In this document: positions 1 to 64,000 of the stretch, one piece after another | Layout of the letters: each line of letters starts with the position of its first letter | How positions within the stretch are numbered: position 1 is the first letter of the stretch | Origin: Prevotella sp. | Lineage (GTDB): Bacteria > Bacteroidota > Bacteroidia > Bacteroidales > Bacteroidaceae | Reading direction: 5' to 3' | DNA: 64,000 nucleotides | NCBI GenBank assembly: GCA_017618275.1 | Contig: JAFZUS010000103.1 | Span: forward strand, 1 to 64,000 | The notes under the pieces: generated by a model | What the model saw: the letters and a program-made list of their open reading frames with translations, nothing else | Databases searched by the model: none | What the model was told of the DNA's origin: nothing | Translations under genes and position numbers: made by a program

Positions 1-215
1 AAAACGGGCACCCCTGGCACCCTTCAGGCATACAGACGGGCACACGTCCAGAACTGGCACCCCTGGCACATCTGGCACCCGTCCGGACACATGGAGGCAC
101 ACGGGCACCCCTTCAGGCCGTCAGATCTGGCACCCTGGCACCCGTCCGGCCTCCAGATCAGACACACACGGGCACCCCTGGCACCCTTCAGGGCACCGGC
201 GGCATATTTGCACCC
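1..215. repeat. GC-rich array of degenerate GGCACCC repeats
   Basis: The first 215 bases are built from many copies of GGCACCC and near variants (CTGGCACCC, ACGGGCACCCC, GGCACCCGTCCGG, CACCCTTCAGG), directly repeated at irregular spacing. The composition is much more GC-rich and less complex than anywhere else in the window. No plausible protein is encoded. It lies 300 bases upstream of the only rightward promoter. It could be an array of protein-binding sites (packaging or replication) or a host tandem repeat at a phage boundary. The repetition is seen directly; the function is unknown. Confidence 0.75.
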
Positions 216-230
216 GATCCAGGGGGACGG

Positions 231-445
231 GGGAGGGGAGGCGCAACCACTGTGGCGGCGAGTCTCGCGTGAGATAGGGGTGTTTTTTTTCGTATGGTTC
301 CTCTGATTATCAGAAAGTTACACACAATTTTCGGCAGGGTGCCGCAAAAGAACCTCGCGGAAAGAGCGGAATTTCCTTGATATAAATCAAATTTAAAACG
401 GAGAAAAGAAAAAATTAATTTTTTCAAAGAACCGATAGGGTGGTA
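231..445. other. Intergenic AT-rich stretch without a gene
   Basis: No credible coding sequence is visible between the GC-rich repeat array and the operator-like repeats. The stretch includes a T-run near 281-289 and A/T-rich sequence near 385-430. It looks like regulatory or boundary DNA, but I recognise nothing specific in it. Confidence 0.5.
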
Positions 446-494
446 GTTACGGCGAGTAACGGGCAGTTACGGCTAAATGGTTACGTCGAGTAAC
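446..494. promoter_or_regulatory. Paired operator-like dyads GTTAC-N5-GTAAC
   Basis: Two copies of the inverted repeat GTTAC-N5-GTAAC are at 446-460 and 480-494. Their spacers (GGCGA and GTCGA) are nearly identical and each is followed by GGG. A lone half site GTTAC sits between them at 466-470. They lie directly upstream of the rightward promoter at 502-537, the usual place for an activator or repressor. A dimeric phage regulator is the likely binder; the HTH protein at 1849-2220 is one candidate, without proof. Confidence 0.55.
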
Positions 495-501
495 GGGTAA
501 G

Positions 502-537
502 TTGTCACATGGTACGGGGGCAAAATGCGTAACTTTG
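502..537 (+). promoter_or_regulatory. Phage-type promoter P1 (TTG-TCACA, N25, TAACTTTG)
   Basis: TTG at 502-504 is followed by TCACA. TAACTTTG, a perfect Bacteroidetes -7 box (TAnnTTTG), occupies 530-537, with exactly 25 bases between TTG and the -7 box. The same layout occurs at seven leftward sites in this window. It is the only rightward member and should drive the genes at 561 and 1108. Its position also rules out the ATG at 525 as the start of the first gene. Confidence 0.65.
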
Positions 538-560
538 TAGCGACAATAAAAGATAGAATT

Positions 561-1103
561 ATGGCAGTACAGTTAGACAAACCTCGCAGACCGATAAACG
601 TAGTGCTAAGGTCGTTTGCTCGGCAGGCAGTGCAGCAGCTGGAGAGTGACTTCAGGACGCAGCACATCTACCCCTACGAGATTTACCCAGGCTATAAGCA
701 AGTGAATGAGCGTCGCAGAATGAAAGCGATGGCAGGATCAGGCGACTGGTACGCTACGGGACAGGGTATCAACTCGTTTCAGTATGAGGTGATGTCGGCT
801 GCTGAAGGCAACGAGACCATCCGCATCGAGTTTTTGGATCACCTGCGTTTCGTGGATATGGGTACTGCGGGTGGTAAGAAGATTGAGACCATCCAGCGCC
901 AACGTAAGGCGAAGCATAACAAACGCTACGTGGCCATCTGGGACTCTCGCGGTGGCGACCAGCACCGTCCATCGATTATGCGTGAGGCTCGGCACATCGA
1001 GGCACGTATGACCAACTATCTCCAGGACTTCTATGGCCGTGAGGTGCAGGCAGTGGTCTATAAGACCTTCGCAGGCATGAAGGCCATCGACCTAAACGTA
1101 TAA
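561..1103 (+). CDS. Putative neck/tail-completion-type phage protein
   Basis: A 180-residue basic, soluble protein. An in-frame ATG at 525 overlaps the -7 box of promoter P1, so I chose the ATG at 561 (MAVQLDKPRR), about 24 bases after the box. The middle contains FVDMGTAGGKK, followed by a basic stretch and a C-terminal segment RPSIMREARHIEARM. This arrangement (glycine loop, basic loop, then a conserved R-P before a C-terminal helix) recalls HK97 gp10-like tail-completion proteins, but resemblance by eye is weak. It is one of only two rightward genes and lies 4 bases before the next gene, so they are probably co-transcribed. The structural role is inferred; the protein could also be an unrelated phage hypothetical. 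Confidence 0.7.
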   Translation: MAVQLDKPRRPINVVLRSFARQAVQQLESDFRTQHIYPYEIYPGYKQVNERRRMKAMAGSGDWYATGQGINSFQYEVMSAAEGNETIRIEFLDHLRFVDMGTAGGKKIETIQRQRKAKHNKRYVAIWDSRGGDQHRPSIMREARHIEARMTNYLQDFYGREVQAVVYKTFAGMKAIDLNV

Positions 1104-1107
1104 GCGT

Positions 1108-1425
1108 ATGCCAACGAAACAGCCATCTACATCGTATCAGCATATCAGGAACTACACCGAGAAGTTCCAATGGCGCGATAAGACTACGGGCCTGCTGACC
1201 ACGGGCTACAATCCTCCGCTGTGGGCGAAGGAGTTGCAGCGGGTGCCATTCCATATTGTGTATGTCACCAAGAGCGGACGTTTGGAGCGTGGTAACTGTG
1301 TGTGTCTGAAGGTTGATCGTCGCAAGGGCATGCGCATGGTGCAATTCGTAGAGTCGCGCCAATTCCGATGGGTATATGATATCCTCGTAATCGAGATCGA
1401 CGGCATGCGATTCTTTGCACACTAA
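1108..1425 (+). CDS. Small hypothetical phage protein
   Basis: A 105-residue protein that I do not recognise. It is rich in aromatic and basic residues, with no signal peptide or membrane segment. The middle alternates hydrophobic residues (VPFHIVYVTKSGRLERGN), suggesting a small beta-sheet domain. It begins 4 bases after the stop of the preceding gene, so it is translated from the same message starting at promoter P1. Its stop lies directly before the hairpin at 1430-1453, where it converges with the leftward lipoprotein gene. Confidence 0.7.
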   Translation: MPTKQPSTSYQHIRNYTEKFQWRDKTTGLLTTGYNPPLWAKELQRVPFHIVYVTKSGRLERGNCVCLKVDRRKGMRMVQFVESRQFRWVYDILVIEIDGMRFFAH

Positions 1426-1429
1426 AAAA

Positions 1430-1453
1430 AAAGAGGGTCAATCGGCCCTCTTT
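1430..1453 (-). terminator. Rho-independent terminator, mainly leftward
   Basis: An 8-bp stem (AAAGAGGG with CCCTCTTT, 1430-1437 and 1446-1453) has an 8-base loop. Read leftward it is followed by a run of nine T, an excellent intrinsic terminator for the lipoprotein transcript, whose stop codon is in the loop. Read rightward the trailing sequence is only TTAATTC, so it would stop the convergent rightward unit less efficiently. Confidence 0.85.
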
Positions 1454-1821
1454 AATTCATAAGTATTGAACTGCATCGTCTTTTTGTCTGACGATAGCCA
1501 TTCAATAGTCCAAGTGTACCAGGTATCGGCATCACGTTTGGGGAAGCAAACGGCAATCTCTCTGGGGTTGGTAGAGTTGGCTGCCTTATACTTACCATAA
1601 TTGTACTCATTACCACGTCCAAGACTGCCTGAGAAAGTTCCATCGGCTGTAAAGTCGATGTAGTAACTGCTGATGCCATCGAGGGCTACCCAATGGCCCT
1701 TCAAGTCGTTGGCGCTCCAATAGGATGTGCCACCACTTGTAGTATCATCACCATCATCCTTTGAACAGGATGCAAACAACATGGCAATAGCCATTACGGA
1801 GAATAAAAATAATCGTTTCAT
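1438..1821 (-). CDS. Surface-type lipoprotein
   Basis: A 127-residue protein with a clear type II signal peptide: basic start MKRLFLF, hydrophobic core, then lipobox LFASC, the Cys being residue 19. The residues after the Cys (SKDDGDD) match the acidic signal that sends Bacteroidetes lipoproteins to the outer leaflet. The mature part is about 108 residues, beta-rich, with several Trp and Tyr (HWVALDG, YYIDFTADG, WYTWTIEW), like small lipocalin-like or META-type lipoprotein domains of Bacteroidales. It follows the HTH regulator by 27 bases and ends inside the terminator. The unit lies beyond the end of the late operon, so it looks like a cargo (moron) unit that could alter the host surface, for example for superinfection exclusion. 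That role is inferred. Confidence 0.85.
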   Translation of the reverse strand: MKRLFLFSVMAIAMLFASCSKDDGDDTTSGGTSYWSANDLKGHWVALDGISSYYIDFTADGTFSGSLGRGNEYNYGKYKAANSTNPREIAVCFPKRDADTWYTWTIEWLSSDKKTMQFNTYELKRAD

Positions 1822-1848
1822 AATTTTATGAATTTATGAGTTAATGAA
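1822..1848. repeat. AT-rich heptad spacer (ATGAATT family)
   Basis: The gap between the regulator and lipoprotein genes consists of loose repeats of ATGAATT/TTAATGA. Similar spacers occur at 3641-3674, 15522-15560 and 50992-51022, and inside the coding region at 13966-13992. Confidence 0.55.
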
Positions 1849-2220
1849 TTAATCATCGGGTAGTTGTGTGACTTTGAGTTTTGCGCCACAGTCAGGACAA
1901 TGGAAGGTAATGTTTCCATCATCGGAAATCACGGGGGCCTTTGAACCATCATTGAGACTGTCGCCATGGTTCGTACTGCTTTGCTTCATCAGTTCGAGAT
2001 CGAAGAAGTCAGTGAAGGGGATGCCAGTAGCGACAGAGAGCTGATAGACACGATAGACGTTGGGCGTATAGTTGACCATATCGTGAATAGAGGTAACGGA
2101 GCACTCCAGCAGCTCTGCCAGGCGCTCGTAACTGAAACCATAGGCACGGAGCACACGCTTTGCAATGTACCAGGCAGGTGTAAACTCCTTATCCTTTGTT
2201 GATAACTTTGTCTTTGCCAT
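1849..2220 (-). CDS. HTH regulator with C-terminal zinc ribbon
   Basis: A 123-residue protein. The frame is open far upstream, but the start is set at 2220 (MAKTKLSTKD), 35 bases after a TATCTTTG promoter box. The first 75 residues form a helix-turn-helix of XRE type: WYIAKRVLRAYGFSYERLAEL, then SVTSIHDMVNY as the likely recognition region. The C-terminus carries one CxxC pair (FHCPDCGAKLKV), a half zinc ribbon that could bind metal as a dimer. It has its own promoter and lies just past the main late terminator, so it is controlled separately from the late genes and together with the lipoprotein. It may regulate that unit or the GTTAC operators at 446-494. The HTH call is by eye and fairly secure; targets are inferred. 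Confidence 0.8.
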   Translation of the reverse strand: MAKTKLSTKDKEFTPAWYIAKRVLRAYGFSYERLAELLECSVTSIHDMVNYTPNVYRVYQLSVATGIPFTDFFDLELMKQSSTNHGDSLNDGSKAPVISDDGNITFHCPDCGAKLKVTQLPDD

Positions 2221-2254
2221 AATCGGGAATAAATAAATATTTGAATTTCGGGGG

Positions 2255-2285
2255 CAAAGATAAGAATAATTTGCTATATTTGCAA
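2255..2285 (-). promoter_or_regulatory. Host-type promoter of the regulator gene
   Basis: Read leftward, TATCTTTG (2255-2262) matches the Bacteroidetes -7 box. A weak TTGC occupies the -33 position after 19 bases, the usual host spacing. No TCACR motif is present, unlike the phage late-type promoters. Confidence 0.6.
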
Positions 2286-2343
2286 GAAAAAGCGAAAGAA
2301 TTTTAGTAAAAGGCGAAAAATTTAATAAAAAAAAGGGGATAAA

Positions 2344-2382
2344 AACCCCGCTCAGGAACGTTGGGGGTTCGAGAGCGGGGTT
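2344..2382 (-). terminator. Terminator of the main leftward late operon
   Basis: A 10-bp perfect stem (AACCCCGCTC with GAGCGGGGTT, 2344-2353 and 2373-2382) is followed, read leftward, by TTT and shortly after by a run of eight T. It lies 33 bases after the stop of the gene at 2415 and marks the end of the late transcript. Confidence 0.85.
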
Positions 2383-2414
2383 GGTGTCAATCCGCATATA
2401 GTTGTGAACAACAA

Positions 2415-3065
2415 CTATGGGTTTCCGGCATCGGTGCCGGTATTGGGGTCGGTACCAGAGCCAGAGGGCTGCTGTGGGGTGGCAGGCTCGGCGGTTGGTA
2501 CGGTGTATTGGTCGGTATTGATACAGTTGAGATTGCGGGGCTGGTTCTGTTCGATGGCGAGTGCCAGGACATTCCAACCGCTGTACTTCGTGGCGAGACT
2601 GAGCCAGTTGGCCTTATCCAACTGGAGGCCAGCGAGGGCCTGCATGGTGGCAGCATCGTAGGTCTGACCCGTGATGGGACATTTGCCGGTATGCTTCAGT
2701 CGGGCGAGGTAGGCGAGAAGATCCTGCACGAACTCATCCATCGCCATCTGCACATTCATAAACTGTTCGTCATCCTGACGGGCGCTCTTGGCGAGGGAGG
2801 TCTGCTTGGAGCGCATCAGGAAATAGATGGTGTGCTCGTAATTGACCACGAGATTGTTGGTACCTTCGGCATCAATCAGGATGCTGTAAGCGATGCAGGG
2901 CGACTTGGCGGTGTTCTGGTTGCGCACAAACTCATTGTCCTCATTGATGGCACGAATGAGGTAGAAGGCTTTCTCCTTCTTACCGTCCTTTGACTTGCGA
3001 TTGTGACCGATGGCATCGTAGAGCTCGGCCCATCGTTCGAGAATTACACTCAGGTTTGCTTTCAT
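2415..3065 (-). CDS. Hypothetical late phage protein
   Basis: A 216-residue soluble protein that I cannot assign. The first 165 residues look alpha-helical (ILERWAELYDAIGH; MDEFVQDLLAYLARLKHTGKC). The last 35 residues are a disordered Pro/Gly/Ser/Thr/Asp tail. It is the last gene of the late operon, 17 bases after the holin gene and just before the terminator. The long helical body and late position would suit a small structural or neck protein, but lysis accessory functions are also possible next to a holin. Confidence 0.75.
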   Translation of the reverse strand: MKANLSVILERWAELYDAIGHNRKSKDGKKEKAFYLIRAINEDNEFVRNQNTAKSPCIAYSILIDAEGTNNLVVNYEHTIYFLMRSKQTSLAKSARQDDEQFMNVQMAMDEFVQDLLAYLARLKHTGKCPITGQTYDAATMQALAGLQLDKANWLSLATKYSGWNVLALAIEQNQPRNLNCINTDQYTVPTAEPATPQQPSGSGTDPNTGTDAGNP

Positions 3066-3082
3066 ATCTGATGCGGTTTGGG

Positions 3083-3640
3083 TTACTGAGGCATTGGGGC
3101 CTTCGGCTTGCGGGGATGGCGAGGCTTCTTTTCAGCCTCCTTGCCCTTCAGGATCTCTTCAAGTTCGCCTGGTCGCATATCGATGTGGCGCTCTACCTTG
3201 GAGCATACGATTTTCTGTACGACACGCGCCCATGTGGATGAGTTGCACGATGACTCGTTTTCGAGAATCGAGACGAAGGTACAGAGCACAAAGATAGCTG
3301 CTATGTACTGACCAAGGTGTAGCCCTCCGAAATGGCCTAAGAGGTGGTTATCGACACCTTCTGCCAACAGAATACAGAGCCAGACTATCGCCAGGTCGGA
3401 AATCATCTTAAACATGTTGGCACTTTTCAGTTTACCATCAGCGCCACCTTCGGGCACCGTGCGACGGATGCGACGGTTTAAGCGCCATGCCGTGAGGCAA
3501 TCGACGATGACGGCGAACACACACAGAAGGGCGTAGGGGAGCGTCGGTTCCATCCACGCCCAGACTATCCCCAATCCCATGGCAATCCAGCGAGGGATGG
3601 AACTGAAGAAGTTCTGGAAGAAAGTAACGATACTGTTCAT
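3083..3640 (-). CDS. Phage holin (toxin secretion/holin 4-like)
   Basis: A 185-residue membrane protein. The hydrophobic segments are about 17-33, 35-55, 86-102 and 112-127, followed by a charged, basic, Pro-rich cytoplasmic tail (EEKKPRHPRKPKAP region). Size, number of membrane spans and highly charged tail fit the Bacteroidetes members of the phi-LC3/holin 4 group, which form holes in the inner membrane so that the endolysin reaches the peptidoglycan. The probable partner is the amidase at 14835-15521, more than 11 kb away, so the lysis genes are not adjacent. It is late-expressed from the portal promoter region. Confidence 0.75.
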   Translation of the reverse strand: MNSIVTFFQNFFSSIPRWIAMGLGIVWAWMEPTLPYALLCVFAVIVDCLTAWRLNRRIRRTVPEGGADGKLKSANMFKMISDLAIVWLCILLAEGVDNHLLGHFGGLHLGQYIAAIFVLCTFVSILENESSCNSSTWARVVQKIVCSKVERHIDMRPGELEEILKGKEAEKKPRHPRKPKAPMPQ

Positions 3641-3674
3641 TGTTTCATTATTTCATTAAATCATTAATTCATTG
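3641..3674. repeat. AT-rich heptad spacer (ATTAATTCATT family)
   Basis: The short gap upstream of the holin start is made of TTTCATTA/TTAATTCATT repeats. It belongs to the same family as the spacers at 1822-1848, 15522-15560 and 50992-51022. Confidence 0.55.
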
Positions 3675-3699
3675 AGGGGCGCTGTGGCACAGCGACATG

Positions 3700-4737
3700 C
3701 TAAACCGCTAACGAGGACAGTGGCGAGCCGTTGATGTCGAGACGGACGGAAAACTCGATGTCGATGAGCGAGGCATTGGTACGGTCGGGGCCTTTGACCG
3801 TATCTTCGGGTACGATGTGGCAGGGGATCCAGTGACCGGCAATCATTATCCAGGCGAACTTCGCCATCAGGAACTCGTGCATGAACCACGCAGCCCACGC
3901 TTCATCGAGCGGGCCGGAGGTGAGTTTCCACGTCTCATAGTCATTCTTCTTAGTGACCAGACCACGCGAGAACTGACCAAAGGTTTCCTGAATGGAACGG
4001 ATATACTGCTCCTGGGTGACGTTCATTTCGGTTTCGCGCATAGAGCGCACACTGACGCTTTCGAGACAGCCCAAGCCGTTGACAAAGCGGAACTGATAGC
4101 GGTCGGGCTGTCCGGCTGCCACGGCATAGACCTGACGACCATTGACGGTCTGGAGTCCGGCGGTGGTTATATTGACTACTTGTGAGGTCGGCCCGACAGT
4201 GACGTTGCCGCTGCTGACGGGTGAAGCGAATGACAGCGGGCAAACCATAGATTCACCCACCATCACCACTTCGGGTTGTGTAGAAGGCTTGCGAGAGAAG
4301 TGCTGGGCGAGTTTACTGCCAGAGCTGAGAAGTCGCTCCAGGTCGGTATAAGCGCCCATGATGCAATACTGCGTCGTAGAGAGCGTGACCACACCCACAT
4401 TGTCGTGTACCTCGCCATTCTGCATGTATTCGTCGCAGGCAGAGAGGGTGTAACCGATGCGGGGGTAGGAGGCAGGAGGCGTGACGGTGTACTCATACTT
4501 ATCTGCCACGGCACGGAGGGCGCTGCTGATGTCGAAGTACAGGATTTCGCCACTCTCAGCGGGTGAAGCGAGCGTGAGCGCCTGACTTGCGAGGTCAACA
4601 CCTTCGAGGAAGCACGTCACCGTGAGTTTTACACGGTGGAAAGCACAGTCGCCACTGATGACAGCGGCCTGCACCTTATAGGTGATGGGTGAGCCTACGA
4701 GCGGCGATGCGCCTTGTATGAGTAAACCTTGTGCCAT
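3700..4737 (-). CDS. Late structural protein, probable tail or baseplate component
   Basis: A 345-residue protein with no signal or membrane segment. It is dominated by predicted beta structure, with a start typical of Bacteroidales phage virion proteins (MAQGLLIQGASPLVGSPITY). The region around 55-110 (EILYFDISSALRAVADKYEY) and the C-terminal part (LIDIEFSVRLDINGSPLSSL) look like beta-sandwich modules. It lies between the portal-like gene and the holin in the late operon. I do not recognise a named family. A role in the tail or connector is inferred from position and composition. Confidence 0.75.
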   Translation of the reverse strand: MAQGLLIQGASPLVGSPITYKVQAAVISGDCAFHRVKLTVTCFLEGVDLASQALTLASPAESGEILYFDISSALRAVADKYEYTVTPPASYPRIGYTLSACDEYMQNGEVHDNVGVVTLSTTQYCIMGAYTDLERLLSSGSKLAQHFSRKPSTQPEVVMVGESMVCPLSFASPVSSGNVTVGPTSQVVNITTAGLQTVNGRQVYAVAAGQPDRYQFRFVNGLGCLESVSVRSMRETEMNVTQEQYIRSIQETFGQFSRGLVTKKNDYETWKLTSGPLDEAWAAWFMHEFLMAKFAWIMIAGHWIPCHIVPEDTVKGPDRTNASLIDIEFSVRLDINGSPLSSLAV

Positions 4738-4740
4738 TCT

Positions 4741-4770
4741 AATTGATAATTGAGAATTGAAAATTGAAAA
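4741..4770. repeat. AT-rich heptad spacer (TTGAAAA family)
   Basis: Tandem TTGAAAA/TTGATAA/TTGAGAA heptads fill the gap between the portal-like gene and its downstream neighbour. The same unit is at 13640-13671 and 20100-20136, and inside the coding region at 7496-7527. Confidence 0.65.
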
Positions 4771-6603
4771 TTAACTCTTTTGCTCGTTGGGATTGTCCGT
4801 TGTGACACCGGTCTTAGAGCGGTCGAGGGTGGTCATCGCCTCGCGCTGCACCTGCCAAACGAGGTGACGATCCCACTGGTTGAAGCGGGAGAGCACTTCG
4901 AGAGGTTTGAGCATGATATTCAACTGCGGCGATTTGAGTATCTGGCGCAGCAGAAAGCGTTCGCGGATGTCGGTACCACCATTGGAGCCTACCAGTGAGA
5001 GAGGCGACGAACCAAGCAGACGGGCATCGAGGCCGAGGGCCATGAATACCACGCTGGAGAGCTCGGCAGTCTCTTTCTCGTTGGCTGCTACGGCATCCTT
5101 CGAGTTGGCTTCAATCTCCACAATCTCAAAGCTCTTATGCTCCTTCTGGTCGTTGCCCGTGAAGGTGAAGGCCAACAGCGACTGTCCGGCATTGTTGCGA
5201 TTGGCGAGCCACTGGTTGATCTGCGTATAGAGTTTGTCGCGGATTTCAGACTGTTTCTTGGGGTCGCTCTGAGCCTTGGCCTGGATAAACAACTGCTGCA
5301 TGTAATCGTTATTCAGGTAGATCACGCGCCCGATGACATTGCTGTTACGCTTGCGCGAGAGGCGGTCGGAGAATATCGTAGTGATATACTCGTAGATGTC
5401 GCCACCAAAGATGGAGTACCAGGCTGGAGTCGGGTAATAGGGACGGCCAGCGGTGGGATAGACAGTAGGTAGTACGAAACGAGTGGGGCGTTTGTTGACG
5501 CTGACATTCTTCAGACGGGCCTCGCGTACCTTATCCTCCAGGTCGGCCAATGGTGACGGCACATAGAGCGACGGCACAGCATTGACGGGGGCATTATTCT
5601 CGGCACCCTGTTCGATGAAGTACTTGTCGAGCCAGCGGTTTGAGCAATACACGAAGTTAATCTTACCATAGTCATCCATGCGCTCCATGCGGGTAGTGTG
5701 ACAGGAGCGGTGGGCGATACCCGTCACCTTGGGTTGCCAAACCTTTGTAGATACCTCCTTGCCGTCTTTGTCGAGCTCGTGCTGATTCAGCAGCAACTCA
5801 GGGAAGGAAATGCCAAATAATTCCTGGTCGAGGACTAAGGAGAGCCACGTCTGAGCGAGGTTGTTACGGTCTAAAAACTCCTGTACCTGCGGATCGGTCT
5901 TTTTCCATTCGTCGAGGGCGGTGGTCAGCTCATCAATCTGTTCCTGGATGGAGGCTTTGAGATTCTTAATAGCAGCAGTACCACTGCTGCCTACAGAACC
6001 ACCGAGAGCGGCATTCAGGGCTTCGCCTGTGCCGTCGCCTTCGTCTTGATTCTGAGCGTCGAGCTTTACGAGCTGTGCCTGGAGGTCGATAATTCGACCG
6101 CGAAGCCACTGACCTGCATCTTTGTAGCGGATGAACTTCTGGGTGATGTTACCACCGACGTATTGGGTAGTGTCGTACATCGGCTGTGGCCCAAGACCGG
6201 CGCAGAGGTCGGCATTGAACTTGATACCGGCAGCCGTGTAGGGCAGCATGTGAGTAAGGAGTGCCACGAGGTTAGGCAGATTGTTGCCGAAACCCCACTC
6301 AATCCATCCCAGGCCCTCAGTGCCTTTACCGTCAGCACCTTGCATCGACTCGTTGCCGCTGCTGAAATAGAGCGTCGGTATCTGCTTGCGCTGCATCTTA
6401 CCGTTCTGCTGGGTACCAGCACGCAGTTGTGCGCCGATGAAGTCGGCCCATGTGATGTCGCCAGGGCCATCCATATTATAATACGAACGGTCGCCAGGCA
6501 TCAGGACAGAATAGCCTTTGCCGTGCAGTTCGGCAGCCTTACGGATGAAGTCGCCTGCCTTTACGCGGGTGATGACTTTGGGTGTTTGATTCTTCTTTGC
6601 CAT
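4771..6603 (-). CDS. Portal-like protein
   Basis: A 610-residue protein. An upstream in-frame TTG at 6627 lies inside the -7 box of promoter P2, so the ATG at 6603 (MAKKNQTPKV) is the real start. Features resembling phage portals: an N-terminal region with WGFGNNLPNLVALL, then AAGIKFNADLCAGLG; a coiled middle; a central IYEYITTIFSDRLSRKRNS region; and a C-terminal segment with ALGLDARLLGSSP and ERFLLRQILKSP, like the stem-to-clip and C-terminal helices of portals that thread DNA at a capsid vertex. The size is normal for a portal. It is unusual that it lies 23 kb from the terminase genes, among appendage genes. Family assignment is by pattern, not by search; another large connector protein is the main alternative. 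Confidence 0.7.
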   Translation of the reverse strand: MAKKNQTPKVITRVKAGDFIRKAAELHGKGYSVLMPGDRSYYNMDGPGDITWADFIGAQLRAGTQQNGKMQRKQIPTLYFSSGNESMQGADGKGTEGLGWIEWGFGNNLPNLVALLTHMLPYTAAGIKFNADLCAGLGPQPMYDTTQYVGGNITQKFIRYKDAGQWLRGRIIDLQAQLVKLDAQNQDEGDGTGEALNAALGGSVGSSGTAAIKNLKASIQEQIDELTTALDEWKKTDPQVQEFLDRNNLAQTWLSLVLDQELFGISFPELLLNQHELDKDGKEVSTKVWQPKVTGIAHRSCHTTRMERMDDYGKINFVYCSNRWLDKYFIEQGAENNAPVNAVPSLYVPSPLADLEDKVREARLKNVSVNKRPTRFVLPTVYPTAGRPYYPTPAWYSIFGGDIYEYITTIFSDRLSRKRNSNVIGRVIYLNNDYMQQLFIQAKAQSDPKKQSEIRDKLYTQINQWLANRNNAGQSLLAFTFTGNDQKEHKSFEIVEIEANSKDAVAANEKETAELSSVVFMALGLDARLLGSSPLSLVGSNGGTDIRERFLLRQILKSPQLNIMLKPLEVLSRFNQWDRHLVWQVQREAMTTLDRSKTGVTTDNPNEQKS

Positions 6604-6624
6604 AATAACAGCTTTTATTTTTGG

Positions 6625-6661
6625 CAAAGTTAGTCAAAAGGGATTTTGAGGTCGTGACAAA
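6625..6661 (-). promoter_or_regulatory. Phage-type promoter P2 (TTTG-TCACG, N25, TAACTTTG)
   Basis: Read leftward, TTTG is followed directly by TCACGACC and, exactly 25 bases after TTTG, by TAACTTTG (6625-6632). It lies 22 bases before the start of the portal-like gene. Confidence 0.7.
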
Positions 6662-6699
6662 TGAGTTTTGGGGTCGCTATGACATAGCGACATACGGAA

Positions 6700-7764
6700 C
6701 TACTTTTTGCGGGACTTCAATTTGGCGTTGAGCTTTTCGGTCTCTTCGTTGCGGCGGGTGATATCTTCGAGCTGCTGAAGGATGGTGGTGTAGGGCTCGC
6801 GGTCAATGTCGGAAGCCGTCGCATGGAGATACTTTTCGAGGGTAGCCGTCGTGCGGGTATAAAGTTCGAGGGGGTTGACACGCTTTTTCTTCTTATCCTT
6901 GGCCACGGGCTGCATCTTAAACACCTTCGGGTAGGTCTTGGCGAGGTAGTGCATCATGCCCTGCCACCAGAGCGTGACTATCTGCCAGTCGCGGTCGGGG
7001 AAGTTGCGGAAGTACTGCACATTGTCGCTATGCTGGTTGGACTGGTAGCGGAAATCGCGCTTGGTCTTACCGGTGGTCTCATCGACGAAGGCAATCTTAC
7101 GGCAGAAAATGGTAGCGAGAAACATCGCCTTGGCGAGATCCACGGCCTTGTATGCCTTCAGGAGGTCGCGAGGGAGTACCTTTTTGCCCAGCTGCTGCAT
7201 CTGCAAGAGGTGATTGGACTGGTTAGAATACATTTCCATGTAGTCCTGGGCAAAACGAAAACGTTTCCACGAGAAACCGTCCATGAGTGGCGACGGGCCT
7301 TCGAAGGTGACAGAGCGAAGGCGATACCTACGACGGCGGGAAATGCGCTCGAAGGGGAACAGCAGGAGGTTATCTTTCGACTCCGGAGAGAGCCAGTCGA
7401 GCATGCCAGGAATGGTTGCACCATTGACAGGATTCTTTCGCGGCGAGAGCCAGGAATGGATCTGCCAGAGGTAGAGAGCAAAAGGCTCAGACTGAGTTGA
7501 AAATTGATAATTGAAAATTGAAAATTTAGGGGTACGGATGCGGACGGTGTAGTACTGATCTTCGACGGCAGCAACGGGATTGAGACCTTGCACGATTTCG
7601 AGGTTGGTGAGGGCAAAGAACACGCCCACCTTCACCTCCAGCATGTCGAAGGGGTGATACTTATCGGAACGCATGGCACAGTCCTGTAGCACTTCGGAAA
7701 TGGCACGGAGTTGGTGGAGCGTGCAACGGTTCCAACTGGTAGGGAGGGAGAGATTGATATTCAT
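6700..7764 (-). CDS. Hypothetical late phage protein with an embedded AT repeat
   Basis: A 354-residue protein that I do not recognise. The N-terminus (MNINLSLPTSWNRCTLHQL) is common to late proteins described only as hypothetical in Bacteroidales phages. The C-terminal 60 residues are highly charged and probably coiled coil. Unusually, residues about 80-90 (KFSIFNYQFS) are encoded by the TTGAAAA heptad repeat (7496-7527) that elsewhere occurs only between genes, so the repeat seems to have inserted in frame. The gene lies between the large protein at 7806 and promoter P2. A function in the tail or connector is inferred only from context. Confidence 0.75.
   Translation of the reverse strand: MNINLSLPTSWNRCTLHQLRAISEVLQDCAMRSDKYHPFDMLEVKVGVFFALTNLEIVQGLNPVAAVEDQYYTVRIRTPKFSIFNYQFSTQSEPFALYLWQIHSWLSPRKNPVNGATIPGMLDWLSPESKDNLLLFPFERISRRRRYRLRSVTFEGPSPLMDGFSWKRFRFAQDYMEMYSNQSNHLLQMQQLGKKVLPRDLLKAYKAVDLAKAMFLATIFCRKIAFVDETTGKTKRDFRYQSNQHSDNVQYFRNFPDRDWQIVTLWWQGMMHYLAKTYPKVFKMQPVAKDKKKKRVNPLELYTRTTATLEKYLHATASDIDREPYTTILQQLEDITRRNEETEKLNAKLKSRKK
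7496..7527. repeat. TTGAAAA heptad repeat inside a coding region
   Basis: The run is nearly identical to the intergenic spacer at 13640-13671 but lies within the gene at 6700-7764 and keeps its frame. It encodes an Asn/Phe/Ser/Gln-rich patch. Confidence 0.7.
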
Positions 7765-7805
7765 AGACTGAGGATTTTAGGGTTGCTGTGGCACAGCAAC
7801 AGACA

Positions 7806-10448
7806 CTATAAGACATAGAACTCCACTTCGAGGTTGTTGAGACCATCTTTGGCAGAGACGTTATAGGATAGTTTATTGATGAAACCCACGAGGCCGTTGA
7901 TGCGGAAGCGGCGCGTCCAGTGGTTTGGTACGTCGGCCACCTGAGCGGCAGAGCACTCAATGCGGATGCGGTACTTACGACGCTTCAGGACGAAGTTCAT
8001 CAGTTCGGACATGAAGGTGTCGCAGAGACCACGCGACTTGATTTTCTTCTCTATCTTTCCCGTCGTAGGATTGACCACATCCGGATTGATGAGCGGTGCA
8101 TTGGCCCACTCAGGCTGTTTCCATGAACGGATCTTCAGACTGAAACGTTCGCCATCGCCAATACCTTCGTGTGTACCGTTATAGTCGAACTCATTACCCC
8201 ACATGTCGAGCGAGTCGGAAGCGAGGGCATAGAGACCGGCAACCGTGCGCCATTTGGAATTGCAACCGAAACCGTCGTAGTTAAAATCGTAGGTCTGAAG
8301 GGTAGCGTTGGTACCACCACCACGCATGAGGGCGATAGCCAGTCCCCAATCCATTTCTTGCAACGGAGAGTTACCATCCTCTGTATCGCTGGGGTCGTAG
8401 TTCTCTATCAGTTTCAGTATTTCGTCGGCATAGCACTCCACGAACTCAGAGCCGATGGACTGGCGTATCTTCTGCTCGATAAACTCATGTTCCATATCTT
8501 CATCGATGAAGGCCGCGAGGATGGGCTGCTGCTTCTGCTGCTGATTGAGCGTCACAGTATTGCCGCTGGAATCGGTATGCGTACCACTGGCCTGCTCGAT
8601 CTCCACCTGGTAGTTGACATCGTTGAAAGTGACGGGCTGGAAGTCGCTGACATATTCCTCTACAAAGTCATCGTTAAGCTCAGAGCAATCACCCATTTCC
8701 ACACCCTTATACTGACCCACCTCGAAGAGTGCCGGTTTCCAATCGCTGCTATTGGTAGCATCGCCATTCACCTTGATACGATAGGCATTGCCAGTGGTGA
8801 GGTCGATGTAGCACGTCTTATCGCGGTCGCCACCATACGCTTTCGGCGCACGGAAGATCTGCTCGTAGGTCTTGGAGGTATCGGTTGACTTCTGAGGATA
8901 GTCGATATAGTCATAGTCCGTATCGTAATCCTTTACACCATTCTTCACGTTGGCACGCTGTTCTTTGGCATCAGATTCAGCCGAGTACTTCATACGGACA
9001 CCCGTAATCTTCTCGGCCACCTTGTGCATGCTGATGACCTTACCTGGGAAGTCAATGGGTGCCTCGTTGGAACGGAATACCTCACGAACGAAGTAAGCCG
9101 TGACATGGCGCTTCTCGTAGTCGTAGTGGAAGCGGATGCCGAAAGAAGCCCAGAGCGAGTCGAGCACCGTCTGTACCGATTCATCAGGGAAGTTGTCGCT
9201 GTTGGCATACATCAGCATGATATCAGCCTTCATCGATTCGCCGGTCTTGGTACCTTCTACGGTGATAGAAGTGACACCATTCTGACCGACAGAAGCATGA
9301 CCATCATACGTCTGGCGCGTCCAAGGGTCGTAGTAATGGTAATCGCAATCGTCGAGCTGCTTACCCTTCACGTCAGATATCTCAAACTGACCACCACAAC
9401 CACGAGAATCGAGCCATTCATTGATCTGCTGCTTGGTGGTAAAGAAACTATCGATGTTGGGGTATTTCTTCTCTTCATCGTACTTACAATGGGTGGTGAA
9501 GAAACACAGGTGGCGCATGTCCTCAATCTTCAACAGTTCGGAGTTATCCCACGATACATCGAGGTAGTCAAAGAGACAGTCAAGGAAATAGAGGACATAA
9601 AAGCAGATGCCCGATTGCTGACGGTCGGCCTCCAGTACCCAATAGGGCCAGTGATCGTTTGGGCCTAACTTCTGTGCCTTTGGTGAGACGGTGGTAGTGG
9701 TTTTACCATCATCATCGATACCATGGTGCGTATAGGCAATGCGGGCATTACAATACTTCGCGTTGGGATATGGTTCTGACACATTGATATACGACTGAGC
9801 CACACGCGGCTTCTTTACCACGTTGCCGTTACCATACGACACCTCTTCCTTCAGGGCGGCCTTCTCTTTGCTATTAGTAGTCTCACAGCGTCCAGGGAAC
9901 GAGAAACCGAGTGCCTGGGGCGTAAATTCAGCCTCGCTGGTGCGGTTGGAGGTGATGGAATGGTTTTCGTCTGGCTTTTTACCGTCGTAGGTGATTTTAA
10001 TGTTGAAATCGTAGTTGACCGTACACTTCACATTACCAATCTTCTCGCCGATGAGTATCTTATCCTTCACAGGGATGTCGCGGCAGTTTAGCTGACCGAT
10101 GAGATCCTGCATGGAGTGCTCAGAGGCAGAGATATTCATCGTAAGAGCGTTGTCAATCTCTTCATCCTCAGAGGTCACGAGCGTACCGGAACGGAAGGGT
10201 TGGTTATCCACGACGATACGCATCTTCGTATGCTCCAGATTTACGGGACGGTCGATATTCGTCGGGTCGTCGATATTACCCAACAGGAAACGATTGCCCT
10301 CCATCGGCATTCGACAGGGGTAAGAAAACATTTCGTTGTCGTTAAACAACGGATTCTGGTCGTCGATATCTATCGAGAAATCGTCGGGGAGGTTCAGCGG
10401 GCGCTGCTTTCCATCCTTCAGGGCGGTAATGGCAATGTGGCTGTTCAT
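7806..10448 (-). CDS. Large late tail/baseplate-associated protein
   Basis: An 880-residue protein without membrane segments, rich in Asp, Tyr and beta structure. It begins MNSHIAITALKDGK, a version of the N-terminal signature also seen at 20150-21247 (SNHFAITALQEG) and 15576-20096 (SNNFALTALKQG), which may be a shared attachment or assembly tag. The N-terminal 120 residues contain DDFSIDIDDQNPLF and PCRMPMEGN. The middle includes acidic loops and SITVEGTKTGESMKAD. The C-terminus (VGFINKLSYNVSAKDGLNNL) resembles proteins forming a hub or distal tail structure. It sits between two other late genes, with the next gene upstream ending 3 bases before its start. The baseplate role is inferred from size, composition and neighbours. 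Confidence 0.7.
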   Translation of the reverse strand: MNSHIAITALKDGKQRPLNLPDDFSIDIDDQNPLFNDNEMFSYPCRMPMEGNRFLLGNIDDPTNIDRPVNLEHTKMRIVVDNQPFRSGTLVTSEDEEIDNALTMNISASEHSMQDLIGQLNCRDIPVKDKILIGEKIGNVKCTVNYDFNIKITYDGKKPDENHSITSNRTSEAEFTPQALGFSFPGRCETTNSKEKAALKEEVSYGNGNVVKKPRVAQSYINVSEPYPNAKYCNARIAYTHHGIDDDGKTTTTVSPKAQKLGPNDHWPYWVLEADRQQSGICFYVLYFLDCLFDYLDVSWDNSELLKIEDMRHLCFFTTHCKYDEEKKYPNIDSFFTTKQQINEWLDSRGCGGQFEISDVKGKQLDDCDYHYYDPWTRQTYDGHASVGQNGVTSITVEGTKTGESMKADIMLMYANSDNFPDESVQTVLDSLWASFGIRFHYDYEKRHVTAYFVREVFRSNEAPIDFPGKVISMHKVAEKITGVRMKYSAESDAKEQRANVKNGVKDYDTDYDYIDYPQKSTDTSKTYEQIFRAPKAYGGDRDKTCYIDLTTGNAYRIKVNGDATNSSDWKPALFEVGQYKGVEMGDCSELNDDFVEEYVSDFQPVTFNDVNYQVEIEQASGTHTDSSGNTVTLNQQQKQQPILAAFIDEDMEHEFIEQKIRQSIGSEFVECYADEILKLIENYDPSDTEDGNSPLQEMDWGLAIALMRGGGTNATLQTYDFNYDGFGCNSKWRTVAGLYALASDSLDMWGNEFDYNGTHEGIGDGERFSLKIRSWKQPEWANAPLINPDVVNPTTGKIEKKIKSRGLCDTFMSELMNFVLKRRKYRIRIECSAAQVADVPNHWTRRFRINGLVGFINKLSYNVSAKDGLNNLEVEFYVL

Positions 10449-10450
10449 AC

Positions 10451-11113
10451 TTACTGCTGTTTATAGTACAACTTAGCATTGGCTTGCACGGTAATGCGAC
10501 GGTTGGTGAAGGAATAGACCATAGCATCGCCGGAAGCGACAATCTCCATGTGGCCATGGTCATCGAGACGGCCACCATTGACGTAGAGGGTAGCGGCATC
10601 GTAGCAGGTGATGTTTCCCTTACCAGAGACAAAGGCAAAGTCGCGGGCGGTGAGTTTACCCTGTTCGATGACGGCACGGGCATGGCCTTTGACAATAACA
10701 TCGGCACGGTCGGCAGCGACGTGTACGGAACAGTTATCATCGACGGTCACGGGCATATCGCCGAGGACATAGATACGATGACGGCCCGTGATGACCACCG
10801 GATTGATAGCCACGCCTTCGGGCTTATCGCCCACAAGCACCATACCACCGGAATTGGTGATAGGCGACTCGTTATAATAGACACCGGCACGGATAATATC
10901 GGAGCGATAGACGGGATATAGTTTCGAAAAGGCCGTGATGACCTGCTCAGGCACCTCATGGAGCACACCAGCCCAGAAGCGTTGCCAGGCAGCCACCAGT
11001 TCGGGGACTGACTTAGCCTCGCGGAACATATTTTGGCTTTCCTGACAGTTATCGCTCTGCGAGAGAATATCTATACACAATTCTTGAAATCGAATGAAAT
11101 ATTGCTTATCCAT
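10451..11113 (-). CDS. Late virion protein with beta-helix-like C-terminal half
   Basis: A 220-residue protein. The first 80 residues are helical (FIRFQELCIDILSQSDN; VPELVAAWQRFWAGVLHEV). From about residue 90 onward it has regularly spaced short beta strands (VVITGRHRIYVLGDMPVTV; SVHVAADRADVIVKGHARAV; MEIVASGDAMVYSF), a pattern typical of right-handed parallel beta-helices such as tailspike or bactofilin-like folds. It precedes the 880-residue protein by 3 bases, so the two are translationally coupled. Small beta-helix proteins in this position often cap or trim fibres; that role is inferred. Confidence 0.7.
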   Translation of the reverse strand: MDKQYFIRFQELCIDILSQSDNCQESQNMFREAKSVPELVAAWQRFWAGVLHEVPEQVITAFSKLYPVYRSDIIRAGVYYNESPITNSGGMVLVGDKPEGVAINPVVITGRHRIYVLGDMPVTVDDNCSVHVAADRADVIVKGHARAVIEQGKLTARDFAFVSGKGNITCYDAATLYVNGGRLDDHGHMEIVASGDAMVYSFTNRRITVQANAKLYYKQQ

Positions 11114-11130
11114 ATATATCGAATTGAAAA

Positions 11131-13635
11131 TTAGAATGACACTATATTAGGGATTTCGAGACCGTCGTAGGTGGCGGTGACGATGAAGTTCACCTTGGCA
11201 CACATAGGCCAGGTAGGAGGCATATCGGCGTTGCGAATGCGGATGGTGCGCGTCATAGGCTGCTCAGGCCAGTGGGCATTGCGCCATCCCTGGTCACTCT
11301 GTTTGTCGGCAGCCGTGCGGGTGTCGGTTTCTTCGCCATAGTTGCCGGTATAACGCTCCCACGCCCAATCGGAGTCGGTGAGTTGCGAAGTGATGTCGAA
11401 GTTACCACAGAACAGACGCGGATCGAGATAGAGGTCAACCTGTCCTGGTATCTGTGCGGAGGTGGTGATGAGTTGGGCATTGGCATCGTAGAAACGGATG
11501 GTAAGGTCGGCCACACCATAGAGCATCTTCCAGACAGATGAGCCAGGATAAGGTTCATCGTTAGTACTGGAATTGGCATTGAGATACCACTTGCAACCGC
11601 CATAGGTAATCGTAGGATAGGCGCGAGAGGTGCGGGTGTACGTGACCGTCGGATCCCATTCGCCCATGAATACCTCATGGATGACTGCACGGGTCAACAG
11701 GAACGAGGCAGAGGTGGTATATACCTGGTCGCCATCCTCAGTATGGATGGTGCGCGAGGCAGCCACCACGAATACGGCACCCAGCTCAGGCACATCGGAG
11801 TAACTGAAGTAGAGCGCCGACGGAATACCATCGGGATATTGCTGGGCAATGGCAGCGTCCCATGCGGCATCAGCAGCAGAGTTACCAGACTGACGGGTGA
11901 TGGTCATCTGATAGCCAGACTGAATGACCTGACCACTGACATCCTTCAGCACGAAGTCGGCACGTATCTGTTCGTCGGAGGCAATGGTACCATCAGGATT
12001 AGACAGTACAATCTCCACCTTATCAGAGAAACGGGTGAGCTGTTCGATGACACCATAGATATAAGCATCCTTGGTAACAAACGACTCGCCATTGAACTCC
12101 TTGCGGTGGATGGTCTGACCTTCATCATCGGTCACAAGCATGGTGAAGCCGGTGAGGTCGCCCCAACCTCCCATAAAGCAATGATCCTCCCATTCCCAAG
12201 TGTTGACACCTTGGAAGCGGGCCATGTAAGTAGTGGTATAGACGAAGAATGCCTGACGCTCCGGATGATTGTTGTCGAACGAACCAGAGACACTGAGCAC
12301 GCTCCACTGTTCGGGTGCGGGCGACCATACTTCAGGTTCGCCTTCCTCGGTGTCGAACTTACGCATCACAACGGTAACGAGACCGTTCTGATAGATCTTA
12401 TCACCCTCCATAGGAGAGTAGCGGGCATCCTTAGCGATGTAATAGGTTGTATCATCGATGACGCGCTCCACCACGTCGCCTACGGCCTGCACACGGCAAT
12501 AGATAGACATGAAACCCGCACGCTGGATGTTACCGTGATGGTCGTCGCTGTTGGCTGTAGCATTCTTCGAACCGTCCATATTCGACCAGAAACCACGCAG
12601 GATATCGCCAATGATAAACTCACCTGGTTCACCATCGTTCAGATCGAGCACGAACTGGCAGGTGTGGTTGGCCTGATTGACATCGATAATCTCCTTCACA
12701 CGGCCCTTACCGGCAGAGTCCCAACGGGTACCAGAGAGCACTTCAATCTGGTTATACTTGATGGTGGGAACAGATAGCGACTGCGACAGTTCGAGCGAAC
12801 GGGCGATAATGGTGCCATCTGGCAGGATGCGGGCACCATCACGCGAACCGATGCCCACCTGGATATCTTTCTCGAAGTTGCCGACGGTAACGGCCTTCAG
12901 AATGGTAATGGCACCCTGAGCGATATCATCGTGAGTGCGCGAGAGGTAACGCTGGCCCAACCACTTCGGCGTAACCACGCTATCCTCGGCATCCTCGGCG
13001 GTGTCATCGCCTGCCACGAACTTCAGCGTCTTACCACCAAGTACGAGAGTAGTGATAGAAGCCCACGATGCGGTCAGTTTCTCAAAGACAGCCTCGGAGA
13101 TTGTTTTGAGGAACTTCACCATATTGGTGGTGGCGTTGTACTCCCACCAGGTGCCTTCACCTCCGGATGCAATGGCTTCGTCGGAAGCCAGCGAACCATT
13201 GTTGAACTGCTGTTCCCAGGTGCGGTCTCTGAGTACACCACCATCTGATGAAGCAGAGATAATACCCTGCGTATAGATGTAATAGAAATCAGCGGGGCCT
13301 ATCTGTGTACCTTCTTCGTTCTGTCCGTAAAGGTCGATTTCCTGTGGCGAGAATACCACCTGAGCCTGAGCATCGGCAGCCGTGCTCTTAGGAATGGCGA
13401 TATAGACCCAGCGCTTATTGTTATCGTGGAACACCGTCGGCGAGGCAATGAGCGGCCAACGGCGGTAGTTGTGGGCATTATCATACTCCAAGCCAGTGAT
13501 ACCCTTCATGTAGCACATCACCATGGAACCGCTGGCGCAGTTGGCATGGATGTAGTTACGATCACCGGCAGCATTGAGCTGGATGAAAAGGGCGCTGGGC
13601 GACACCCAATAGTTAGTGGGCTGGGCTTGGGTCAT
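11131..13635 (-). CDS. Large tail-fibre/appendage protein
   Basis: An 834-residue protein. It begins MTQAQPTNYWVSPSALFIQL and shows features of Bacteroidales phage fibres: a central trimerisation-like stretch (KFLKTISEAVFEKLTASWAS, then GRVKEIIDVNQANHTC), Ig-like segments (QIRADFVLKDVSGQVIQSG) and a carbohydrate-binding-like WDPTVTYTRTSRAYPTITYG motif of the W-D/S-x-x-x-x-Y type. The C-terminus (CAKVNFIVTATYDGLEIPN) is beta-rich. It is flanked by other appendage genes and a TTGAAAA spacer. It probably mediates adsorption or connects the DGR-diversified tip with the tail; this is inferred. Confidence 0.75.
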   Translation of the reverse strand: MTQAQPTNYWVSPSALFIQLNAAGDRNYIHANCASGSMVMCYMKGITGLEYDNAHNYRRWPLIASPTVFHDNNKRWVYIAIPKSTAADAQAQVVFSPQEIDLYGQNEEGTQIGPADFYYIYTQGIISASSDGGVLRDRTWEQQFNNGSLASDEAIASGGEGTWWEYNATTNMVKFLKTISEAVFEKLTASWASITTLVLGGKTLKFVAGDDTAEDAEDSVVTPKWLGQRYLSRTHDDIAQGAITILKAVTVGNFEKDIQVGIGSRDGARILPDGTIIARSLELSQSLSVPTIKYNQIEVLSGTRWDSAGKGRVKEIIDVNQANHTCQFVLDLNDGEPGEFIIGDILRGFWSNMDGSKNATANSDDHHGNIQRAGFMSIYCRVQAVGDVVERVIDDTTYYIAKDARYSPMEGDKIYQNGLVTVVMRKFDTEEGEPEVWSPAPEQWSVLSVSGSFDNNHPERQAFFVYTTTYMARFQGVNTWEWEDHCFMGGWGDLTGFTMLVTDDEGQTIHRKEFNGESFVTKDAYIYGVIEQLTRFSDKVEIVLSNPDGTIASDEQIRADFVLKDVSGQVIQSGYQMTITRQSGNSAADAAWDAAIAQQYPDGIPSALYFSYSDVPELGAVFVVAASRTIHTEDGDQVYTTSASFLLTRAVIHEVFMGEWDPTVTYTRTSRAYPTITYGGCKWYLNANSSTNDEPYPGSSVWKMLYGVADLTIRFYDANAQLITTSAQIPGQVDLYLDPRLFCGNFDITSQLTDSDWAWERYTGNYGEETDTRTAADKQSDQGWRNAHWPEQPMTRTIRIRNADMPPTWPMCAKVNFIVTATYDGLEIPNIVSF

Positions 13636-13639
13636 TTTT

Positions 13640-13671
13640 CAAATTGATAATTGAAAATTGAAAATTGAAAA
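13640..13671. repeat. AT-rich heptad spacer (TTGAAAA family)
   Basis: Four TTGAAAA/TTGATAA units separate the DUF6712-like gene from the fibre gene. The run is nearly the same as the copy inside the gene at 6700-7764. Confidence 0.65.
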
Positions 13672-14751
13672 TTAAGACAATGCAGGGGTGACGAACATCA
13701 CGGAACCTTCGGCGTTGTTTTGGAACTCAGGTTCGTAGTCATCGCCTGCTGACGCTTCGGGAGTAGCGGGGGCCACGTAGAGAGGAGAATCTTTGAAGGC
13801 TTCCAGGGCCTTTTCACCGAGGTCGGGCTGATGCGTCTGAAGATACTCTGAGAGGTCGGTCACACAGCGCACAGCCTCGTTGTGTGCAGCCGTGCGACGG
13901 GCATCATCGACCTTGATAACCTTTGTACGCTCTTCGAGGTGACGGGCCACACATTTGCGCAATTTATGAATTAATCGATTCATCAATTTATCATCGGTGC
14001 CCTTAGTAGCCACCTCTATGAGATAGTCGATGAAGTCCTCACCAAAGATGGGGCCTAAGACATCCTCCTGAATAGTACGAAGGTCAGGGAGCATCTGAAT
14101 GAACTTCTCGCGGGAGTCATAGATATCGAGATATTCCTGAAGCACGGTAGCAGAGGGAATGGCGAGACCGGCTGCGAGGTAGAAGAAACGGCTCTCCTTC
14201 CACTTCTCGGCTATCTCTTTCTTCTCGGCAGCGGCAACGGCTTCGGGTGAGTCGGCATCATCGGGTGACGGGTCTGGCATGGCAGCAACATCCTTCGTCC
14301 ACTGTTCCAGGAGCACCAACAAACGATTAACGGCAGCATGGGCCTCCGTGATGCAAGTGGTTTTATAGTCGCGCACGGCTTCGCGGTCGGCCTTACCATA
14401 GTCATCAGCAGTAGCCATATTCACGCCAGATCCATTAACGCTGACAGCCTGGATATTTACGCTTCGGCCCAAAGCATCAAAAGTGACGACACGCTGGGCA
14501 ACAGTCAGCAGACGGGCGTAGGGTGGAAGTGTAGCGCCGTCGGTCACTTGCTTAATGAACTCAGAGATACCATCCTCGCCACTGCGAAGCGTCTGGTAAT
14601 ACTCCACGAGGGAGTCGTAGAGTGGCTGACCCAACTTCTCTAAGAGGAAGTCCTGTTCGCTACTATCGAGGAAACCCATAATGGACTCGATGTGATCAAT
14701 AGCATTTGCCGGAGAATAGAGACGGAGCTCTTCGGTGGTAGATATTAACAT
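13672..14751 (-). CDS. DUF6712-like head-tail connector candidate
   Basis: A 359-residue protein. The start is set at 14751 (MLISTTEELRLYSP); an upstream GTG at 14775 lies in the -7 box of promoter P3. The N-terminus (ISTTEELRLYSPANA, then IESIMGFLDSSEQDFLLEKLG) matches the pattern of Bacteroidetes phage DUF6712 proteins, which accompany capsid genes and are thought to be connectors. The body is helical and charged. A stretch near residues 253-262 (KLMNRLIHKL) is encoded by the ATGAATT repeat that elsewhere is intergenic (13966-13992). It is the first gene after promoter P3. The connector role is inferred. Confidence 0.7.
   Translation of the reverse strand: MLISTTEELRLYSPANAIDHIESIMGFLDSSEQDFLLEKLGQPLYDSLVEYYQTLRSGEDGISEFIKQVTDGATLPPYARLLTVAQRVVTFDALGRSVNIQAVSVNGSGVNMATADDYGKADREAVRDYKTTCITEAHAAVNRLLVLLEQWTKDVAAMPDPSPDDADSPEAVAAAEKKEIAEKWKESRFFYLAAGLAIPSATVLQEYLDIYDSREKFIQMLPDLRTIQEDVLGPIFGEDFIDYLIEVATKGTDDKLMNRLIHKLRKCVARHLEERTKVIKVDDARRTAAHNEAVRCVTDLSEYLQTHQPDLGEKALEAFKDSPLYVAPATPEASAGDDYEPEFQNNAEGSVMFVTPALS
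13966..13992. repeat. ATGAATT-family repeat inside a coding region
   Basis: A run of TTTATGAATTAATCGATTCA type lies in frame within the connector gene. It resembles the intergenic spacers at 1822-1848 and 15522-15560. Confidence 0.55.
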
Positions 14752-14774
14752 GATATAAAACGTTTTATTTGCCA

Positions 14775-14811
14775 CAAAATTAAAAAGTCACGGCCATAAG
14801 GTCGTGACAAT
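14775..14811 (-). promoter_or_regulatory. Phage-type promoter P3 with a dyad
   Basis: Read leftward: ATTG, then TCACGACC, then TAATTTTG (14775-14782) exactly 25 bases after TTG. The upstream motif is part of an inverted repeat GTCACGACC-TTAT-GGCCGTGAC (14787-14808) with one mismatched pair, so the activator may bind as a dimer here. It lies 23 bases before the connector gene. Confidence 0.7.
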
Positions 14812-14834
14812 TTCAAATGCGAAAGCCCGATATT

Positions 14835-15521
14835 TTACTTCTGGAGGTACTTCAGGATGCCTTCGACATGGAGGCGTTCGATGGCATGCTTACCGGCATC
14901 GGACAATAGAAACTCCACATCGCGCTTGTTATCCTGGAAGAGATTTTCCGTCAGGACTGCGGGACAGTTGGTGTGAGTAAGCACGTAGAGGTTAGCTTCG
15001 TAGTCGCGATCGCCATCGCTCTTATCCATACGAATAGGAGTCTGGTTCTGTCCGTACTCACCACGCAGTTTACCATTGCTGACAATCTGCACATACTCTC
15101 GAAGGTTGGTGATGGCAGCATCATAGAGACATTCAGCGAGGTTGTCGGCCTTCGTCTTACCAGGCGACGTATAGGCAGCCCAGCCACCGGCATCATGCCA
15201 CTTACCATCAGCACCAGCGGCATTGAGGTGGACGCTCACATAGATGCAATCATACTGCTTACAAAGGTCGTTGACCAGACGGCAGCGCAGGGAGAGCTCA
15301 CGCGACTGTTCGAGTTTGACATCCTTCGTCTGAAGGTTCTGAGGCAGGTAGCCGTCCTCGTAGTCGATGGCGACATTGTAACCATAACTGCGTAACTTAG
15401 CTGCTATGCCTTGGATCCTCTCACGGCAATAGACTGCCTCACGGATGGAACCATCAGGCGCACACTTACCAGGTGTACTGAGCAAGTGCGGCGTACCGAG
15501 AATAATCATTGTTTGTTTCAT
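14835..15521 (-). CDS. N-acetylmuramoyl-L-alanine amidase (endolysin)
   Basis: A 228-residue protein of the zinc amidase 3 family, which cleaves the bond between N-acetylmuramic acid and L-alanine in peptidoglycan. Visible catalytic layout: H12 in GTPHLLSTPGK, E28 in DGSIREAVY, H98 in YVSVHLNAAG (zinc ligands in the family), and E192 in AVLTENLFQDN (general base). All four are present, so it should be active. There is no signal peptide; export would depend on the holin at 3083-3640. The length is about one catalytic domain without a cell-wall binding module, normal for phages of Gram-negative hosts. It follows the giant fibre gene in the late operon and precedes promoter P3. Confidence 0.9.
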   Translation of the reverse strand: MKQTMIILGTPHLLSTPGKCAPDGSIREAVYCRERIQGIAAKLRSYGYNVAIDYEDGYLPQNLQTKDVKLEQSRELSLRCRLVNDLCKQYDCIYVSVHLNAAGADGKWHDAGGWAAYTSPGKTKADNLAECLYDAAITNLREYVQIVSNGKLRGEYGQNQTPIRMDKSDGDRDYEANLYVLTHTNCPAVLTENLFQDNKRDVEFLLSDAGKHAIERLHVEGILKYLQK

Positions 15522-15560
15522 AGATTGATGAATTTATGAAGTTATGAATTAATTATGAAT
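15522..15560. repeat. AT-rich heptad spacer (ATGAATT family)
   Basis: The gap between the fibre gene and the amidase start contains five or so ATGAATT/ATGAAGTT units. Confidence 0.55.
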
Positions 15561-15575
15561 TATCGGGGAGAATTA

Positions 15576-18500
15576 TCATGCCTGTAACGTAGGCGTATTG
15601 TTAGCATTCTGGATGTAATACAACATGTTATGGCTGGTGCTACAGCTCAGTGGGTTGCCTTCGAGATCGGCCAGTTTTGTATCGTTGACATGTTCACCCT
15701 TCAGGTAACACAATTCACCAAGCAATACTGGAACAGCACCCTCAGAACCAACATCATAAACGCGACGACTATACAGGCTAACAGTATCACCAATCTCCTG
15801 AGCAGCCATCGGGCGCATCAGTTCCTTACCAAGGTAATAACCAGATGCTATCTTCGTACCCGTAGGATAACCAGACGTGCCAGTAGTCATATTCTTGCTG
15901 TTATAGACCTTGTTGTTATAAGAGCTCGGTGTTGACGTGCCTGAGACATGGTATTTCTTCACATTACCGGTCTTAGTCCAACCTTCAGAGAAACGATAGT
16001 AAGGCGACGTAGAAACATTCGGCAAAGCACGCTCACGGGCATACGACCAACTCTGTGTCATGTCATAGGCTCCCAATTCACCAACAGAAACCATTGAACT
16101 GGCCAACGAGTCCATGTTATCCATGATACCATCAGGGCCGAGGTCATATTTGAAATTACCATCCTTATCGTAGAACTTCAATACTGCACAACCATTTGAG
16201 TCGATACCCAGGACAATGTTCGGGAAACCGAGACGGCCAAAGAAATCAATCTCTCCATCGTGCATGTCGATGTATGAGTCATCACCCGTCGTTTTCAGTT
16301 TAGTAACAGTCAGTTTGTCAGTGAAGATCTCCTCGGCAAACATCGTATCGACGATGGTAAACTTCAACTTGTTACCCTTTTCCCAATGCTCAGTGTCAAG
16401 AAATGGGAAGGTGTTAGAAGTATAACCGGCAGAAGAGGTGCGCTTCTTCATACGAAACCAGGTCATACCACCACCAAGACCCTCTAAGGCACGAACTACG
16501 TCGCGCTGACCATTGCAATAGTAATAGGTGACACCAGGAGCCCATGTACCACATGGATTATGGCTGCACTCCGTAGAGACATCATGTTCATTCTCACACC
16601 ACTCAGTAGCCATTGCATTCTGCTCCAGTTTAATCATGCAAATTTCCACATAGGTCTTATACATACGGAACAATACCTTTTGTATAGCCTCTGTGATAGA
16701 TGACTTCGTTTGAAAGGTCACAGAGTGGCGCGTCCAACCGAGATTGTCGCAATCATCAGCATCTTCATCCAACTGCCAACAAACATTACAATCAGCAGCC
16801 AGACTACTCTTTACAACACCATCCACAAAATAGGTAGAACCATTCTTAACGGCAGAGGGATAGAGGAAAGTGTAAATCTGAGAATTATCGCTAACACTGA
16901 TAATACGCCACCAGTTGACAGTTACATTTTCACCAGCATCACCACCTACCAATGCAGATTTATAGGCATAGAAACCTATTTTATACGTGTCAGCTGTCGT
17001 AACGGTTAGTGTGCCTGTTGTGATCGTTGTATCAATCTTAGACGTTATTGAAGCCTGAACTTGCTTACTCCAGTCCGCATTGAACAAATAGCCATTCAAC
17101 TGTACCGGTTGCGAGGCGGCACGGGCAGCAGAAGAGCAATGACCATTGAACTGGAGTTTATAAGTACCGGCCTTTAGATAGATATCCTGAAAATAGAAAC
17201 CATAGGTATTATTGGTTTGATTGATGTAACGACGGGTGCGAGCATAGAAAGAAAGCGTGTACCATTCGTTACTCTTAATCTTCGCCAAAACACCAGGATC
17301 AAAAACCACCTGCTGAAGGAAGTTCTTTTCGGATGCAGAAGTCGGGAAAGCGCCAAAAGCATTCATACCGCCACGCGCCTGTGGAATAACTTCACCAACA
17401 TTTTCAATACTACCAAGATTGTGCATCCACTTATCCATAGAGTCCTCAGAGTCGAATGCCGTTTGCTCTAAAAGATTTGGTTTCACCTCCGTATCACGCA
17501 TCAGTACCAGACGCAGGATTTTCTTATTCTGCGAAGTATCGACAGAGTATTGAATATAACGACACTCCCAAAGATAGTTATTCTTTCCAGTTGGTGCCGT
17601 CGGACAATTAGCCGAACCACGTAAATACCAACCGTAAGTTTCCGTCAAATATGTAGTCTGCGGTGGTTCTACTGTAGTTGTCTGACAATAATAGAACTCA
17701 TCAGAAGAAATACCGTTACCAGTAGGGCCACCATCACCCTTCTTACCATCAGAAATGACAGGGACAGTTTCTTTGTCAACAAGGGTATAGTTATCTATAT
17801 TCGAAACAAAGAAAGAAGTAGAGGATGCAGTACAAATAATAAACTCTACGGCATCGTAGGTAGTAACATCGAGGGCCGTCAGAGAATGGCTACTATCAGA
17901 GCGATAGTAATCATAGCGGTAATAAGTACCCTCCCACGTCTGATTGCTACGGGTGCGACGACGATAATAAATGTAGTACTTACTATCAATACGCGAAGTT
18001 GCGTTTTCAACAGAGGTAATCGTACCTCCGTTATTCTTCTTATAGCCACACGTCAGTTCGAAAGTAGTAGGGCTATACCCACCGGCATCTGTACGCCCGA
18101 TATTAATCTCACTGACGCTGGGCATCAAGTTATAAAGGATGGCATTTTCACCCTTCCCACCAGGACGGATGCCATTCATGGTCAGTACCAAGTCAGCAGT
18201 ACGGTCGGCACCATCGATGGTAGATTTAACCGTAATAGTGATATTCGTAGAAGTAATAGACGTACCGGACTTGATATAGATCTTCACGTTTGCATTCGTG
18301 GTACCAAGACCTGTAACAACAGCCTTATAGGTAGTTGCTGGAGTAGGGGAGCCTTCGGCGGCATAATCAGACCCCAATTCATAACTACCAATCTTACAGA
18401 CAATGCCTCCAGAACTCTTGATAGTCTGCTTGGTATTGCCCTTATAGAAACATACATTAGTCTCAATATACTGCTCACTGGTAGTCTTACCATCAGCATC

Positions 18501-20096
18501 ACAGGCTACTGAATCCATTCCATTGTCAAGATCGGCCACATAAGGAGAAGTTCCGTCCTCTACGAGTTTACGCTGTTCACTCCATTCAGAGGCGGAAATC
18601 TTATCTGTCGTACCCGTGCCAACAGCTGTTGCCTGAATAACCCAGCAAGGATGACCATCGGTAGAAGGAATGTTCTGCGACCAACCAGCCAAAGGATTGG
18701 TACCAGAACCAGTCAAAGCACCCGTAGAGAAAGTATAAGTCAACTCTGCCGTCGGCTTATCAGGAGCCGTTGCACCACGCTTATAGAGGAATACGGGTGC
18801 AATGTGCATACCATCCTTATTATACAAGACAGGCGAGCTCCATTCGTTAGCCGCAATGGTATCAGTATCGCTGCTGCTATAAGCCGTGGCCACAATAATA
18901 TATAGCGGATTGCCATCATTGGCTGGTACGGTCTGAGACCAACTGTTAAAACCATCACCCGTGAGTTTTCCTGTTGAGAAGGTATAGGTCAGCGCACCGG
19001 TAGGTTTATCGCTTGCTGTCAGGGCCGTAGCACTGCGACGAAAAAGTTGTACGGTAGCGGTGTTATCGCCAGCCTTACTAACCTGATGAGCAATACAGAT
19101 ACCTGAAAGGTTGCCAGAGGCATTGGTACAACGATAGGTAGCCGTATGGCCATTGTGTGTATCAGTAGCCGTACCAACGACCGTAAAGAGGTCGCCCTTA
19201 CGGGCTCCGTTACGAATGCTGCTGGTGTCAGTGAAAGTGTCACTATGACCTATCACACCATAACCAGGATCAGTATTCCACTGAGCTTCTGTGAAATTAT
19301 TACGCTGCACAGAGCAAACAATACCATAGCCACGTTCATTCTGACGGACTACAGGCACATCCTCGATATCGATGATATTAGCATCCGAAATACCACCAAC
19401 GGTAGTTGCAGACGACATCACAAACTCTATGGCTGCATAGGTATCAGAGTTCTTAACCTGAATACCACTCTTGGTCATCTGGGTATAACTGCCATAGGTG
19501 CCATCGGCATTCTTTATACGATAGTAGATGTAATAGCGACTATCAATGTTGGTATGCTGATTGTCGCCCTTACCATTAACGGTAGTAACCGTGCCATCCT
19601 GATTCTTAACATAACCGCAATAGACATACATCGAAGAAGGGATGAGCACATTACTATCATCGCGGACGAAGGGTATCTCAGAGAGCGAAGGCAGCAGATT
19701 ATAGGTGGCTCCGGATTTATCGGTCACAAGGGTAAAGTCGGCGCTGTAAGAGTGTCCGTTATAGGTAAGCGTGATTTTCTTCACATAACGGGCATCACTG
19801 ACTGTAGTACCTTTTGCAAAAGACCATGTGTAGGTGACTTCACCATCAGCAATGTTGACGGTTGGCGTGACACCCGCAATGACCATAGAGGCAGCAGGTG
19901 TCGGCGTGATACCCGACGGAATGATACCTGCACCTTTGATAATGCGGGCCGTCGTGCTCACATCAGTCTTTGACGTAACTTTACCATTGGCATCGACGGG
20001 AACAGCGTCCATCTGATTGGTGAGGTCGCAAACAAATGCGTCCTCACCTTGCTTCAGGGCCGTCAATGCGAAATTATTCGATATAACCGGATTCAT
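15576..20096 (-). CDS. Giant modular tail fibre / host-specificity protein
   Basis: A 1506-residue protein, the second largest here. It begins SNNFALTALKQG, the shared N-terminal signature. The first 800 residues are made of duplicated modules: an N-terminal unit with DLTNQMDAVPVDANGK is repeated as DLDNGMDSVACDADGK; YNLLPSLSEI with IDSRYYIYYR recurs as YNLMPSVSEI with IDSKYYIYYR; and two copies of LTYTFSTG...W(S)Q...IxATA follow each other. The central region (TWYTLSFYARTRRYIN-like) resembles a carbohydrate-binding jelly roll. Near residue 1240 there is TWAPGVTYYYCNGQRDVV. The C-terminus holds a probable trimerisation and tip region (SMVSVGELGAYDMTQSWSYA). It is most likely a trimeric side or central fibre for receptor contact. 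No DGR variable repeat is in this gene. Confidence 0.8.
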   Translation of the reverse strand: MNPVISNNFALTALKQGEDAFVCDLTNQMDAVPVDANGKVTSKTDVSTTARIIKGAGIIPSGITPTPAASMVIAGVTPTVNIADGEVTYTWSFAKGTTVSDARYVKKITLTYNGHSYSADFTLVTDKSGATYNLLPSLSEIPFVRDDSNVLIPSSMYVYCGYVKNQDGTVTTVNGKGDNQHTNIDSRYYIYYRIKNADGTYGSYTQMTKSGIQVKNSDTYAAIEFVMSSATTVGGISDANIIDIEDVPVVRQNERGYGIVCSVQRNNFTEAQWNTDPGYGVIGHSDTFTDTSSIRNGARKGDLFTVVGTATDTHNGHTATYRCTNASGNLSGICIAHQVSKAGDNTATVQLFRRSATALTASDKPTGALTYTFSTGKLTGDGFNSWSQTVPANDGNPLYIIVATAYSSSDTDTIAANEWSSPVLYNKDGMHIAPVFLYKRGATAPDKPTAELTYTFSTGALTGSGTNPLAGWSQNIPSTDGHPCWVIQATAVGTGTTDKISASEWSEQRKLVEDGTSPYVADLDNGMDSVACDADGKTTSEQYIETNVCFYKGNTKQTIKSSGGIVCKIGSYELGSDYAAEGSPTPATTYKAVVTGLGTTNANVKIYIKSGTSITSTNITITVKSTIDGADRTADLVLTMNGIRPGGKGENAILYNLMPSVSEINIGRTDAGGYSPTTFELTCGYKKNNGGTITSVENATSRIDSKYYIYYRRRTRSNQTWEGTYYRYDYYRSDSSHSLTALDVTTYDAVEFIICTASSTSFFVSNIDNYTLVDKETVPVISDGKKGDGGPTGNGISSDEFYYCQTTTVEPPQTTYLTETYGWYLRGSANCPTAPTGKNNYLWECRYIQYSVDTSQNKKILRLVLMRDTEVKPNLLEQTAFDSEDSMDKWMHNLGSIENVGEVIPQARGGMNAFGAFPTSASEKNFLQQVVFDPGVLAKIKSNEWYTLSFYARTRRYINQTNNTYGFYFQDIYLKAGTYKLQFNGHCSSAARAASQPVQLNGYLFNADWSKQVQASITSKIDTTITTGTLTVTTADTYKIGFYAYKSALVGGDAGENVTVNWWRIISVSDNSQIYTFLYPSAVKNGSTYFVDGVVKSSLAADCNVCWQLDEDADDCDNLGWTRHSVTFQTKSSITEAIQKVLFRMYKTYVEICMIKLEQNAMATEWCENEHDVSTECSHNPCGTWAPGVTYYYCNGQRDVVRALEGLGGGMTWFRMKKRTSSAGYTSNTFPFLDTEHWEKGNKLKFTIVDTMFAEEIFTDKLTVTKLKTTGDDSYIDMHDGEIDFFGRLGFPNIVLGIDSNGCAVLKFYDKDGNFKYDLGPDGIMDNMDSLASSMVSVGELGAYDMTQSWSYARERALPNVSTSPYYRFSEGWTKTGNVKKYHVSGTSTPSSYNNKVYNSKNMTTGTSGYPTGTKIASGYYLGKELMRPMAAQEIGDTVSLYSRRVYDVGSEGAVPVLLGELCYLKGEHVNDTKLADLEGNPLSCSTSHNMLYYIQNANNTPTLQA

Positions 20097-20099
20097 CTT

Positions 20100-20136
20100 C
20101 GAAAATTGAGAATTGAGAATTGAGAATTGAGAATTA
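20100..20136. repeat. AT-rich heptad spacer (TTGAGAA family)
   Basis: Five tandem TTGAGAA units lie immediately upstream of the giant fibre start. Confidence 0.65.
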
Positions 20137-20149
20137 GGGCAGCGCCTTG

Positions 20150-21247
20150 TTATTGCGCTGTCACAATACCCATAATCTTATAGCCGTTCTGGGCCACGAA
20201 ATCATAACCGATGGTGACAGATCCCTTATGGTTGGTAACTGTCATCGACGGGCCTCCGGATATCTCACCCTGATTACCGTTATACAACTTCAGACCGAAG
20301 GTATTGTAGGCCGTATTGATAGCCGTAGAATCCTCCATCGTAGCTACCCATGCCGTCACGATGACGCTCTCACCAGGCGACAGCTGACCACTGAAATCAC
20401 TGTTGCTACCATTCATCGAGATATAGAGATATTCTGGATCCTGCGTATCATCGATAGAGGCAAAAGCAGAAGTCACCTTATTGGTATGAGCCGAGTCGGT
20501 GAAGAAATCAACACGAATCACCAAGTTATCCGTTACGTCGGACTCCGTGAAGGTCAACTGCTTCTTATCAGCAGAGTTGGAAATCTCAGTGCCAGTACCG
20601 GCATCGTACCACTTACAGAACCACGAGGCGGGCGCACGTCCACTGTCATCATAGAGCGAAGCCTTGATGGTGACACTACTACCGGCACCCGTTTTTGCGG
20701 AGATAATGGCAGACTCAGGCGACAGCAGACCGAGATAGCCCTGCGTACTCATTTCAGCAATCTTCACGTCAACCGAACACATCGGGAACTGAAGCTGCTT
20801 ACCATTGAGTTCGACAGAACCCTGATAGCTGATACTGTCAAGGTCGGTGTTACCCTCAGAAGCGAGGTTGGATATAATAGTCAGTTCCTCTACCAGGACA
20901 TCGACACCACCCAATTCTACGGTCGTCGTACCCAAATGGAAAAGCGGATCGTTGGCTGCATCCTTGAAGTTGGTGGACTTGCCATCAGCACCAAACTGAA
21001 TCTGGATATCGTTATAGTACCACTTAGCCTGGAATATCTGATTTTTACTCATATATACCGAGCCACGACGGATGACCGGATAAAGCGACGGACGGGTAGA
21101 GGCATCACCCTTCCAGTCGGGAACAGCTGTGCCACTACGGGGATTGAAATTCTGCGAGAGCGATCCGTTGATACGAAGAGAACCCTGTACGGTAATACCC
21201 TCCTGAAGTGCCGTAATCGCAAAATGGTTGGATATTGAATTTGGCAT
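20150..21247 (-). CDS. Tail/appendage protein with shared N-terminal tag
   Basis: A 365-residue protein. An upstream TTG is in frame at 21256; I use the ATG at 21247 (MPNSISNHFAITALQEG). The N-terminal signature is shared with the proteins at 7806 and 15576. The middle resembles Ig-like modules found in Bacteroidales fibres (SVTIKASLYDDSGRAPASW; FCKWYDAGTGTEI; LVIRVDFFTDSAHTNKV) and the C-terminus (GSVTIGYDFVAQNGYKIMGI) is beta. It sits between a membrane protein and the giant fibre, so it is probably an adaptor or short fibre. Function inferred. Confidence 0.7.
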   Translation of the reverse strand: MPNSISNHFAITALQEGITVQGSLRINGSLSQNFNPRSGTAVPDWKGDASTRPSLYPVIRRGSVYMSKNQIFQAKWYYNDIQIQFGADGKSTNFKDAANDPLFHLGTTTVELGGVDVLVEELTIISNLASEGNTDLDSISYQGSVELNGKQLQFPMCSVDVKIAEMSTQGYLGLLSPESAIISAKTGAGSSVTIKASLYDDSGRAPASWFCKWYDAGTGTEISNSADKKQLTFTESDVTDNLVIRVDFFTDSAHTNKVTSAFASIDDTQDPEYLYISMNGSNSDFSGQLSPGESVIVTAWVATMEDSTAINTAYNTFGLKLYNGNQGEISGGPSMTVTNHKGSVTIGYDFVAQNGYKIMGIVTAQ

Positions 21248-21266
21248 AATAGACAAAATTTAGGAA

Positions 21267-21776
21267 TTACAAAAGAATGATCAGGATAGCACCTATCACT
21301 GTGATAAAACAGCAAAGCTCTGAGAGGAGTACATTTTTACCATCGACCGTGCGACCCATCCATCCTTCAGGCTGAATGTAACTGCTGCCAGCAAGGAACA
21401 GGAAAAATCCCCAGAAGGCTATCCAGTCGAGATACATAATGGCCACACACACCTGCGAAAAAACACCAGCAGCGATACCGAGAATATTGTGGAGTGTATT
21501 GCGCTCGTTCTTTACAAGCGGCATAGCACCGACGAACAGCAGACAGGCGATAGTAAGGAATGCCAGGAAGCGGAAATTGTCGGGCATGGCCTCTATGAAG
21601 GCAGGAGCCATCGTAAAGGTAACGGCCCACATCCATACAATCCACACCCACTGCCAGGGCTTCGGGAGGTTATACACCAGCGAAGAAATACTCTCCGGCA
21701 GCTGCTTATGCCTCCAAATGGTCACACCCACGTAGAGTATGACCAGGAGGCATGAGATTAGCAGACTGTAAATCAT
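21267..21776 (-). CDS. Small multi-spanning membrane protein
   Basis: A 169-residue hydrophobic protein with about five membrane segments: 3-20, 43-60, 68-85, 93-115 (ILGIAAGVFSQVCVAIMYL) and 150-168, with a loop around EGWMGRTVDGKN. I do not recognise a family. It lies within the DGR/fibre cluster, 21 bases downstream of the gene at 21798, so it is expressed late. Candidate roles are superinfection exclusion or a lysis accessory, but nothing in the sequence proves this. Confidence 0.75.
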   Translation of the reverse strand: MIYSLLISCLLVILYVGVTIWRHKQLPESISSLVYNLPKPWQWVWIVWMWAVTFTMAPAFIEAMPDNFRFLAFLTIACLLFVGAMPLVKNERNTLHNILGIAAGVFSQVCVAIMYLDWIAFWGFFLFLAGSSYIQPEGWMGRTVDGKNVLLSELCCFITVIGAILIILL

Positions 21777-21797
21777 ATCCTTTGAATAAGGTTAGGA

Positions 21798-22481
21798 TTA
21801 TTCCTCGCCGACGAAATCCAACTGTGTTGGATAGCCCTGTGTGAAGTCGTAGGCCAGCACATCAGCCACATTGTCGAGGGCCAGCACAGCAGCCTTGTGG
21901 CGGGCCGTCTGGTCGTAGCACTGACGGGCATAACGCTCCAGATCCTTAATCAGGCCAATAGCCAGGTCGATAGGCAGGGTGATGACCAATTCGCCATACA
22001 CAAGGTTGGTCTCGTTCAATCCCTCTTCCTTCTCATCGTTGAAACGCTGGCGAAGGGTCTGACGCAGTTCACGGTCGAGCCACATGTCAATAGCATCGAA
22101 GGTGAAGTTGTTGACGGCATCGCTGATGTCGTACTGACTGATGCGGGCAATGACGGCCTTCTTTGCATAAGCCAGGATGCCAGACTCATTGCCGTAGCCT
22201 TCCATCACACTCTTCATTACCAATGCAGCCACTTCGTCGGCCTTGAACTCAGGGAATCCGGCTGCCATGACAGCCTCCTTTACGCGCTCCTCGTTGAGCG
22301 GATTATCCATACGCACAACGTAAGCCAGATAGATGGTACGAGGCTCCTGCTCGCCACCCTCTGCACCATTGTTAGACACTGCCGTACCAGTCTCTACGTC
22401 GAAATTGATACGAACCTGAGCACCCTCGTACTCGATGAGAGCGGGCTGCTCGTTAAACTCGATTTTCTTAATCTCTGTCAT
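21798..22481 (-). CDS. Hypothetical protein next to the DGR reverse transcriptase
   Basis: A 227-residue acidic protein. The N-terminal 50 residues contain beta strands (IEYEGAQVRINFDVETG). A helical middle follows (DAIDMWLDRELRQTLRQRF), then a long helix (LAIGLIKDLERYARQCYDQTARHKA region) ending in DVLAYDFTQGYPTQLDF. It starts 25 bases after the RT stop. DGRs often carry a small helical accessory protein (Avd), but this is nearly twice that size and lacks an obvious four-helix pattern, so I do not call it Avd. It may be a fibre-associated or chaperone-like virion protein. Confidence 0.7.
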   Translation of the reverse strand: MTEIKKIEFNEQPALIEYEGAQVRINFDVETGTAVSNNGAEGGEQEPRTIYLAYVVRMDNPLNEERVKEAVMAAGFPEFKADEVAALVMKSVMEGYGNESGILAYAKKAVIARISQYDISDAVNNFTFDAIDMWLDRELRQTLRQRFNDEKEEGLNETNLVYGELVITLPIDLAIGLIKDLERYARQCYDQTARHKAAVLALDNVADVLAYDFTQGYPTQLDFVGEE

Positions 22482-22506
22482 AATAGCTATTATTTAAAAG
22501 TGAATA

Positions 22507-23886
22507 CTATTCTATCGTATAGTCAGGAAAGCCAGCTCCCTGATTCAGATTCTTCAAAGTCCCTCTAAAAGGAAATTCGTTATTATCCTTGATGTACTCC
22601 ATCACCTTCTTCAGGCGAGGATTATCAGAAAAGAACTTGAAGAGTTGCCCGTGATCCTCCACTTGAACCACCATAGAGCGGCGTTCCTTGCCATTCTTCT
22701 GATACTTCGAACGTACTTCAAAAACAACATCGCGGAAAATCACTTCACGCCCCACGAAGATAGAGGCACTGACACGCGAGCCTTTCAGCATCGGCCTGCC
22801 TTCACCGTCCACCTCTTCGAACTTGGGCATCATTATGTCTTTGAAACTTTTTATACCCATCACACGACACCAGAAATTAAAACCATCACAATGCTTCAGC
22901 CAACCTTTGTAAGAAGTTGCCACCTGATAACGGAGCATTGGATTTTTCAAATTGTGCATACGACGCATAAACTTTTCCTTCATGCTCTTGCGAAGAAGCA
23001 CACGATTGAAATAGAAACGATAACCAACAAAATCACAAAAATGCCTGTCATCAATAATCTGCATACCCACCTCTTCGTGAAGCGGCTGCTCCATCACGTT
23101 CTTAGCATACCATTCGATATAATTATTGGCCTTCCATACCTCTTTTTTATCTCTACCGATAATCAGAGTATCATCACAATACATGAAGATTCTGACATCA
23201 AAGAAGCGCATCACCTCACGGCACATATCACAAGTGTAAAGATTTGCAATAGGCTGGATAGGAAACAGACCAATACCTAACCCGTGATAGCATACCGTAA
23301 TAGCCTCACGAAACAGGTAACGTATGCCGTCATCATTGAATAAACGACACAATAGATTGTAAGCCTTCTGCTGATCGATGTTATGATAGAACTTTTTGAA
23401 ATCGCGCTTAATCCAATATAACCGGCCTGCATCCTTATTCTCATCAATATAACGCCTTACTCGCTTTGCAGCGAAGTGCATACCTTTACCCTCAATACTT
23501 GCGTATGAATCGTAGTAGTAATAGCGTTTCATAATGTTGTAAGTAACAAGCATCAGCGCATGGTGGATAATGTGGTCAGGCATATAAGGTAACTTCGTCA
23601 ACAGACGAACCTTGTTGTCACAGCGTTGTTCGGCAATGACGGGCGCACTGGTATGGTATTCCCTATTCTTCAGGATATCATGGATGTGCTGGAAGTTTTT
23701 ATCAGGATTGATGTCAAACTGACGAACACCTTTATGATATTTCTTAGGAGAGGTCTTACCTTTACGTGCATCCTTATCAGCAACACGAAGATTATTCATG
23801 TTGAACACCATCGGGAATGTAACCTTACGGTTCTTACCACAACGATGATACTCCTGCAATTCTATGCACTGTGCCTGCTGTCCCAT
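22507..23886 (-). CDS. Diversity-generating retroelement reverse transcriptase
   Basis: A 459-residue protein. It copies the template-repeat RNA into cDNA with errors at adenines, and the cDNA replaces the variable repeat in the target gene. Visible: NLRVADKDARKGK near 32-44, the usual DGR-RT opening; KLPYMPDHIIHHAL (98-110); catalytic D162 in WIKRDFKKFYHNID; the YCDD box (236-239) with D238 and D239. In motif 4, where DGR RTs carry SQ, this protein has IQ (GIGLFPIQPIANLY, 204-217), so the Ser is replaced. After the thumb (to about 365) there is a roughly 90-residue extension (ASIFVGREVIFRDVVFEV; RSMVVQVEDHGQLFKFF) with alternating hydrophobics like a small beta-barrel, possibly nucleic-acid binding. 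It lies downstream of target and template, all in the same direction. Confidence 0.92.
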   Translation of the reverse strand: MGQQAQCIELQEYHRCGKNRKVTFPMVFNMNNLRVADKDARKGKTSPKKYHKGVRQFDINPDKNFQHIHDILKNREYHTSAPVIAEQRCDNKVRLLTKLPYMPDHIIHHALMLVTYNIMKRYYYYDSYASIEGKGMHFAAKRVRRYIDENKDAGRLYWIKRDFKKFYHNIDQQKAYNLLCRLFNDDGIRYLFREAITVCYHGLGIGLFPIQPIANLYTCDMCREVMRFFDVRIFMYCDDTLIIGRDKKEVWKANNYIEWYAKNVMEQPLHEEVGMQIIDDRHFCDFVGYRFYFNRVLLRKSMKEKFMRRMHNLKNPMLRYQVATSYKGWLKHCDGFNFWCRVMGIKSFKDIMMPKFEEVDGEGRPMLKGSRVSASIFVGREVIFRDVVFEVRSKYQKNGKERRSMVVQVEDHGQLFKFFSDNPRLKKVMEYIKDNNEFPFRGTLKNLNQGAGFPDYTIE

Positions 23887-24184
23887 CTATATCGTTTCAT
23901 TTGTTACCTATCGTACTCACACAATGAGCTCACATCAACAATAGCTATCCAAATGGCCTTCTATTTTTCTTGGCTCTACAGTTTTCTACCAACTAAGGGT
24001 TACTCACAATAGGGGACTCTGTTGCAACCTTGCGGCCACTCATACCCTACGCCTTTTAATTTGCTCTGTCGGGATTATTTTATATGCCCTCCATCGAGAC
24101 AGGCTCACATGCGTGCTCTGTTGCTTTACCTTGGCCAACACGTAACCGTTGTAAAGATGCGAACATTGCATTAATCTTTTCAAA
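23887..24184 (-). other. DGR spacer between template repeat and RT
   Basis: These 298 bases contain no credible gene. In characterised DGRs the RNA just downstream of the template repeat folds and primes cDNA synthesis. This stretch is in the corresponding place and would be part of the same leftward transcript as the template and the RT. The role is inferred from position. Confidence 0.55.
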
Positions 24185-24304
24185 ATAGAATGTGAGGCGA
24201 GCGCCGATGTTCGTGTTCGAATTACCGAATTCGTTATTCGAATTCGCGTACGAAACACCGCAGTTAGCGCCATTATTGGCGTTACTGCCAACAATCAGCA
24301 GCTC
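24185..24304 (-). repeat. DGR template repeat (TR)
   Basis: A 120-base segment that aligns without gaps to 24711-24830 (offset 526). The two differ at 20 positions, and 19 of these are adenines on the leftward strand of this copy; the exception is at 24242. Read in the same frame as the target it holds ten AAC or AAT codons (NANNGANC, ANSNNEFGNSNTNIG), the usual design of a template whose Asn codons can be mutated to many residues. It lies between the target gene and the RT. The end on the 24185 side is GC-rich, as expected for the initiation-of-homing side. Confidence 0.95.
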
Positions 24305-24567
24305 CACATGGTATCGCCCTTCGCCTGGAGAAATCTCTTTCTCCACACTTCGTACATGTTACTCCTCCGAAGTAATAGAAGGTAGTGAAACCTAACTCCA
24401 GCGGACACATACGCTAATTCTATACAGAAAACATAAAAACACCATAAGGATGTCTGCGTTGCTGTTAGTCCATCATGTCAAAGAACGAATCTCCGTATGA
24501 AGATTTTATGTTAGATCTTACTCTCTGGAATTTTATTTAATCGTTAATACTAAACTAAAACAGTGAA
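24305..24567 (-). other. Leader between target gene and template repeat
   Basis: No credible gene. A short leftward reading frame (about 20 codons from near 24367) is too small to call. This may carry the promoter or leader of the template RNA; no perfect TAnnTTTG box with good spacing is visible. No avd gene is found here, where many DGRs have it. Confidence 0.5.
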
Positions 24568-24619
24568 GCACGGGGCGCTTCGCGCCTAATTCCGTTCAGG
24601 CTGCTACGCAGCCCCGTGC
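24568..24619. promoter_or_regulatory. Cruciform/hairpin downstream of the DGR target gene
   Basis: An outer 9-bp perfect stem (GCACGGGGC with GCCCCGTGC, 24568-24576 and 24611-24619) encloses two further perfect hairpins: GGCGC-TTC-GCGCC (24574-24586) and GGCTGC-TAC-GCAGCC (24599-24613). It lies 41 bases after the target stop codon and about 92 bases beyond the 3' end of the variable repeat. Known DGRs have a DNA hairpin close downstream of the variable repeat that boosts homing. Alternatively it is a transcription terminator, but it lacks a T-run on the leftward strand. Confidence 0.7.
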
Positions 24620-24659
24620 ATTCGAAAGCGCAAACGAGCATTGGTCGGCTGTTGGCCGC

Positions 24660-25931
24660 TTACGCAGCCAAAGCCACCAATTCTGCACCGCTAACGATTT
24701 CGGGTTCACCATAGAAGGCGAGGCGAGCGCCGAAGTTCGAGCTCGAAGAACCGAATGCGTAATGCGACGCCGCGCACGAAACACCGCAGAGAGCGCCATT
24801 ATAGGCGCGACCGCCAACAATCAGCAGCTCACCTGTCGTAGCAGCATAGTAGTAGTCACAATAGTACGTTGCAGCACTACCACCACTAACATTGTTGCAG
24901 ATCATATCCCAGAATTCGCCACACGTCATGCCGCGAGCCCATCCAGAAGTAGTAACGGGGCATTCAAACTCATGGTCGAAGGCTGCATCACCATTGCTTA
25001 CGGTGTTGCTTACGATGTTGCCATTATAGACAACAGCCTTACGAGTCTGACCATCCATATAGAAGCGGATGCCAGGACGGAACTCCCACAACTTACCCCA
25101 AAGATCCTCGAAGCCGAAGAGCTTCACAGGGTACTGGTCGCCCAGGGTAGAGTCATTGTAGAGAACAGAACCGGAACCATCGCCCAAGTGTTTCAGCAAG
25201 CCAGTAGGCACGTCACGACATGCCTCCCAATTCGAATGCTGGAAACCGGCACCGATGGTAGCCTGTGAATTAAGGTTGCCATAGCGAGCCTGGTAAAGGG
25301 CATTGATCAGGCAGAAGAAGCCGTAGTTAGCAAGACCCCATTCCGAACCGAGGTTAGCCTGCACGCGATCCCAGAAGGTCTGCATCGTCTTACTGTGAGC
25401 GGGCTTGTAACCAGGGCGAGAGTGCCAGTCGTTCGTGCCATTGCTACCATTGGCAGGATAGCCCATCAGATAGGCACCTACCCAATGAGGCGAGCCGAAC
25501 GTCTTACCACCATCGATAGGAGTAAGGCCACCGAAATCCATGTGCTTACCCTGACCCTTGAAATGGCAGTCAGGAACCTTTACCATACACTCGAAGAGTT
25601 CAGGGTTAGTAACTGGCGTACCATCAGCAAAACGATCCCAATTTGAACCATTTAGCTTGGCAGCATAGACCTTACCATTCTTAATTAAAAACATGTGACC
25701 ACCCATCTGAGCCTGGTAAAGTTCAGCGGCACCACGATTAGAGAGATTGATAGCAGGGCTACTGGACTCCTCCAAGGTGTACTGCGTAGCAATGGCACCT
25801 ACTGCGGGGGAAGGAGTAGCACCCTCCATGACTTCTGAGGGCGTTGCCTCATAGACATTGTTCTGATTGGTGATAGTAAGAACCTTCGAGATTCCTTCAC
25901 CAGAAGCGAGAGTTGTCTTTGATTTAATCAT
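24660..25931 (-). CDS. DGR-diversified receptor-binding protein (FGE/C-type lectin-like)
   Basis: A 423-residue protein. The C-terminal half has the formylglycine-generating-enzyme/C-type lectin signature used by DGR targets: GFEDLWGKLWEFRPGIRF near 270-287, WARGMTCGEFWDMICN near 330-345, and the variable segment at 368-407 encoded by the variable repeat. Variable positions include G374, R375, Y377, L381, C386, A388, H390, Y391, A392, S395, S397, S398, F400 and A405, which would form the ligand surface. The last 16 residues follow the repeat. The N-terminal part (MIKSKTTLASGEGISKV) lacks the ALTAL tag of the other fibres. It is probably the tip of a tail fibre. The next upstream gene ends 28 bases before its start. 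Confidence 0.92.
   Translation of the reverse strand: MIKSKTTLASGEGISKVLTITNQNNVYEATPSEVMEGATPSPAVGAIATQYTLEESSSPAINLSNRGAAELYQAQMGGHMFLIKNGKVYAAKLNGSNWDRFADGTPVTNPELFECMVKVPDCHFKGQGKHMDFGGLTPIDGGKTFGSPHWVGAYLMGYPANGSNGTNDWHSRPGYKPAHSKTMQTFWDRVQANLGSEWGLANYGFFCLINALYQARYGNLNSQATIGAGFQHSNWEACRDVPTGLLKHLGDGSGSVLYNDSTLGDQYPVKLFGFEDLWGKLWEFRPGIRFYMDGQTRKAVVYNGNIVSNTVSNGDAAFDHEFECPVTTSGWARGMTCGEFWDMICNNVSGGSAATYYCDYYYAATTGELLIVGGRAYNGALCGVSCAASHYAFGSSSSNFGARLAFYGEPEIVSGAELVALAA
24711..24830 (-). repeat. DGR variable repeat (VR)
   Basis: The 120 bases encode residues 368-407 of the target protein exactly in frame. Of 20 differences to the template repeat, 19 correspond to template adenines replaced by G, C or T (for example AAC to CGC, AAT to TAT, AAC to CTC). 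Homology stops abruptly at both ends: after GAGC upstream and after TTCTAT downstream. Confidence 0.95.
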
Positions 25932-25958
25932 AATAAATAATGTATTAAAGAGTTATTT

Positions 25959-27152
25959 TTAAGAGCGTATTGCGAAGGTCTGTCCGAAAGAGAGTTCTAT
26001 CTCATCACCACCAGAGAGACCTACGATGTCATAGACACCCCGCATACCCAGGTTAGGGTCGAGGATGAACTTTTCGAGATTCTGACCGAAGAGATATGAC
26101 TGTGGCACATCTACTTCCAGGTCATGCTTGTTAAGGAACACCGGCGAAGCACTGCTGCCCTGCTTGCGGATGACCCATGAAGTCAAAAGCCAGTGCTTCT
26201 TTTCCGCTATTGTCAGGTCGTTGTGCTTCTGACAATGTACGATCAGACCGAAACGCATGCTGGCATTCTCAGCAAAGATGCGGTCGCCTCCATAGGAGAA
26301 CACCTGTGCATTGAGCTTGGGCCATCGCCATGCGATACTTGCCGTAGCCTCATTGTTGACATCAGGAGCAGCAGTCTGAGCTCCGTTGGTCACACCGATG
26401 CGACAGCGAACCATCAGCGACTCGATATAATCCATGTCAACTCTCAGTTTCTTAGTATTCTTACCACTGACATACCAGAGACACGAGGCATCGATGGTTT
26501 TCCACGTCTGGCCCATATTGTCGGAATAATCCCAGAACCACGCCACACGGTCATCATAGAGAATGGCACCCTTGCGGCATTCAGCCTCTATATCGTAGAT
26601 GGGCGAGGCAGCATGAAGCGGATAATGCTTCAGCGTCTTATCGCACAGGAGCGATATAGCATACTGTTCCTTCGCCTTCAGTACGGCATTGAGCTGCAAC
26701 GTATCGGAGAGGACTATCGGCTGTGAGTTTCGGGGGTCGGTAACACGTACCTCACAATAGACCTTCGCGCCTGCCAGGTGAGTAAAGTTCTTACGGACGT
26801 AGAGATCACGGCCAACGATATAGAAATCCTTCGTCGGGTCGGTATCTGTCACCTGTCCGCTTTCGGCATCATCAATATACCAGAACACCTGCGGAGAGAG
26901 GTCGGCCATATCAATCAGACCATCTTCATCCTGGATGAAGTAGTTGGCATGCAGGCGCAATGTCCCGTCCGTCTGATGACCGTTCTCATCGAACACAGGA
27001 GTCTTGGTATGATCCGGAAACCACTCCAGCGCTGCCTGGCTGTAGAACTGCGTCGTTGACAGATTGCCCAATGGCTCTATGCGAAGCACAGTAGTCAAGG
27101 GGCGATAGGTCATCGTCACCGACAACGGTTGGGAGTTATTGAGCCTTTTCAT
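25959..27152 (-). CDS. Late virion protein upstream of the DGR target
   Basis: A 397-residue beta-rich protein with no signal peptide. It contains repeated Ig-like or jelly-roll-like segments (FYIVGRDLYVRKNFTHLAG; KVYCEVRVTDPRNSQPIV; WFWDYSDNMGQTWKTI) and a C-terminal DIVGLSGGDEIELSFGQTF. It is probably a fibre or baseplate adaptor that presents the diversified tip encoded next. The family is not recognised; the assignment rests on composition and position. Confidence 0.7.
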   Translation of the reverse strand: MKRLNNSQPLSVTMTYRPLTTVLRIEPLGNLSTTQFYSQAALEWFPDHTKTPVFDENGHQTDGTLRLHANYFIQDEDGLIDMADLSPQVFWYIDDAESGQVTDTDPTKDFYIVGRDLYVRKNFTHLAGAKVYCEVRVTDPRNSQPIVLSDTLQLNAVLKAKEQYAISLLCDKTLKHYPLHAASPIYDIEAECRKGAILYDDRVAWFWDYSDNMGQTWKTIDASCLWYVSGKNTKKLRVDMDYIESLMVRCRIGVTNGAQTAAPDVNNEATASIAWRWPKLNAQVFSYGGDRIFAENASMRFGLIVHCQKHNDLTIAEKKHWLLTSWVIRKQGSSASPVFLNKHDLEVDVPQSYLFGQNLEKFILDPNLGMRGVYDIVGLSGGDEIELSFGQTFAIRS

Positions 27153-27162
27153 ACCTTAGCTA

Positions 27163-27531
27163 CTAACTGTTAGAGGGTTTCGGACGTGCGATGACATCGT
27201 AGTCAACCAGCGTTTCCATTACATACTTAATGAGTGTCAGCGGCGTAATGGCGTGCGGCTGTCCGTCAGTACCAATACACATGATACGACGAATCAGCGT
27301 CGGATCCTCCGTCGTAGGCATATTGACACTGGTAGCGGCAGCGATGGCCTCGGAGAGGTCATAGTGAAGGTTCCACCATTCCGTATCAGTAACCGCATGA
27401 CCGATATTATTCGGTTTCTTCGACTCATAGAGGGCCGCGCCCTGCTGTACGATATCAAGGATATCATACTGCTGGGAAGCACTGTAGGCACCCTTGCTTT
27501 TCTGTAAGATTCTTGCGATGTTTAAAGACAT
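27163..27531 (-). CDS. Small late virion protein
   Basis: A 122-residue protein. The N-terminal half (IARILQKSKGAYSASQQYDI, then LDIVQQGAALYESKK) resembles the small carbohydrate-binding-like modules with a Y-x-x-x-D-x-V-x-x-x-G-x-x-Y pattern found in phage tail proteins. It starts 12 bases after the 88-residue gene and ends 10 bases before the 397-residue gene, so all are one operon. A role in the appendage is inferred. Confidence 0.7.
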   Translation of the reverse strand: MSLNIARILQKSKGAYSASQQYDILDIVQQGAALYESKKPNNIGHAVTDTEWWNLHYDLSEAIAAATSVNMPTTEDPTLIRRIMCIGTDGQPHAITPLTLIKYVMETLVDYDVIARPKPSNS

Positions 27532-27543
27532 ATCATTATCATT

Positions 27544-27810
27544 TTAAGAGTTTCCACTTGCAGGTGCGGGCGTGAAGGTCAAGTAACCTGTCTCGTAATC
27601 CACACCGAATGTACCATTAACAGAGCCGGTCTGCACGAGCATGCCGGTATCATAGTCAACAGACAACATGAAGCTACCGTCGTCGGCCTCCAGTTGGGTC
27701 ACGCGGTCGCTCAATGCTGCATGTGCGACATTAGTAGCGAACTTGGCCACGGCCAGTACTGACATCTTCTTCAGCAACAGACCAAGTGGACTTAATTTCT
27801 TCTTTGCCAT
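27544..27810 (-). CDS. Small late protein with MAKKKLS leader
   Basis: An 88-residue protein. Its first 16 residues (MAKKKLSPLGLLLKKM) closely match those of the next gene upstream (MAKKKLSELELILKKL at 27909), suggesting a shared assembly or anchoring helix. The rest has two similar short beta repeats (FMLSVDYDTGMLVQTG; FGVDYETGYLTFTPAP). It is probably a minor fibre or tail component; the family is not recognised. Confidence 0.7.
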   Translation of the reverse strand: MAKKKLSPLGLLLKKMSVLAVAKFATNVAHAALSDRVTQLEADDGSFMLSVDYDTGMLVQTGSVNGTFGVDYETGYLTFTPAPASGNS

Positions 27811-27908
27811 AGTTTCTTTCTTTTTGCATTACAGCAAACGACTTTCGGTGGGCGAGGGTGCCAGGATAACAAGGAACACCCTCGCCACCGTCAGTCATTC
27901 GTCACGGA

Positions 27909-28727
27909 TTACTCGTCCTCGATGGAGTCGTCGCTTACAGCAGGCAGAGTGGTAGTAACCATAGTGCTGTTAGAAGCGTAACCGAACCAGCTACCGATCT
28001 CAGCGTCAGAGCAGAGAGCGATGTTCAGCTTGTTCAGGTTCTCCTTGTCCTGAGCGGACATAGCACCGTTAGTACCACCGACACCAGCGGTAGAAGGAGT
28101 AGCCAGAGCGAGCTTCAGACCAGCAGAGGTCAGAGCCAGACCGTTAGCATTGCTGCTGTCGATCTTGATGGCCAGCTTCTTAGCGCCATCGGTAGAACCA
28201 GTGAACTCCAGACCGCCGTTAGCGTCGAGGTCGATGGTGATGACGTTGTTGGAAACGTTGATACCATTACCACCGGTGTAAACGTCGATGAGCTCGCTCA
28301 GGTTCACGCTCAGGTACTCGTTGTCGGCAGAGCCAGACTTCACGTTGATGGTGAACAGAGCCCAGATACCAGCAGCGTTGATAGAAGAAGGAGCCTCGTA
28401 TGGAGTAACGGCAGTACCGTTCTCAGATACGATCACCCACTTGCCTTCAAGGGCACCAGTACCGGCTTCGACGGTCACGCGCTTCACAGCTGTTACCAGG
28501 AAGTCCTTCGGGATGTTGACCTTACCGATCAGGTTGTCCTGAGTAACATCAGACTCCGACGTTACACCCTTTGCGAAGATGTAAGTTTTCAGATAGCCCG
28601 TCTCGGCAGTGCCCTGCTCGATGATGTGAACGGCGTTAGCAGCAACCTGCTCATCCGTGTACGTCTTGGCGACAAAACCAAGTTTCTTGAGGATCAACTC
28701 AAGTTCAGATAACTTTTTCTTTGCCAT
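27909..28727 (-). CDS. Late structural protein, probable fibre component
   Basis: A 272-residue protein beginning with the MAKKKLSELELILKKL helix. The body is Gly/Ala/Ser/Thr/Asn-rich and beta-repeat-like (VYTGGNGINVSNNVITID; GLALTSAGLKLALATPSTAG), typical of trimeric fibre shafts. The pattern GGNGINVSNNVIT is common in phage fibres and adhesins. The last 20 residues (VTTTLPAVSDDSIEDE) are acidic. It follows the 207-residue gene by 71 bases and precedes the small paralogous leader gene. Confidence 0.75.
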   Translation of the reverse strand: MAKKKLSELELILKKLGFVAKTYTDEQVAANAVHIIEQGTAETGYLKTYIFAKGVTSESDVTQDNLIGKVNIPKDFLVTAVKRVTVEAGTGALEGKWVIVSENGTAVTPYEAPSSINAAGIWALFTINVKSGSADNEYLSVNLSELIDVYTGGNGINVSNNVITIDLDANGGLEFTGSTDGAKKLAIKIDSSNANGLALTSAGLKLALATPSTAGVGGTNGAMSAQDKENLNKLNIALCSDAEIGSWFGYASNSTMVTTTLPAVSDDSIEDE

Positions 28728-28798
28728 AATGCTTGAAAAATTTGGGGTTAATAAAAATGTGAACTATTCTGATGGTGCAAGCACCGTTTCAGACTTGA

Positions 28799-29422
28799 TT
28801 AGGGTTGCTCCGGACTTTCGGGTGTTTCCGGTGTCTCAGGAGTTTCGGGATTCTCTGGGGTCTCAGGATTTTCCGGTGTCTCAGGGTTCTCAGGCGTTTC
28901 GGCGTTTTGGTTCTGATTGTCATCACCACCTTCATCGTCATCGCCCGTATCAGGAGCATCACCATCAGGGAAGAAGATATCCTCAATGTCCTGCTCGGTC
29001 AGTCCGATGTTATTCATTTCGTCAAGACCAGCCAGGACTTCCTCAGAAAGATCTTCGCGCTTGATACTGCCATCCTGAATAGAGTCGCTATTTACGGTGT
29101 CCTTTGGAATGGGTACGCCTGGTGTGATGTCAGAACCACCACCACCGCTACTCTTGATGGGCTCCACTTCACATGTTACGGGACGCGCATCACAACGTAG
29201 GCGATACTGCTGACCACTGGCAGAGCCAGTCAGAGAAAACTCGTTCTTAGTACCAATGGTGAAAGAACGCAGTTTGCGCCAAACATCGTTCTCATCCGCA
29301 CGGGTATCTACATGAACCAAATTCAGGGCCTCACGGTCGAAGGCCATACTCACTTTGCTGTCGCCTTCGAACACCGTCGAGACGAAGCTGGGATAATCGT
29401 AAGAGAAATCAAGACTTGTCAT
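28799..29422 (-). CDS. Late protein with C-terminal Glu-Thr-Pro repeat tail
   Basis: A 207-residue protein. The frame is open farther upstream, but the start is set at 29422 (MTSLDFSYDY), 28 bases after the -7 box of promoter P4. The N-terminal 90 residues form a beta-rich domain (SFTIGTKNEFSLTGSASG). A linker with GGGGSD follows, then an acidic stretch, and a tail of about five ETPENP/ETP units with an 18-base tandem period. That tail resembles stalk or spacer sequences and could change length by slippage. It is the first gene of the appendage operon. Function inferred as a virion decoration or fibre-base protein. Confidence 0.75.
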   Translation of the reverse strand: MTSLDFSYDYPSFVSTVFEGDSKVSMAFDREALNLVHVDTRADENDVWRKLRSFTIGTKNEFSLTGSASGQQYRLRCDARPVTCEVEPIKSSGGGGSDITPGVPIPKDTVNSDSIQDGSIKREDLSEEVLAGLDEMNNIGLTEQDIEDIFFPDGDAPDTGDDDEGGDDNQNQNAETPENPETPENPETPENPETPETPETPESPEQP

Positions 29423-29449
29423 ATCTTTCCGTTTTAAAATTTCTGCAAG

Positions 29450-29486
29450 CAAAGTTAGCAAATGCCTTCTTCGACTACGTGACAAA
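29450..29486 (-). promoter_or_regulatory. Phage-type promoter P4 (TTTG-TCACG, N25, TAACTTTG)
   Basis: Read leftward, TTTG-TCACGTAG is followed exactly 25 bases after TTTG by TAACTTTG (29450-29457). It sits between the terminase stop and the appendage operon. Confidence 0.7.
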
Positions 29487-29510
29487 CTGATTATCGGGGT
29501 ACGGAAATAA

Positions 29511-31493
29511 TTAGCCAGGAATAGGCAGGCACATACCCGACATGGCCGTAAGATGATAGCGGCAACCGATATAAAGCGAGTCGAAAGCATCGGTGCCGTC
29601 TGTACGGTATTCCAGTCGTACTGCATCGTCAGCGTCCTCACTCAGTTTCTCACCACTCTTACGTTTGCGGAAACCCTTATAGCCGATTTCCACCTCTGCT
29701 GTCTGCATGGCCACTATCAGCGCCTCGTTATTCTCGCGGTTAATACGGATGGCGGGATAACTCACACCAGCCAGCGACTCATTGATATCGGCATACTTTT
29801 TTTCGTGGCCCAACGGCGAGCCCATATCCACAGGTCGTACATTCCAACCATAACGGGTCAATTCATTTATCACCACATCCTTAAAATCCTCCATGCCTTC
29901 GATGGCATAGCCTTTGAACTTTGCCGTAGCATCATAGAAATACACCACCTCCTTACATTTCGACATCTTAGGCTTATAGTAGTGGTTCCAGTCGGCCATC
30001 AGCTCACGCAATTTGCGCTCGTGTTTGACATACATAGAGGAAAGCACATTGAGGCATTCCTGTTTGTCGCGTTTATAGAGTTGGCCCGTAACGACCCAGT
30101 TAATATTGGCGTTGTAGTCCATACTGATATACAGAGGGGCAGCATCCACCACGTCACCATCGAGCGTACAATCCTTAATGGTCTGGAGGTCGCCAAAGTT
30201 AGGTGTCTCGTATTCCTCCTGTTCCATCGTACCACCCACGATGCCCGTCGCCATGCGCTTGGTAAACGAGTTGTCGATAGCCGGACAGTCATCAGGAATA
30301 TAGCCGTGAATGTTTTCAATATCGAGGTTTGAATAAAAGCCGTCGTTGCTCTTAGCCACCTTCTTATTCAGAATCGATATGGCGAATACGACCGGCGGCA
30401 GGTCACGCGCCATGCGAGCTATGTACGACTCGCCAACAATATCAAGGTTGTCGAGGGTAGAGACACGCCAAAAGGCAAAGGCATTGCACTGTAACTCACG
30501 GATCTTCTTTGCATACGACTTCGACTGGTAAATCATCTGCATGTCGAAGTCCTGTTCTGGGGTAATGAGATACTTATGACAGAAAATCAATTCCGCTTCT
30601 TCAGGCGTGATGAGTTTGTAGTTTACGGCCATGTCGAGCATCGCTTTGTTAATGCGCTTGCCGTAGTTAGGAAGAATCTTAAACGGCCCTTCGTGGTTCA
30701 TCATGGCTTCGGCCTTGATGCGGATAGCCTCTATATCCTCCGGACGCTGTACGATAGGCACACACTTATCTTTCTCGGCTGCATCCATCAGATCGTTGTA
30801 GTAGATGACGCGCTCGGCATACGCCTGCAATTCATCCTGGATTTCGCGATAGGTCTTATCCACCAACGGGCCTGTGTCCGGATGTGCGTCGAGCTTATCC
30901 TCTTCCTTTTCGAGCCAGTTGCCCTTGCTGGTCAATGAGGCATCAGAGGCAAAAAAGGTGCTCTTGAACATCGGGTTATCCTCGGTGTAGCCCAGATTGC
31001 CGTAGGGATCAACAATACCCGACAGGGCAGGCATAACCTCACCATCGAGTTTCGATTTCGACATGAACTTACACTCATCAGCCACGATGGAGTTAGCCGT
31101 GACAGAGTTGGCAGATCCGGTAACGGCGAGTGAAATGAGTTGCCAAAGTGTACCATTTGCAAACCAGATGCAGTTATCCCAGGTCTTTGGTTTGATGATC
31201 GGCGACTTCACCCAGCGAGGCGGTTTGCCCCATCCGAAATGACGGCCCTCCTTTAGTCCGAAGAAACGCTCAATAGCTGCTATCGTACCTGGCACGGTAC
31301 GGGTGTATAGCTGCTTGCGCGAGTTACCAAGCCAGATGTTCGTGGCACGGGGCATGGACTTCGACACCCGATAGATGCGAGGGCCTAACGTGCCATCAGT
31401 CTTACCGAAACGACGGGCACCAAGTAAGCGTCCGTCGCGCACGTTCATTAAATATATAAGGTATTGCTTATAATTTAAATAGACCTTCCTCAT
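29511..31493 (-). CDS. terL: Terminase large subunit (TerL)
   Basis: A 660-residue packaging motor. It cuts the concatemeric genome and pumps DNA through the portal using ATP. Visible ATPase motifs: Walker A GARRFGKT (residues 25-32) and Walker B SIVADE (135-140, with D139 and E140). C-terminal nuclease features: acidic YISMDYNANINW, then YFYDATAKFKGYA, and DAFDSLYIGCRYHL near the end, fitting the three metal-binding acids of the RNase H-like fold. The length is normal. It overlaps the stop of TerS by 4 bases (ATGA), typical for coupled translation, and is the last gene before promoter P4. Confidence 0.88.
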   Translation of the reverse strand: MRKVYLNYKQYLIYLMNVRDGRLLGARRFGKTDGTLGPRIYRVSKSMPRATNIWLGNSRKQLYTRTVPGTIAAIERFFGLKEGRHFGWGKPPRWVKSPIIKPKTWDNCIWFANGTLWQLISLAVTGSANSVTANSIVADECKFMSKSKLDGEVMPALSGIVDPYGNLGYTEDNPMFKSTFFASDASLTSKGNWLEKEEDKLDAHPDTGPLVDKTYREIQDELQAYAERVIYYNDLMDAAEKDKCVPIVQRPEDIEAIRIKAEAMMNHEGPFKILPNYGKRINKAMLDMAVNYKLITPEEAELIFCHKYLITPEQDFDMQMIYQSKSYAKKIRELQCNAFAFWRVSTLDNLDIVGESYIARMARDLPPVVFAISILNKKVAKSNDGFYSNLDIENIHGYIPDDCPAIDNSFTKRMATGIVGGTMEQEEYETPNFGDLQTIKDCTLDGDVVDAAPLYISMDYNANINWVVTGQLYKRDKQECLNVLSSMYVKHERKLRELMADWNHYYKPKMSKCKEVVYFYDATAKFKGYAIEGMEDFKDVVINELTRYGWNVRPVDMGSPLGHEKKYADINESLAGVSYPAIRINRENNEALIVAMQTAEVEIGYKGFRKRKSGEKLSEDADDAVRLEYRTDGTDAFDSLYIGCRYHLTAMSGMCLPIPG

Positions 31494-32218
31494 GGCAATG
31501 GATCTTCGTCAAACACATCCTTTTCAGGTTCTTTGTCGCCCTCTTCGTCGGGCATTTCCCAGGTGCCGTCGCTGTTCTGAATCATGTCAATCACCTGTTT
31601 GTCGGTCAGACCATAGCGACGGGCCAGTTTCTTGCGCTCTTCGTCGGTGTAGTTCACACGGTCACGTTTCACGACAGAGACATCATGCGTCAGCACAATA
31701 TCCGAGTCAGGCATCTGCTCCTCCGCATCATCCTTTTCCTTGAAGCCGTTATAGAGATCCATCTTCAGGTCGGCACCTGACTTCACACTACGCGGATCGC
31801 CCATTTTCATGCCCTCGCGGATTAGCCAGTCGGAGGCATCCTGTACCTTTGCACGTTCAATGTTATCCATCGGCACCTCAAAGCGTCCGATGATATGATT
31901 GAAGAGTGCGAGGTCGTTAGATATCTCGGTTGGTGTACGCGGAATGCCAGGGCGCACATTCATGGCATCTACATACTCCTGGGCCTTTGCGTCACCCTCG
32001 GCAGCACGACGGAGTAGGATAGGGTACTCACGGGCCGCAATGTTACGGAGCACATCAGAGGCACGGAGCTGCTTATCCTGAAGCCATCGCTGATAGACCT
32101 CATAGGCGAGCATGGCACGAAAACGCTGGTCGGGCGACATCACCATCTTTTCGATGGAAATGCCACCTAACAGCCAACGTTCGACCTTATCAAAGTATTT
32201 CTCTGAGGGCTTCGACAT
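31490..32218 (-). CDS. Terminase small subunit (probable TerS)
   Basis: A 242-residue, charged, mainly helical protein directly upstream of TerL, with a 4-base overlap. The C-terminal region RRYGLTDKQVIDMIQNSDG resembles an HTH, and the N-terminal half is helical (DQRFRAMLAYEVYQRWLQDK). The terminase small subunit recognises packaging sites and recruits TerL. Identity rests mostly on gene order; size and helicity agree. The last 25 residues are very acidic. Confidence 0.65.
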   Translation of the reverse strand: MSKPSEKYFDKVERWLLGGISIEKMVMSPDQRFRAMLAYEVYQRWLQDKQLRASDVLRNIAAREYPILLRRAAEGDAKAQEYVDAMNVRPGIPRTPTEISNDLALFNHIIGRFEVPMDNIERAKVQDASDWLIREGMKMGDPRSVKSGADLKMDLYNGFKEKDDAEEQMPDSDIVLTHDVSVVKRDRVNYTDEERKKLARRYGLTDKQVIDMIQNSDGTWEMPDEEGDKEPEKDVFDEDPLP

Positions 32219-32580
32219 TACGCAATACCTTTGGCAATATGCTTACGTTTGCGCTTATTATACTTATCCTTACCCGTGCGCATCAAGTACTCGCCATATT
32301 CCTTGGGCGACATGCCGTAGTTACCGGCGATACGCAGACCACCGCCACCAGGGATGGTAGGATTCTGAAGATATTGCTGCACCGTCTGACCAGGATTGGC
32401 ACGCTGTGCCTGCTGGCCCTGCTGATTGAGATAACGCTGCGGAGCCTGTTGTGTGACTTGCTGGCCTTTGACCTGCTGCATAGACTGTTCAGCCAACTGC
32501 TGACCTGATGGTGATGATACCAAACCCAAAGCACCGGCAGCCATAGCGCCGAGCACTGTCATAACTTTACTCTTCTTCAT
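32218..32580 (-). CDS. Small basic Gln-rich protein before the terminase
   Basis: A 120-residue protein. The start is set at 32580 (MKKSKVMTVLGAMAAGALGL), overlapping the end of the preceding gene by 14 bases. The N-terminus has a short hydrophobic segment (VLGAMAAGALGLV), then a Gln-rich linker (QQLAEQSMQQVKGQQVTQQ), and a basic C-terminus (RTGKDKYNKRKRKHIAKG) suited to nucleic acid binding. I do not recognise a family. It might aid packaging or capsid assembly. Confidence 0.7.
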   Translation of the reverse strand: MKKSKVMTVLGAMAAGALGLVSSPSGQQLAEQSMQQVKGQQVTQQAPQRYLNQQGQQAQRANPGQTVQQYLQNPTIPGGGGLRIAGNYGMSPKEYGEYLMRTGKDKYNKRKRKHIAKGIA

Positions 32581-33718
32581 TGTTCTTTGATTTTTTGTTA
32601 TTAATAGTATAATTTTCCGCATCCTTACGGGCTGCTTCCAAAACGGGATAGTAGTGCTTTGCCTCTTCCTCACCAGCCAGTTCCACCAGCTGCTGATAAC
32701 GCTCCTCCATCGTCTTTACACGGCGAGGGGTGTTGAGCTTATCCTTACGGGTGAGATACTTAATGAGGTCGGCGATTTCCTTCTTCTTCTTTTCCTCGGC
32801 CTCGCGGATCTTTGCCTGCTCAGGGTCGTTACGCTTGATGTCGTCGATGACCTGCTGTTTGATGGTAGCCTTCTGCTGGTCATCAAACTTATCCCAATAC
32901 ACGCGGAGCTTGGTGCGCCATTCCTGCGGGTCGGCCTTCGCTGCCTGGATCTTCGCGATATAGGTGGTATCTTCCTTCAGACGTACATAGACATGAGCCA
33001 GTTCGCTATCCACATGCTCGTAGATATTCTCGTACTGTTTCTTACACTCTATGGCCTGCTCTGCAAAAAATGCCACCTCAGACTCAGGCTTACCCTGCTC
33101 GGCCAATAATTTGGCAGATGTGGCATTCACACTCTCCTGATTACGCAAATCACGCACAGTCTCTACGGCCTCCTGAAGGGCAGGGGAGAGCAACCACTTG
33201 ATTTCATCCAGACGAAGCAGCGTGCCACCACCCATCGAGCCAGAGACCGATTCCGTGTCGGGTGTCTCTACAACGGGGATATCACTCTTCTTACCAAACA
33301 GCGTCTGTTCCTTTTCCTCCTGTTCCTGACGCTCCTTCTCGGCCTGCAACTGACGGGCAGCCTGTTCATCCTTCGTAGGACGGCCCACATGGGGAGTCAG
33401 AAGATTGGGGTCGTTAAGATCCACGGTTTTCATCATACCTATCATACCCTGTACCTCCGTGGCCACCTTATCGGCATAGCGACGGAGCAACTTACGACGG
33501 GCTCCATAATCCTTAAACCTGAGAGATTCCTGTACGAACGCACGGCAGTAGGCAAACGGCTCCATCATGTGAAGGCCACGCTCAAACTCCGCAAACAGTT
33601 CGCCGGTCACGCCCTTCTGCTCAATCTGCGGCAGAATGGCGGCATACCATTGCTGAAAGTCGGACAGCCAGGAAGTACGCTCCTGCTGCGACATCTGATT
33701 GAATAATTTTTGTTCCAT
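32567..33718 (-). CDS. Coiled-coil late protein at the head of the packaging operon
   Basis: A 383-residue, strongly helical and charged protein. Notable parts: FQQWYAAILPQIEQKG near 22-37; LRLDEIKWLLSPALQEAVE near the middle; very charged coiled coil near 300-345 (AEEKKKKEIADLIKYL). It starts just after promoter P5 and is followed by the small basic gene and terminase genes. No family recognised; scaffold-like or packaging-accessory roles are possible. Confidence 0.7.
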   Translation of the reverse strand: MEQKLFNQMSQQERTSWLSDFQQWYAAILPQIEQKGVTGELFAEFERGLHMMEPFAYCRAFVQESLRFKDYGARRKLLRRYADKVATEVQGMIGMMKTVDLNDPNLLTPHVGRPTKDEQAARQLQAEKERQEQEEKEQTLFGKKSDIPVVETPDTESVSGSMGGGTLLRLDEIKWLLSPALQEAVETVRDLRNQESVNATSAKLLAEQGKPESEVAFFAEQAIECKKQYENIYEHVDSELAHVYVRLKEDTTYIAKIQAAKADPQEWRTKLRVYWDKFDDQQKATIKQQVIDDIKRNDPEQAKIREAEEKKKKEIADLIKYLTRKDKLNTPRRVKTMEERYQQLVELAGEEEAKHYYPVLEAARKDAENYTINNKKSKNNEEE

Positions 33719-33757
33719 ACTTTTACTTTCGATGTTCGATATTCAAATTCACGTAAG

Positions 33758-33794
33758 CAAAGGTAGGAAACCTATCGGGGAAGTACGTGACAAA
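33758..33794 (-). promoter_or_regulatory. Phage-type promoter P5 (TTTG-TCACG, N25, TACCTTTG)
   Basis: Read leftward, TTTG-TCACGTAC is followed exactly 25 bases after TTTG by TACCTTTG (33758-33765). It drives the packaging operon and begins immediately behind the terminator of the capsid operon. Confidence 0.7.
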
Positions 33795-33811
33795 AATCGG
33801 GGATAGAAAAA

Positions 33812-33840
33812 CCCGCATCGGGGATAGTCCTCGGTGCGGG
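33812..33840 (-). terminator. Terminator of the capsid operon
   Basis: A stem CCCGCA/TGCGGG with a longer imperfect extension is followed, read leftward, by TTTTTC. It lies 26 bases after the stop of the tail-tube gene and just before promoter P5. Confidence 0.7.
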
Positions 33841-33865
33841 CCTTATGATTGTAAACGAAACGCGC

Positions 33866-34417
33866 TTACTGTGCAGAAGCCAGCAGTGAATCCCAGCCGT
33901 CTGCTGGAGCGGTCACGTACAGGTTCTGATACAGAACACCGTTCAGGTGGAACTCCAGTGTGGTCTGGCGGTCGTCAGAAGTGGCAGCGCCGGTGTCAGA
34001 AGCGATACCGCCCTGCTCTACCTTCACACGATGGTTGGGGTCGTACATGATCTGGCTGTCGCCGGTCTGACCATCAGGAACGATGATACAGATGTCGAGG
34101 TTGTTCAATGCACGGCTCAACTCAGCGATACGTTTGTTGACGCTCTCAATGGTAGCATTGTAGGTGAGGTTGAAACCACCGTTGTTACCCTGGCTCTCAC
34201 CCTTGATCTGCTGTGTCTCATCCTTCAGGTCGAACTTAAACAAGCCCTTACCGCTCTTGAAGGTAGGAGTAGAGTAGATGCAACCGCTAAGAGTCATAGG
34301 AGCAGCGAGGTCGCCCTTCACGAAGTAATATGCTACAGCCGATGTACCACCGATGTTTTCGAGACAGTTCTCTTCGTTCAGGTAGTCGGCCAGCTCAGGA
34401 CAATTAATATTTGCCAT
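33866..34417 (-). CDS. Probable major tail tube protein
   Basis: A 183-residue protein, beta-rich with one helix (SVNKRIAELSRALNNLD). It has the general look of tail tube proteins: an N-terminal capping segment, a strand with SGKGLFKFDLKDETQQIKG, a loop SQGNNGGFNLTYNATIE, and a C-terminal strand TTLEFHLNGVLYQNLY. It follows the major capsid gene by 78 bases in the same operon, the usual place of a tail tube or head-decoration gene. Alternatively it is a second capsid-associated protein. Expressed from promoter P6. Confidence 0.65.
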   Translation of the reverse strand: MANINCPELADYLNEENCLENIGGTSAVAYYFVKGDLAAPMTLSGCIYSTPTFKSGKGLFKFDLKDETQQIKGESQGNNGGFNLTYNATIESVNKRIAELSRALNNLDICIIVPDGQTGDSQIMYDPNHRVKVEQGGIASDTGAATSDDRQTTLEFHLNGVLYQNLYVTAPADGWDSLLASAQ

Positions 34418-34495
34418 ATTCTTACTCTTTTTTAATAGTGATTACTTAATGCAGAAAATTAAAAAGCGGAAGGGCCGGAGCCCTCCCAGACTTTT

Positions 34496-35779
34496 TTACT
34501 GATAGAAGGCGGTGATAGCCATTGGCATACCGGTAGCGGTGATGGTGATCTCCTTCTCGGTCTTGCCGTTGCTCCACTGCTTGAACACCTTGTGGCCTTC
34601 GGCAGAGCCTTCAACAGCCTTCAGGGTAATCAGCGCGTTAGGAGCGAACTCCAGGGCCTTCGGATAATCCTGACCGTTCACCTGTACCTTAGCACCCGCA
34701 TCGGCACCGTCGAGGGTTACAACCAACTTAGAGTTGGTGTAGTCACCATTGATGACGTTCTCAGCAATAGAGCCATCGCTCATCACGAATGCGCTGGGGA
34801 GCGGATTCATAATGCGAGTGCCCTGGATTGACTGGATCTGGAAGATCACATCCTGAGCGTCCTCATCCGAACCGAACTGAGTCTTAACAAAAGACTGGTT
34901 GTTTTCAGAATCCACGCCATACTGGAGGTTTCCAGGAATAGTAGCCATCATACGAGTACCAACACCCCAAGCGTCAGAGGGACAGAACTCTACGCGAGGC
35001 ATTTCAGGCACGGTGAAGTTGCCGTTAGGCAGGTAGTTCACCTTAGCATTGCCGTGATACTTGTTGGCATAACCCTGAGCGATGTAGAGACCACGCAGGA
35101 TGTCAACATGCAGCTTCACGAGCTTCTGCTGACGGAGGCGACCATCCCACTTGGTGTACCACTCCAGAGCGGTGTCGAACGGAGTAGAGTCGTGGGCATC
35201 GGTAGGAGCAGAGATAGCGTCGCAAGGAATCAGGTTCTTATTCTGTACGCTGATAATGCCGTCGGCAATATCATGGGCCATGTCAGTATGGAAACCATCG
35301 TACAGAGAGAGCTTCTGCTTGTCCTCATCGAGGCTGTCCTCATTCTCCATGTCACCGAAGAAGAGGTTGCTCTTCAAATCCTCTGCGTAGCTCTTCAGGA
35401 TTGCCTCTACTGCTACGGTTGACATGGGGTAATCACCACCAGGCTTGCCGTCTGTACCAAAGACAGTCTCAACGTAGTTGTCGATGTTGTCCTTGTAACG
35501 GTTCCATGTCAGCTTCGCAATCAGGGTGCGCTCCTTCAGGAAGCCAATCTTGTTTTCTACAGGTGTACCTACCTTCTTACGGCGAGTGGTACCACCCTTA
35601 CGAACCAACAGGTGATCAGTCTTTTTGAACTGTACGCCTGAAATCACACTAATACCAAGACGGTCGAGCAGTTCGGGATCCTCGTAAGCGGGGCCCATAA
35701 TGATCTGCTTACCAACTTGCTCGGCTACGTGGGTCAGTGCCTCACGTCCGATGAACTCTGGAGCTTTGTTGTCAGCCAT
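34496..35779 (-). CDS. Major capsid protein with C-terminal beta domain
   Basis: A 427-residue protein that should form the icosahedral shell. It follows the protease/scaffold gene, as in HK97-type head modules. The N-terminal arm (MADNKAPEFIGREALTHVAE), a long helical region (EAILKSYAEDLKSNLFFGD) and a P-domain-like stretch agree with the HK97 fold. The last 75 residues look like an extra Ig-like or bacterial-repeat domain (TNSKLVVTLDGADAGAKVQV; HKVFKQWSNGKTEKEITI), probably displayed on the capsid surface. Assignment is by gene order, length and pattern. Confidence 0.8.
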   Translation of the reverse strand: MADNKAPEFIGREALTHVAEQVGKQIIMGPAYEDPELLDRLGISVISGVQFKKTDHLLVRKGGTTRRKKVGTPVENKIGFLKERTLIAKLTWNRYKDNIDNYVETVFGTDGKPGGDYPMSTVAVEAILKSYAEDLKSNLFFGDMENEDSLDEDKQKLSLYDGFHTDMAHDIADGIISVQNKNLIPCDAISAPTDAHDSTPFDTALEWYTKWDGRLRQQKLVKLHVDILRGLYIAQGYANKYHGNAKVNYLPNGNFTVPEMPRVEFCPSDAWGVGTRMMATIPGNLQYGVDSENNQSFVKTQFGSDEDAQDVIFQIQSIQGTRIMNPLPSAFVMSDGSIAENVINGDYTNSKLVVTLDGADAGAKVQVNGQDYPKALEFAPNALITLKAVEGSAEGHKVFKQWSNGKTEKEITITATGMPMAITAFYQ

Positions 35780-35817
35780 AATTCTAATGTTTTTAAAGGG
35801 TTAATAATTGGAAATGC

Positions 35818-36414
35818 TTAAACTTGGTGAGCCTTCTTCCATGCCTCACGAATCTCCTTATTCTCCTTTGGAGACTTAGAGTGGTCGTAGGCAGGCATAC
35901 CACCTTCCTCAGCAGCGGGAGCTTCTGCACCCTGGCCATTGTTGGCTGGAGAGCCACCCTTCTCAGCAGCGGGAGCGGCAGTCATAGCCTCGATCTGGCC
36001 CTTCTGGTCGGCGATAATCTGATTGGCTTCGTCGAGCTTTGCCTGGAGGTCTTTTGCTTCACCCTCGGCTTTCTCGCGTGCATCCTTCTCCGTCTGGAGA
36101 GCTTCAGTGTGCTCAGTGTTGAGCTTTTCGATGGCCTGGTTGTGCTCCTCATTGAGGTTAGCAATGGCCTGCTCATGAGCTTCGTTCAGTTCCTTCTCAC
36201 GGTTAGCGACAGCTTCCTCACGCTCAGTCTGGGCGTTGTCAACCTGTCCCTGAAGGGTCTGAATCTTTTCCTCAGCAGCAGCCTTTTCAGTGGCATGCTG
36301 TTCAAGAGTCTGGTCGAGTGCGTCGAGCATTTCGGGTACGAAATGTGCGCCTTCCTCGGTCTGTACCAGTTCCTCTACACCGCAAGCGGTGGCAATGTTC
36401 TTGTACTCTTTCAT
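35818..36414 (-). CDS. Nested scaffold protein (internal in-frame start)
   Basis: A 198-residue product in the same frame as the protease, beginning at the ATG at 36414 (MKEYKNIATACGVEEL). The bases just before (AACAATAACAACAGT-like, A-rich) resemble the leaders of other genes here, and the start lies exactly after the disordered linker. The rest is charged coiled coil with Ala/Glu repeats. Phages with fused protease-scaffold genes often make extra scaffold from such a start, as with lambda C and Nu3. This is predicted only. Confidence 0.5.
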   Translation of the reverse strand: MKEYKNIATACGVEELVQTEEGAHFVPEMLDALDQTLEQHATEKAAAEEKIQTLQGQVDNAQTEREEAVANREKELNEAHEQAIANLNEEHNQAIEKLNTEHTEALQTEKDAREKAEGEAKDLQAKLDEANQIIADQKGQIEAMTAAPAAEKGGSPANNGQGAEAPAAEEGGMPAYDHSKSPKENKEIREAWKKAHQV

Positions 36415-37431
36415 ACTGTTGTTATTATTTGGGGTTAAAGAATTAGCATTTGCGGCTGGTGCGGGGTCATCCTCTGGCACGTCATCCTCCGGAGCCACCG
36501 GCTTTACACGAGTGATAGGCTCGGCAGAACCGTTAGCCACCTCAAAGGCACGGGTAATCACCTCACCCAGCGTCTTTTGTCCGTCACACAGGATGCCAGT
36601 CACCTTATCAGCCTCGAACAGCTTACCATGGATGTGCTCTTCCTTAGCAGCAGGGAAGGCAGCCTGAATATCCTTACGGAACTGTACGCCATCCTCCTTC
36701 AACTCTTCGATGAGCACCTTATCATTCTTCGGGTCATCGGCGAGGTCACGATACCATTTGTTTTTGTCATAGGATTCAGGATCGTAGAGCTCATGGAAGG
36801 TCTCATTGGTGTACTTGTTTGTAGTACCATTCTTCTCGGTGTAGAACACAGCCATCACACCGATAGAGCCAAACAAATCTTTGGGGTGCATGTAGTACAC
36901 TTCATCACAGACAGAAGCGAGATACATAGCTGCTGATGCACAAAGGCCGTCAACGAAGGCATACACCTTCTGACCACGCTCATGCGCATACTCGATAGCC
37001 TGTTTGAAATCATTGATAGCCCAAGCGGAACCACCAGGAGAGTTGATGACAAAGACATGTGCCTTGCAGAACTCGTTATTAGCAGCCTCCATGAGCCAGT
37101 CGCGCAGATCCATAGAGCCATAAGAACAGGCACCACCTTCGCGAGTGATAGGGCCAGCCACCGGCATTACATTGACAAAAGGCGCATCCATGTCCTCCAT
37201 CCACCAGCGCGACTCTACCTTGCCTTGCTCCGTAACCTGATACTCCTTGATTTCAGGAGCGGCATCCTCGGCAGACTTGATGAGTTGCATGGCGTATGGC
37301 TTTTTCTTTTTGTCAAACTCCAAACCGATATGACCATTCAGGTTCTGTTCCCACATCGTGCGAGAACCATGAACATACTCAGGCATGATCATCCACTTCT
37401 TCGTTGACAATATTTCCAGTAATCCGTTCAT
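35818..37431 (-). CDS. S49-type head maturation protease fused to scaffold
   Basis: A 537-residue protein. Residues about 95-300 form an S49/ClpP-like peptidase: oxyanion region VINSPGGSAW (129-138), nucleophile S166 in DGLCASAAMYLAS (161-173) and the K184 region in HPKDLFGSIGVMAVF as likely general base. After a Pro/Glu/Asp linker (311-335), residues 340-537 are a long coiled coil, the usual scaffold of capsid assembly. The protease cuts the scaffold and capsid precursors during maturation. It is the first gene after promoter P6 and precedes the capsid gene, the HK97 order. An internal start at 36414 could produce scaffold alone. Confidence 0.88.
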   Translation of the reverse strand: MNGLLEILSTKKWMIMPEYVHGSRTMWEQNLNGHIGLEFDKKKKPYAMQLIKSAEDAAPEIKEYQVTEQGKVESRWWMEDMDAPFVNVMPVAGPITREGGACSYGSMDLRDWLMEAANNEFCKAHVFVINSPGGSAWAINDFKQAIEYAHERGQKVYAFVDGLCASAAMYLASVCDEVYYMHPKDLFGSIGVMAVFYTEKNGTTNKYTNETFHELYDPESYDKNKWYRDLADDPKNDKVLIEELKEDGVQFRKDIQAAFPAAKEEHIHGKLFEADKVTGILCDGQKTLGEVITRAFEVANGSAEPITRVKPVAPEDDVPEDDPAPAANANSLTPNNNNSMKEYKNIATACGVEELVQTEEGAHFVPEMLDALDQTLEQHATEKAAAEEKIQTLQGQVDNAQTEREEAVANREKELNEAHEQAIANLNEEHNQAIEKLNTEHTEALQTEKDAREKAEGEAKDLQAKLDEANQIIADQKGQIEAMTAAPAAEKGGSPANNGQGAEAPAAEEGGMPAYDHSKSPKENKEIREAWKKAHQV

Positions 37432-37463
37432 ACTTTTTCGCTTTTAGTTTAAAAATTCTATCG

Positions 37464-37496
37464 CAAAAGTAATGAAACGTGCGGGCGAGGTCGTGA
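37464..37496 (-). promoter_or_regulatory. Phage-type promoter P6 (TCACG, then TACTTTTG)
   Basis: Read leftward, TCACGACC starts exactly 25 bases before TACTTTTG (37464-37471). The TTG found before TCAC at the other sites is replaced here by ACA. It lies 33 bases before the protease gene. It should drive protease, scaffold, capsid and tube. Confidence 0.6.
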
Positions 37497-37548
37497 TGTG
37501 GTTTTCCTTAGTATATTAGGGTTTTAGGACGTTTTAGGGCATAAAAAA

Positions 37549-37579
37549 GCCCCGACAGCGTTTCACAACGACATCGGGG
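37549..37579 (-). terminator. Terminator of the early/middle operon
   Basis: The stem CCCCGA/TCGGGG, with additional partial pairing inside, is followed leftward by C and a run of six T. It closes the 48.4-37.6 kb operon, 65 bases after the last stop codon and just before promoter P6. Confidence 0.75.
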
Positions 37580-37643
37580 ATGGAACAATTACTGTTATTT
37601 ACGTGGTTAGATTCAATATACCTTATTATATATATAGGCCGGT

Positions 37644-38135
37644 TTAATTGGTTGGTGATGCCAGACGGATGAGGGCCGACATGGACTGTAACTTGATTTT
37701 CAGAGTGGTCACACTGTTATTACTCTGCGTCTCATCGATAGTGGCCATCGACGCATTAGGCAGGGCGTAGGACAAATCCTTAGCGCCATTATTGCGGGTA
37801 TAGACCACATTAAAATCCTTGCCGTTCAATGCTTCAATAGCCGATTCTACCTGCTGTCGAGCCAGTTGCACAGCGGCCTGCAAGTCATGTGTATAGACGT
37901 TTCCAGAGGCTTGGCGGGCATTCTGTACCTTCAACGTCGGCACATCCTGCATCGGCACGTCATCACCCAGCGGCAAAGTCAGCGTCAGTACCGGATCGCC
38001 CGTAAAGAGATTGCTGTTAATGAATTGCACGCTGTTCACTTGGGCAGGTACAGGCATGCTGCACTGCGAGGCCAGATAGACATCCACGCGCACGATGTCA
38101 TCCTGGCGAAGTTCCAAACATAAATTCTCGTTCAT
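37644..38135 (-). CDS. Hypothetical protein at the end of the early/middle block
   Basis: A 163-residue protein. The frame continues upstream but the start is set at 38135 (MNENLCLELRQDDIVRVDVY). The N-terminal 90 residues look beta-rich (SVQFINSNLFTGDPVLTLTL); the middle is a helix (LQAAVQLARQQVESAIEAL). Not recognised. It precedes the terminator at 37549 and follows a tandem 11-base repeat with TGTCAC elements, so it might be expressed separately from the early block. Confidence 0.7.
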   Translation of the reverse strand: MNENLCLELRQDDIVRVDVYLASQCSMPVPAQVNSVQFINSNLFTGDPVLTLTLPLGDDVPMQDVPTLKVQNARQASGNVYTHDLQAAVQLARQQVESAIEALNGKDFNVVYTRNNGAKDLSYALPNASMATIDETQSNNSVTTLKIKLQSMSALIRLASPTN

Positions 38136-38172
38136 AATCTTATCTTTTTTGATGGTTATTACTCTAACGTTA

Positions 38173-38194
38173 GGGGTGTGACAGGGGTGTGACA
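38173..38194. repeat. Tandem 11-base repeat containing the TGTCAC motif
   Basis: Two perfect head-to-tail copies of GGGGTGTGACA lie 38 bases upstream of the gene at 37644. Read leftward each contains TGTCAC, the upstream element of the phage promoters, but no TAnnTTTG box stands 25 bases away. It may be a second binding site for the same regulator or a degenerate promoter. Confidence 0.55.
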
Positions 38195-38260
38195 AAAAAA
38201 CATAGAAAACACCTCATTATTTAACATCTTTTCGCAGTCGATTTTGACCTTTTTTACAAT

Positions 38261-38992
38261 TTACTCGTATTTCGGTAATCCACCCCTTAATTCGTACTCA
38301 TCAACTCGCGTAATCTCAGCGTCACCTATCACGTCGGCTTCATTAGCCATACGCTTACCTTCCTTGCGCCAGCGGAATATCTGACGACGCAGGTGTTCAC
38401 GCTCTTTGTTATCATGCGACACTGGAATATCCCACTTCATAAAGAAACGCTCCAGGATCTCTACATCCGTGCGATCGATGCGCTGCTCACGACACCAGTC
38501 ACGCTGTCGCTCTTCAAAGTAAAGGTATTCTCGGATGAACCTATGCCTAAAAATTCTACGAAGCTGGTTGGCAGCCGACGTATCAAGGGTGTGCGAACTG
38601 CTGACCAGTTCTATACGACCATCCACATATATCTCCCTGGGCAGGGCGATGCACAGAAACTCGTAAGCCTCGCGACGGGTCTTGTTAGGCAGACGCTCCA
38701 ACGTACACACCTCGGCGTAGGTCAGGTAATCCTTCGGGTCGCGCTGAATGATCGGTTTGCCACCTTCAGGCAGACGACCACGCAACATGTTATTCCAGGC
38801 AGACTGAGAATAGCAGCAGGCACGACGCTGTTGTGTCTCAGGCACGATGCGAAGGCTATGCACCATCACAGCATATTCATCAGAACATTGCGACAGTTGG
38901 ATAGGAGTCTGTTTTGAGATTGAGTTTCCATTACCATCGGCACGCATAAAGCTACCGACATACTTAGATACACGCAGATAGATCTTAGGCAT
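38261..38992 (-). CDS. Hypothetical basic protein
   Basis: A 243-residue, Arg-rich protein that I do not recognise. It begins MPKIYLRVSKYVGSFMRADG; the C-terminal 110 residues are helical and basic (LRRIFRHRFIREYLYFEERQ; HLRRQIFRWRKEGKRM), suggesting nucleic-acid or membrane contact. It lies 11 bases after the DUF4406 gene in the early block. Confidence 0.7.
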   Translation of the reverse strand: MPKIYLRVSKYVGSFMRADGNGNSISKQTPIQLSQCSDEYAVMVHSLRIVPETQQRRACCYSQSAWNNMLRGRLPEGGKPIIQRDPKDYLTYAEVCTLERLPNKTRREAYEFLCIALPREIYVDGRIELVSSSHTLDTSAANQLRRIFRHRFIREYLYFEERQRDWCREQRIDRTDVEILERFFMKWDIPVSHDNKEREHLRRQIFRWRKEGKRMANEADVIGDAEITRVDEYELRGGLPKYE

Positions 38993-39002
38993 AGTGATTT
39001 TC

Positions 39003-39326
39003 TTACTTACTATAGTCTTTATTCAGGTTTTCAATTTTCCAAAATTCAGCAAAGGCACTTTCGAGCTTTGCACCACGAGAGTAGTCCCACATGGGGAGTT
39101 TCAGGATAGCATCACAACCATACAGCTTACAGATATCAATAAGCATCTGGAGTTGGTAGGGCAGGCGACGAAAGAGCCAGTTCCACCATCCCCACATCTT
39201 CAACGGATTAACGGGACGGTGGCCCAAGCCTATCAGATTCTTCTCAGCCCTCGCAAACTGCGATTCTACCCATTCAGGATCACAGCCGGTTATCGGCCCA
39301 GAGATATACACTTTCTTCGATGTCAT
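39003..39326 (-). CDS. DUF4406 / nucleoside 2-deoxyribosyltransferase-like protein
   Basis: A 107-residue protein. The start KVYISGPITGCDPEWVESQF and the later CDAILKLPMWDYSRGAKLES match the DUF4406 family, related to nucleoside 2-deoxyribosyltransferases: an N-terminal nucleotide-binding loop (SGPITG) and a C-terminal S/G-A-xxE helix (E in RGAKLESAFAE is the expected catalytic Glu). These enzymes exchange or cleave bases of deoxynucleotides. It overlaps the dUTPase stop by one base, so it belongs to a nucleotide-metabolism pair. Confidence 0.82.
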   Translation of the reverse strand: MTSKKVYISGPITGCDPEWVESQFARAEKNLIGLGHRPVNPLKMWGWWNWLFRRLPYQLQMLIDICKLYGCDAILKLPMWDYSRGAKLESAFAEFWKIENLNKDYSK

Positions 39327-39760
39327 TACTTCACACCAGTATGTCCGTAACCACCTTCACCACGTTCTGTCTCATCGAGGACATCAACGGGAATAAACTC
39401 TGCATGCTCATGGCGGGCAATGACCATCTGGGCAATACGCTCACCATCCTCAACGGTAAACGGCTCATCACTGAGGTTAATCAGTATCACGCCCACGTCA
39501 CCACGATAATCGGCATCCACAGTACCAGGTGCATTCAGCACCGTTATACCCTTCTTCAGGGCCAGTCCACTACGCGGACGTACCTGTGCCTCGTAACCGA
39601 CAGGCAAAGCAATATGCAATCCCGTTGGTACCAAACGACGCTCCATAGGTTTGAGAACTATCGGCTCATCGATGTTTGCACGAAGATCCATACCGGCTGA
39701 CAGTTCAGTGGCATAAGCGGGTAGGGGATGGTGCGACTTGTTTACAATCTTAATCTTCAT
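39326..39760 (-). CDS. dut: dUTP diphosphatase (dUTPase)
   Basis: A 144-residue trimeric-type dUTPase converting dUTP to dUMP and pyrophosphate, which keeps uracil out of DNA and supplies dUMP for thymidylate synthesis. All five family motifs are visible: AGMDLRA (22-28), [20 protein letters not shown] with the catalytic Asp, RIAQMVI, and the C-terminal [10 protein letters not shown]. It should be active. It overlaps its upstream neighbour by 4 bases and its downstream neighbour by one, and complements the ThyX-like gene at 46099. Confidence 0.96.
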
Positions 39761-40053
39761 ATATTCAATTCGTTTGAGTCCTGTTCAGCGATTTGTTCTT
39801 TCGCCTTCTTAAATTCCTTCATCATATCAATCACCATAGCATTCAGAGCTGCTTCTACGCCCGTCATCATATAGGAGATAGAGCCAACCATTGTTATCAA
39901 GTGATTCAGCCGTTCGTACTCAGGTTCAGTTTCCTTATACTTCTGCTGACACACCTGCATATTCTTCAATGTCTGTGCGATAATGCTCTGCGTCATCGGC
40001 AACTCTTTTGCTGCCATCGAGAGCGACACGCCCCAAAGCGATTCTTCTACCAT
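39757..40053 (-). CDS. Small helical hypothetical protein
   Basis: A 98-residue protein, predicted all-helical ([39 protein letters not shown]). Not recognised. It overlaps the dUTPase start by 4 bases, indicating coupled translation in the early block. Confidence 0.7.
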
Positions 40054-40054
40054 A

Positions 40055-40387
40055 CTATTCTTTTCCTTCCATTTTGTTACGCATCAGGATTTGAAGGGCT
40101 TCGTCACCTCGGCCCATCTTATTCATCAACAGTGCCACGTTCGTATCGAAGTCGCGACTCTGCACTATCAGGAGGGCAATCAATGCCAGGTGCTTCAACT
40201 GATTCGACTGGATAGCCGTAATCTCGATCACCTTATCCAACATACCCTTCTCAGTCCAACCACGTTCACGAAGCTGTGGAAGGTTCTGCATGAACTTATC
40301 CGATGCCATAATCATATTCACCAGATACTCCAGGAGTCCACGCTTATCCTTCAACAAATTCGCTATGTCAACATTCATATTTGCCAT
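40055..40387 (-). CDS. Small helical hypothetical protein
   Basis: A 110-residue protein, helical, with a hydrophobic helix in the middle (LKHLALIALLIVQSRDFD) but not clearly membrane-spanning. The gap to the next gene is one base. Not recognised; an early host-takeover or regulatory role is possible. Confidence 0.7.
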   Translation of the reverse strand: MANMNVDIANLLKDKRGLLEYLVNMIMASDKFMQNLPQLRERGWTEKGMLDKVIEITAIQSNQLKHLALIALLIVQSRDFDTNVALLMNKMGRGDEALQILMRNKMEGKE

Positions 40388-40388
40388 A

Positions 40389-40622
40389 CTATAATTGCTC
40401 TACAAAATGATCAATATTTGCTATTTCAGACTCCACCAGCTTATACATAAGGGCATTGAAAGTTTCCTCATGGATGCTTGCGGTCTTTTTAGTGGTACCC
40501 ATATTCACAACCACATGCACCTCTGCCTGCGTCACATACGAAGAAAGCAGTTCCTGTATTGCTACCAACTTCTTACGCTTCTCAGCAAATCGCGCTGCTG
40601 TGTCTAAATTCTCTACCTTCAT
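40389..40622 (-). CDS. Small hypothetical protein
   Basis: A 77-residue protein with a helical start (LDTAARFAEKRKKLVAIQEL), a central beta hairpin (VHVVVNMGTTKKTASIHEE) and a final helix. It overlaps the upstream gene by one base. Not recognised. Confidence 0.7.
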   Translation of the reverse strand: MKVENLDTAARFAEKRKKLVAIQELLSSYVTQAEVHVVVNMGTTKKTASIHEETFNALMYKLVESEIANIDHFVEQL

Positions 40623-41131
40623 CAGTCTATCTTCTGTAAACGTTCATCAATAAATTCGAGATCATCGTCATGGTAGGTGATTCCACTCTCCGTGTTATGC
40701 CACATATTATAATACGATGTGCCAAAATCCTCTATGGGAAAATCATCCACCATCACCTCTTCGCCAGAATCTATCACCCTTGCACGAATCATCGGCCTAT
40801 CCTTTTTATAGTAGTTCTTACGATGCAGAAACTCTTCATGTTTCTGGCGAATAGACTCCTGACTACGATACTTGCATTCATCACACAGATAATGTCCCAT
40901 GCCGTCACAACGACCTTCTGGCGTTCCTTTCTCGAAATCATCACAATCGAGATCAGAATCAGGCTTCTGTTTGTTTTGAGCACTACTTACGGCATCCATA
41001 AAGCGCGTAAAGATTGGCAGAGGCACATTCTCAGCTTGAAATTTCTCAACCATCACGCGGTCGATTGTCTCATTGTCAGAACACTCCAGCACAACAGTCA
41101 ATGATATTGGATATTTCTTTATTTCAGCCAT
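40622..41131 (-). CDS. Hypothetical protein with a Cys-rich segment
   Basis: A 169-residue, very acidic protein. The centre contains C-x13-C-x6-C-x2-C (CDDFEKGTPEGRC, then DGMGHYLCDEC), spacing suitable for one zinc site. It overlaps both neighbours by one base. The family is not recognised. Confidence 0.7.
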   Translation of the reverse strand: MAEIKKYPISLTVVLECSDNETIDRVMVEKFQAENVPLPIFTRFMDAVSSAQNKQKPDSDLDCDDFEKGTPEGRCDGMGHYLCDECKYRSQESIRQKHEEFLHRKNYYKKDRPMIRARVIDSGEEVMVDDFPIEDFGTSYYNMWHNTESGITYHDDDLEFIDERLQKID

Positions 41132-41952
41132 TATTTTTCTTGATCTAACTGTTCACGAATAGCCTGCTGGAGTACCGGCAGGATGAACTTAGCATGGCGA
41201 CGTGCGGCCATTTCAACCTTCTTAGCCGACGTAAACCACTCCACTTCGCAGAGCTTACCACCAAAATAATCTGGCGAGATACCTACCATAAACTTACGAA
41301 TGCCATCCTTACCAGGAGCGTTAAAGACATGATAGAAATTGCCATATTCGGAATAGGCCATATAAAGCCCATCAGAAGTCAGGATGACACGAGCCAACCA
41401 TTCACCACGTTCATCTTTCAGGTCATACATGAACACCTGCACACCAGGTTTATTTGACAGACAGCATGTATTACCAATAAGTTCACGCTGACCATGGAAA
41501 TTTTCTTCGGCACCAGGTTCAAGTAAATCTCTATTGTCATAAACATTTCCGACAATCTCCATACGATTATAGTCTGGCACCTCGCCTATAACCGATGGTA
41601 ACAGACAATTCTTTCCCCAAGTAAAGCACCATCCGCTAATCTCCACCGGATTGCCATCAGGAACAAAATCCTTCAATGCAGCCAGATGCCTTACCTGGCG
41701 TTGCCACTCTACGATAAAAAGTCGAGTAGTGCCATCAGGAATAGTCAATGCAAGAATATCATCCTCAAAGATTGGCTTACCCTTCTTATCAAACCAACCC
41801 GTAAACCTTCCAATGGTGTTAGGATTAACTCTAACAGATTCCAACGGAGAAATATGAATATGCGGAGTTGAGCACATAGTATGTGGCTCACCTACCACCC
41901 AACGGCCATCATCTACGGCCTTTGCACGAAATATAATATTATTACTACTCAT
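41131..41952 (-). CDS. YopX-domain protein
   Basis: A 273-residue protein. The start is set at 41952 (MSSNNIIFRAKAVDDGRWVV). The first 135 residues match the phage YopX family: FRAK, later TIGRFTGWFDKKGKPIFEDD, and a C-terminal strand with EIVGNVYDN. YopX proteins are common early phage proteins of unknown function. Residues 150-273 form an additional domain (VFMYDLKDERGEWLARVIL; CEVEWFTSAKKVEMAARRHA) that is unusual for the family. Confidence 0.82.
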   Translation of the reverse strand: MSSNNIIFRAKAVDDGRWVVGEPHTMCSTPHIHISPLESVRVNPNTIGRFTGWFDKKGKPIFEDDILALTIPDGTTRLFIVEWQRQVRHLAALKDFVPDGNPVEISGWCFTWGKNCLLPSVIGEVPDYNRMEIVGNVYDNRDLLEPGAEENFHGQRELIGNTCCLSNKPGVQVFMYDLKDERGEWLARVILTSDGLYMAYSEYGNFYHVFNAPGKDGIRKFMVGISPDYFGGKLCEVEWFTSAKKVEMAARRHAKFILPVLQQAIREQLDQEK

Positions 41953-41959
41953 AACTCTA

Positions 41960-42289
41960 CTAATTTGTATTCTGAGGGTTTTCGTTCTGTGCCTGCTTTT
42001 CCTGTCTGCGAAGTTGTGCTGCACGACTATTACGGGTCTTAAACAACACTTCCTTTGCACGCTCTTTCAATTTCTTAAAGAAGGGGAATACATAATGCTC
42101 CATCTTCTCATCAGTCATCCACTGCATACCAACAAAGATCTGCATCAGCATTTCTGCCAGAATTTCTATCGAGAGGTTTGGATCGCAATTATGCTTCTTA
42201 AACACCTCAGACATTTCAGCCAGGATTGCCGATTTCTCTTTCATGTACTCCTGTTCAGGAGTCAAATGTTCTTTCTTTTCTTCAGCCAT
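41960..42289 (-). CDS. Small helical hypothetical protein
   Basis: A 109-residue charged helical protein (MKEKSAILAEMSEVFKKH; FVGMQWMTDEKMEHYVFPFF; then a basic tail). Not recognised. It lies 7 bases upstream of the YopX gene and 4 bases after the frameshifted small gene at 42294. Confidence 0.7.
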   Translation of the reverse strand: MAEEKKEHLTPEQEYMKEKSAILAEMSEVFKKHNCDPNLSIEILAEMLMQIFVGMQWMTDEKMEHYVFPFFKKLKERAKEVLFKTRNSRAAQLRRQEKQAQNENPQNTN

Positions 42290-42293
42290 AATC

Positions 42294-42535
42294 TTATTTT
42301 AATATCAGTTGCAAAGCGAATCTGGCATTACCGGCATCGCCTACGCGAACTACTTCATTATATACTTGTTCAAGACTACGAGGATTCACCTCTTTAAACT
42401 TATTCATTTCTGGAATAGTCAGTTTGTGACCTGCCAGCATCGCTATCTTAAACAACATGGCAGTACGACTCAGACCGTTTCCTCTGAAGGGCGATTTTAC
42501 CCCCCCTGTTTTACTCCAACATTAGACCTATTCAT
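42294..42535 (-). pseudogene. Small gene interrupted at a G7 tract (frameshift or phase-variable)
   Basis: The ATG at 42535 overlaps the stop of the upstream gene (ATGA), a normal coupled start in this operon. Translation gives MNRSNVGVKQGG and then a stop directly after a run of seven G (C7 on the plus strand, 42500-42506). With one more G the frame stays open for 80 residues: VKSPFRGNGLSRTAMLFKI, then AGHKLTIPEMNKFKEVNPRS, ending at 42294. The downstream part has clear coding character. It is either on/off phase variation by G-tract slippage or an assembly error in the homopolymer. A restart at the internal ATG (about residue 23) could rescue a 58-residue product. Function unknown. Confidence 0.65.
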
Positions 42536-42897
42536 TGTGTCATTCCTTTATAGTTCAACATCGGATTATACAACACATCACAAAACCAGACATCGCCATT
42601 GGCACGAACACACATTCTACAGTTTTCCAAATACGGCTCACTCTCAATAGTAAACTCACCACCATACTTATTAGTGACTTTCACGCCAGGCTTCAGGAAA
42701 TCCAAGAAATCCTTAAAATCATAAGAGGTAAAGATACTGAGTAGGTCACGCTCACCATTCCAATCATAACAGATCAGACCGGTGCCCATACTTTCTGCTA
42801 CGACCTTCGCTTTAGTAGCTATAGCCGAACAATTCCTGAGCGTAATTTTCTGTACGCACACATCAGGAACATGCTTTTTTACTTCATTCTTTGTCAT
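42532..42897 (-). CDS. Hypothetical protein
   Basis: A 121-residue protein. It has a mixed fold with hydrophobic strands (TGLICYDWNGERDLLSIF; FKDFLDFLKPGVKVTNKYGG) and a Cys-containing C-terminal half (ENCRMCVRANGDVWFCDVLY). Not recognised. Its stop overlaps the start of the G7-interrupted gene. Confidence 0.7.
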   Translation of the reverse strand: MTKNEVKKHVPDVCVQKITLRNCSAIATKAKVVAESMGTGLICYDWNGERDLLSIFTSYDFKDFLDFLKPGVKVTNKYGGEFTIESEPYLENCRMCVRANGDVWFCDVLYNPMLNYKGMTQ

Positions 42898-42928
42898 ACG
42901 TTCAATTCTCTAAAACTATATTCATATA

Positions 42929-43420
42929 TTACACATTCAACACCACATATTTACCTTCTATCTTAGACTGGCGCAAGCGACGGTCACACTCATGGCCAAA
43001 GGCAACGAGTACAGAGCCAAAGAACGGCGAACCAGTAGATCCTTCTGGCGTAATGAATTTGATGCGATGACGCATAAAGAGCATCGAGGCAGCCTTAGTA
43101 AAGATGACCTCCTGGAACAGCAAATTATCCACCTGATTCTTCAGCAGCGCAATACCATTGCCATGCTTGGCCAGTTTCTCCACAAACGGACGAAGCAAAG
43201 GACGGCTATAAGGTGGGTTCATAAACACAACAGCAGTATCGGGCCACGTCTGACTCAATCCATCCGACTCCTGATTGAACGACAACGGCGCAATCTCGTA
43301 TGGAGGTTGCATAGGCGCACACGGATCGAGGTCAAACGGGCCAAGTTCATCAATCACCCAACGAGGGGTGTACCACTCATCGGAACTGACTACTGGATTC
43401 TGCTGTGTTCTATTTGCCAT
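42929..43420 (-). CDS. Phage DNA N-6-adenine methyltransferase (Dam family)
   Basis: A 163-residue protein of the compact phage Dam family, which transfers a methyl group from S-adenosylmethionine to adenine N6. Visible: DEWYTPRWVIDELGPFDLDP near the start (SAM-binding and conserved W-x-T-P), and the catalytic NPPY in VVFMNPPYSRPLL. The length is typical. Phages use it to protect their genome from host restriction or to mark replication. It starts 2 bases after the Tad2-like gene. Confidence 0.9.
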   Translation of the reverse strand: MANRTQQNPVVSSDEWYTPRWVIDELGPFDLDPCAPMQPPYEIAPLSFNQESDGLSQTWPDTAVVFMNPPYSRPLLRPFVEKLAKHGNGIALLKNQVDNLLFQEVIFTKAASMLFMRHRIKFITPEGSTGSPFFGSVLVAFGHECDRRLRQSKIEGKYVVLNV

Positions 43421-43422
43421 GA

Positions 43423-44154
43423 TTATACCTTCTCAGGATCAACCAGTACCCAATCGTCGGCCAACATATCGGTCTGCGATGCCAACCAACCATTCACGAT
43501 AGAACCATCAGCAGCCTTCATACAGATATACTGAGTGAAGAAACGCTCCTTACGCTCATTAGGATGGTTCTTAACCCACTGCTTGAAATTATAGGGCAAC
43601 GACTTCACAGTATCGATGATAAAGTCATCCTTCAACACGTCAAACGGACGCATGAAAAGGAACATGCCCTTACCATTCCAACCTTCACGGGCCACCAGAA
43701 AACCATGCTTCAGCGAACCGATAGCCTGGCCAAAGCTACCACTCTGACCAACCTGTAATACCTGCGATTCCGAGGCACCCGTCACATAACATGTTTCCAT
43801 GTCGCCACGAGTAAACTTGCCGTCAAAATCTTTGTTTTCAGTCTTTTTCTGAGTCTCTACTGCGCCAAGATATTTCTCGGCCATTTCGTCTAAATTCATC
43901 ATAATAATACCGTGTTTAAATAAATATTTCGATAACAGTTTTCCTAACCAGTCAGTCCAATCTAATACCACGAATAACGCCCAGAAATAGTTGTATGCTG
44001 GAACAAACATCATCAGCTGCTTCTTCAAAGCACTACTGCAATAGCGTTTACCAGTCCAGGCATTACGGCATGTCACCACCAGGAAGTCAATAAACAAGAT
44101 GACTACCGGCACCAAGTAACCGTATATGATTGTGGCATCAATGAGCTTATCCAT
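43423..44154 (-). CDS. Membrane-anchored Tad2-like (DUF2829) protein
   Basis: A 243-residue protein of two parts. Residues 1-85 hold two membrane segments (TIIYGYLVPVVILFIDFLVV and FVPAYNYFWALFVVLDW). Residues about 140-243 match DUF2829, the Tad2 anti-Thoeris domain: SFGQAIGSLKHGFLVAREGW, NGKGMFLFMRP, then YICMKAADGSIVNGWLASQT and DMLADDWVLVD. Tad2 binds the cyclic ADP-ribose-type signal made by Thoeris and so blocks abortive infection. An internal MMNLDEMAEKYLG (residue 85) could start a soluble form. It sits in the early block beside the Dam methylase, a good place for a counter-defence gene. Domain recognition is strong; sequestering activity is inferred, and DUF2829 proteins are not all tested. 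Confidence 0.85.
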   Translation of the reverse strand: MDKLIDATIIYGYLVPVVILFIDFLVVTCRNAWTGKRYCSSALKKQLMMFVPAYNYFWALFVVLDWTDWLGKLLSKYLFKHGIIMMNLDEMAEKYLGAVETQKKTENKDFDGKFTRGDMETCYVTGASESQVLQVGQSGSFGQAIGSLKHGFLVAREGWNGKGMFLFMRPFDVLKDDFIIDTVKSLPYNFKQWVKNHPNERKERFFTQYICMKAADGSIVNGWLASQTDMLADDWVLVDPEKV

Positions 44155-44155
44155 A

Positions 44156-44773
44156 CTATTCTAAAAATTTGGGATAAAGGTCGATCAGTTTGAAGGCGTA
44201 GGCATAGACTTCGGGATTAGAGTCCCAGGTGCCTTTGCCACATACATGGTCGATCATGTCGATAAAGCACTCACGCAGATTGCTATGGATGTTATGGCGA
44301 ATGCTGACATGATACTGTCCGTTAGGGAGTTTCTTACGCTTGATGTCGAGCCAGGTAAAGTCACCCGTTTCCTTCGTCTTGATGTCCGTCGCGCTCATAA
44401 TACCATGGAAAATACCCTCACGCAACATGTCGGCCTCAGAGATATCCTGAAGGTGCTCACGACGTTTCTCGGTAATCTCTATCTGGTACTGCATCAGCTC
44501 CGGACGGACAAAGAGTTTGTTTTCCCACGCGGGCAACTGCATAGGATGCTCCACACCCAACTCACGCTGCAAGCGACGGATAAACCTGATCTTATCGCCA
44601 GGAGTGGGCAGACTACGCCAGATAAAGCCATAACCTTCGGCGATGGCCACCCGTTCGCCCACCTCATACTGTCGGCGGTCGGTGGTCAACCGGCGGGTCA
44701 TATCCTTCTTACCCTCTGTAACCAGCGTAGTAAGCCCCTGCGTAAAGCGGATGATCTGCAACTTATCCATCAC
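44156..44773 (-). CDS. ASCH/PUA-like domain protein
   Basis: A 205-residue protein. The N-terminal KKDMTRRLTTDRRQYEVGER with VAIAEGYGF and the central IEITEKRREHLQDISEADML with REGI match phage ASCH-type proteins (RNA-binding PUA-like fold), in which a K-x-x-T-R-R segment and the E-x-x-R-x-E-x-L-Q-D-I-S region are usual. Known members are ribonucleases, N4-acetylcytidine amidohydrolases or unassigned. It overlaps the upstream gene by 4 bases. The exact activity is unknown. Confidence 0.8.
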   Translation of the reverse strand: MMDKLQIIRFTQGLTTLVTEGKKDMTRRLTTDRRQYEVGERVAIAEGYGFIWRSLPTPGDKIRFIRRLQRELGVEHPMQLPAWENKLFVRPELMQYQIEITEKRREHLQDISEADMLREGIFHGIMSATDIKTKETGDFTWLDIKRKKLPNGQYHVSIRHNIHSNLRECFIDMIDHVCGKGTWDSNPEVYAYAFKLIDLYPKFLE

Positions 44774-45258
44774 TTTTTTGGTTTCTCTACCTTCAGCGTA
44801 GCCTTCTTTGCAGTATTCACAGTAGCCCTTACTGCTGGCTTCTTTTTCTTACGGGAATGCTTGGCTTCCTCGGCTGCTTTCGCCATACGCTGCACGAGCA
44901 CGGCATCCTGCATGGGTTTATACACGGGCAACAGTTCGTTGAAGGCATCGAGGGGAGTAATACCCTTCATGTCGCCCAACTGCTCAACCATAAAGAGGAT
45001 ATCGCACGTACTGATGCAGGCTGCCATCAGCAGGGCCATCGAGGTATGCTTCTGGAGCAAGTCGCTCTGAATGATATAACCTCCAACGAGTGCGGTCAGT
45101 TGTGTTTCCAGACCCTCTACCTCTTTTTCCAGAGCCTTCAACTCCTGAAGTTCCTCTTTGGTCTTAGGCTCATGCTGTTTCATCATCACTTCCATTGCAA
45201 TGCGGACTAAATCACCCTTCTTCAATGGACGCTGCTTAGTTTCTTTCTTTTCTGCCAT
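44770..45258 (-). CDS. Hypothetical helical protein with basic tail
   Basis: A 162-residue protein: helical core with a hydrophobic stretch (SMALLMAACISTCDILFMVE) and a very Lys-rich C-terminus (SRKKKKPAVRATVNTAKKA), which suggests nucleic-acid binding. Not recognised. It overlaps the ASCH gene by 4 bases. Confidence 0.7.
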   Translation of the reverse strand: MAEKKETKQRPLKKGDLVRIAMEVMMKQHEPKTKEELQELKALEKEVEGLETQLTALVGGYIIQSDLLQKHTSMALLMAACISTCDILFMVEQLGDMKGITPLDAFNELLPVYKPMQDAVLVQRMAKAAEEAKHSRKKKKPAVRATVNTAKKATLKVEKPKK

Positions 45259-45291
45259 AATTTTTTCTATTTAATACTTTTAACTATAACG

Positions 45292-46077
45292 TTATTCAGA
45301 CGGTTTTCCTTCTCGATAAAATTTTTGAATACTTTCCTTCCAGATGAACTCAAATCCCCACTGACCAGCGAGACGTACAACGGTACGCATGAAACGGTCG
45401 CATTCATCCCAACAGTAGCGCGTCTTAGAGTATGGCGAGAGCAAGCCAATACGAAACTCCTCACAATAGCCAGCACTATCCATAATCATTTCGAGCGATG
45501 ATCTGAAATCGATAACCGGCTCAATAGATGCCCACGTATGGAAACCATACTCATGCAAATGACGCATGGCATCCATGCGCATGATATTGCTGGGTGCATT
45601 CGGCTCCAGTTCGTTATGTCCGGTCAATGTGAATCCCAGATGCAACAGGTCACGATATGGATGCCACGAGCCCAGCACATAGTCCAAAGCCACCCAATGC
45701 ACATCTTTCGTCAGGATAAACACCGGAACACCATGCTCTAAGGCATAGAGCGAACAGCGGAATGTCAGTTCCAAAGTCTCAGGAAGGCATGGGTCAGTAC
45801 TGAAAGAGAAGAAAATGCCACCGTCAGTCTTAAACTGCTCCTGGTAGGAATCCACTTCTTTACAGAAGCGTCGGTAAGCCTTCTCTTCAGTACCACCCAC
45901 TTTCTTCTCAATCTCAGGCACGGCACCACCGAGCTGCTTTCCCATCGGGCCACGACGCAGGTAGCAATAAGTACACTGATGACGGCAACCTTTATACAGA
46001 TTGCAACCCCATACGGCATACTCCGCTGCGGGGCCTTCCGGCTTATAAATGGCACGATGGGCGAGAGGTCGTTTCAT
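45292..46077 (-). CDS. Radical SAM protein (spore photoproduct lyase-like)
   Basis: A 261-residue protein with the CxxxCxxC cluster motif that binds a 4Fe-4S cluster: C31, C35 and C38 in YKGCRHQCTYCYLRR. Later parts (FSFSTDPCLPETLELTFRCS; VPVFILTKDVHWVAL; ASIEPVIDF) match the SplB-like group found in many bacteria and phages. Spore photoproduct lyases repair UV-damaged thymine dimers, but relatives act on other nucleic acids or proteins. It sits between ThyX-like and ASCH genes in the early block, so nucleotide or DNA modification is plausible. Substrate unknown. Confidence 0.88.
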   Translation of the reverse strand: MKRPLAHRAIYKPEGPAAEYAVWGCNLYKGCRHQCTYCYLRRGPMGKQLGGAVPEIEKKVGGTEEKAYRRFCKEVDSYQEQFKTDGGIFFSFSTDPCLPETLELTFRCSLYALEHGVPVFILTKDVHWVALDYVLGSWHPYRDLLHLGFTLTGHNELEPNAPSNIMRMDAMRHLHEYGFHTWASIEPVIDFRSSLEMIMDSAGYCEEFRIGLLSPYSKTRYCWDECDRFMRTVVRLAGQWGFEFIWKESIQKFYREGKPSE

Positions 46078-46098
46078 ACCTATTTATCATAATTATTA

Positions 46099-46992
46099 TT
46101 ATAGTAACGTCGAGCTTTCACCGCCATAGACCCGCATCTGGGGTAAAATGACATCGTGGATCTGCTGTGCAGCGATGTGCGCATTGGGGTGCGGTTTACC
46201 GGTTTCACCCGTCAGACGCAGACGCATGATATTGCGCCACTCAAACACGTTGTAAGTGTAAGCCACACGGGTAGCGGCATCGAGACAGAGGAACCCACGC
46301 GCATCCTGTGCGGGCAGTCCCAGACGGAGGCCCAGCATATAGCACCATTCCGACATCTTCCAACCGACACGCGCCAGCAGCTTCTTCGACCAGTGCGCAC
46401 ACTCATACCAATGCGGCAGACAGATGGTGATGCCACCACGCTTGCCAAAGTTGACATATCGTGTCGATTGCTCGGCGATATTGTTGGGCGAAGTGCGGTT
46501 CAGCTCTCTCGAAGTAGATATCTGTGTAGTCACACAGACGGTATAACGAATGAGTGCGAAGGCCGTCGGGAAATTCAACTCCTTAGCCTTGGCCACAAAG
46601 TCCTGGAGCGTCACCTCGTATGGTTTCAGTTCCTTGGCGATGGCCTTTGCATCCATCAGGAAATGACGGTTTGTAGAGACAAAGAAGGTACGCTCCTTTT
46701 TTCTTCTTATCCTTATGGTAGCGGATGCACACATAAGGGGTGTTATTGAGGGCCGTAATGAGCCACAAGGGAAACACGCTGTTGTCTGGTTCACCTTCAC
46801 AGCAAAGACGAAATAGGCGCTGCCATGTCGGAACATCGACAGGTGCTTACGCTTCAGCAACATGTCGCAGAAGTCCTCTGCGCTTTTCTGGCCACCCTCG
46901 GAGGCGTAGCACAGACGGGCAGCACGAGCCACCTGTTCCTGCCAAACCTCCGGAGAGGGCCAAAGTTCAACTGTAGGTTTTATTAATTGCAT
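46099..46992 (-). CDS. thyX: ThyX-like thymidylate synthase with a compensated double frameshift
   Basis: A 297-residue protein. FAD-dependent thymidylate synthase makes dTMP from dUMP using methylenetetrahydrofolate. Visible: N-terminal LIKPTVELWPSPEVWQEQVA with ARLCYASE; the signature region NRTSPNNIAEQSTRYVNF (divergent from R-H-R-x7-S, but S-x-R-Y intact); and a C-terminal GFLCLDAATRVAYTYNVFEW followed by NIMRLRL. Between about 46697 and 46780 the reading frame gives a Cys/Arg-rich stretch with no family character, whereas the neighbouring frame reads VFPLWLITALNNTPYVCIRY, which fits ThyX (L-x-x-N-x-P-Y). The sequence therefore holds one base missing near 46780 and one base extra in an A6 run (46697-46702). 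This is either a real paired mutation or assembly errors. Confidence 0.75.
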   Translation of the reverse strand: MQLIKPTVELWPSPEVWQEQVARAARLCYASEGGQKSAEDFCDMLLKRKHLSMFRHGSAYFVFAVKVNQTTACFPCGSLRPSITPLMCASATIRIRRKKERTFFVSTNRHFLMDAKAIAKELKPYEVTLQDFVAKAKELNFPTAFALIRYTVCVTTQISTSRELNRTSPNNIAEQSTRYVNFGKRGGITICLPHWYECAHWSKKLLARVGWKMSEWCYMLGLRLGLPAQDARGFLCLDAATRVAYTYNVFEWRNIMRLRLTGETGKPHPNAHIAAQQIHDVILPQMRVYGGESSTLL

Positions 46993-47008
46993 ATCAATCG
47001 TTGAAAAG

Positions 47009-48040
47009 TTAATATCCTCTGAGAGTTATTCCCGCATCCTTACAGCGGGCAAAGAAATACGCTATCGAGATCTTATCCGGACTGGAATTGTACTTGAACT
47101 TTTCTTCCACATCCTTTGCATTATACTTTGACACATTGATACGGCTCACGCGGTCAAAGAACTCGAATCCGTAGGGTGCCGGAAGGTTGGCCAACGACAG
47201 GCCCACACGAAACCACACATCGTAGTCATTCACGATGTCGGTATTGGTACGCTCCAGCAGCTCTACCATCCGGCGCACACGCTCAACCAACTGGTCGTCA
47301 CTCTCGCCACTGCTGCTATACACCGCTGCCTTCGGAGCCAACACCTGTTCGCTGGTCTCTAAGCACACACCGGCATAAGCCAGGGCATGTTCATTGATAT
47401 AGGGATCGGAGTCATACGAAGCAAAGCGTATGCGAGTCACGTCACCACACTTACGGTCTATCTGGATGCCCAGCGCCGAGTACTCGCGCAGCAGGGCCTT
47501 GAACTGTTCCTTATGGTATTGCGGATAGAGCAACGGAATGAGAGCGAAGTAGCCGGTACCGCTGCACGACTTCATCAGCAGCGCCACTTCAGGACGGTGG
47601 CGAAGGGTACGCAGAATGCTCTTCATATCGCCCAGGCTCTCGTTATCCTGATGATCGATGTCTATGCAGAGGAATCCCGTATGCTGTGCCAGATGCGACC
47701 CACGACGCGACACCATTTCCTTCACTATGAACTTCTCACCCGTCCGGCGGTTGGTCTTTTCCACCTCCACCTCTCGCGGCTCAAAGAGTCCGGAGAGCGT
47801 AGCGCCTGGAAGGAACTGCTTGGTCTCGCGGTATTCGTCAGATGCCTTCGCAGCCTTCTCGCCCATCGTCTCTACCATGCCACGCAACTTCTCAACCACA
47901 GGCTGCCAGCGATCCGTCATACAGAACTCGCGGATGGTCATCGACTGGATGATCTCACCCGTTTCCATATCTACGAAGCGCCCGACGTTATCCTTCGCGT
48001 CAGTATAGACAGAACACATGCGGTCGAAAATGGAGTCCAT
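47009..48040 (-). CDS. Primase (BT4734-like N-terminal domain plus PriCT-2)
   Basis: A 343-residue protein. Residues about 75-230 match the BT4734/BF3469-like prim-pol domain of Bacteroidetes elements: GFLCIDIDHQDN with the metal-binding Asp pair (D-x-D), KSCSGTGYFALIPL as the S-x-x-G nucleotide-binding loop, and IQIDRKCGDVTRIRFASYDSD. The C-terminal 80 residues (NDYDVWFRVGLSLANLPAPY; DKISIAYFFARCKDAG) match PriCT-2. Such proteins lay down RNA or DNA primers and often sit next to a helicase gene; here the helicase is 12 kb upstream. It is the second gene of the early block and starts 3 bases after the membrane protein. Confidence 0.87.
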   Translation of the reverse strand: MDSIFDRMCSVYTDAKDNVGRFVDMETGEIIQSMTIREFCMTDRWQPVVEKLRGMVETMGEKAAKASDEYRETKQFLPGATLSGLFEPREVEVEKTNRRTGEKFIVKEMVSRRGSHLAQHTGFLCIDIDHQDNESLGDMKSILRTLRHRPEVALLMKSCSGTGYFALIPLLYPQYHKEQFKALLREYSALGIQIDRKCGDVTRIRFASYDSDPYINEHALAYAGVCLETSEQVLAPKAAVYSSSGESDDQLVERVRRMVELLERTNTDIVNDYDVWFRVGLSLANLPAPYGFEFFDRVSRINVSKYNAKDVEEKFKYNSSPDKISIAYFFARCKDAGITLRGY

Positions 48041-48043
48041 TAC

Positions 48044-48436
48044 CTATTTATTATTATAATAGTTGTAATAGTTATGCCACTTAGCCCAGGCCCATTCCAC
48101 CAGAATATTGATGAGCCATGCCAGACAGAAACCGAGACCCATCAGCCAGAAGCCACGCCAGAACCAATACGACATAACAAAACACAGGGTACCAAGAAAC
48201 AGGTGTACCAATGTCTCTACGGGGTAATCCTTATGGAAGTAGCCCTTGCGCCATTTCCAGTCTTTGTCTGGCGACTCATCCTTACTGTACTGATAGGATA
48301 TCAGACCTGCGGTAGCCATCGAACCAATGAACATGCCGACAGGTAACGTCCAACCACCACCGAGGATACCCAGCGCGATCACCGTCAACAGCGACATCAA
48401 CAATACCCAATTCAGGATAACGAGATAGATTTTCAT
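48044..48436 (-). CDS. Small membrane protein, first gene of the early block
   Basis: A 130-residue protein with about four membrane segments: 4-22, 25-44, 77-93 (LVHLFLGTLCFVMSYWF) and 97-115, and a Trp/Tyr/Asn-rich C-terminus. It starts 38 bases after the promoter at 48474-48504. Not recognised. As the first early gene it might act in host takeover or superinfection exclusion. Confidence 0.75.
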   Translation of the reverse strand: MKIYLVILNWVLLMSLLTVIALGILGGGWTLPVGMFIGSMATAGLISYQYSKDESPDKDWKWRKGYFHKDYPVETLVHLFLGTLCFVMSYWFWRGFWLMGLGFCLAWLINILVEWAWAKWHNYYNYYNNK

Positions 48437-48473
48437 AAGCGTTTCACCTTATATGATATTTGTTATTCGCGGA

Positions 48474-48504
48474 CAAAGTTAAACATAATATTTGAATAGA
48501 CAAA
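48474..48504 (-). promoter_or_regulatory. Host-type early promoter (TTTG, N19, TAACTTTG)
   Basis: Read leftward, TTTG (48501-48504) and TAACTTTG (48474-48481) are separated by 19 bases, a textbook Bacteroidetes promoter. There is no TCACR motif. It drives the 48.4-37.6 kb operon and should be active with host RNA polymerase alone. Confidence 0.82.
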
Positions 48505-49128
48505 ATAAAAATCTATTTAATTTCTTATATCGTGTAAGTTTTAACATTTGAACACAATCGGAGCCACCAAATAATCCGTTTTCGAGGTCGAGGAAATTTT
48601 CTCCCTGACCAGGGATATTTTCTCCTTTTAAACCTCAAAACTACTTTTTGCAGCCCGAATCCCCAATTTCTGTAAAGTCAAAAACGGGGAAAAAAGTTAT
48701 CGAAAGTTCTGAAAAGATTTCAAAAGGAGATTTTGAAATCGCTTTAACTCGCTGAAAATCAGACATAAACATTGGTAAAAAGTTATTTTTTCCTTTTTTC
48801 TAAAAAACTTAGTACACACGGGAAGAAAAATAGAAAACGGAATTTATGACAAAAATTCCATGAAAACCGCTCGCTTTATGCCACCTCCCCTCGCCCCCAA
48901 GTATCTGATAATCAAAGGAGAAAGTGGAACTTTCGCTTTGTTGCTCAATTTCTTTTAGGGTACGGGATTTCTATCTCTATCAGAGAGAAATTTTTTCTCA
49001 AAATATATATGAGGTATGCGAAAAACCATCATTTTCTCCTTTTGGCCCTCTGGAAATGCCCAGGAATGCCCTAAATAGAGGGAAAGGAGAAAAATATTAA
49101 TTCATCCTTGAAATTTCCTTGAATATCT
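48505..49128. promoter_or_regulatory. Non-coding control region with repeated AAAGGAGA octamers
   Basis: No gene is visible. AAAGGAGA or its complement TCTCCTTT occurs five times in 470 bases (48621-48628, 48723-48730, 48914-48921, 49035-49042, 49083-49090). AT-rich blocks lie between them, along with a perfect inverted repeat at 48716-48740. The layout suits a replication origin or a regulatory hub; which one cannot be decided from sequence. Confidence 0.55.
48716..48740. repeat. Perfect 10-bp inverted repeat
   Basis: GATTTCAAAA-GGAGA-TTTTGAAATC: a 10-bp perfect stem with a 5-base loop that overlaps one of the AAAGGAGA octamers. There is no gene end nearby on either strand that would need a terminator, so an operator or origin element is more likely. 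Confidence 0.7.
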
Positions 49129-49160
49129 TTTGGTAGTTTCAGGGATTTTTCGTACCTTTG
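49129..49160 (+). promoter_or_regulatory. Host-type rightward promoter (TTTG, N20, TACCTTTG)
   Basis: TTTG at 49129-49132 and TACCTTTG at 49153-49160 are separated by 20 bases, a near-ideal Bacteroidetes promoter pointing right. No rightward protein gene follows, which argues for a non-coding transcript. Confidence 0.7.
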
Positions 49161-49166
49161 TACCCA

Positions 49167-49370
49167 GTATTAAATTGGGGTATTATGCCCTAATTACATT
49201 AGTTCAGAGAGGTGGCGGTGCCACCATTTTGATTACTACCGTAGGTGCGGAGTAAGATTACTACCGTAGGTGCGGGAAAGCGCGAGATTTAGATTACCTT
49301 GGTGGCGGGAAAGCCGCGAGAGGGATATATGATAAGCGAGGGCCACGTCTCACGACGTAGGCCCTCGAAC
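49167..49370 (+). ncRNA. Candidate structured plus-strand RNA
   Basis: Downstream of the rightward promoter lie several strong stems but no open frame of note: GGTGGC-GGT-GCCACC (49213-49227), small GC stems with GGAAA-type loops within the direct repeats, and a 13-bp hairpin with one bulged base (CGAGGGCC-ACGTC with GACGT-A-GGCCCTCG, 49337-49367). The leftward ketosynthase gene ends at 49499, so the transcript would be convergent and possibly antisense to its 3' end. An RNA of about 200 bases is inferred; the 3' end is uncertain as no T-run follows. Confidence 0.4.
49233..49310. repeat. Direct repeats GATTACTACCGTAGGTGCGG
   Basis: Two perfect 20-base copies (49233-49252 and 49258-49277) are followed by a degenerate third (GATTACCTTGGTGGCGG, 49294-49310). 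The second and third copies are followed by GAAAG(C)CGCGAGA-like tails. The spacing of about 25 and 36 bases suggests protein-binding sites (iterons) or repeated RNA hairpins. Confidence 0.75.
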
Positions 49371-49498
49371 GATTACTATACATAAACAGATGTATGTAAT
49401 ACAAGATTTTACTAATACTTAACCTAAAACTAATCTACTAACTACTAACTAAAAAATTCAAATATCATAATGAAGAATGCCCATCCGCTGATGGTGCA

Positions 49499-50743
49499 TT
49501 AAGGTTTAGAGATAATGATAGAACTGTTGGTTCCACCGAATCCGAAGGCGTTGCACAGCACATAGTCAATGTTGGTCACGGTCGGCTTGGTAGGAATATT
49601 CAGACGTGCGGCTGCTGGTTCCGGCTGTTCCAGATTGATATGCGGAGCCACAAAACCACCCTGCATCTGAATAAGTGCATAGACCACCTGTGATACACCC
49701 GACATCCAGCACTCATGGCCTGTCAAACACTTCGTAGAGACCACGAAGGGATTGCCGATAGGTTTCCCTACCCCACATGTATATTTCGGCAGCCAGAGCG
49801 ACAACGACAGCAGCGCATCGGCTTCAGCATGGTCGCCATCCTGTGTAGAGGTGGCATGTGACATAATCATCGATAACTGCTCCGGATTGATGTCGGCATC
49901 CTGAATGGCGTTGCTCATGCAGCGAAAGATACTCTCTGCTGAAGGCGTAACAATGTCAGGCGACGTACAGAAGCCATAACCGCGAACCGTGGCCATGGGT
50001 TTACGATTACCCATAGCGGCATGCTCGGCGCTCTCCAGGATAACACAGGCAGCGCCACCGCTCGGCACCAGACCATCGCGGGCTGCATCGAATGGACGGC
50101 TTGCATTCTCAGGATCATCGGCACGCTGTGAGAAGATACCAAGCGCATCAAACGACGTATAAGCATGCAGCCCTACCTCCTGAGCACCCACCACGATACA
50201 CGCATCCACCTGTCCGCTACGGATGAGCGACAGCGCCAGTCCGACGGCATGACCACCACCGGCACAAGCGGCAGAGACCGTCAGCGAGATACCACCGATG
50301 CCGAAGACAGAGGCCAGCGCCATTGACACCGTTGAGTTCAGCGAACGGAACACCGCGCCAGCACCCAGACGGCGCGAGTCGTGATGCAAGCGCATGATAT
50401 CCTCCACCTCTGCCAGTTCACAGGCCGTCGAATCGTTGCTGACTATCAGCCCTACCCGATGGCGGTCAGTGATGGGCGCTTGCTCCAGGGCCTGTTTCAC
50501 GGCCATATACGCATAGCGGCCTGCCTCCGACAGACACATACGCTGCGAACGGCGCAAGCCTTCATGCGACAGATCCGGCACAGGCACGATACCCGTCAAT
50601 GGCGACTGGTAGCCGTACTCCGTGCGTCGTGGGTCAGCACCGATACCAGAACGTCCCAGGCGTAGCGACTGCTCCACAGCCTTCACATCCTCGCCGATAC
50701 AGCTCCAGATGCCCATGCCGGTGATGACTACTCTCTGTTGCAT
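49499..50743 (-). CDS. Beta-ketoacyl-ACP synthase (KAS I/II, aryl-polyene-type)
   Basis: A 414-residue condensing enzyme. KAS enzymes extend an acyl chain held on Cys by two carbons from malonyl-ACP. The catalytic triad is complete: C160 in SAACAGGGHAVG, H296 in MSHATSTQDGD, H343 in TKCLTGHE, with K338; the final NAFGFGGTN loop (398-406) is present. The opening VVITGMGIWSCIGEDVKAVE and the LTGIVPVPDL region resemble the KAS of Bacteroidales aryl polyene or dialkylresorcinol clusters rather than housekeeping FabF (by eye). The start overlaps the ACP gene by 16 bases, so the two are coupled, and both follow the tape measure gene. There is no acyltransferase, reductase or dehydratase nearby, so it must use host partners. 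Confidence 0.93.
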   Translation of the reverse strand: MQQRVVITGMGIWSCIGEDVKAVEQSLRLGRSGIGADPRRTEYGYQSPLTGIVPVPDLSHEGLRRSQRMCLSEAGRYAYMAVKQALEQAPITDRHRVGLIVSNDSTACELAEVEDIMRLHHDSRRLGAGAVFRSLNSTVSMALASVFGIGGISLTVSAACAGGGHAVGLALSLIRSGQVDACIVVGAQEVGLHAYTSFDALGIFSQRADDPENASRPFDAARDGLVPSGGAACVILESAEHAAMGNRKPMATVRGYGFCTSPDIVTPSAESIFRCMSNAIQDADINPEQLSMIMSHATSTQDGDHAEADALLSLSLWLPKYTCGVGKPIGNPFVVSTKCLTGHECWMSGVSQVVYALIQMQGGFVAPHINLEQPEPAAARLNIPTKPTVTNIDYVLCNAFGFGGTNSSIIISKP

Positions 50744-50991
50744 GCGTCAGGGTTTAAGGTGATGACAGCCTGCACCAGGTCTCTCAGGGTGCGGGTATTC
50801 TTGGCATTGTTCATGTCGAGCTTCACGCCAAACTGTGTTTCCACAGCCAGGATGAAGTCAAGAGTGTCGAGAGAGTCGAGATTCAAATCCTCCTGCAAGC
50901 GCGTATCGAGGGTTATCTCCTCCTGGGGAGGCATCGTGTCGAATAGTTTGATTAGCAGATCGACAATGTAAGGGAAAAGTTTTTCTTCCAT
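50728..50991 (-). CDS. Acyl carrier protein
   Basis: An 87-residue acidic ACP. The phosphopantetheine attachment site is S40 in EDLNLDSLDTLDFILAV, the classic D-S-L motif, and a recognition helix with acidic residues follows. The size and four-helix pattern are normal. It starts 32 bases after the tape measure stop and overlaps the ketosynthase start, so the pair is translated from the late tail message. Host holo-ACP synthase would have to activate it. Confidence 0.95.
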   Translation of the reverse strand: MEEKLFPYIVDLLIKLFDTMPPQEEITLDTRLQEDLNLDSLDTLDFILAVETQFGVKLDMNNAKNTRTLRDLVQAVITLNPDACNRE

Positions 50992-51022
50992 AAATTCATC
51001 AATTCATTAAAACATTAATTCA
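50992..51022. repeat. AT-rich heptad spacer (ATTAATTCATT family)
   Basis: The gap between the tape measure gene and the ACP start is made of AATTCATCAATTCATTAAAA-like units. These spacers mark several gene joints in this genome. Confidence 0.55.
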
Positions 51023-54000
51023 TTACTTTTTCTTATTCCACAAACGGGAGCCAGAGTAGCGACCCATAAACTGAGCACCGTCCTCGGCTTCCTCGGCAAT
51101 ACCGCCACGTCCGTACTTATTCACATGCAAGCCATTCTTCTGCAACAGCAACATCATAGCCGTAAACTCAGTGATGGCTCCGCGCAACTGCTGCACATCC
51201 TCCTGGGAGAGCGAGGGAGCGGCGGCGGCATCAGTACCGGCCATGCCCTCAGCAAAGTCGGCGAGGTTGCCCTCATCATACATTCGATAGTGCATACCTG
51301 AGCGGTTCTTATCGAACTTCACGATCTCGTTCATCAGGTCGGGTCTGTTCATCATCATCGCCTGAGTGGTCTCACGTCCGATGACCATTTCAGGGCCTTT
51401 TTCACCCACGACGGCGGGCTGTCCGTTTACCATGGTCGATATAGGCTTAGTCAACAGACCCGTCGAGAGTTTATCCACATGCTGCGTCTGATACACGTTA
51501 CCATCGTTACCTACCACCGTCTGCGTCTGTCCCTGCTGACCGCCATTCTGACCGCCACCAAACGACTGTACGTTACCGCTGTCATAGGTCAACATACCCG
51601 TCGCGAGTTTCACGTTCTGACCGGATGCTTCAGCACCACTATCGCTACCACCAAGGGCAGCAGAGATAGCCCACGAGAGCAATCCCATCAGCAAGGCACT
51701 GATGACGGCAATCAGAGGAATACCCCAGAAACCGAGAGTACCAATGATCTTAGCGGCACCACCGGCGATACCGAGGCTCACCTTACCCGTCGTAGCAGCT
51801 GCTTCCTCCGAGAGTTCAGTAGCGTTGGCCGTCTGATGTTGTGCCAGTCGGGTAGCATCGCTCGTAGCCTGTACCGTCTGCATAATCGTGGCGAAAGCCT
51901 GCTGGATTTGCAGCATGGTAGCCTGGTGCTGGGTCTCATCGGCTTCCTCCTGACGATAGTACAACTGGCGCTTCACACGGCGGGTCAAGTCCTCGGCAAT
52001 CATCTGAATGGTCATCTTCGCGTAGGCTTTCAGCATATCCTTCGCAAGGTCACGCAGTTTGATGTTCGAGTCCTCAGTCTCGGCAATCATGTTACCCAAC
52101 TTCTCGCCTACCCCTTCGGCAAAGGTAGCCAACGGCTCAGAGAATGACTGCAACAGTCCGATGCGCTCCTGGAACTTCGCGGCCACCTTATCAGCCATCG
52201 CATTCTGAGCGTCCATCATCTGACGTTTAGCCTCCGTCAGCTGCTGCTCTGATATCTTATCCTGCTGACGCAGGCGATCCATTTCCTCATAGTAGAGTTT
52301 CGCACGCTCTGCCAACAGACGATAGCGCATCACCTCTGGGTCACTCTCCATATTCCATGTGAGGCCCATCTGCTGTGCCACGCTCTTATCCGTCTCAAAT
52401 CGCTGCACATAACTGCTCTCATCAGAGAGTGTCGTTGTGGTCTGGTCGATTTGCTGCACATCGGAGCGGTTATTAAATACGAAGTCGGCACGGCGCTTTG
52501 CTTCGTCGTAGGCTTTCTTTTGAGCATCGGTATAGGCATCCGACATTTCAATGAGCTTCTGATAGAACACCTGCCACTGCTGCAAGTCCATATTCAGGAT
52601 GCCAGCCAACCACGAGCCACCAACATTTTTCTCATAGTCTGGGCCAAAGAGCAATGTAAGCATAGCCTTCTGACCTTCCTCGGTCGAAACATCGGTAGCA
52701 AACACATCAACGATATGCTCACGGGCATTCAAGAATGCCTCCTGCCACATCTTACTACGCTCGGCCACGGCAGTCTGAATATCAGCCTTATTGCCATTCT
52801 TCGAGAACTGCATCAAGTTCTGCGTCTGTCCGGCAGTCAGTTCAGCCAATCCCAGCTGCTCCATCTGACCCTCATAGTCCTTATTCACCTTGCCGGTATA
52901 GTTCTTTTCCAGCAAGAGTTTCTGGCGCTCCTGATAGGCTTGGTTTTCCTTCTTCGCATTCTGGAGTTCATTCTCGGTAGCCTTACGCCATATCTGATCG
53001 AGCAACACCGAACCGTTCTGGCCCAACTCCTTCGAGAGGGTCGTAATCATTTCCTTCAGTTTGTCGATGTCGTTATGGATTATATCATCCAGCAGCTGTG
53101 TGCTCTGGTTGGTACCATCATCGCCCAACGGCTCGTAGAGATCCTGAATCATCGTCTCACGGAATTGCTGCCACTCGTTTTCAGTACCGGCAATAGCCTG
53201 ACGCACATTAGCCAGGGCCGAGTTCATGCGGATGGTCATGCCGTCCACAAGTTTCTTCTGCAACTGCGGATCCATACCACCCTCAGTAGCCATTTCCGTA
53301 ATAGCGGTGATTTGGCGCTCATAGTAATTCTTTACATTATCTATAATCGCCTTGGCCTTACCCTGTTCCTCCTTCATTTCAGCACGAAGGGCCTTGCGAC
53401 GCTCTGCCTCTTCACGCTTACGACGGGCTGCCTCTTCCTTATCAGGTGCCTCATTGTCAAGTGTACCAGGTGACTCATCAACAGCATTGGCAATATCCTC
53501 TTGGAATGGTTCCCACTTTTTATTGACCTTATCGAGAGCATTGGCAGTAGAATAAACCTGTGCGGCATAGCGGGTAGCAGCATAGAGCATCTTTTCCTGC
53601 TGTGTCAACTGACGGGTATTGTTCCTTACAGCACCAGCATCCGGCTCCATACCGAAACCTATCTGTGATTGGGCCGTCTTAGCATCGAAATAGGTCGTGG
53701 GCGATTTCTGGCTACGCTTGTTATACGCATCCTGGGCAATCGTACTATTGACACCAAGTTTCTTGGCGAGTTCGCGATTGATTTCCTCTACAGACTTACC
53801 AGCCTCGCGCATATCATCGACATACGCTTTCAGCCATGTACCATTGTAAGCCGTACCACCTGCCTGCTGGTCGTATTCAGTCAGTCGGTCGGCCTGCCAA
53901 CCGATACGCGGTGCCACCTGCTTCTCAATGTCCTTTTCCTTCATCTGGAGGGCGATCTTCGCACGCATCTGCTTCACTACCTCCTTATAGGCGTTGGCCA

Positions 54001-56776
54001 CATCTTCGGCTGTCGATTTTTCAGTCAACATCTTCGAGAGATACTGACCATATTCCTTATTGAAGTTACGAATGGCAGCATGACGCTGACGGGTGCCCTC
54101 CCCTGCTTCATCAATGGCTTTCCTGAAGCGGTCGAGACGGGCATTGGCAATGGCAGACTCGCGATTGAAGTCCGACATCGTAGTATTGAAGCCCTCCATC
54201 CACTTCGTAGCCTTCTGTGTCTTACCGATAACATCGGCAATGACCATGGCCAGGGAGGTAAGCAAGGTGATTACAACACCGATAACATTAGCCTTCTGTG
54301 CCACATTCAGGGCCTTCCATGCAGCTGCGAGTCCATTGGTGCGAAGTGTGGCAATTACAGCGTTCTGTCCCATTAGACCTATCGAACTTGCCACACCCGT
54401 AATAGCTGCTGCAACACCCTTGAACATCAGACCGGCGAGGATGGCAGGCAGCATGTAGAGCAATATCTTCAGTTCGCCGATTATCAGGGCCAACACACCC
54501 TTCATCACGCCCATGGTAACGACATTGTTCGTCATCGTCTGGCTCAGGTCATACCATGCCTTTGCCAGCTGCTTCACGCTGTCAACACCATCAGGATTGA
54601 CGAATGCCTTTTCCCAGATGTTACCTGCACGCTCCATGAGAGCGTTTGCCGTTTCCTGCTGGATAGCGTACTCTTTAGAAACAGCCGTAGCCTCCTGGAA
54701 GGCTTCTTCTGAGGTTGCCAGGTGCTCCTTCAGCATATCCACATTCTTCGACATCGTGACCATCACGTTCACCAGTCGGGCACCCTCAGAACCGAGATCC
54801 TTGAACACGCTTTGCAGGGCATTCATATTACCCTTCTCACGCATCTTCTCAAATACCAATACCATCGCATCCACAATCTTACCGGCAGAATACAGACGGT
54901 TGATGGTACCAGGTTCAATGCTCAATTCCTTCTCAATCAGGTTGTGCTTTGTCTGGAGGCTTGTGATGAACTTGTTGAATGCCGTAGAAGCCACTTCAGG
55001 CATCAAAAACATCGAGTCAGCTGCGGATCCCAAACCTAAGAGCTGGTCAGTTGTGATACCTGCTGTGCGGGCCATACCGGTGAGTCGTTTCGAAAACTCA
55101 ACGATATTGCCAGCGGTGGCGGTAGAGGTAGCAGCCAACTGGAACATGGCAGAACCAGTGGCCAACATCGATTGCTCCACACCCATCTTAGGTATTAGAC
55201 CCATCACCTCGGTAATCTTCGAGAGAGCTGTCAGTGCATCAGCTCCCAGATCTTCTTTCAGGGCTACGTTTACCTGGTTGGCAGCACGAGTGAAACCTTC
55301 AAGTCCCTCGATACCATATTTTGCCATACCGAGTTTTGCACCGGCATAGGCGATTTGGTTCAATTCCTGAATGGTGGTGCGCGTATCAAGTTTTGCCAAA
55401 CGGACAGCCAACTCATCAATAGACTTCATGGCTAATCCTGACACCTTACGAATGTCTGCCAACTGGTCACTGAAGGCGAAATTATCCTTAAACACCTTCG
55501 TCACCTTACGGATGGCGATAGAAAACATCTGGAAGGCACCAAAGTAGGCGGTCATATTCTTCAGCGTCGTACCCCAAGCGGATGACTGTTGCTGTACGGC
55601 ACCCGTCGTTTTGTTAATCTCAGCACGAAGAGCGGCCAACTGCTTCTGCTTGCTGGTAAACTCACCCGTGCGACGGGTCATGGTAGCAATCTCCTGCTCC
55701 AACTGTTTAGCAGCCTGCTTCAATTTCTCCAAGGGTGTGGTTTTTAGGTTGGCCATAACCTTGTTGATATCGATAGCTTTCTTATCCACGTTGGAGAGAG
55801 CCGTTTCCAGTTGCTTGGCCCACTGTACCCATGCCTTACGACGAGGATCGCCCGTACCCATCTTATCCAACTGAGCACGACAGGCTTCCAAGCCCTTACG
55901 CAGTTGCTCCGGAGTGGCGGCATTCAGATTCTTTGTAAGAGCATTCACACTCTTAGCCACCTCCTTCGTTGTGGGAATGGCTTCTTTCTCCTTACCGGCT
56001 ATCTTATCCAGTTCTAACTCCGTCTGCTTCAACAGCGCATTGATCTGTTCAATCTCTTTTTTCTTAGCCTCTGTAGTAGGACTGATAGTGTCACGCTTGG
56101 CCAACAGAGCACTACGGGCATCACGCAGTTGGGCAGCACTTGCACCACCGGCAGTCATCGTCTGTACGGCGGTGGCATAGTTAGCATTGATGGTATTCAT
56201 CGACTTTGCAGCCGTGCGTTTTGCCTCTTCTGCCTCCAACTTTTTCAGTATGCCCATCTGCACCTGGTACTCATGGTTTTGTTTGTCGATCGAGGCGATA
56301 TGCGTCTTTTGCTGACTGATGGCTTTGGAAAGCCATGAGTCAGTGCGCGACGACAAATCATTGATATGCTTACCGATATTGACGTATGTACCCTCCAGCA
56401 CCTTTATCTGGTCGTTGATGGCCTTATACTTCTGACGCAGGGAGTCCAGACGCTTCGAGTTCTCGCTGGTCGAGCTCATTTCCTTCTTCACCTGAGCCAG
56501 GGCCAACTTCAACTGACGCAATGACGAATCAGCAAGGTTCTGTGTCACCTTGCTTACCTTGGTCATATCTGCCTCGGTATTCTTGATGGCTGCTCGCAGA
56601 TCTTTGATGTCCTGGAGCATATTCTTTGCCTTGGCGGTTCCAGCCTTACCAGCGTTATTCAGTTGCTCGTAAGACTTCGTGAGCTTATCCAACTCCACTT
56701 TCATGGCCCTTACAGCAGCCTTCGGTTGGGCGCTGTTACAGGTAATGACGATCTCAGCTTTCTTATTCGATGGCAT
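51023..56776 (-). CDS. Tail tape measure protein
   Basis: A 1917-residue protein. It sets tail length and helps DNA pass into the cell. The first 430 residues are coiled coil (LRQLKLALAQVKKEMSSTSE; QLEQEIATMTRRTGEFTSKQ). Residues about 440-690 match the TP901-type tape-measure core (FSDQLADIRKVSGLAMKSID; LTGMARTAGITTDQLLGLGS). Hydrophobic segments lie near 755-860 and 1660-1705. The C-terminal 200 residues are Gly/Gln-rich and end with the usual VNGQPAVVGEKGPEMVIG motif. At about 0.15 nm per residue the tail would be roughly 290 nm, so a long-tailed siphovirus is expected. It has its own promoter (P7) and is separated from most other tail genes by 20 kb. Confidence 0.93.
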   Translation of the reverse strand: MPSNKKAEIVITCNSAQPKAAVRAMKVELDKLTKSYEQLNNAGKAGTAKAKNMLQDIKDLRAAIKNTEADMTKVSKVTQNLADSSLRQLKLALAQVKKEMSSTSENSKRLDSLRQKYKAINDQIKVLEGTYVNIGKHINDLSSRTDSWLSKAISQQKTHIASIDKQNHEYQVQMGILKKLEAEEAKRTAAKSMNTINANYATAVQTMTAGGASAAQLRDARSALLAKRDTISPTTEAKKKEIEQINALLKQTELELDKIAGKEKEAIPTTKEVAKSVNALTKNLNAATPEQLRKGLEACRAQLDKMGTGDPRRKAWVQWAKQLETALSNVDKKAIDINKVMANLKTTPLEKLKQAAKQLEQEIATMTRRTGEFTSKQKQLAALRAEINKTTGAVQQQSSAWGTTLKNMTAYFGAFQMFSIAIRKVTKVFKDNFAFSDQLADIRKVSGLAMKSIDELAVRLAKLDTRTTIQELNQIAYAGAKLGMAKYGIEGLEGFTRAANQVNVALKEDLGADALTALSKITEVMGLIPKMGVEQSMLATGSAMFQLAATSTATAGNIVEFSKRLTGMARTAGITTDQLLGLGSAADSMFLMPEVASTAFNKFITSLQTKHNLIEKELSIEPGTINRLYSAGKIVDAMVLVFEKMREKGNMNALQSVFKDLGSEGARLVNVMVTMSKNVDMLKEHLATSEEAFQEATAVSKEYAIQQETANALMERAGNIWEKAFVNPDGVDSVKQLAKAWYDLSQTMTNNVVTMGVMKGVLALIIGELKILLYMLPAILAGLMFKGVAAAITGVASSIGLMGQNAVIATLRTNGLAAAWKALNVAQKANVIGVVITLLTSLAMVIADVIGKTQKATKWMEGFNTTMSDFNRESAIANARLDRFRKAIDEAGEGTRQRHAAIRNFNKEYGQYLSKMLTEKSTAEDVANAYKEVVKQMRAKIALQMKEKDIEKQVAPRIGWQADRLTEYDQQAGGTAYNGTWLKAYVDDMREAGKSVEEINRELAKKLGVNSTIAQDAYNKRSQKSPTTYFDAKTAQSQIGFGMEPDAGAVRNNTRQLTQQEKMLYAATRYAAQVYSTANALDKVNKKWEPFQEDIANAVDESPGTLDNEAPDKEEAARRKREEAERRKALRAEMKEEQGKAKAIIDNVKNYYERQITAITEMATEGGMDPQLQKKLVDGMTIRMNSALANVRQAIAGTENEWQQFRETMIQDLYEPLGDDGTNQSTQLLDDIIHNDIDKLKEMITTLSKELGQNGSVLLDQIWRKATENELQNAKKENQAYQERQKLLLEKNYTGKVNKDYEGQMEQLGLAELTAGQTQNLMQFSKNGNKADIQTAVAERSKMWQEAFLNAREHIVDVFATDVSTEEGQKAMLTLLFGPDYEKNVGGSWLAGILNMDLQQWQVFYQKLIEMSDAYTDAQKKAYDEAKRRADFVFNNRSDVQQIDQTTTTLSDESSYVQRFETDKSVAQQMGLTWNMESDPEVMRYRLLAERAKLYYEEMDRLRQQDKISEQQLTEAKRQMMDAQNAMADKVAAKFQERIGLLQSFSEPLATFAEGVGEKLGNMIAETEDSNIKLRDLAKDMLKAYAKMTIQMIAEDLTRRVKRQLYYRQEEADETQHQATMLQIQQAFATIMQTVQATSDATRLAQHQTANATELSEEAAATTGKVSLGIAGGAAKIIGTLGFWGIPLIAVISALLMGLLSWAISAALGGSDSGAEASGQNVKLATGMLTYDSGNVQSFGGGQNGGQQGQTQTVVGNDGNVYQTQHVDKLSTGLLTKPISTMVNGQPAVVGEKGPEMVIGRETTQAMMMNRPDLMNEIVKFDKNRSGMHYRMYDEGNLADFAEGMAGTDAAAAPSLSQEDVQQLRGAITEFTAMMLLLQKNGLHVNKYGRGGIAEEAEDGAQFMGRYSGSRLWNKKK

Positions 56777-56806
56777 ACTTCACCTATTATATTATTATTA
56801 CTGCCA

Positions 56807-56843
56807 CAAAATTACGAAATCCGGAGGCTGACCTTGTGACAAA
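56807..56843 (-). promoter_or_regulatory. Phage-type promoter P7 (TTTG-TCACA, N25, TAATTTTG)
   Basis: Read leftward, TTTG-TCACAAGG is followed exactly 25 bases after TTTG by TAATTTTG (56807-56814), 30 bases before the tape measure start. It should also drive the ACP and ketosynthase genes. Confidence 0.7.
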
Positions 56844-56948
56844 GGGGTATGCAGAAAAAGTCCGGAGCGGGTCATCGCGACAGGCTCCGGACTATCTGAT
56901 TTATTCAGAAGTTGTTTGTCAATTAGAAAAAGACCATATTCATTACTT

Positions 56949-57515
56949 TTATTTCACGTTATCGATAGCCAGTTTCACATCATCCCAGGCAGCCATGACA
57001 AAGTTCTCGGTGTCGGGATTATATTCACCCACGTAGGTAATGGCAGCTTTTGCGTCACCCTCGGCATGGTCGTTGATGACGAAAAACTCGAAGGGTTCAA
57101 TCTTCGGCGGCTGCACAGCGTCGGACTCTATCTGTTCACGCACGGCGCGACGGATGCGATCCAGTTCGCCAGGGTTCACCTTCACGCCCTGCTCAATCCT
57201 TGCATTCACGGCCTTGCGCTGTTCATCACGCACATGTTTATCCCACGCTTCGGCCATCAGCTTATTCATCAGATAGAGGTAGGTGTTATTCAGGAAACGT
57301 TGCCAGTGGTCGGCACCACGTCCCAGCATGACAATGGCCAACGGCTCGGCCACGTACAGACGGCGCTCCTGCTGGTTCCATGCCAACAGGCCCTTCGTCA
57401 TCAGTGTTTCCAGCGAACCGAAAACCGATGCCGTCTGATGCAGATCTTTCAGGTCAGCCTTACGCTTCCTGTGTTCCCTCCACGCTTTCAGCGGGTTCTT
57501 CAGTCGTATCTTCAT
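56949..57515 (-). CDS. Second tail-chaperone-position protein
   Basis: A 188-residue protein. The frame is open to 57614, but the first good Met is at 57515 (MKIRLKNPLKAWREHRKRKA), still inside the preceding gene (56-base overlap). The body is helical (ETLMTKGLLAWNQQERRLYV; WQRFLNNTYLYLMNKLMAEA) with a beta C-terminus (FEFFVINDHAEGDAKAAITY). Two overlapping genes just before the tape measure are the standard place of tail assembly chaperones (G and GT of lambda). The frame relation to the upstream gene is +1, and the open overlap would allow a ribosomal frameshift, but no clear slippery site is evident. Confidence 0.7.
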   Translation of the reverse strand: MKIRLKNPLKAWREHRKRKADLKDLHQTASVFGSLETLMTKGLLAWNQQERRLYVAEPLAIVMLGRGADHWQRFLNNTYLYLMNKLMAEAWDKHVRDEQRKAVNARIEQGVKVNPGELDRIRRAVREQIESDAVQPPKIEPFEFFVINDHAEGDAKAAITYVGEYNPDTENFVMAAWDDVKLAIDNVK

Positions 57516-58122
57516 GCTCAACGGGTTTTTCGTTATTATCTTCGGGCTGTTCGGCAACGGCCTCCGATGGCTTCTCATCCGTTTCCTCGGTGGCTTCCTT
57601 GCCCTTCTTTCCACCTTTTCGACCTGCCAGACGGAACAGCGACCATGCCGACGATACCAGCATGTCGATGCGCTCCTGGTCGGTGCCTACATAGGTAGTA
57701 TAATGATATTGTCCTGGTGTGACCACACTCAGTAAGGCACCCTGCACGATGACAGTTGCTTTCTCGCCCTCTATCACCAGCAGCGACTCCACCACCGAGT
57801 CATGGTGTCTCGCGGTCAGCGGGAAGTCCATGCCCAACTGTGAGCGCATCAAGGCCGTCTGGTCGTCTTTAGTCAGGATGGCCACCTCTTTCAGCCACTC
57901 GCGCTGGCGATACCAGAGCAACAGTCTTAGCATCGGAATATCTATCGTCGGGATGACGATCTTCACGGTCAGAGAGTTGCCTGCCAGACAACTGATGGCT
58001 TTCATCAGTTTATCGAAGGTCACATCACCATTCGACTGCCACGTAGCAAGCGGGTACTTTTTCAGCAGCTGCGGCAACTGGTGCCCTATGCAGCACGGCT
58101 CCATAATTGAGAAAGTTTCCAT
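57460..58122 (-). CDS. First tail-chaperone-position protein
   Basis: A 220-residue protein. Residues 1-165 form a mixed domain (QLPQLLKKYPLATWQSNGDV; IPMLRLLLWYRQREWLKEVA; YTTYVGTDQERIDMLVSSAW). The last 55 residues are a disordered Glu/Pro/Thr-rich tail starting with a Lys/Gly-rich stretch (GRKGGKKGKEATEE). It is the first gene after promoter P8 and overlaps the next gene. Function as a chaperone is inferred from position only. Confidence 0.7.
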   Translation of the reverse strand: METFSIMEPCCIGHQLPQLLKKYPLATWQSNGDVTFDKLMKAISCLAGNSLTVKIVIPTIDIPMLRLLLWYRQREWLKEVAILTKDDQTALMRSQLGMDFPLTARHHDSVVESLLVIEGEKATVIVQGALLSVVTPGQYHYTTYVGTDQERIDMLVSSAWSLFRLAGRKGGKKGKEATEETDEKPSEAVAEQPEDNNEKPVEHEDTTEEPAESVEGTQEA

Positions 58123-58153
58123 ACTATATACCTTTTTAAATATTAATACGCCA

Positions 58154-58190
58154 CAAAGTTAGGGGTAAAACAACGTAACCATGTGACAAA
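58154..58190 (-). promoter_or_regulatory. Phage-type promoter P8 (TTTG-TCACA, N25, TAACTTTG)
   Basis: Read leftward, TTTG-TCACATGG is followed exactly 25 bases after TTTG by TAACTTTG (58154-58161). The first 9 bases after TTTG are nearly the same as in P1 on the other strand. It lies 32 bases before the first tail-block gene. Confidence 0.7.
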
Positions 58191-58213
58191 TTCAGTAGGG
58201 TAAATGTAATTGA

Positions 58214-58534
58214 TTAAAAAAGAAGTATCAGTATCATCAATATTAGCAACAATAGCTGCTGAAGAAGGGATAGATGGAAGCGGATGTCGGCACGGATGTA
58301 GGATCTGCTGTGCCAGGGATGACCGTCGTACACTTTATTATAAATATCGTTGGGGTCAACACTCAAAATCCGCATAATGTTATGCCCAATATCGGACGGA
58401 TGGATAGGATGCCACCAACCACCAGCATCACCCGCTCCGATACATACATTCCGGATAACACGGTGTAGCCTGGGCGAGTTATGACACAGGCCATTATGCC
58501 GGTTATGGCGCTGGAGTATGAGGTTAGCTTTCAT
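58214..58534 (-). CDS. Small hypothetical protein with C-terminal membrane segment
   Basis: A 106-residue protein starting at the ATG at 58534 (an earlier in-frame start at 58558 is also possible), overlapping the end of the HNH gene by 11 bases. It is rich in His, Arg and Trp (GDAGGWWHPIHPSDI) and ends in a strong hydrophobic stretch (LLQQLLLLILMILILLF). Not recognised. Its composition is unusual, so this may be a small membrane effector or a non-coding frame. Confidence 0.4.
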   Translation of the reverse strand: MKANLILQRHNRHNGLCHNSPRLHRVIRNVCIGAGDAGGWWHPIHPSDIGHNIMRILSVDPNDIYNKVYDGHPWHSRSYIRADIRFHLSLLQQLLLLILMILILLF

Positions 58535-58886
58535 CGGAATGGTTCGACTGTTTATCACTCCACTGGAGGTTGGTCACGTCGTTGTTTTCCTTATTACCAT
58601 CGATATGCAACACGTAGGGATAATCACATGGATTAGGGATGAAGTGGGTAGCCACAAGGCGATGCACCTTATACGTCTTACCTTCAATCCGGACACGGCG
58701 ATAACCCTTACCATTATACGATGCTATCACACGCCACGTCTTAGGATCTGACAGTACGTTACGTGTCGAGCGTACAGTACCGTCATCGAATATGAAGTAG
58801 AAAGTGTGGCCCGCTGTCTGATAGAAGCAGGCACACTCTCTACAGATATTCATATCATCAATTATGGCATTCTTCGTTTCACTCAT
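58524..58886 (-). CDS. HNH homing-type endonuclease with NUMOD4-like start
   Basis: A 120-residue protein. The HNH motif is visible: H75 in KVHRLVATHFIPNP, then H94 with IDGNKENND and N106 in VTNLQW. The N-terminal part (STRNVLSDPKTWRVIASYNG, KGYRRVRI) resembles NUMOD4 DNA-binding units. It begins just after the sliding clamp gene stop. Stand-alone HNH genes of this kind are mobile in phages and nick DNA at or near their insertion point. Confidence 0.88.
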   Translation of the reverse strand: MSETKNAIIDDMNICRECACFYQTAGHTFYFIFDDGTVRSTRNVLSDPKTWRVIASYNGKGYRRVRIEGKTYKVHRLVATHFIPNPCDYPYVLHIDGNKENNDVTNLQWSDKQSNHSDES

Positions 58887-58887
58887 A

Positions 58888-60036
58888 CTAATTCAACTGC
58901 ATGGGCATGGTGAGCTCAGTAAGTACGGAATTGTCGGCATCCTCTTTGAACAGGATGGGCTTCGAGTTAGAAGTGAGTTCCAGGCGCACATTGTCGGTAC
59001 TGATGTTACCTAACAATTCGATGATATGCGCACACTTACAACCGATATTGAAGCCGTCGGGGATATTCATGGCATCCTCCACCTCGGCGAGTACCAGGTT
59101 CTCGTTGGCAGCCTTAGAAAAATCGTTATCCTCGGCAGAGAGATTCAGGAACATGCCTTCCTTAGTCAGTCGTACCATATTCGACGACTCCGAGGCCATC
59201 AGCGACACACGACGGGCAGCACCTATCAGGTTCGAAACGGGCAGGATAGCATGATAGGGACATTCCGACGGGATAACTGAATTGTAGTTGGGATATTTAC
59301 CTTCGATATCGCGGATGGTAAAGGCGATGTCACCAGACTCTATACACATGTGCTTACCATCGTGGGTCACAGTAACGGTTTCCAGACCGGCGAACGGTGC
59401 GGAGAGGGTGCCGATGAGCGAGTTGTGTATCAGGATGACACGCTTCTCACCCGTCAGGAACGGAAGGCCATGCTGGTAGGCATACTTATAGAGTTTATGA
59501 CCATTGGTAGCCACGAAGATAACACCCTCATCCTGCACGTCGAGACATACGGCACTGAATACGGGACGCAAAGGATCGTCGGGCGTACAGCACGAAGTGG
59601 CAGCCTTCATCGCGGGGAACAGGATTTTTGTCTCTATCTCGAAACTGGTGGTCGGGGTGGTCATCTTTGCCACAGCGGGATATTCATCGGCACGCTCTAC
59701 GGGAACGCTCACCATACCAGTGGAATACTTGAACTTCGCCACCAATGCCTGCATATCCACATCGATCTCCACAGGCTGCTCAGGCAGTGAGCCCAACAGT
59801 CCGATGATATCATTACACTGGAGGCAGAACTTCTCAAAGTCCGTCTCGCTGTCGAGCGTCAGATTGATAGGCATGCACAACGAGTTTTCCTGTGATGAAC
59901 CAGTGATAAAGAATTTACCATCACGCTCAGTAAAGAGGTGGTCGAGCAATATCGGCAGCGAACACTTCTTCTGCATCACGGCTCCAGTGGCCTTCAGCAC
60001 ACGGAGCAATTCTTTTGCGGAAACATTAAACTTCAT
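58888..60036 (-). CDS. dnaN: DNA polymerase III beta subunit-like sliding clamp
   Basis: A 382-residue ring-forming clamp that tethers the replicative polymerase to DNA. The start MKFNVSAKELLRVLKATGAV and the spread of three similar domains (residues about 1-125, 130-255, 256-382) fit DnaN. Known family strands are visible, for example HLFTERDGKFFITGS and a C-terminal PILFKEDADNSVLTEL with TMPMQL, which matches the usual end (V-x-P-M-R/Q-L). Phage-encoded DnaN usually redirects host polymerase to phage DNA. It lies between the SSB-like gene (20-base gap) and the HNH gene. Confidence 0.9.
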   Translation of the reverse strand: MKFNVSAKELLRVLKATGAVMQKKCSLPILLDHLFTERDGKFFITGSSQENSLCMPINLTLDSETDFEKFCLQCNDIIGLLGSLPEQPVEIDVDMQALVAKFKYSTGMVSVPVERADEYPAVAKMTTPTTSFEIETKILFPAMKAATSCCTPDDPLRPVFSAVCLDVQDEGVIFVATNGHKLYKYAYQHGLPFLTGEKRVILIHNSLIGTLSAPFAGLETVTVTHDGKHMCIESGDIAFTIRDIEGKYPNYNSVIPSECPYHAILPVSNLIGAARRVSLMASESSNMVRLTKEGMFLNLSAEDNDFSKAANENLVLAEVEDAMNIPDGFNIGCKCAHIIELLGNISTDNVRLELTSNSKPILFKEDADNSVLTELTMPMQLN

Positions 60037-60056
60037 AATTTCATTCGTTTAATTCG

Positions 60057-60674
60057 TTAGAATGGCAGATCGTCGGGTGCTTCTTCGCCTCCGAAGGGGT
60101 CTGCATAGTCTGTTGGTGCCTGGGTAGAGTAGCCGGTCACGCCCTGAGCGACGGGTGCGCTGCTGTTACGTGGCTGCTGCTGGGTGTTCTGTTCCTCGAT
60201 GAGATACGAGTCACCCATCTGGAAGGGCATCAGCGTAGAGATAGCCTTCGCCAGGTCGGTGCCCTGCGTGTCGGTCTGGTTGGCCAATTCCGGATGCTCG
60301 GCAATCACACGTTTGGCGAGGACGGCACGGATCTTGGCACGCTTCTCTTCGGGCAACGTGTAGCATACCGAATAGGCAGGCACATTATAGGCGGTAATCT
60401 GTTCACCCTCACGGGTCAGACGGTCGCGGATGGTCTGGATATACTTACCACTCAGTCCACGATGTACGAAGGTAAGGAAGGCACGGAACCCGCTGGCATT
60501 ACGCTTGCCTTCATCGCGGGTGTCGGCCTTGATGTCGATGCCGTTGATACCGGTGGGAATGAAAATACCAGGAATCTTCACCTTACCTTTGCCGTCGGCG
60601 GTGGGAAACTCCGGCTCAATGTAACGGGCTCCAGTGAAAATGCCCGCGTCAATAGAAAATCTGTACTTACTCAT
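60057..60674 (-). CDS. Single-stranded DNA-binding-like protein
   Basis: A 205-residue protein. The C-terminus ends in an acidic tip with DDLPF, the typical SSB tail (D-D-x-P-F type) through which SSB recruits replication proteins. A disordered Gln/Pro/Thr linker precedes it, as in SSB. The N-terminal 120 residues (KYRFSIDAGIFTGARYIEPE; KVKIPGIFIPTGINGIDIKA) could be an OB fold but do not resemble bacterial SSB directly. It sits between helicase and clamp genes. Confidence 0.7.
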   Translation of the reverse strand: MSKYRFSIDAGIFTGARYIEPEFPTADGKGKVKIPGIFIPTGINGIDIKADTRDEGKRNASGFRAFLTFVHRGLSGKYIQTIRDRLTREGEQITAYNVPAYSVCYTLPEEKRAKIRAVLAKRVIAEHPELANQTDTQGTDLAKAISTLMPFQMGDSYLIEEQNTQQQPRNSSAPVAQGVTGYSTQAPTDYADPFGGEEAPDDLPF

Positions 60675-60687
60675 AATTGTTTATCTT

Positions 60688-63600
60688 TTAAAATGGTAAA
60701 TCTTCCTCTTGTGGCTGCTGTGTGGCAGCGGTCTCTACGGTTCCCGTCGCTTGGGGTGCGGGGTTGGTGGCGGTGCGCTTGCGCTGCTTGGCATCGAGGT
60801 ATGAACGCCAGCGGTTCTGTTCCTCTTCGGTCAGTCTCACCTCATTGCCATTGTCATCACAGATAGGTGCGGGGTCAGGGGCATTCAGGAACGAGGTATA
60901 TACCTTCATCAGTTCGTCATTGTTGGCGGGGATGCTGTCTTTGCCCTGACGGTAGAAATACACGGCATGCTCGGTACGCACGAGTTCACGTATCTGCTTC
61001 GGTGCGATGGTCGCATCATCCTCCCACTCACGGCCCTCGAAGTAACGGCGCGTACACCATGCCTGGTGCGCGAAGTAGTTGGTCTGCTCGGCCTTCTTCA
61101 GCACCTTACCATCAGCACGCCTGAAGAGTTGTGGCGGGTTCATCACAATACCGGCTGTCTCGCAGTAGTCCAGAATACGACGCTTGAAGGCTTTGGGCGA
61201 GAACGAGTCGGTCTTGTTTTTCGAGGCTTCGGCGAAGTCGCTCTTGTATTCCTCCAACATCGAGTCGAGATCCACGGGGACACCATAGACATGCTCCTGG
61301 GCAAAGAACACACGGGCGAAACGCAGGAAGGCTTCGCCCAACGACTGCGTGAGGGTACGCTGCTCCATGTATTTCTTCTGGGCATCGACCTTCTCATCAT
61401 AGCGCATCACGAACTGCACGGCCAGCGCACAGATCATCGCTATCTGATTGCGCGAGGTGGCCGACAATTTATCAGGACTGACAGCGTTGAAGTCGGGCAT
61501 GATATCCGAGATATAGCGGGCTGCCTTATTCTTCATAATGTTCTGACCACAGAAGCGGTGCGAAAAGCCTCCCATGCAGACACGACGCATGGTGGAGTCG
61601 TCGAGGTCATGCAGCGGATAGTTCGACGTGACCACATGCCCAGGGCCTTCGCTCAATGGGATGGTGATACGATCCTTATACATATAGCGCACGCTGAAAT
61701 CACCGGTGGTCAGGTTGTAGAGCTTACCGAAGTCGAGCGAGGCATCCACATCCTCCCAATGCACCACGCGGTGCTTATGGTGCTGGTACTCGGCGAGGTT
61801 GGCCGAAAACTCTTTATTCGAAATCAGGTCGCGTCCGTTGATGTTCAGAATATGGGCCGCACAACCGGCAAAGATACGCACGAAGGTACTCTTTCCTGAA
61901 CCACCTTCTGCACGGTTGGCTGCTGATACCACATTCTCGATGAGATAACTGATGCAGTTCGATTTGGAGTCACGATAGCGCCAGAGCATACGGCCCAGAC
62001 AGAAGATGAGATTGGCAAAGCGACAGTCGAGTTCCATCTGTTCCTCGCTGCTGAATTGCTTACCATCGTGAAGCAGCTGCTGTTCCTGTTCCCATTCCTC
62101 ATTGGCAAAGCCACGGATGACGCGCAGGGTGGGCCACATTTCATCTTCGTGCTTACCCTTCCAGTCAACAATCCATCTATGCGATTGCGCCCAAAGCGCC
62201 AGTTCGTTCTTTTCCTGCTCCAACTGCACCAGCGTATAGAGCGGTTTGCCCAAGTCATCCTTTTCGTTCTGCTTACGGGCAATGGCGCTCAAACGCTCCT
62301 GGTACTCCGGATTCTCTGAGATAGAGAACGGCAATTCTTTCAATGGCTGGATGTTCCAATGCAACTTCTCGGCACGCTCCACATTGAAGTCTATCTGGTC
62401 GTAAGGCAACAGGGTTATCTCATTGTCGGTAATCCTGAGTGCGCCATTCTCATAGAAGAAATGCTCTACGTGTCGGCCATAGCCTTCGTTATAGTTCAGC
62501 TTCACGCTGGGCAGCGAGGCAATGGTTTTTTCGTTGATCTCCTTATTGGCTCTCAACACGGCCTGCACCATCAACTCGTATTCGTCGGGCATACCAGGAC
62601 GGCTATCGTTCAACTGACGGGCATACGCCTTCAACTGTTCGATGGTGGCCTGCACCATAGAGGATGGTTCCAGTTCGTCGGCAAACGGGCCGTCAATATG
62701 CACAAAGCGGCCTATCTTATCCGCTTCGTCTGGACGCACGTCACGGGCATAGCCAGCCGATGCCATAAACTCCCAGAGCGTCGCGGGATTGATGGTATAG
62801 TACACCTCTTTCACCATGCCGTTCTTATCCCTTTTCTCTTTTCGCTCGAAGGGGTCGCTGGATAATGCCGACGTGATACAGCTGCTGAAGAGGCGGTTGA
62901 TATCCTCATCGTTCTGGAAGGCTTCTCGCGGCAACATACGGTATGCCAGGAAGAAATCTCTCACTGTCTGTACGGGATGACAGAACAATCGGGGAAAATA
63001 CAGATGGATGCGGTCACTGATACCTTCGGGCAGTTCGGCACGCAGGATGTCACGATAGCGACAGCTGATGTCGCGGGCCTTCAGGGTGGTCTTGGTGGCC
63101 GACGGGTAGAGGGTGTAGATGCTCTCGGCAAAGCGGTGCATCTTATTATAGTGTACGCTGCTGAAGGGGACGTTTCCGTAGGGGAAACACACATGGTACC
63201 AACGATTGCCGAATGCCTTCGGATAGGTACAGCGCAAAGCCTTCAGATGGTAGTAGGTGGCAATGGCATCCTGAGCGGTGGTGCAATAGATGACGGCACG
63301 GGCCTTCATGTCTTTGGTCTCGATAGGCACATCCACCTGTTCCAGTACGGTATTACCCTTGCTGTTCACGGTGGGCTGCCATTCCTTCGTGGTCTTACTG
63401 ATATTGCCATCTTCGAGCTCTTCCTCTTCCAGTTCCTTGATAGCGGCAGCCACACCGGTACGGTCACTATTGCGGAGTTCTACGGCACGAAGGAAAACCT
63501 TATCGCCAGCCAACCAACGGCTGACCTTCGCGGGCGTATGTTCCTCGGTGGTACTGAATACCATCGGCGGCTGCTCTTCGATGGCCGGTCGGAAGATGCT

Positions 63601-64000
63601 ACCGCAATCCTCCTTTTCGTCATCACAAAGGGCGATAAAGATCGGGTTCCATGGGGTACTAATCAGTACCTCCGATTGCGGTTCACCCTGACGCGAAACG
63701 GCAGGCAGCGTCACCTTACCGACGGCCCACACCTTGAAGTCCTTCTGAATGTCCGACGGATGGAAATGCCAGGCTGATTCTTTATTCTGGGTGTCGAAGC
63801 CATACTGTTCGATGCCGTCGCGACTGAGCCAGGTCGTACAACCGAGGGCTGCCAGGTCTTGTGGCGTGAAGTCAGTCTTAGGCTCGAAGGTAAGAACCTC
63901 CTGCGGACGGACGGCCACCTGTCGGAAGTCCCTATAACAGAGCGAGGGCCATTTCTCCTCCAGTTCCTCACGGGTATGGCCCGCATGCTCGGCGAGTTCC
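60688..64000 (-). CDS. SF3-type replicative helicase/primase, 5' end cut by the window
   Basis: The reading frame stays open through the window edge (ELAEHAGHTREELEEKWPSL upstream of a GTG at 63918), so the true start is outside; at least 1103 residues are visible. The SF3 helicase is clear: Walker A EGGSGKST near residue 671 counted from the GTG, Walker B VVHWEDVDASLDF, and motif C region GPGHVVTSN. The N-terminal half contains a possible degenerate TOPRIM-like stretch (RAVIYCTTAQDAIATYYHLK), so primase activity cannot be excluded. The C-terminus ends QEEDLPF, like the SSB-like neighbour. SF3 helicases unwind the origin and act with the prim-pol primase at 47009. Confidence 0.87.
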   Translation of the reverse strand, partial: ELAEHAGHTREELEEKWPSLCYRDFRQVAVRPQEVLTFEPKTDFTPQDLAALGCTTWLSRDGIEQYGFDTQNKESAWHFHPSDIQKDFKVWAVGKVTLPAVSRQGEPQSEVLISTPWNPIFIALCDDEKEDCGSIFRPAIEEQPPMVFSTTEEHTPAKVSRWLAGDKVFLRAVELRNSDRTGVAAAIKELEEEELEDGNISKTTKEWQPTVNSKGNTVLEQVDVPIETKDMKARAVIYCTTAQDAIATYYHLKALRCTYPKAFGNRWYHVCFPYGNVPFSSVHYNKMHRFAESIYTLYPSATKTTLKARDISCRYRDILRAELPEGISDRIHLYFPRLFCHPVQTVRDFFLAYRMLPREAFQNDEDINRLFSSCITSALSSDPFERKEKRDKNGMVKEVYYTINPATLWEFMASAGYARDVRPDEADKIGRFVHIDGPFADELEPSSMVQATIEQLKAYARQLNDSRPGMPDEYELMVQAVLRANKEINEKTIASLPSVKLNYNEGYGRHVEHFFYENGALRITDNEITLLPYDQIDFNVERAEKLHWNIQPLKELPFSISENPEYQERLSAIARKQNEKDDLGKPLYTLVQLEQEKNELALWAQSHRWIVDWKGKHEDEMWPTLRVIRGFANEEWEQEQQLLHDGKQFSSEEQMELDCRFANLIFCLGRMLWRYRDSKSNCISYLIENVVSAANRAEGGSGKSTFVRIFAGCAAHILNINGRDLISNKEFSANLAEYQHHKHRVVHWEDVDASLDFGKLYNLTTGDFSVRYMYKDRITIPLSEGPGHVVTSNYPLHDLDDSTMRRVCMGGFSHRFCGQNIMKNKAARYISDIMPDFNAVSPDKLSATSRNQIAMICALAVQFVMRYDEKVDAQKKYMEQRTLTQSLGEAFLRFARVFFAQEHVYGVPVDLDSMLEEYKSDFAEASKNKTDSFSPKAFKRRILDYCETAGIVMNPPQLFRRADGKVLKKAEQTNYFAHQAWCTRRYFEGREWEDDATIAPKQIRELVRTEHAVYFYRQGKDSIPANNDELMKVYTSFLNAPDPAPICDDNGNEVRLTEEEQNRWRSYLDAKQRKRTATNPAPQATGTVETAATQQPQEEDLPF

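Follow-up and report, generated by a model that had tools for sequence, protein, structure and literature searches.

A candidate auxiliary gene pair encoding an acyl carrier protein and a FabB-like ketosynthase in one phage lineage

The window, meaning the whole 64-kb stretch of DNA analyzed here, covers the opening 64 kb of a phage contig of 100,592 bases in a Prevotella sp. assembly of 3.6 Mb and 213 contigs. Its minus strand carries genes for a tape measure protein (TMP; 51023..56776, 1917 aa, PhageMin_Tail match at 7.2e-09), an acyl carrier protein (ACP; 50728..50991, 87 aa) and a ketosynthase (KS; 49499..50743, 414 aa). The ACP and KS frames lie where the earlier note placed them, on one strand and overlapping (by 16 bp), and the gap between TMP and ACP measures 31 bases rather than the 32 given there. 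TMP-ACP-KS is flanked by a clamp-like gene (58888-60036) on one side and a primase/ThyX-like group (46099-48040) on the other; KS is separated from the membrane-protein/primase group by roughly 1 kb (48437..49498) that contains no convincing gene and aligns with contigs that lack the pair. That note had the pair inside a tail operon, which is loosely worded, since other recognizable virion genes are far away: portal-like (4771-6627, minus strand, start taken as 6603), tail protein (20150-21256) and head protease (35818-37431).

Pfam searches of 98 proteins of the contig recognized a holin, an amidase, a dUTPase, a ligase, ParA and a 119-aa GNAT, among others, and Rfam at gathering scores gave zero matches in the window. 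The start and end of the contig have 102 exact bases in common, within a repetitive stretch, which suggests a complete or circular phage genome. A reverse transcriptase that matches PHROG 1423 (22507-23886) is possibly a diversity-generating element, and one of the proteins in alignment A8 (from 39-64 kb of the window or from L009) has a Tad2-like (Thoeris anti-defense) domain.

A phage-type promoter, TTTGTCAC-N21-TAATTTTG, is predicted 30 nt before TMP (56807..56843, minus strand). It is one of five exact window sites of the form TTTGTCAC-N21-TAnnTTTG, the others, also on the minus strand, being located before the portal-like gene (6625..6661) and before three genes of unknown function (58154..58190 before 57460-58122; 33758..33794 before 32567-33718; 29450..29486 before 28799-29641, taking an internal start). 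With up to two mismatches allowed, there are 8 window sites versus 0.47 expected, a count reached by 0 of 100 shuffles. A slightly looser form has zero exact matches in the remaining 36.6 kb of the contig and also matches in three bacterial loci. The 25-base spacing of this class exceeds the 18-21 used in the search for host-like promoters. Judged from the genes downstream, the class presumably comprises late promoters. A second promoter-like site, TTTG-N19-TAACTTTG (48474..48504, minus strand), before 48044-48436 and the primase group, is weak, its count of 2 being reached by 8 of 100 shuffles.

No promoter was found in the 31-base gap between TMP and ACP, and no strong hairpin or stop within the unit before 49338. 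A stem-loop of 13 pairs follows 132 nt past KS (49338..49366, minus strand); it lacks a T run and drew no call from the terminator scan. In three contigs without the pair (L235, L236 and L242), TMP is followed at 65-86 nt by a hairpin whose loop is the same and whose arms are altered yet paired, the folding z-scores of the three hairpins folded being -4.8, -6.5 and -6.0; other hairpins occur in L094, L007 and L095. In the window the sequence reads as one unit, from promoter through TMP, ACP and KS to hairpin, in agreement with the previous proposal that the TMP promoter serves the pair. The pair is not a moron in the strict sense of having its own promoter and terminator, the hairpin being found also in contigs without the pair.

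The KS has both ketosynthase domains (PF00109, 3.6e-32; PF02801, 1.9e-17) and the Cys-His-His plus Lys set of the KAS I/II superfamily (C160, H296, H343 and K338). Its top PDB and NCBIfam match is FabB (beta-ketoacyl-ACP synthase I), with which it has these catalytic residues in common, but it is only about 30-36% identical and scores 275.4 bits against the FabB equivalog NF005935, below the curated cut-off of 630 bits. The ACP has its attachment site S40 and is an acyl carrier protein by PF00550 (5.9e-10; 39.7 bits versus a cut-off of 20.8). Its top NCBIfam match is the ApeF/PRK05350 type (NF003757), where it reaches 54.4 bits versus a cut-off of 65, and it is 25-34% identical to the ACPs of bacterial clusters. 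All four KS residues and S40, intact in the window as had been read from it, are unchanged in nine of nine aligned phage pairs (which include L092 and L093, near-copies of each other), so that active-site mutations, which the earlier note had considered might be usual in related phages, are not the pattern. Nei-Gojobori dN/dS for KS is 0.055-0.058 versus L003-L005, 0.169 between L092 and L093, and 0.11-0.17 in divergent pairs with dS above 1.5 (the divergent dS values are all above 1.2, and one pair is saturated); for ACP it is 0-0.09 in close pairs, which have few changes, and 0.18-0.34 in divergent pairs. Both genes are intact and under purifying selection.

An IMG/VR scan with the KS gave six loci, and a second scan, run with an alignment, retained 80 relatives out of 120. 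Among the matches listed, 13 viral contigs other than that of the window carry KS with an adjoining ACP, all of one lineage of large phages of gut-type bacteria (L003-L008 and L092-L098); L008 ends at a contig edge, L097 and L098 have the same sequence for both proteins and are not independent, and L007 and contig 204 of Prevotella sp. MGM1 are one and the same DNA. The pair directly follows TMP in the window, L003-L005, L092 and L093, so that the TMP-ACP-KS order recurs in other phages, and one or two genes intervene in L094 and L007. In L006/L008 and L096-L098 its neighbors are other genes of the virion region, and in the latter three contigs the gene order is reversed, KS before ACP (the L096 KS being read from 9998, with its start codon unconfirmed); in L095 a clamp-like gene is close by. 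A short G-rich repeat array precedes the ACP gene of L095 (8900-9700). Among phage records, 28 had a KS match; the best, at 46%, comes from a fecal fragment that has no annotation and is probably bacterial, since a FabG-like frame adjoins its KS.

Promoter-class sites are found directly upstream of TMP in L004, L005, L007, L235 and L236, and upstream of a gene group that runs into the pair in L006, L008, L092 and L093. The L094 site has two mismatches and is at chance level, no site was found before the pair in L095, and in L096-L098 an exact or near site is downstream of the pair, with another about 10 kb upstream.

Further loci of the lineage were collected by alignment of the primase (15) and the portal-like protein (42), and 29 of about 50 contigs, mostly the longer ones, were searched whole. 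Some of these 29 records are fragments; KS is present in 11 and absent from 18, ACP is present in 15, every KS-bearing record has an adjacent ACP (11/11), and four records have ACP only. In G003, G009 and G010, a homolog of the gene at 48044 comes after TMP with roughly 1 kb of DNA and no pair between them, i.e. an empty site. The ACP-KS pair is thus optional in the lineage, because 18 of 29 records have no KS and empty sites exist. As metabolic genes carried by phages, with empty sites in L235, L236 and L242, the pair qualifies as an auxiliary or moron cassette in the broad sense. Stand-alone ACP genes were seen in G013, G015, G020 and G024 and a second ACP in G008 (L237-L241); that of G013 is located where L096-L098 carry KS-ACP. 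The portal-like protein, which had no plasmid match, was found in two genomes among 393 from the order and in five among 399 from the MGM1 family, starting genomes included; four new portal-bearing genomes (G657, G551, G735 and G500) gave only weak, FabF-level KS matches.

The KS phylogeny that the earlier note had proposed was built twice, with 10 of 14 phage, 40 of 80 bacterial and 9 of 52 secondary KS sequences in the first tree and 39 rows in the second. In both, the ten phage KSs group as a single clade (99; 100/99.8), and together with the KSs of Bacteroidota aryl-polyene/flexirubin (ApeR-type) clusters, 45-50% identical in the best genome matches, they form a group supported at 100/100. 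FabB branches next, followed by the long-branched ApeR of Moellerella, with ApeO-type and FabF-type sequences elsewhere. In these trees the phage clade is sister to the FabB-like KS of the Bacteroidota aryl-polyene-type clusters. Recent pick-up from a sampled bacterium is not supported, the phage KSs being one clade outside the sampled bacterial ones; an origin from the stem of the bacterial group or from an unsampled branch is conceivable, because that group alone is supported at only 86/77.

The bacterial relatives are embedded in clusters: of 79 loci counted (one of 80 was too short), 63 have an aromatic lyase homolog, 69 FabG just upstream of KS, 77 an ACP anywhere, 74 an acyltransferase and 51 an ACP directly after KS. 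The last arrangement resembles the phage pair, but the order is ACP-KS in most phages, and the pair is no aryl-polyene cluster, having no ammonia lyase, reductase, dehydratase, acyltransferase, thioesterase or second KS/chain length factor (CLF) with it. Phage and bacterial KSs agree at 23 positions where two FabB rows (a thin control) differ, whereas nine invariant positions are phage-only. According to the available text of PMC8358021, the FabB-like ApeR is homodimeric and functions without a CLF partner of its own. Its aryl-stacking Tyr135, in the numbering of that source, aligns by hand with V131 of the phage KS, so aryl substrates are not specially indicated.

The pair is best read as long resident in phages, comprising a FabB-like KS, ApeR-type by kinship, and an ACP of its own. 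The favored interpretation, to which we assign a probability of roughly 0.4, is an auxiliary two-gene phage cassette by which chains are extended on the phage's own carrier, with the help of host enzymes and probably at a late stage. The inferred product, timing and benefit are as follows. A host phosphopantetheinyl transferase (PPTase) would activate the phage ACP, host FabD would load malonate, the phage KS would join malonate to an acyl or aryl starter made by the host, and host reductase and dehydratase would complete the cycle. The chain would finish up in a lipid of the envelope or something related, probably at a late stage of infection, as placement in a unit with TMP suggests, and might benefit some phages in some hosts by membrane or surface remodeling, lysis or exclusion of other phages. 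Counted in favor of the cassette are its recurrence, the constant company of KS and ACP, the invariant sites, the low dN/dS, the single clade, the promoter, the lack of a strong hairpin or stop inside the unit, and the ability of ApeR to work without a CLF partner. Counted against it are the 18 of 29 records without KS, the four with ACP only, the lack of a late-type promoter directly before the pair in L095 and L096-L098, the chance-level site of L094, the hairpin without a T run, the unreached FabB and PRK05350 cut-offs, and the high dS. It is a doubtful further step that a KS branch of the phages' own with a dedicated carrier specifies a lipid or polyketide made late that changes envelope, virion or competition between phages. 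The interest of the pair lies in its phage-only KS clade, invariant active sites, repeated placements and natural comparisons; because phages with and without it exist, its effect on lipids and infection is directly testable.

Neither acyltransferase, ketoreductase, dehydratase and thioesterase, whose absence nearby had been pointed out before, nor PPTase was recognized anywhere on the contig (98 proteins by Pfam and 7 more). The ACP and KS might instead sequester or deplete the malonyl-ACP and acyl-ACP pools of the host, so that its fatty acid synthesis would be slowed or redirected with no product at all, and two proteins with no recognized downstream enzymes, like the ACP alone of four lineage records, would fit such interference. 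It is nevertheless unlikely, since a sponge would not need all four KS catalytic residues and the ACP serine, which are kept.

Boosting or diversion of host aryl-polyene or flexirubin synthesis is distinctly unlikely, although the nearest bacterial KSs sit in clusters of this type (79 loci), with the 23 common residues missing from the FabB rows. The window assembly and Prevotella sp. MGM1 have, besides the phage KS, only a FabF-like KS of 30% identity and none of the aryl-polyene type, which argues against a pigment role on the basis of two phage-holding assemblies, the bin membership of the window contig being putative. Among genomes of the same genus, G357 has an aryl-polyene-type KS and G418 does not, and a KS at E up to 1e-80 was found in 36 of 149 genomes of the order, own genome included. 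The earlier suggestion that the pair feeds from host aryl-polyene synthesis is accordingly not supported by the two assemblies, an objection that G357 weakens.

The lineage may persist in plasmid-like form, with a ParA-like gene (contig 86048-86914; L010:2048-2914) in 16 of 17 handles, made up of 15 of 16 viral records together with the assembly of Prevotella sp. MGM1, in which one of those records is found; this is the partition gene expected of a phage-plasmid. That the pair serves the lysogen or carrier cell during such persistence has a small chance of being correct, the plasmid state being putative and the window pair lying behind the promoter class of TMP and the portal-like gene.

The chance is smaller still that the pair produces acyl-ACP as the donor with which TMP or some other protein of the virion is modified. 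Its position next to TMP and in the TMP unit in the window, L003-L005 and L092-L093 would suit virion acylation, but it is not adjacent to TMP in L006/L008, L095 and L096-L098, members of the lineage without the pair still have TMP, and no acyl-ACP protein acyltransferase was recognized. The only transferase found, the 119-aa GNAT (contig 80515-80874), is about 30 kb from the pair and is a conceivable partner because GNAT folds include acyl-ACP users. A product needed for the virion, as the earlier note had envisaged, is unsupported as a general rule, given the 18 of 29 records, some of them fragments, without KS. Assembly insertion of host DNA, which that note had named as a possible undoing and which a 213-contig bin with 4.9% contamination might invite, can be dismissed, the same order being present in independent viral contigs and the MGM1 contig having the same sequence as L007.

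Phage genes of fatty acid synthesis have mostly been reported singly, as host-like genes of unclear origin. The earlier statement that no phage system of this type is described was too strong, in that acpP, fabF and fabG are known from predicted prophages and viromes in the available texts of PMC8224337, PMC10653327 and PMC12783922. The auxiliary cassette favored here resembles the acpP-fabF-fabG of predicted Rhodobacteraceae prophages (PMC8224337, available text) in bringing ACP and KS genes together in phage sequence, but those have the order fabG-acpP-fabF of a bacterial fab operon, whereas the KS described here belongs to a phage-only clade and lies among phage genes. The literature search found no report of this phage ACP-KS pair, which is not proof of absence.

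A second, unrelated phage KS family was seen in marine-type viral contigs (L146, L155 and L160; a group of 45-342 kb), where KS is clustered with an AMP-binding ligase and a Trp-halogenase-like protein, with desaturase-like proteins in L146 and L160 (Pfam: L155, L146); this cluster looks like a phage biosynthetic cluster.
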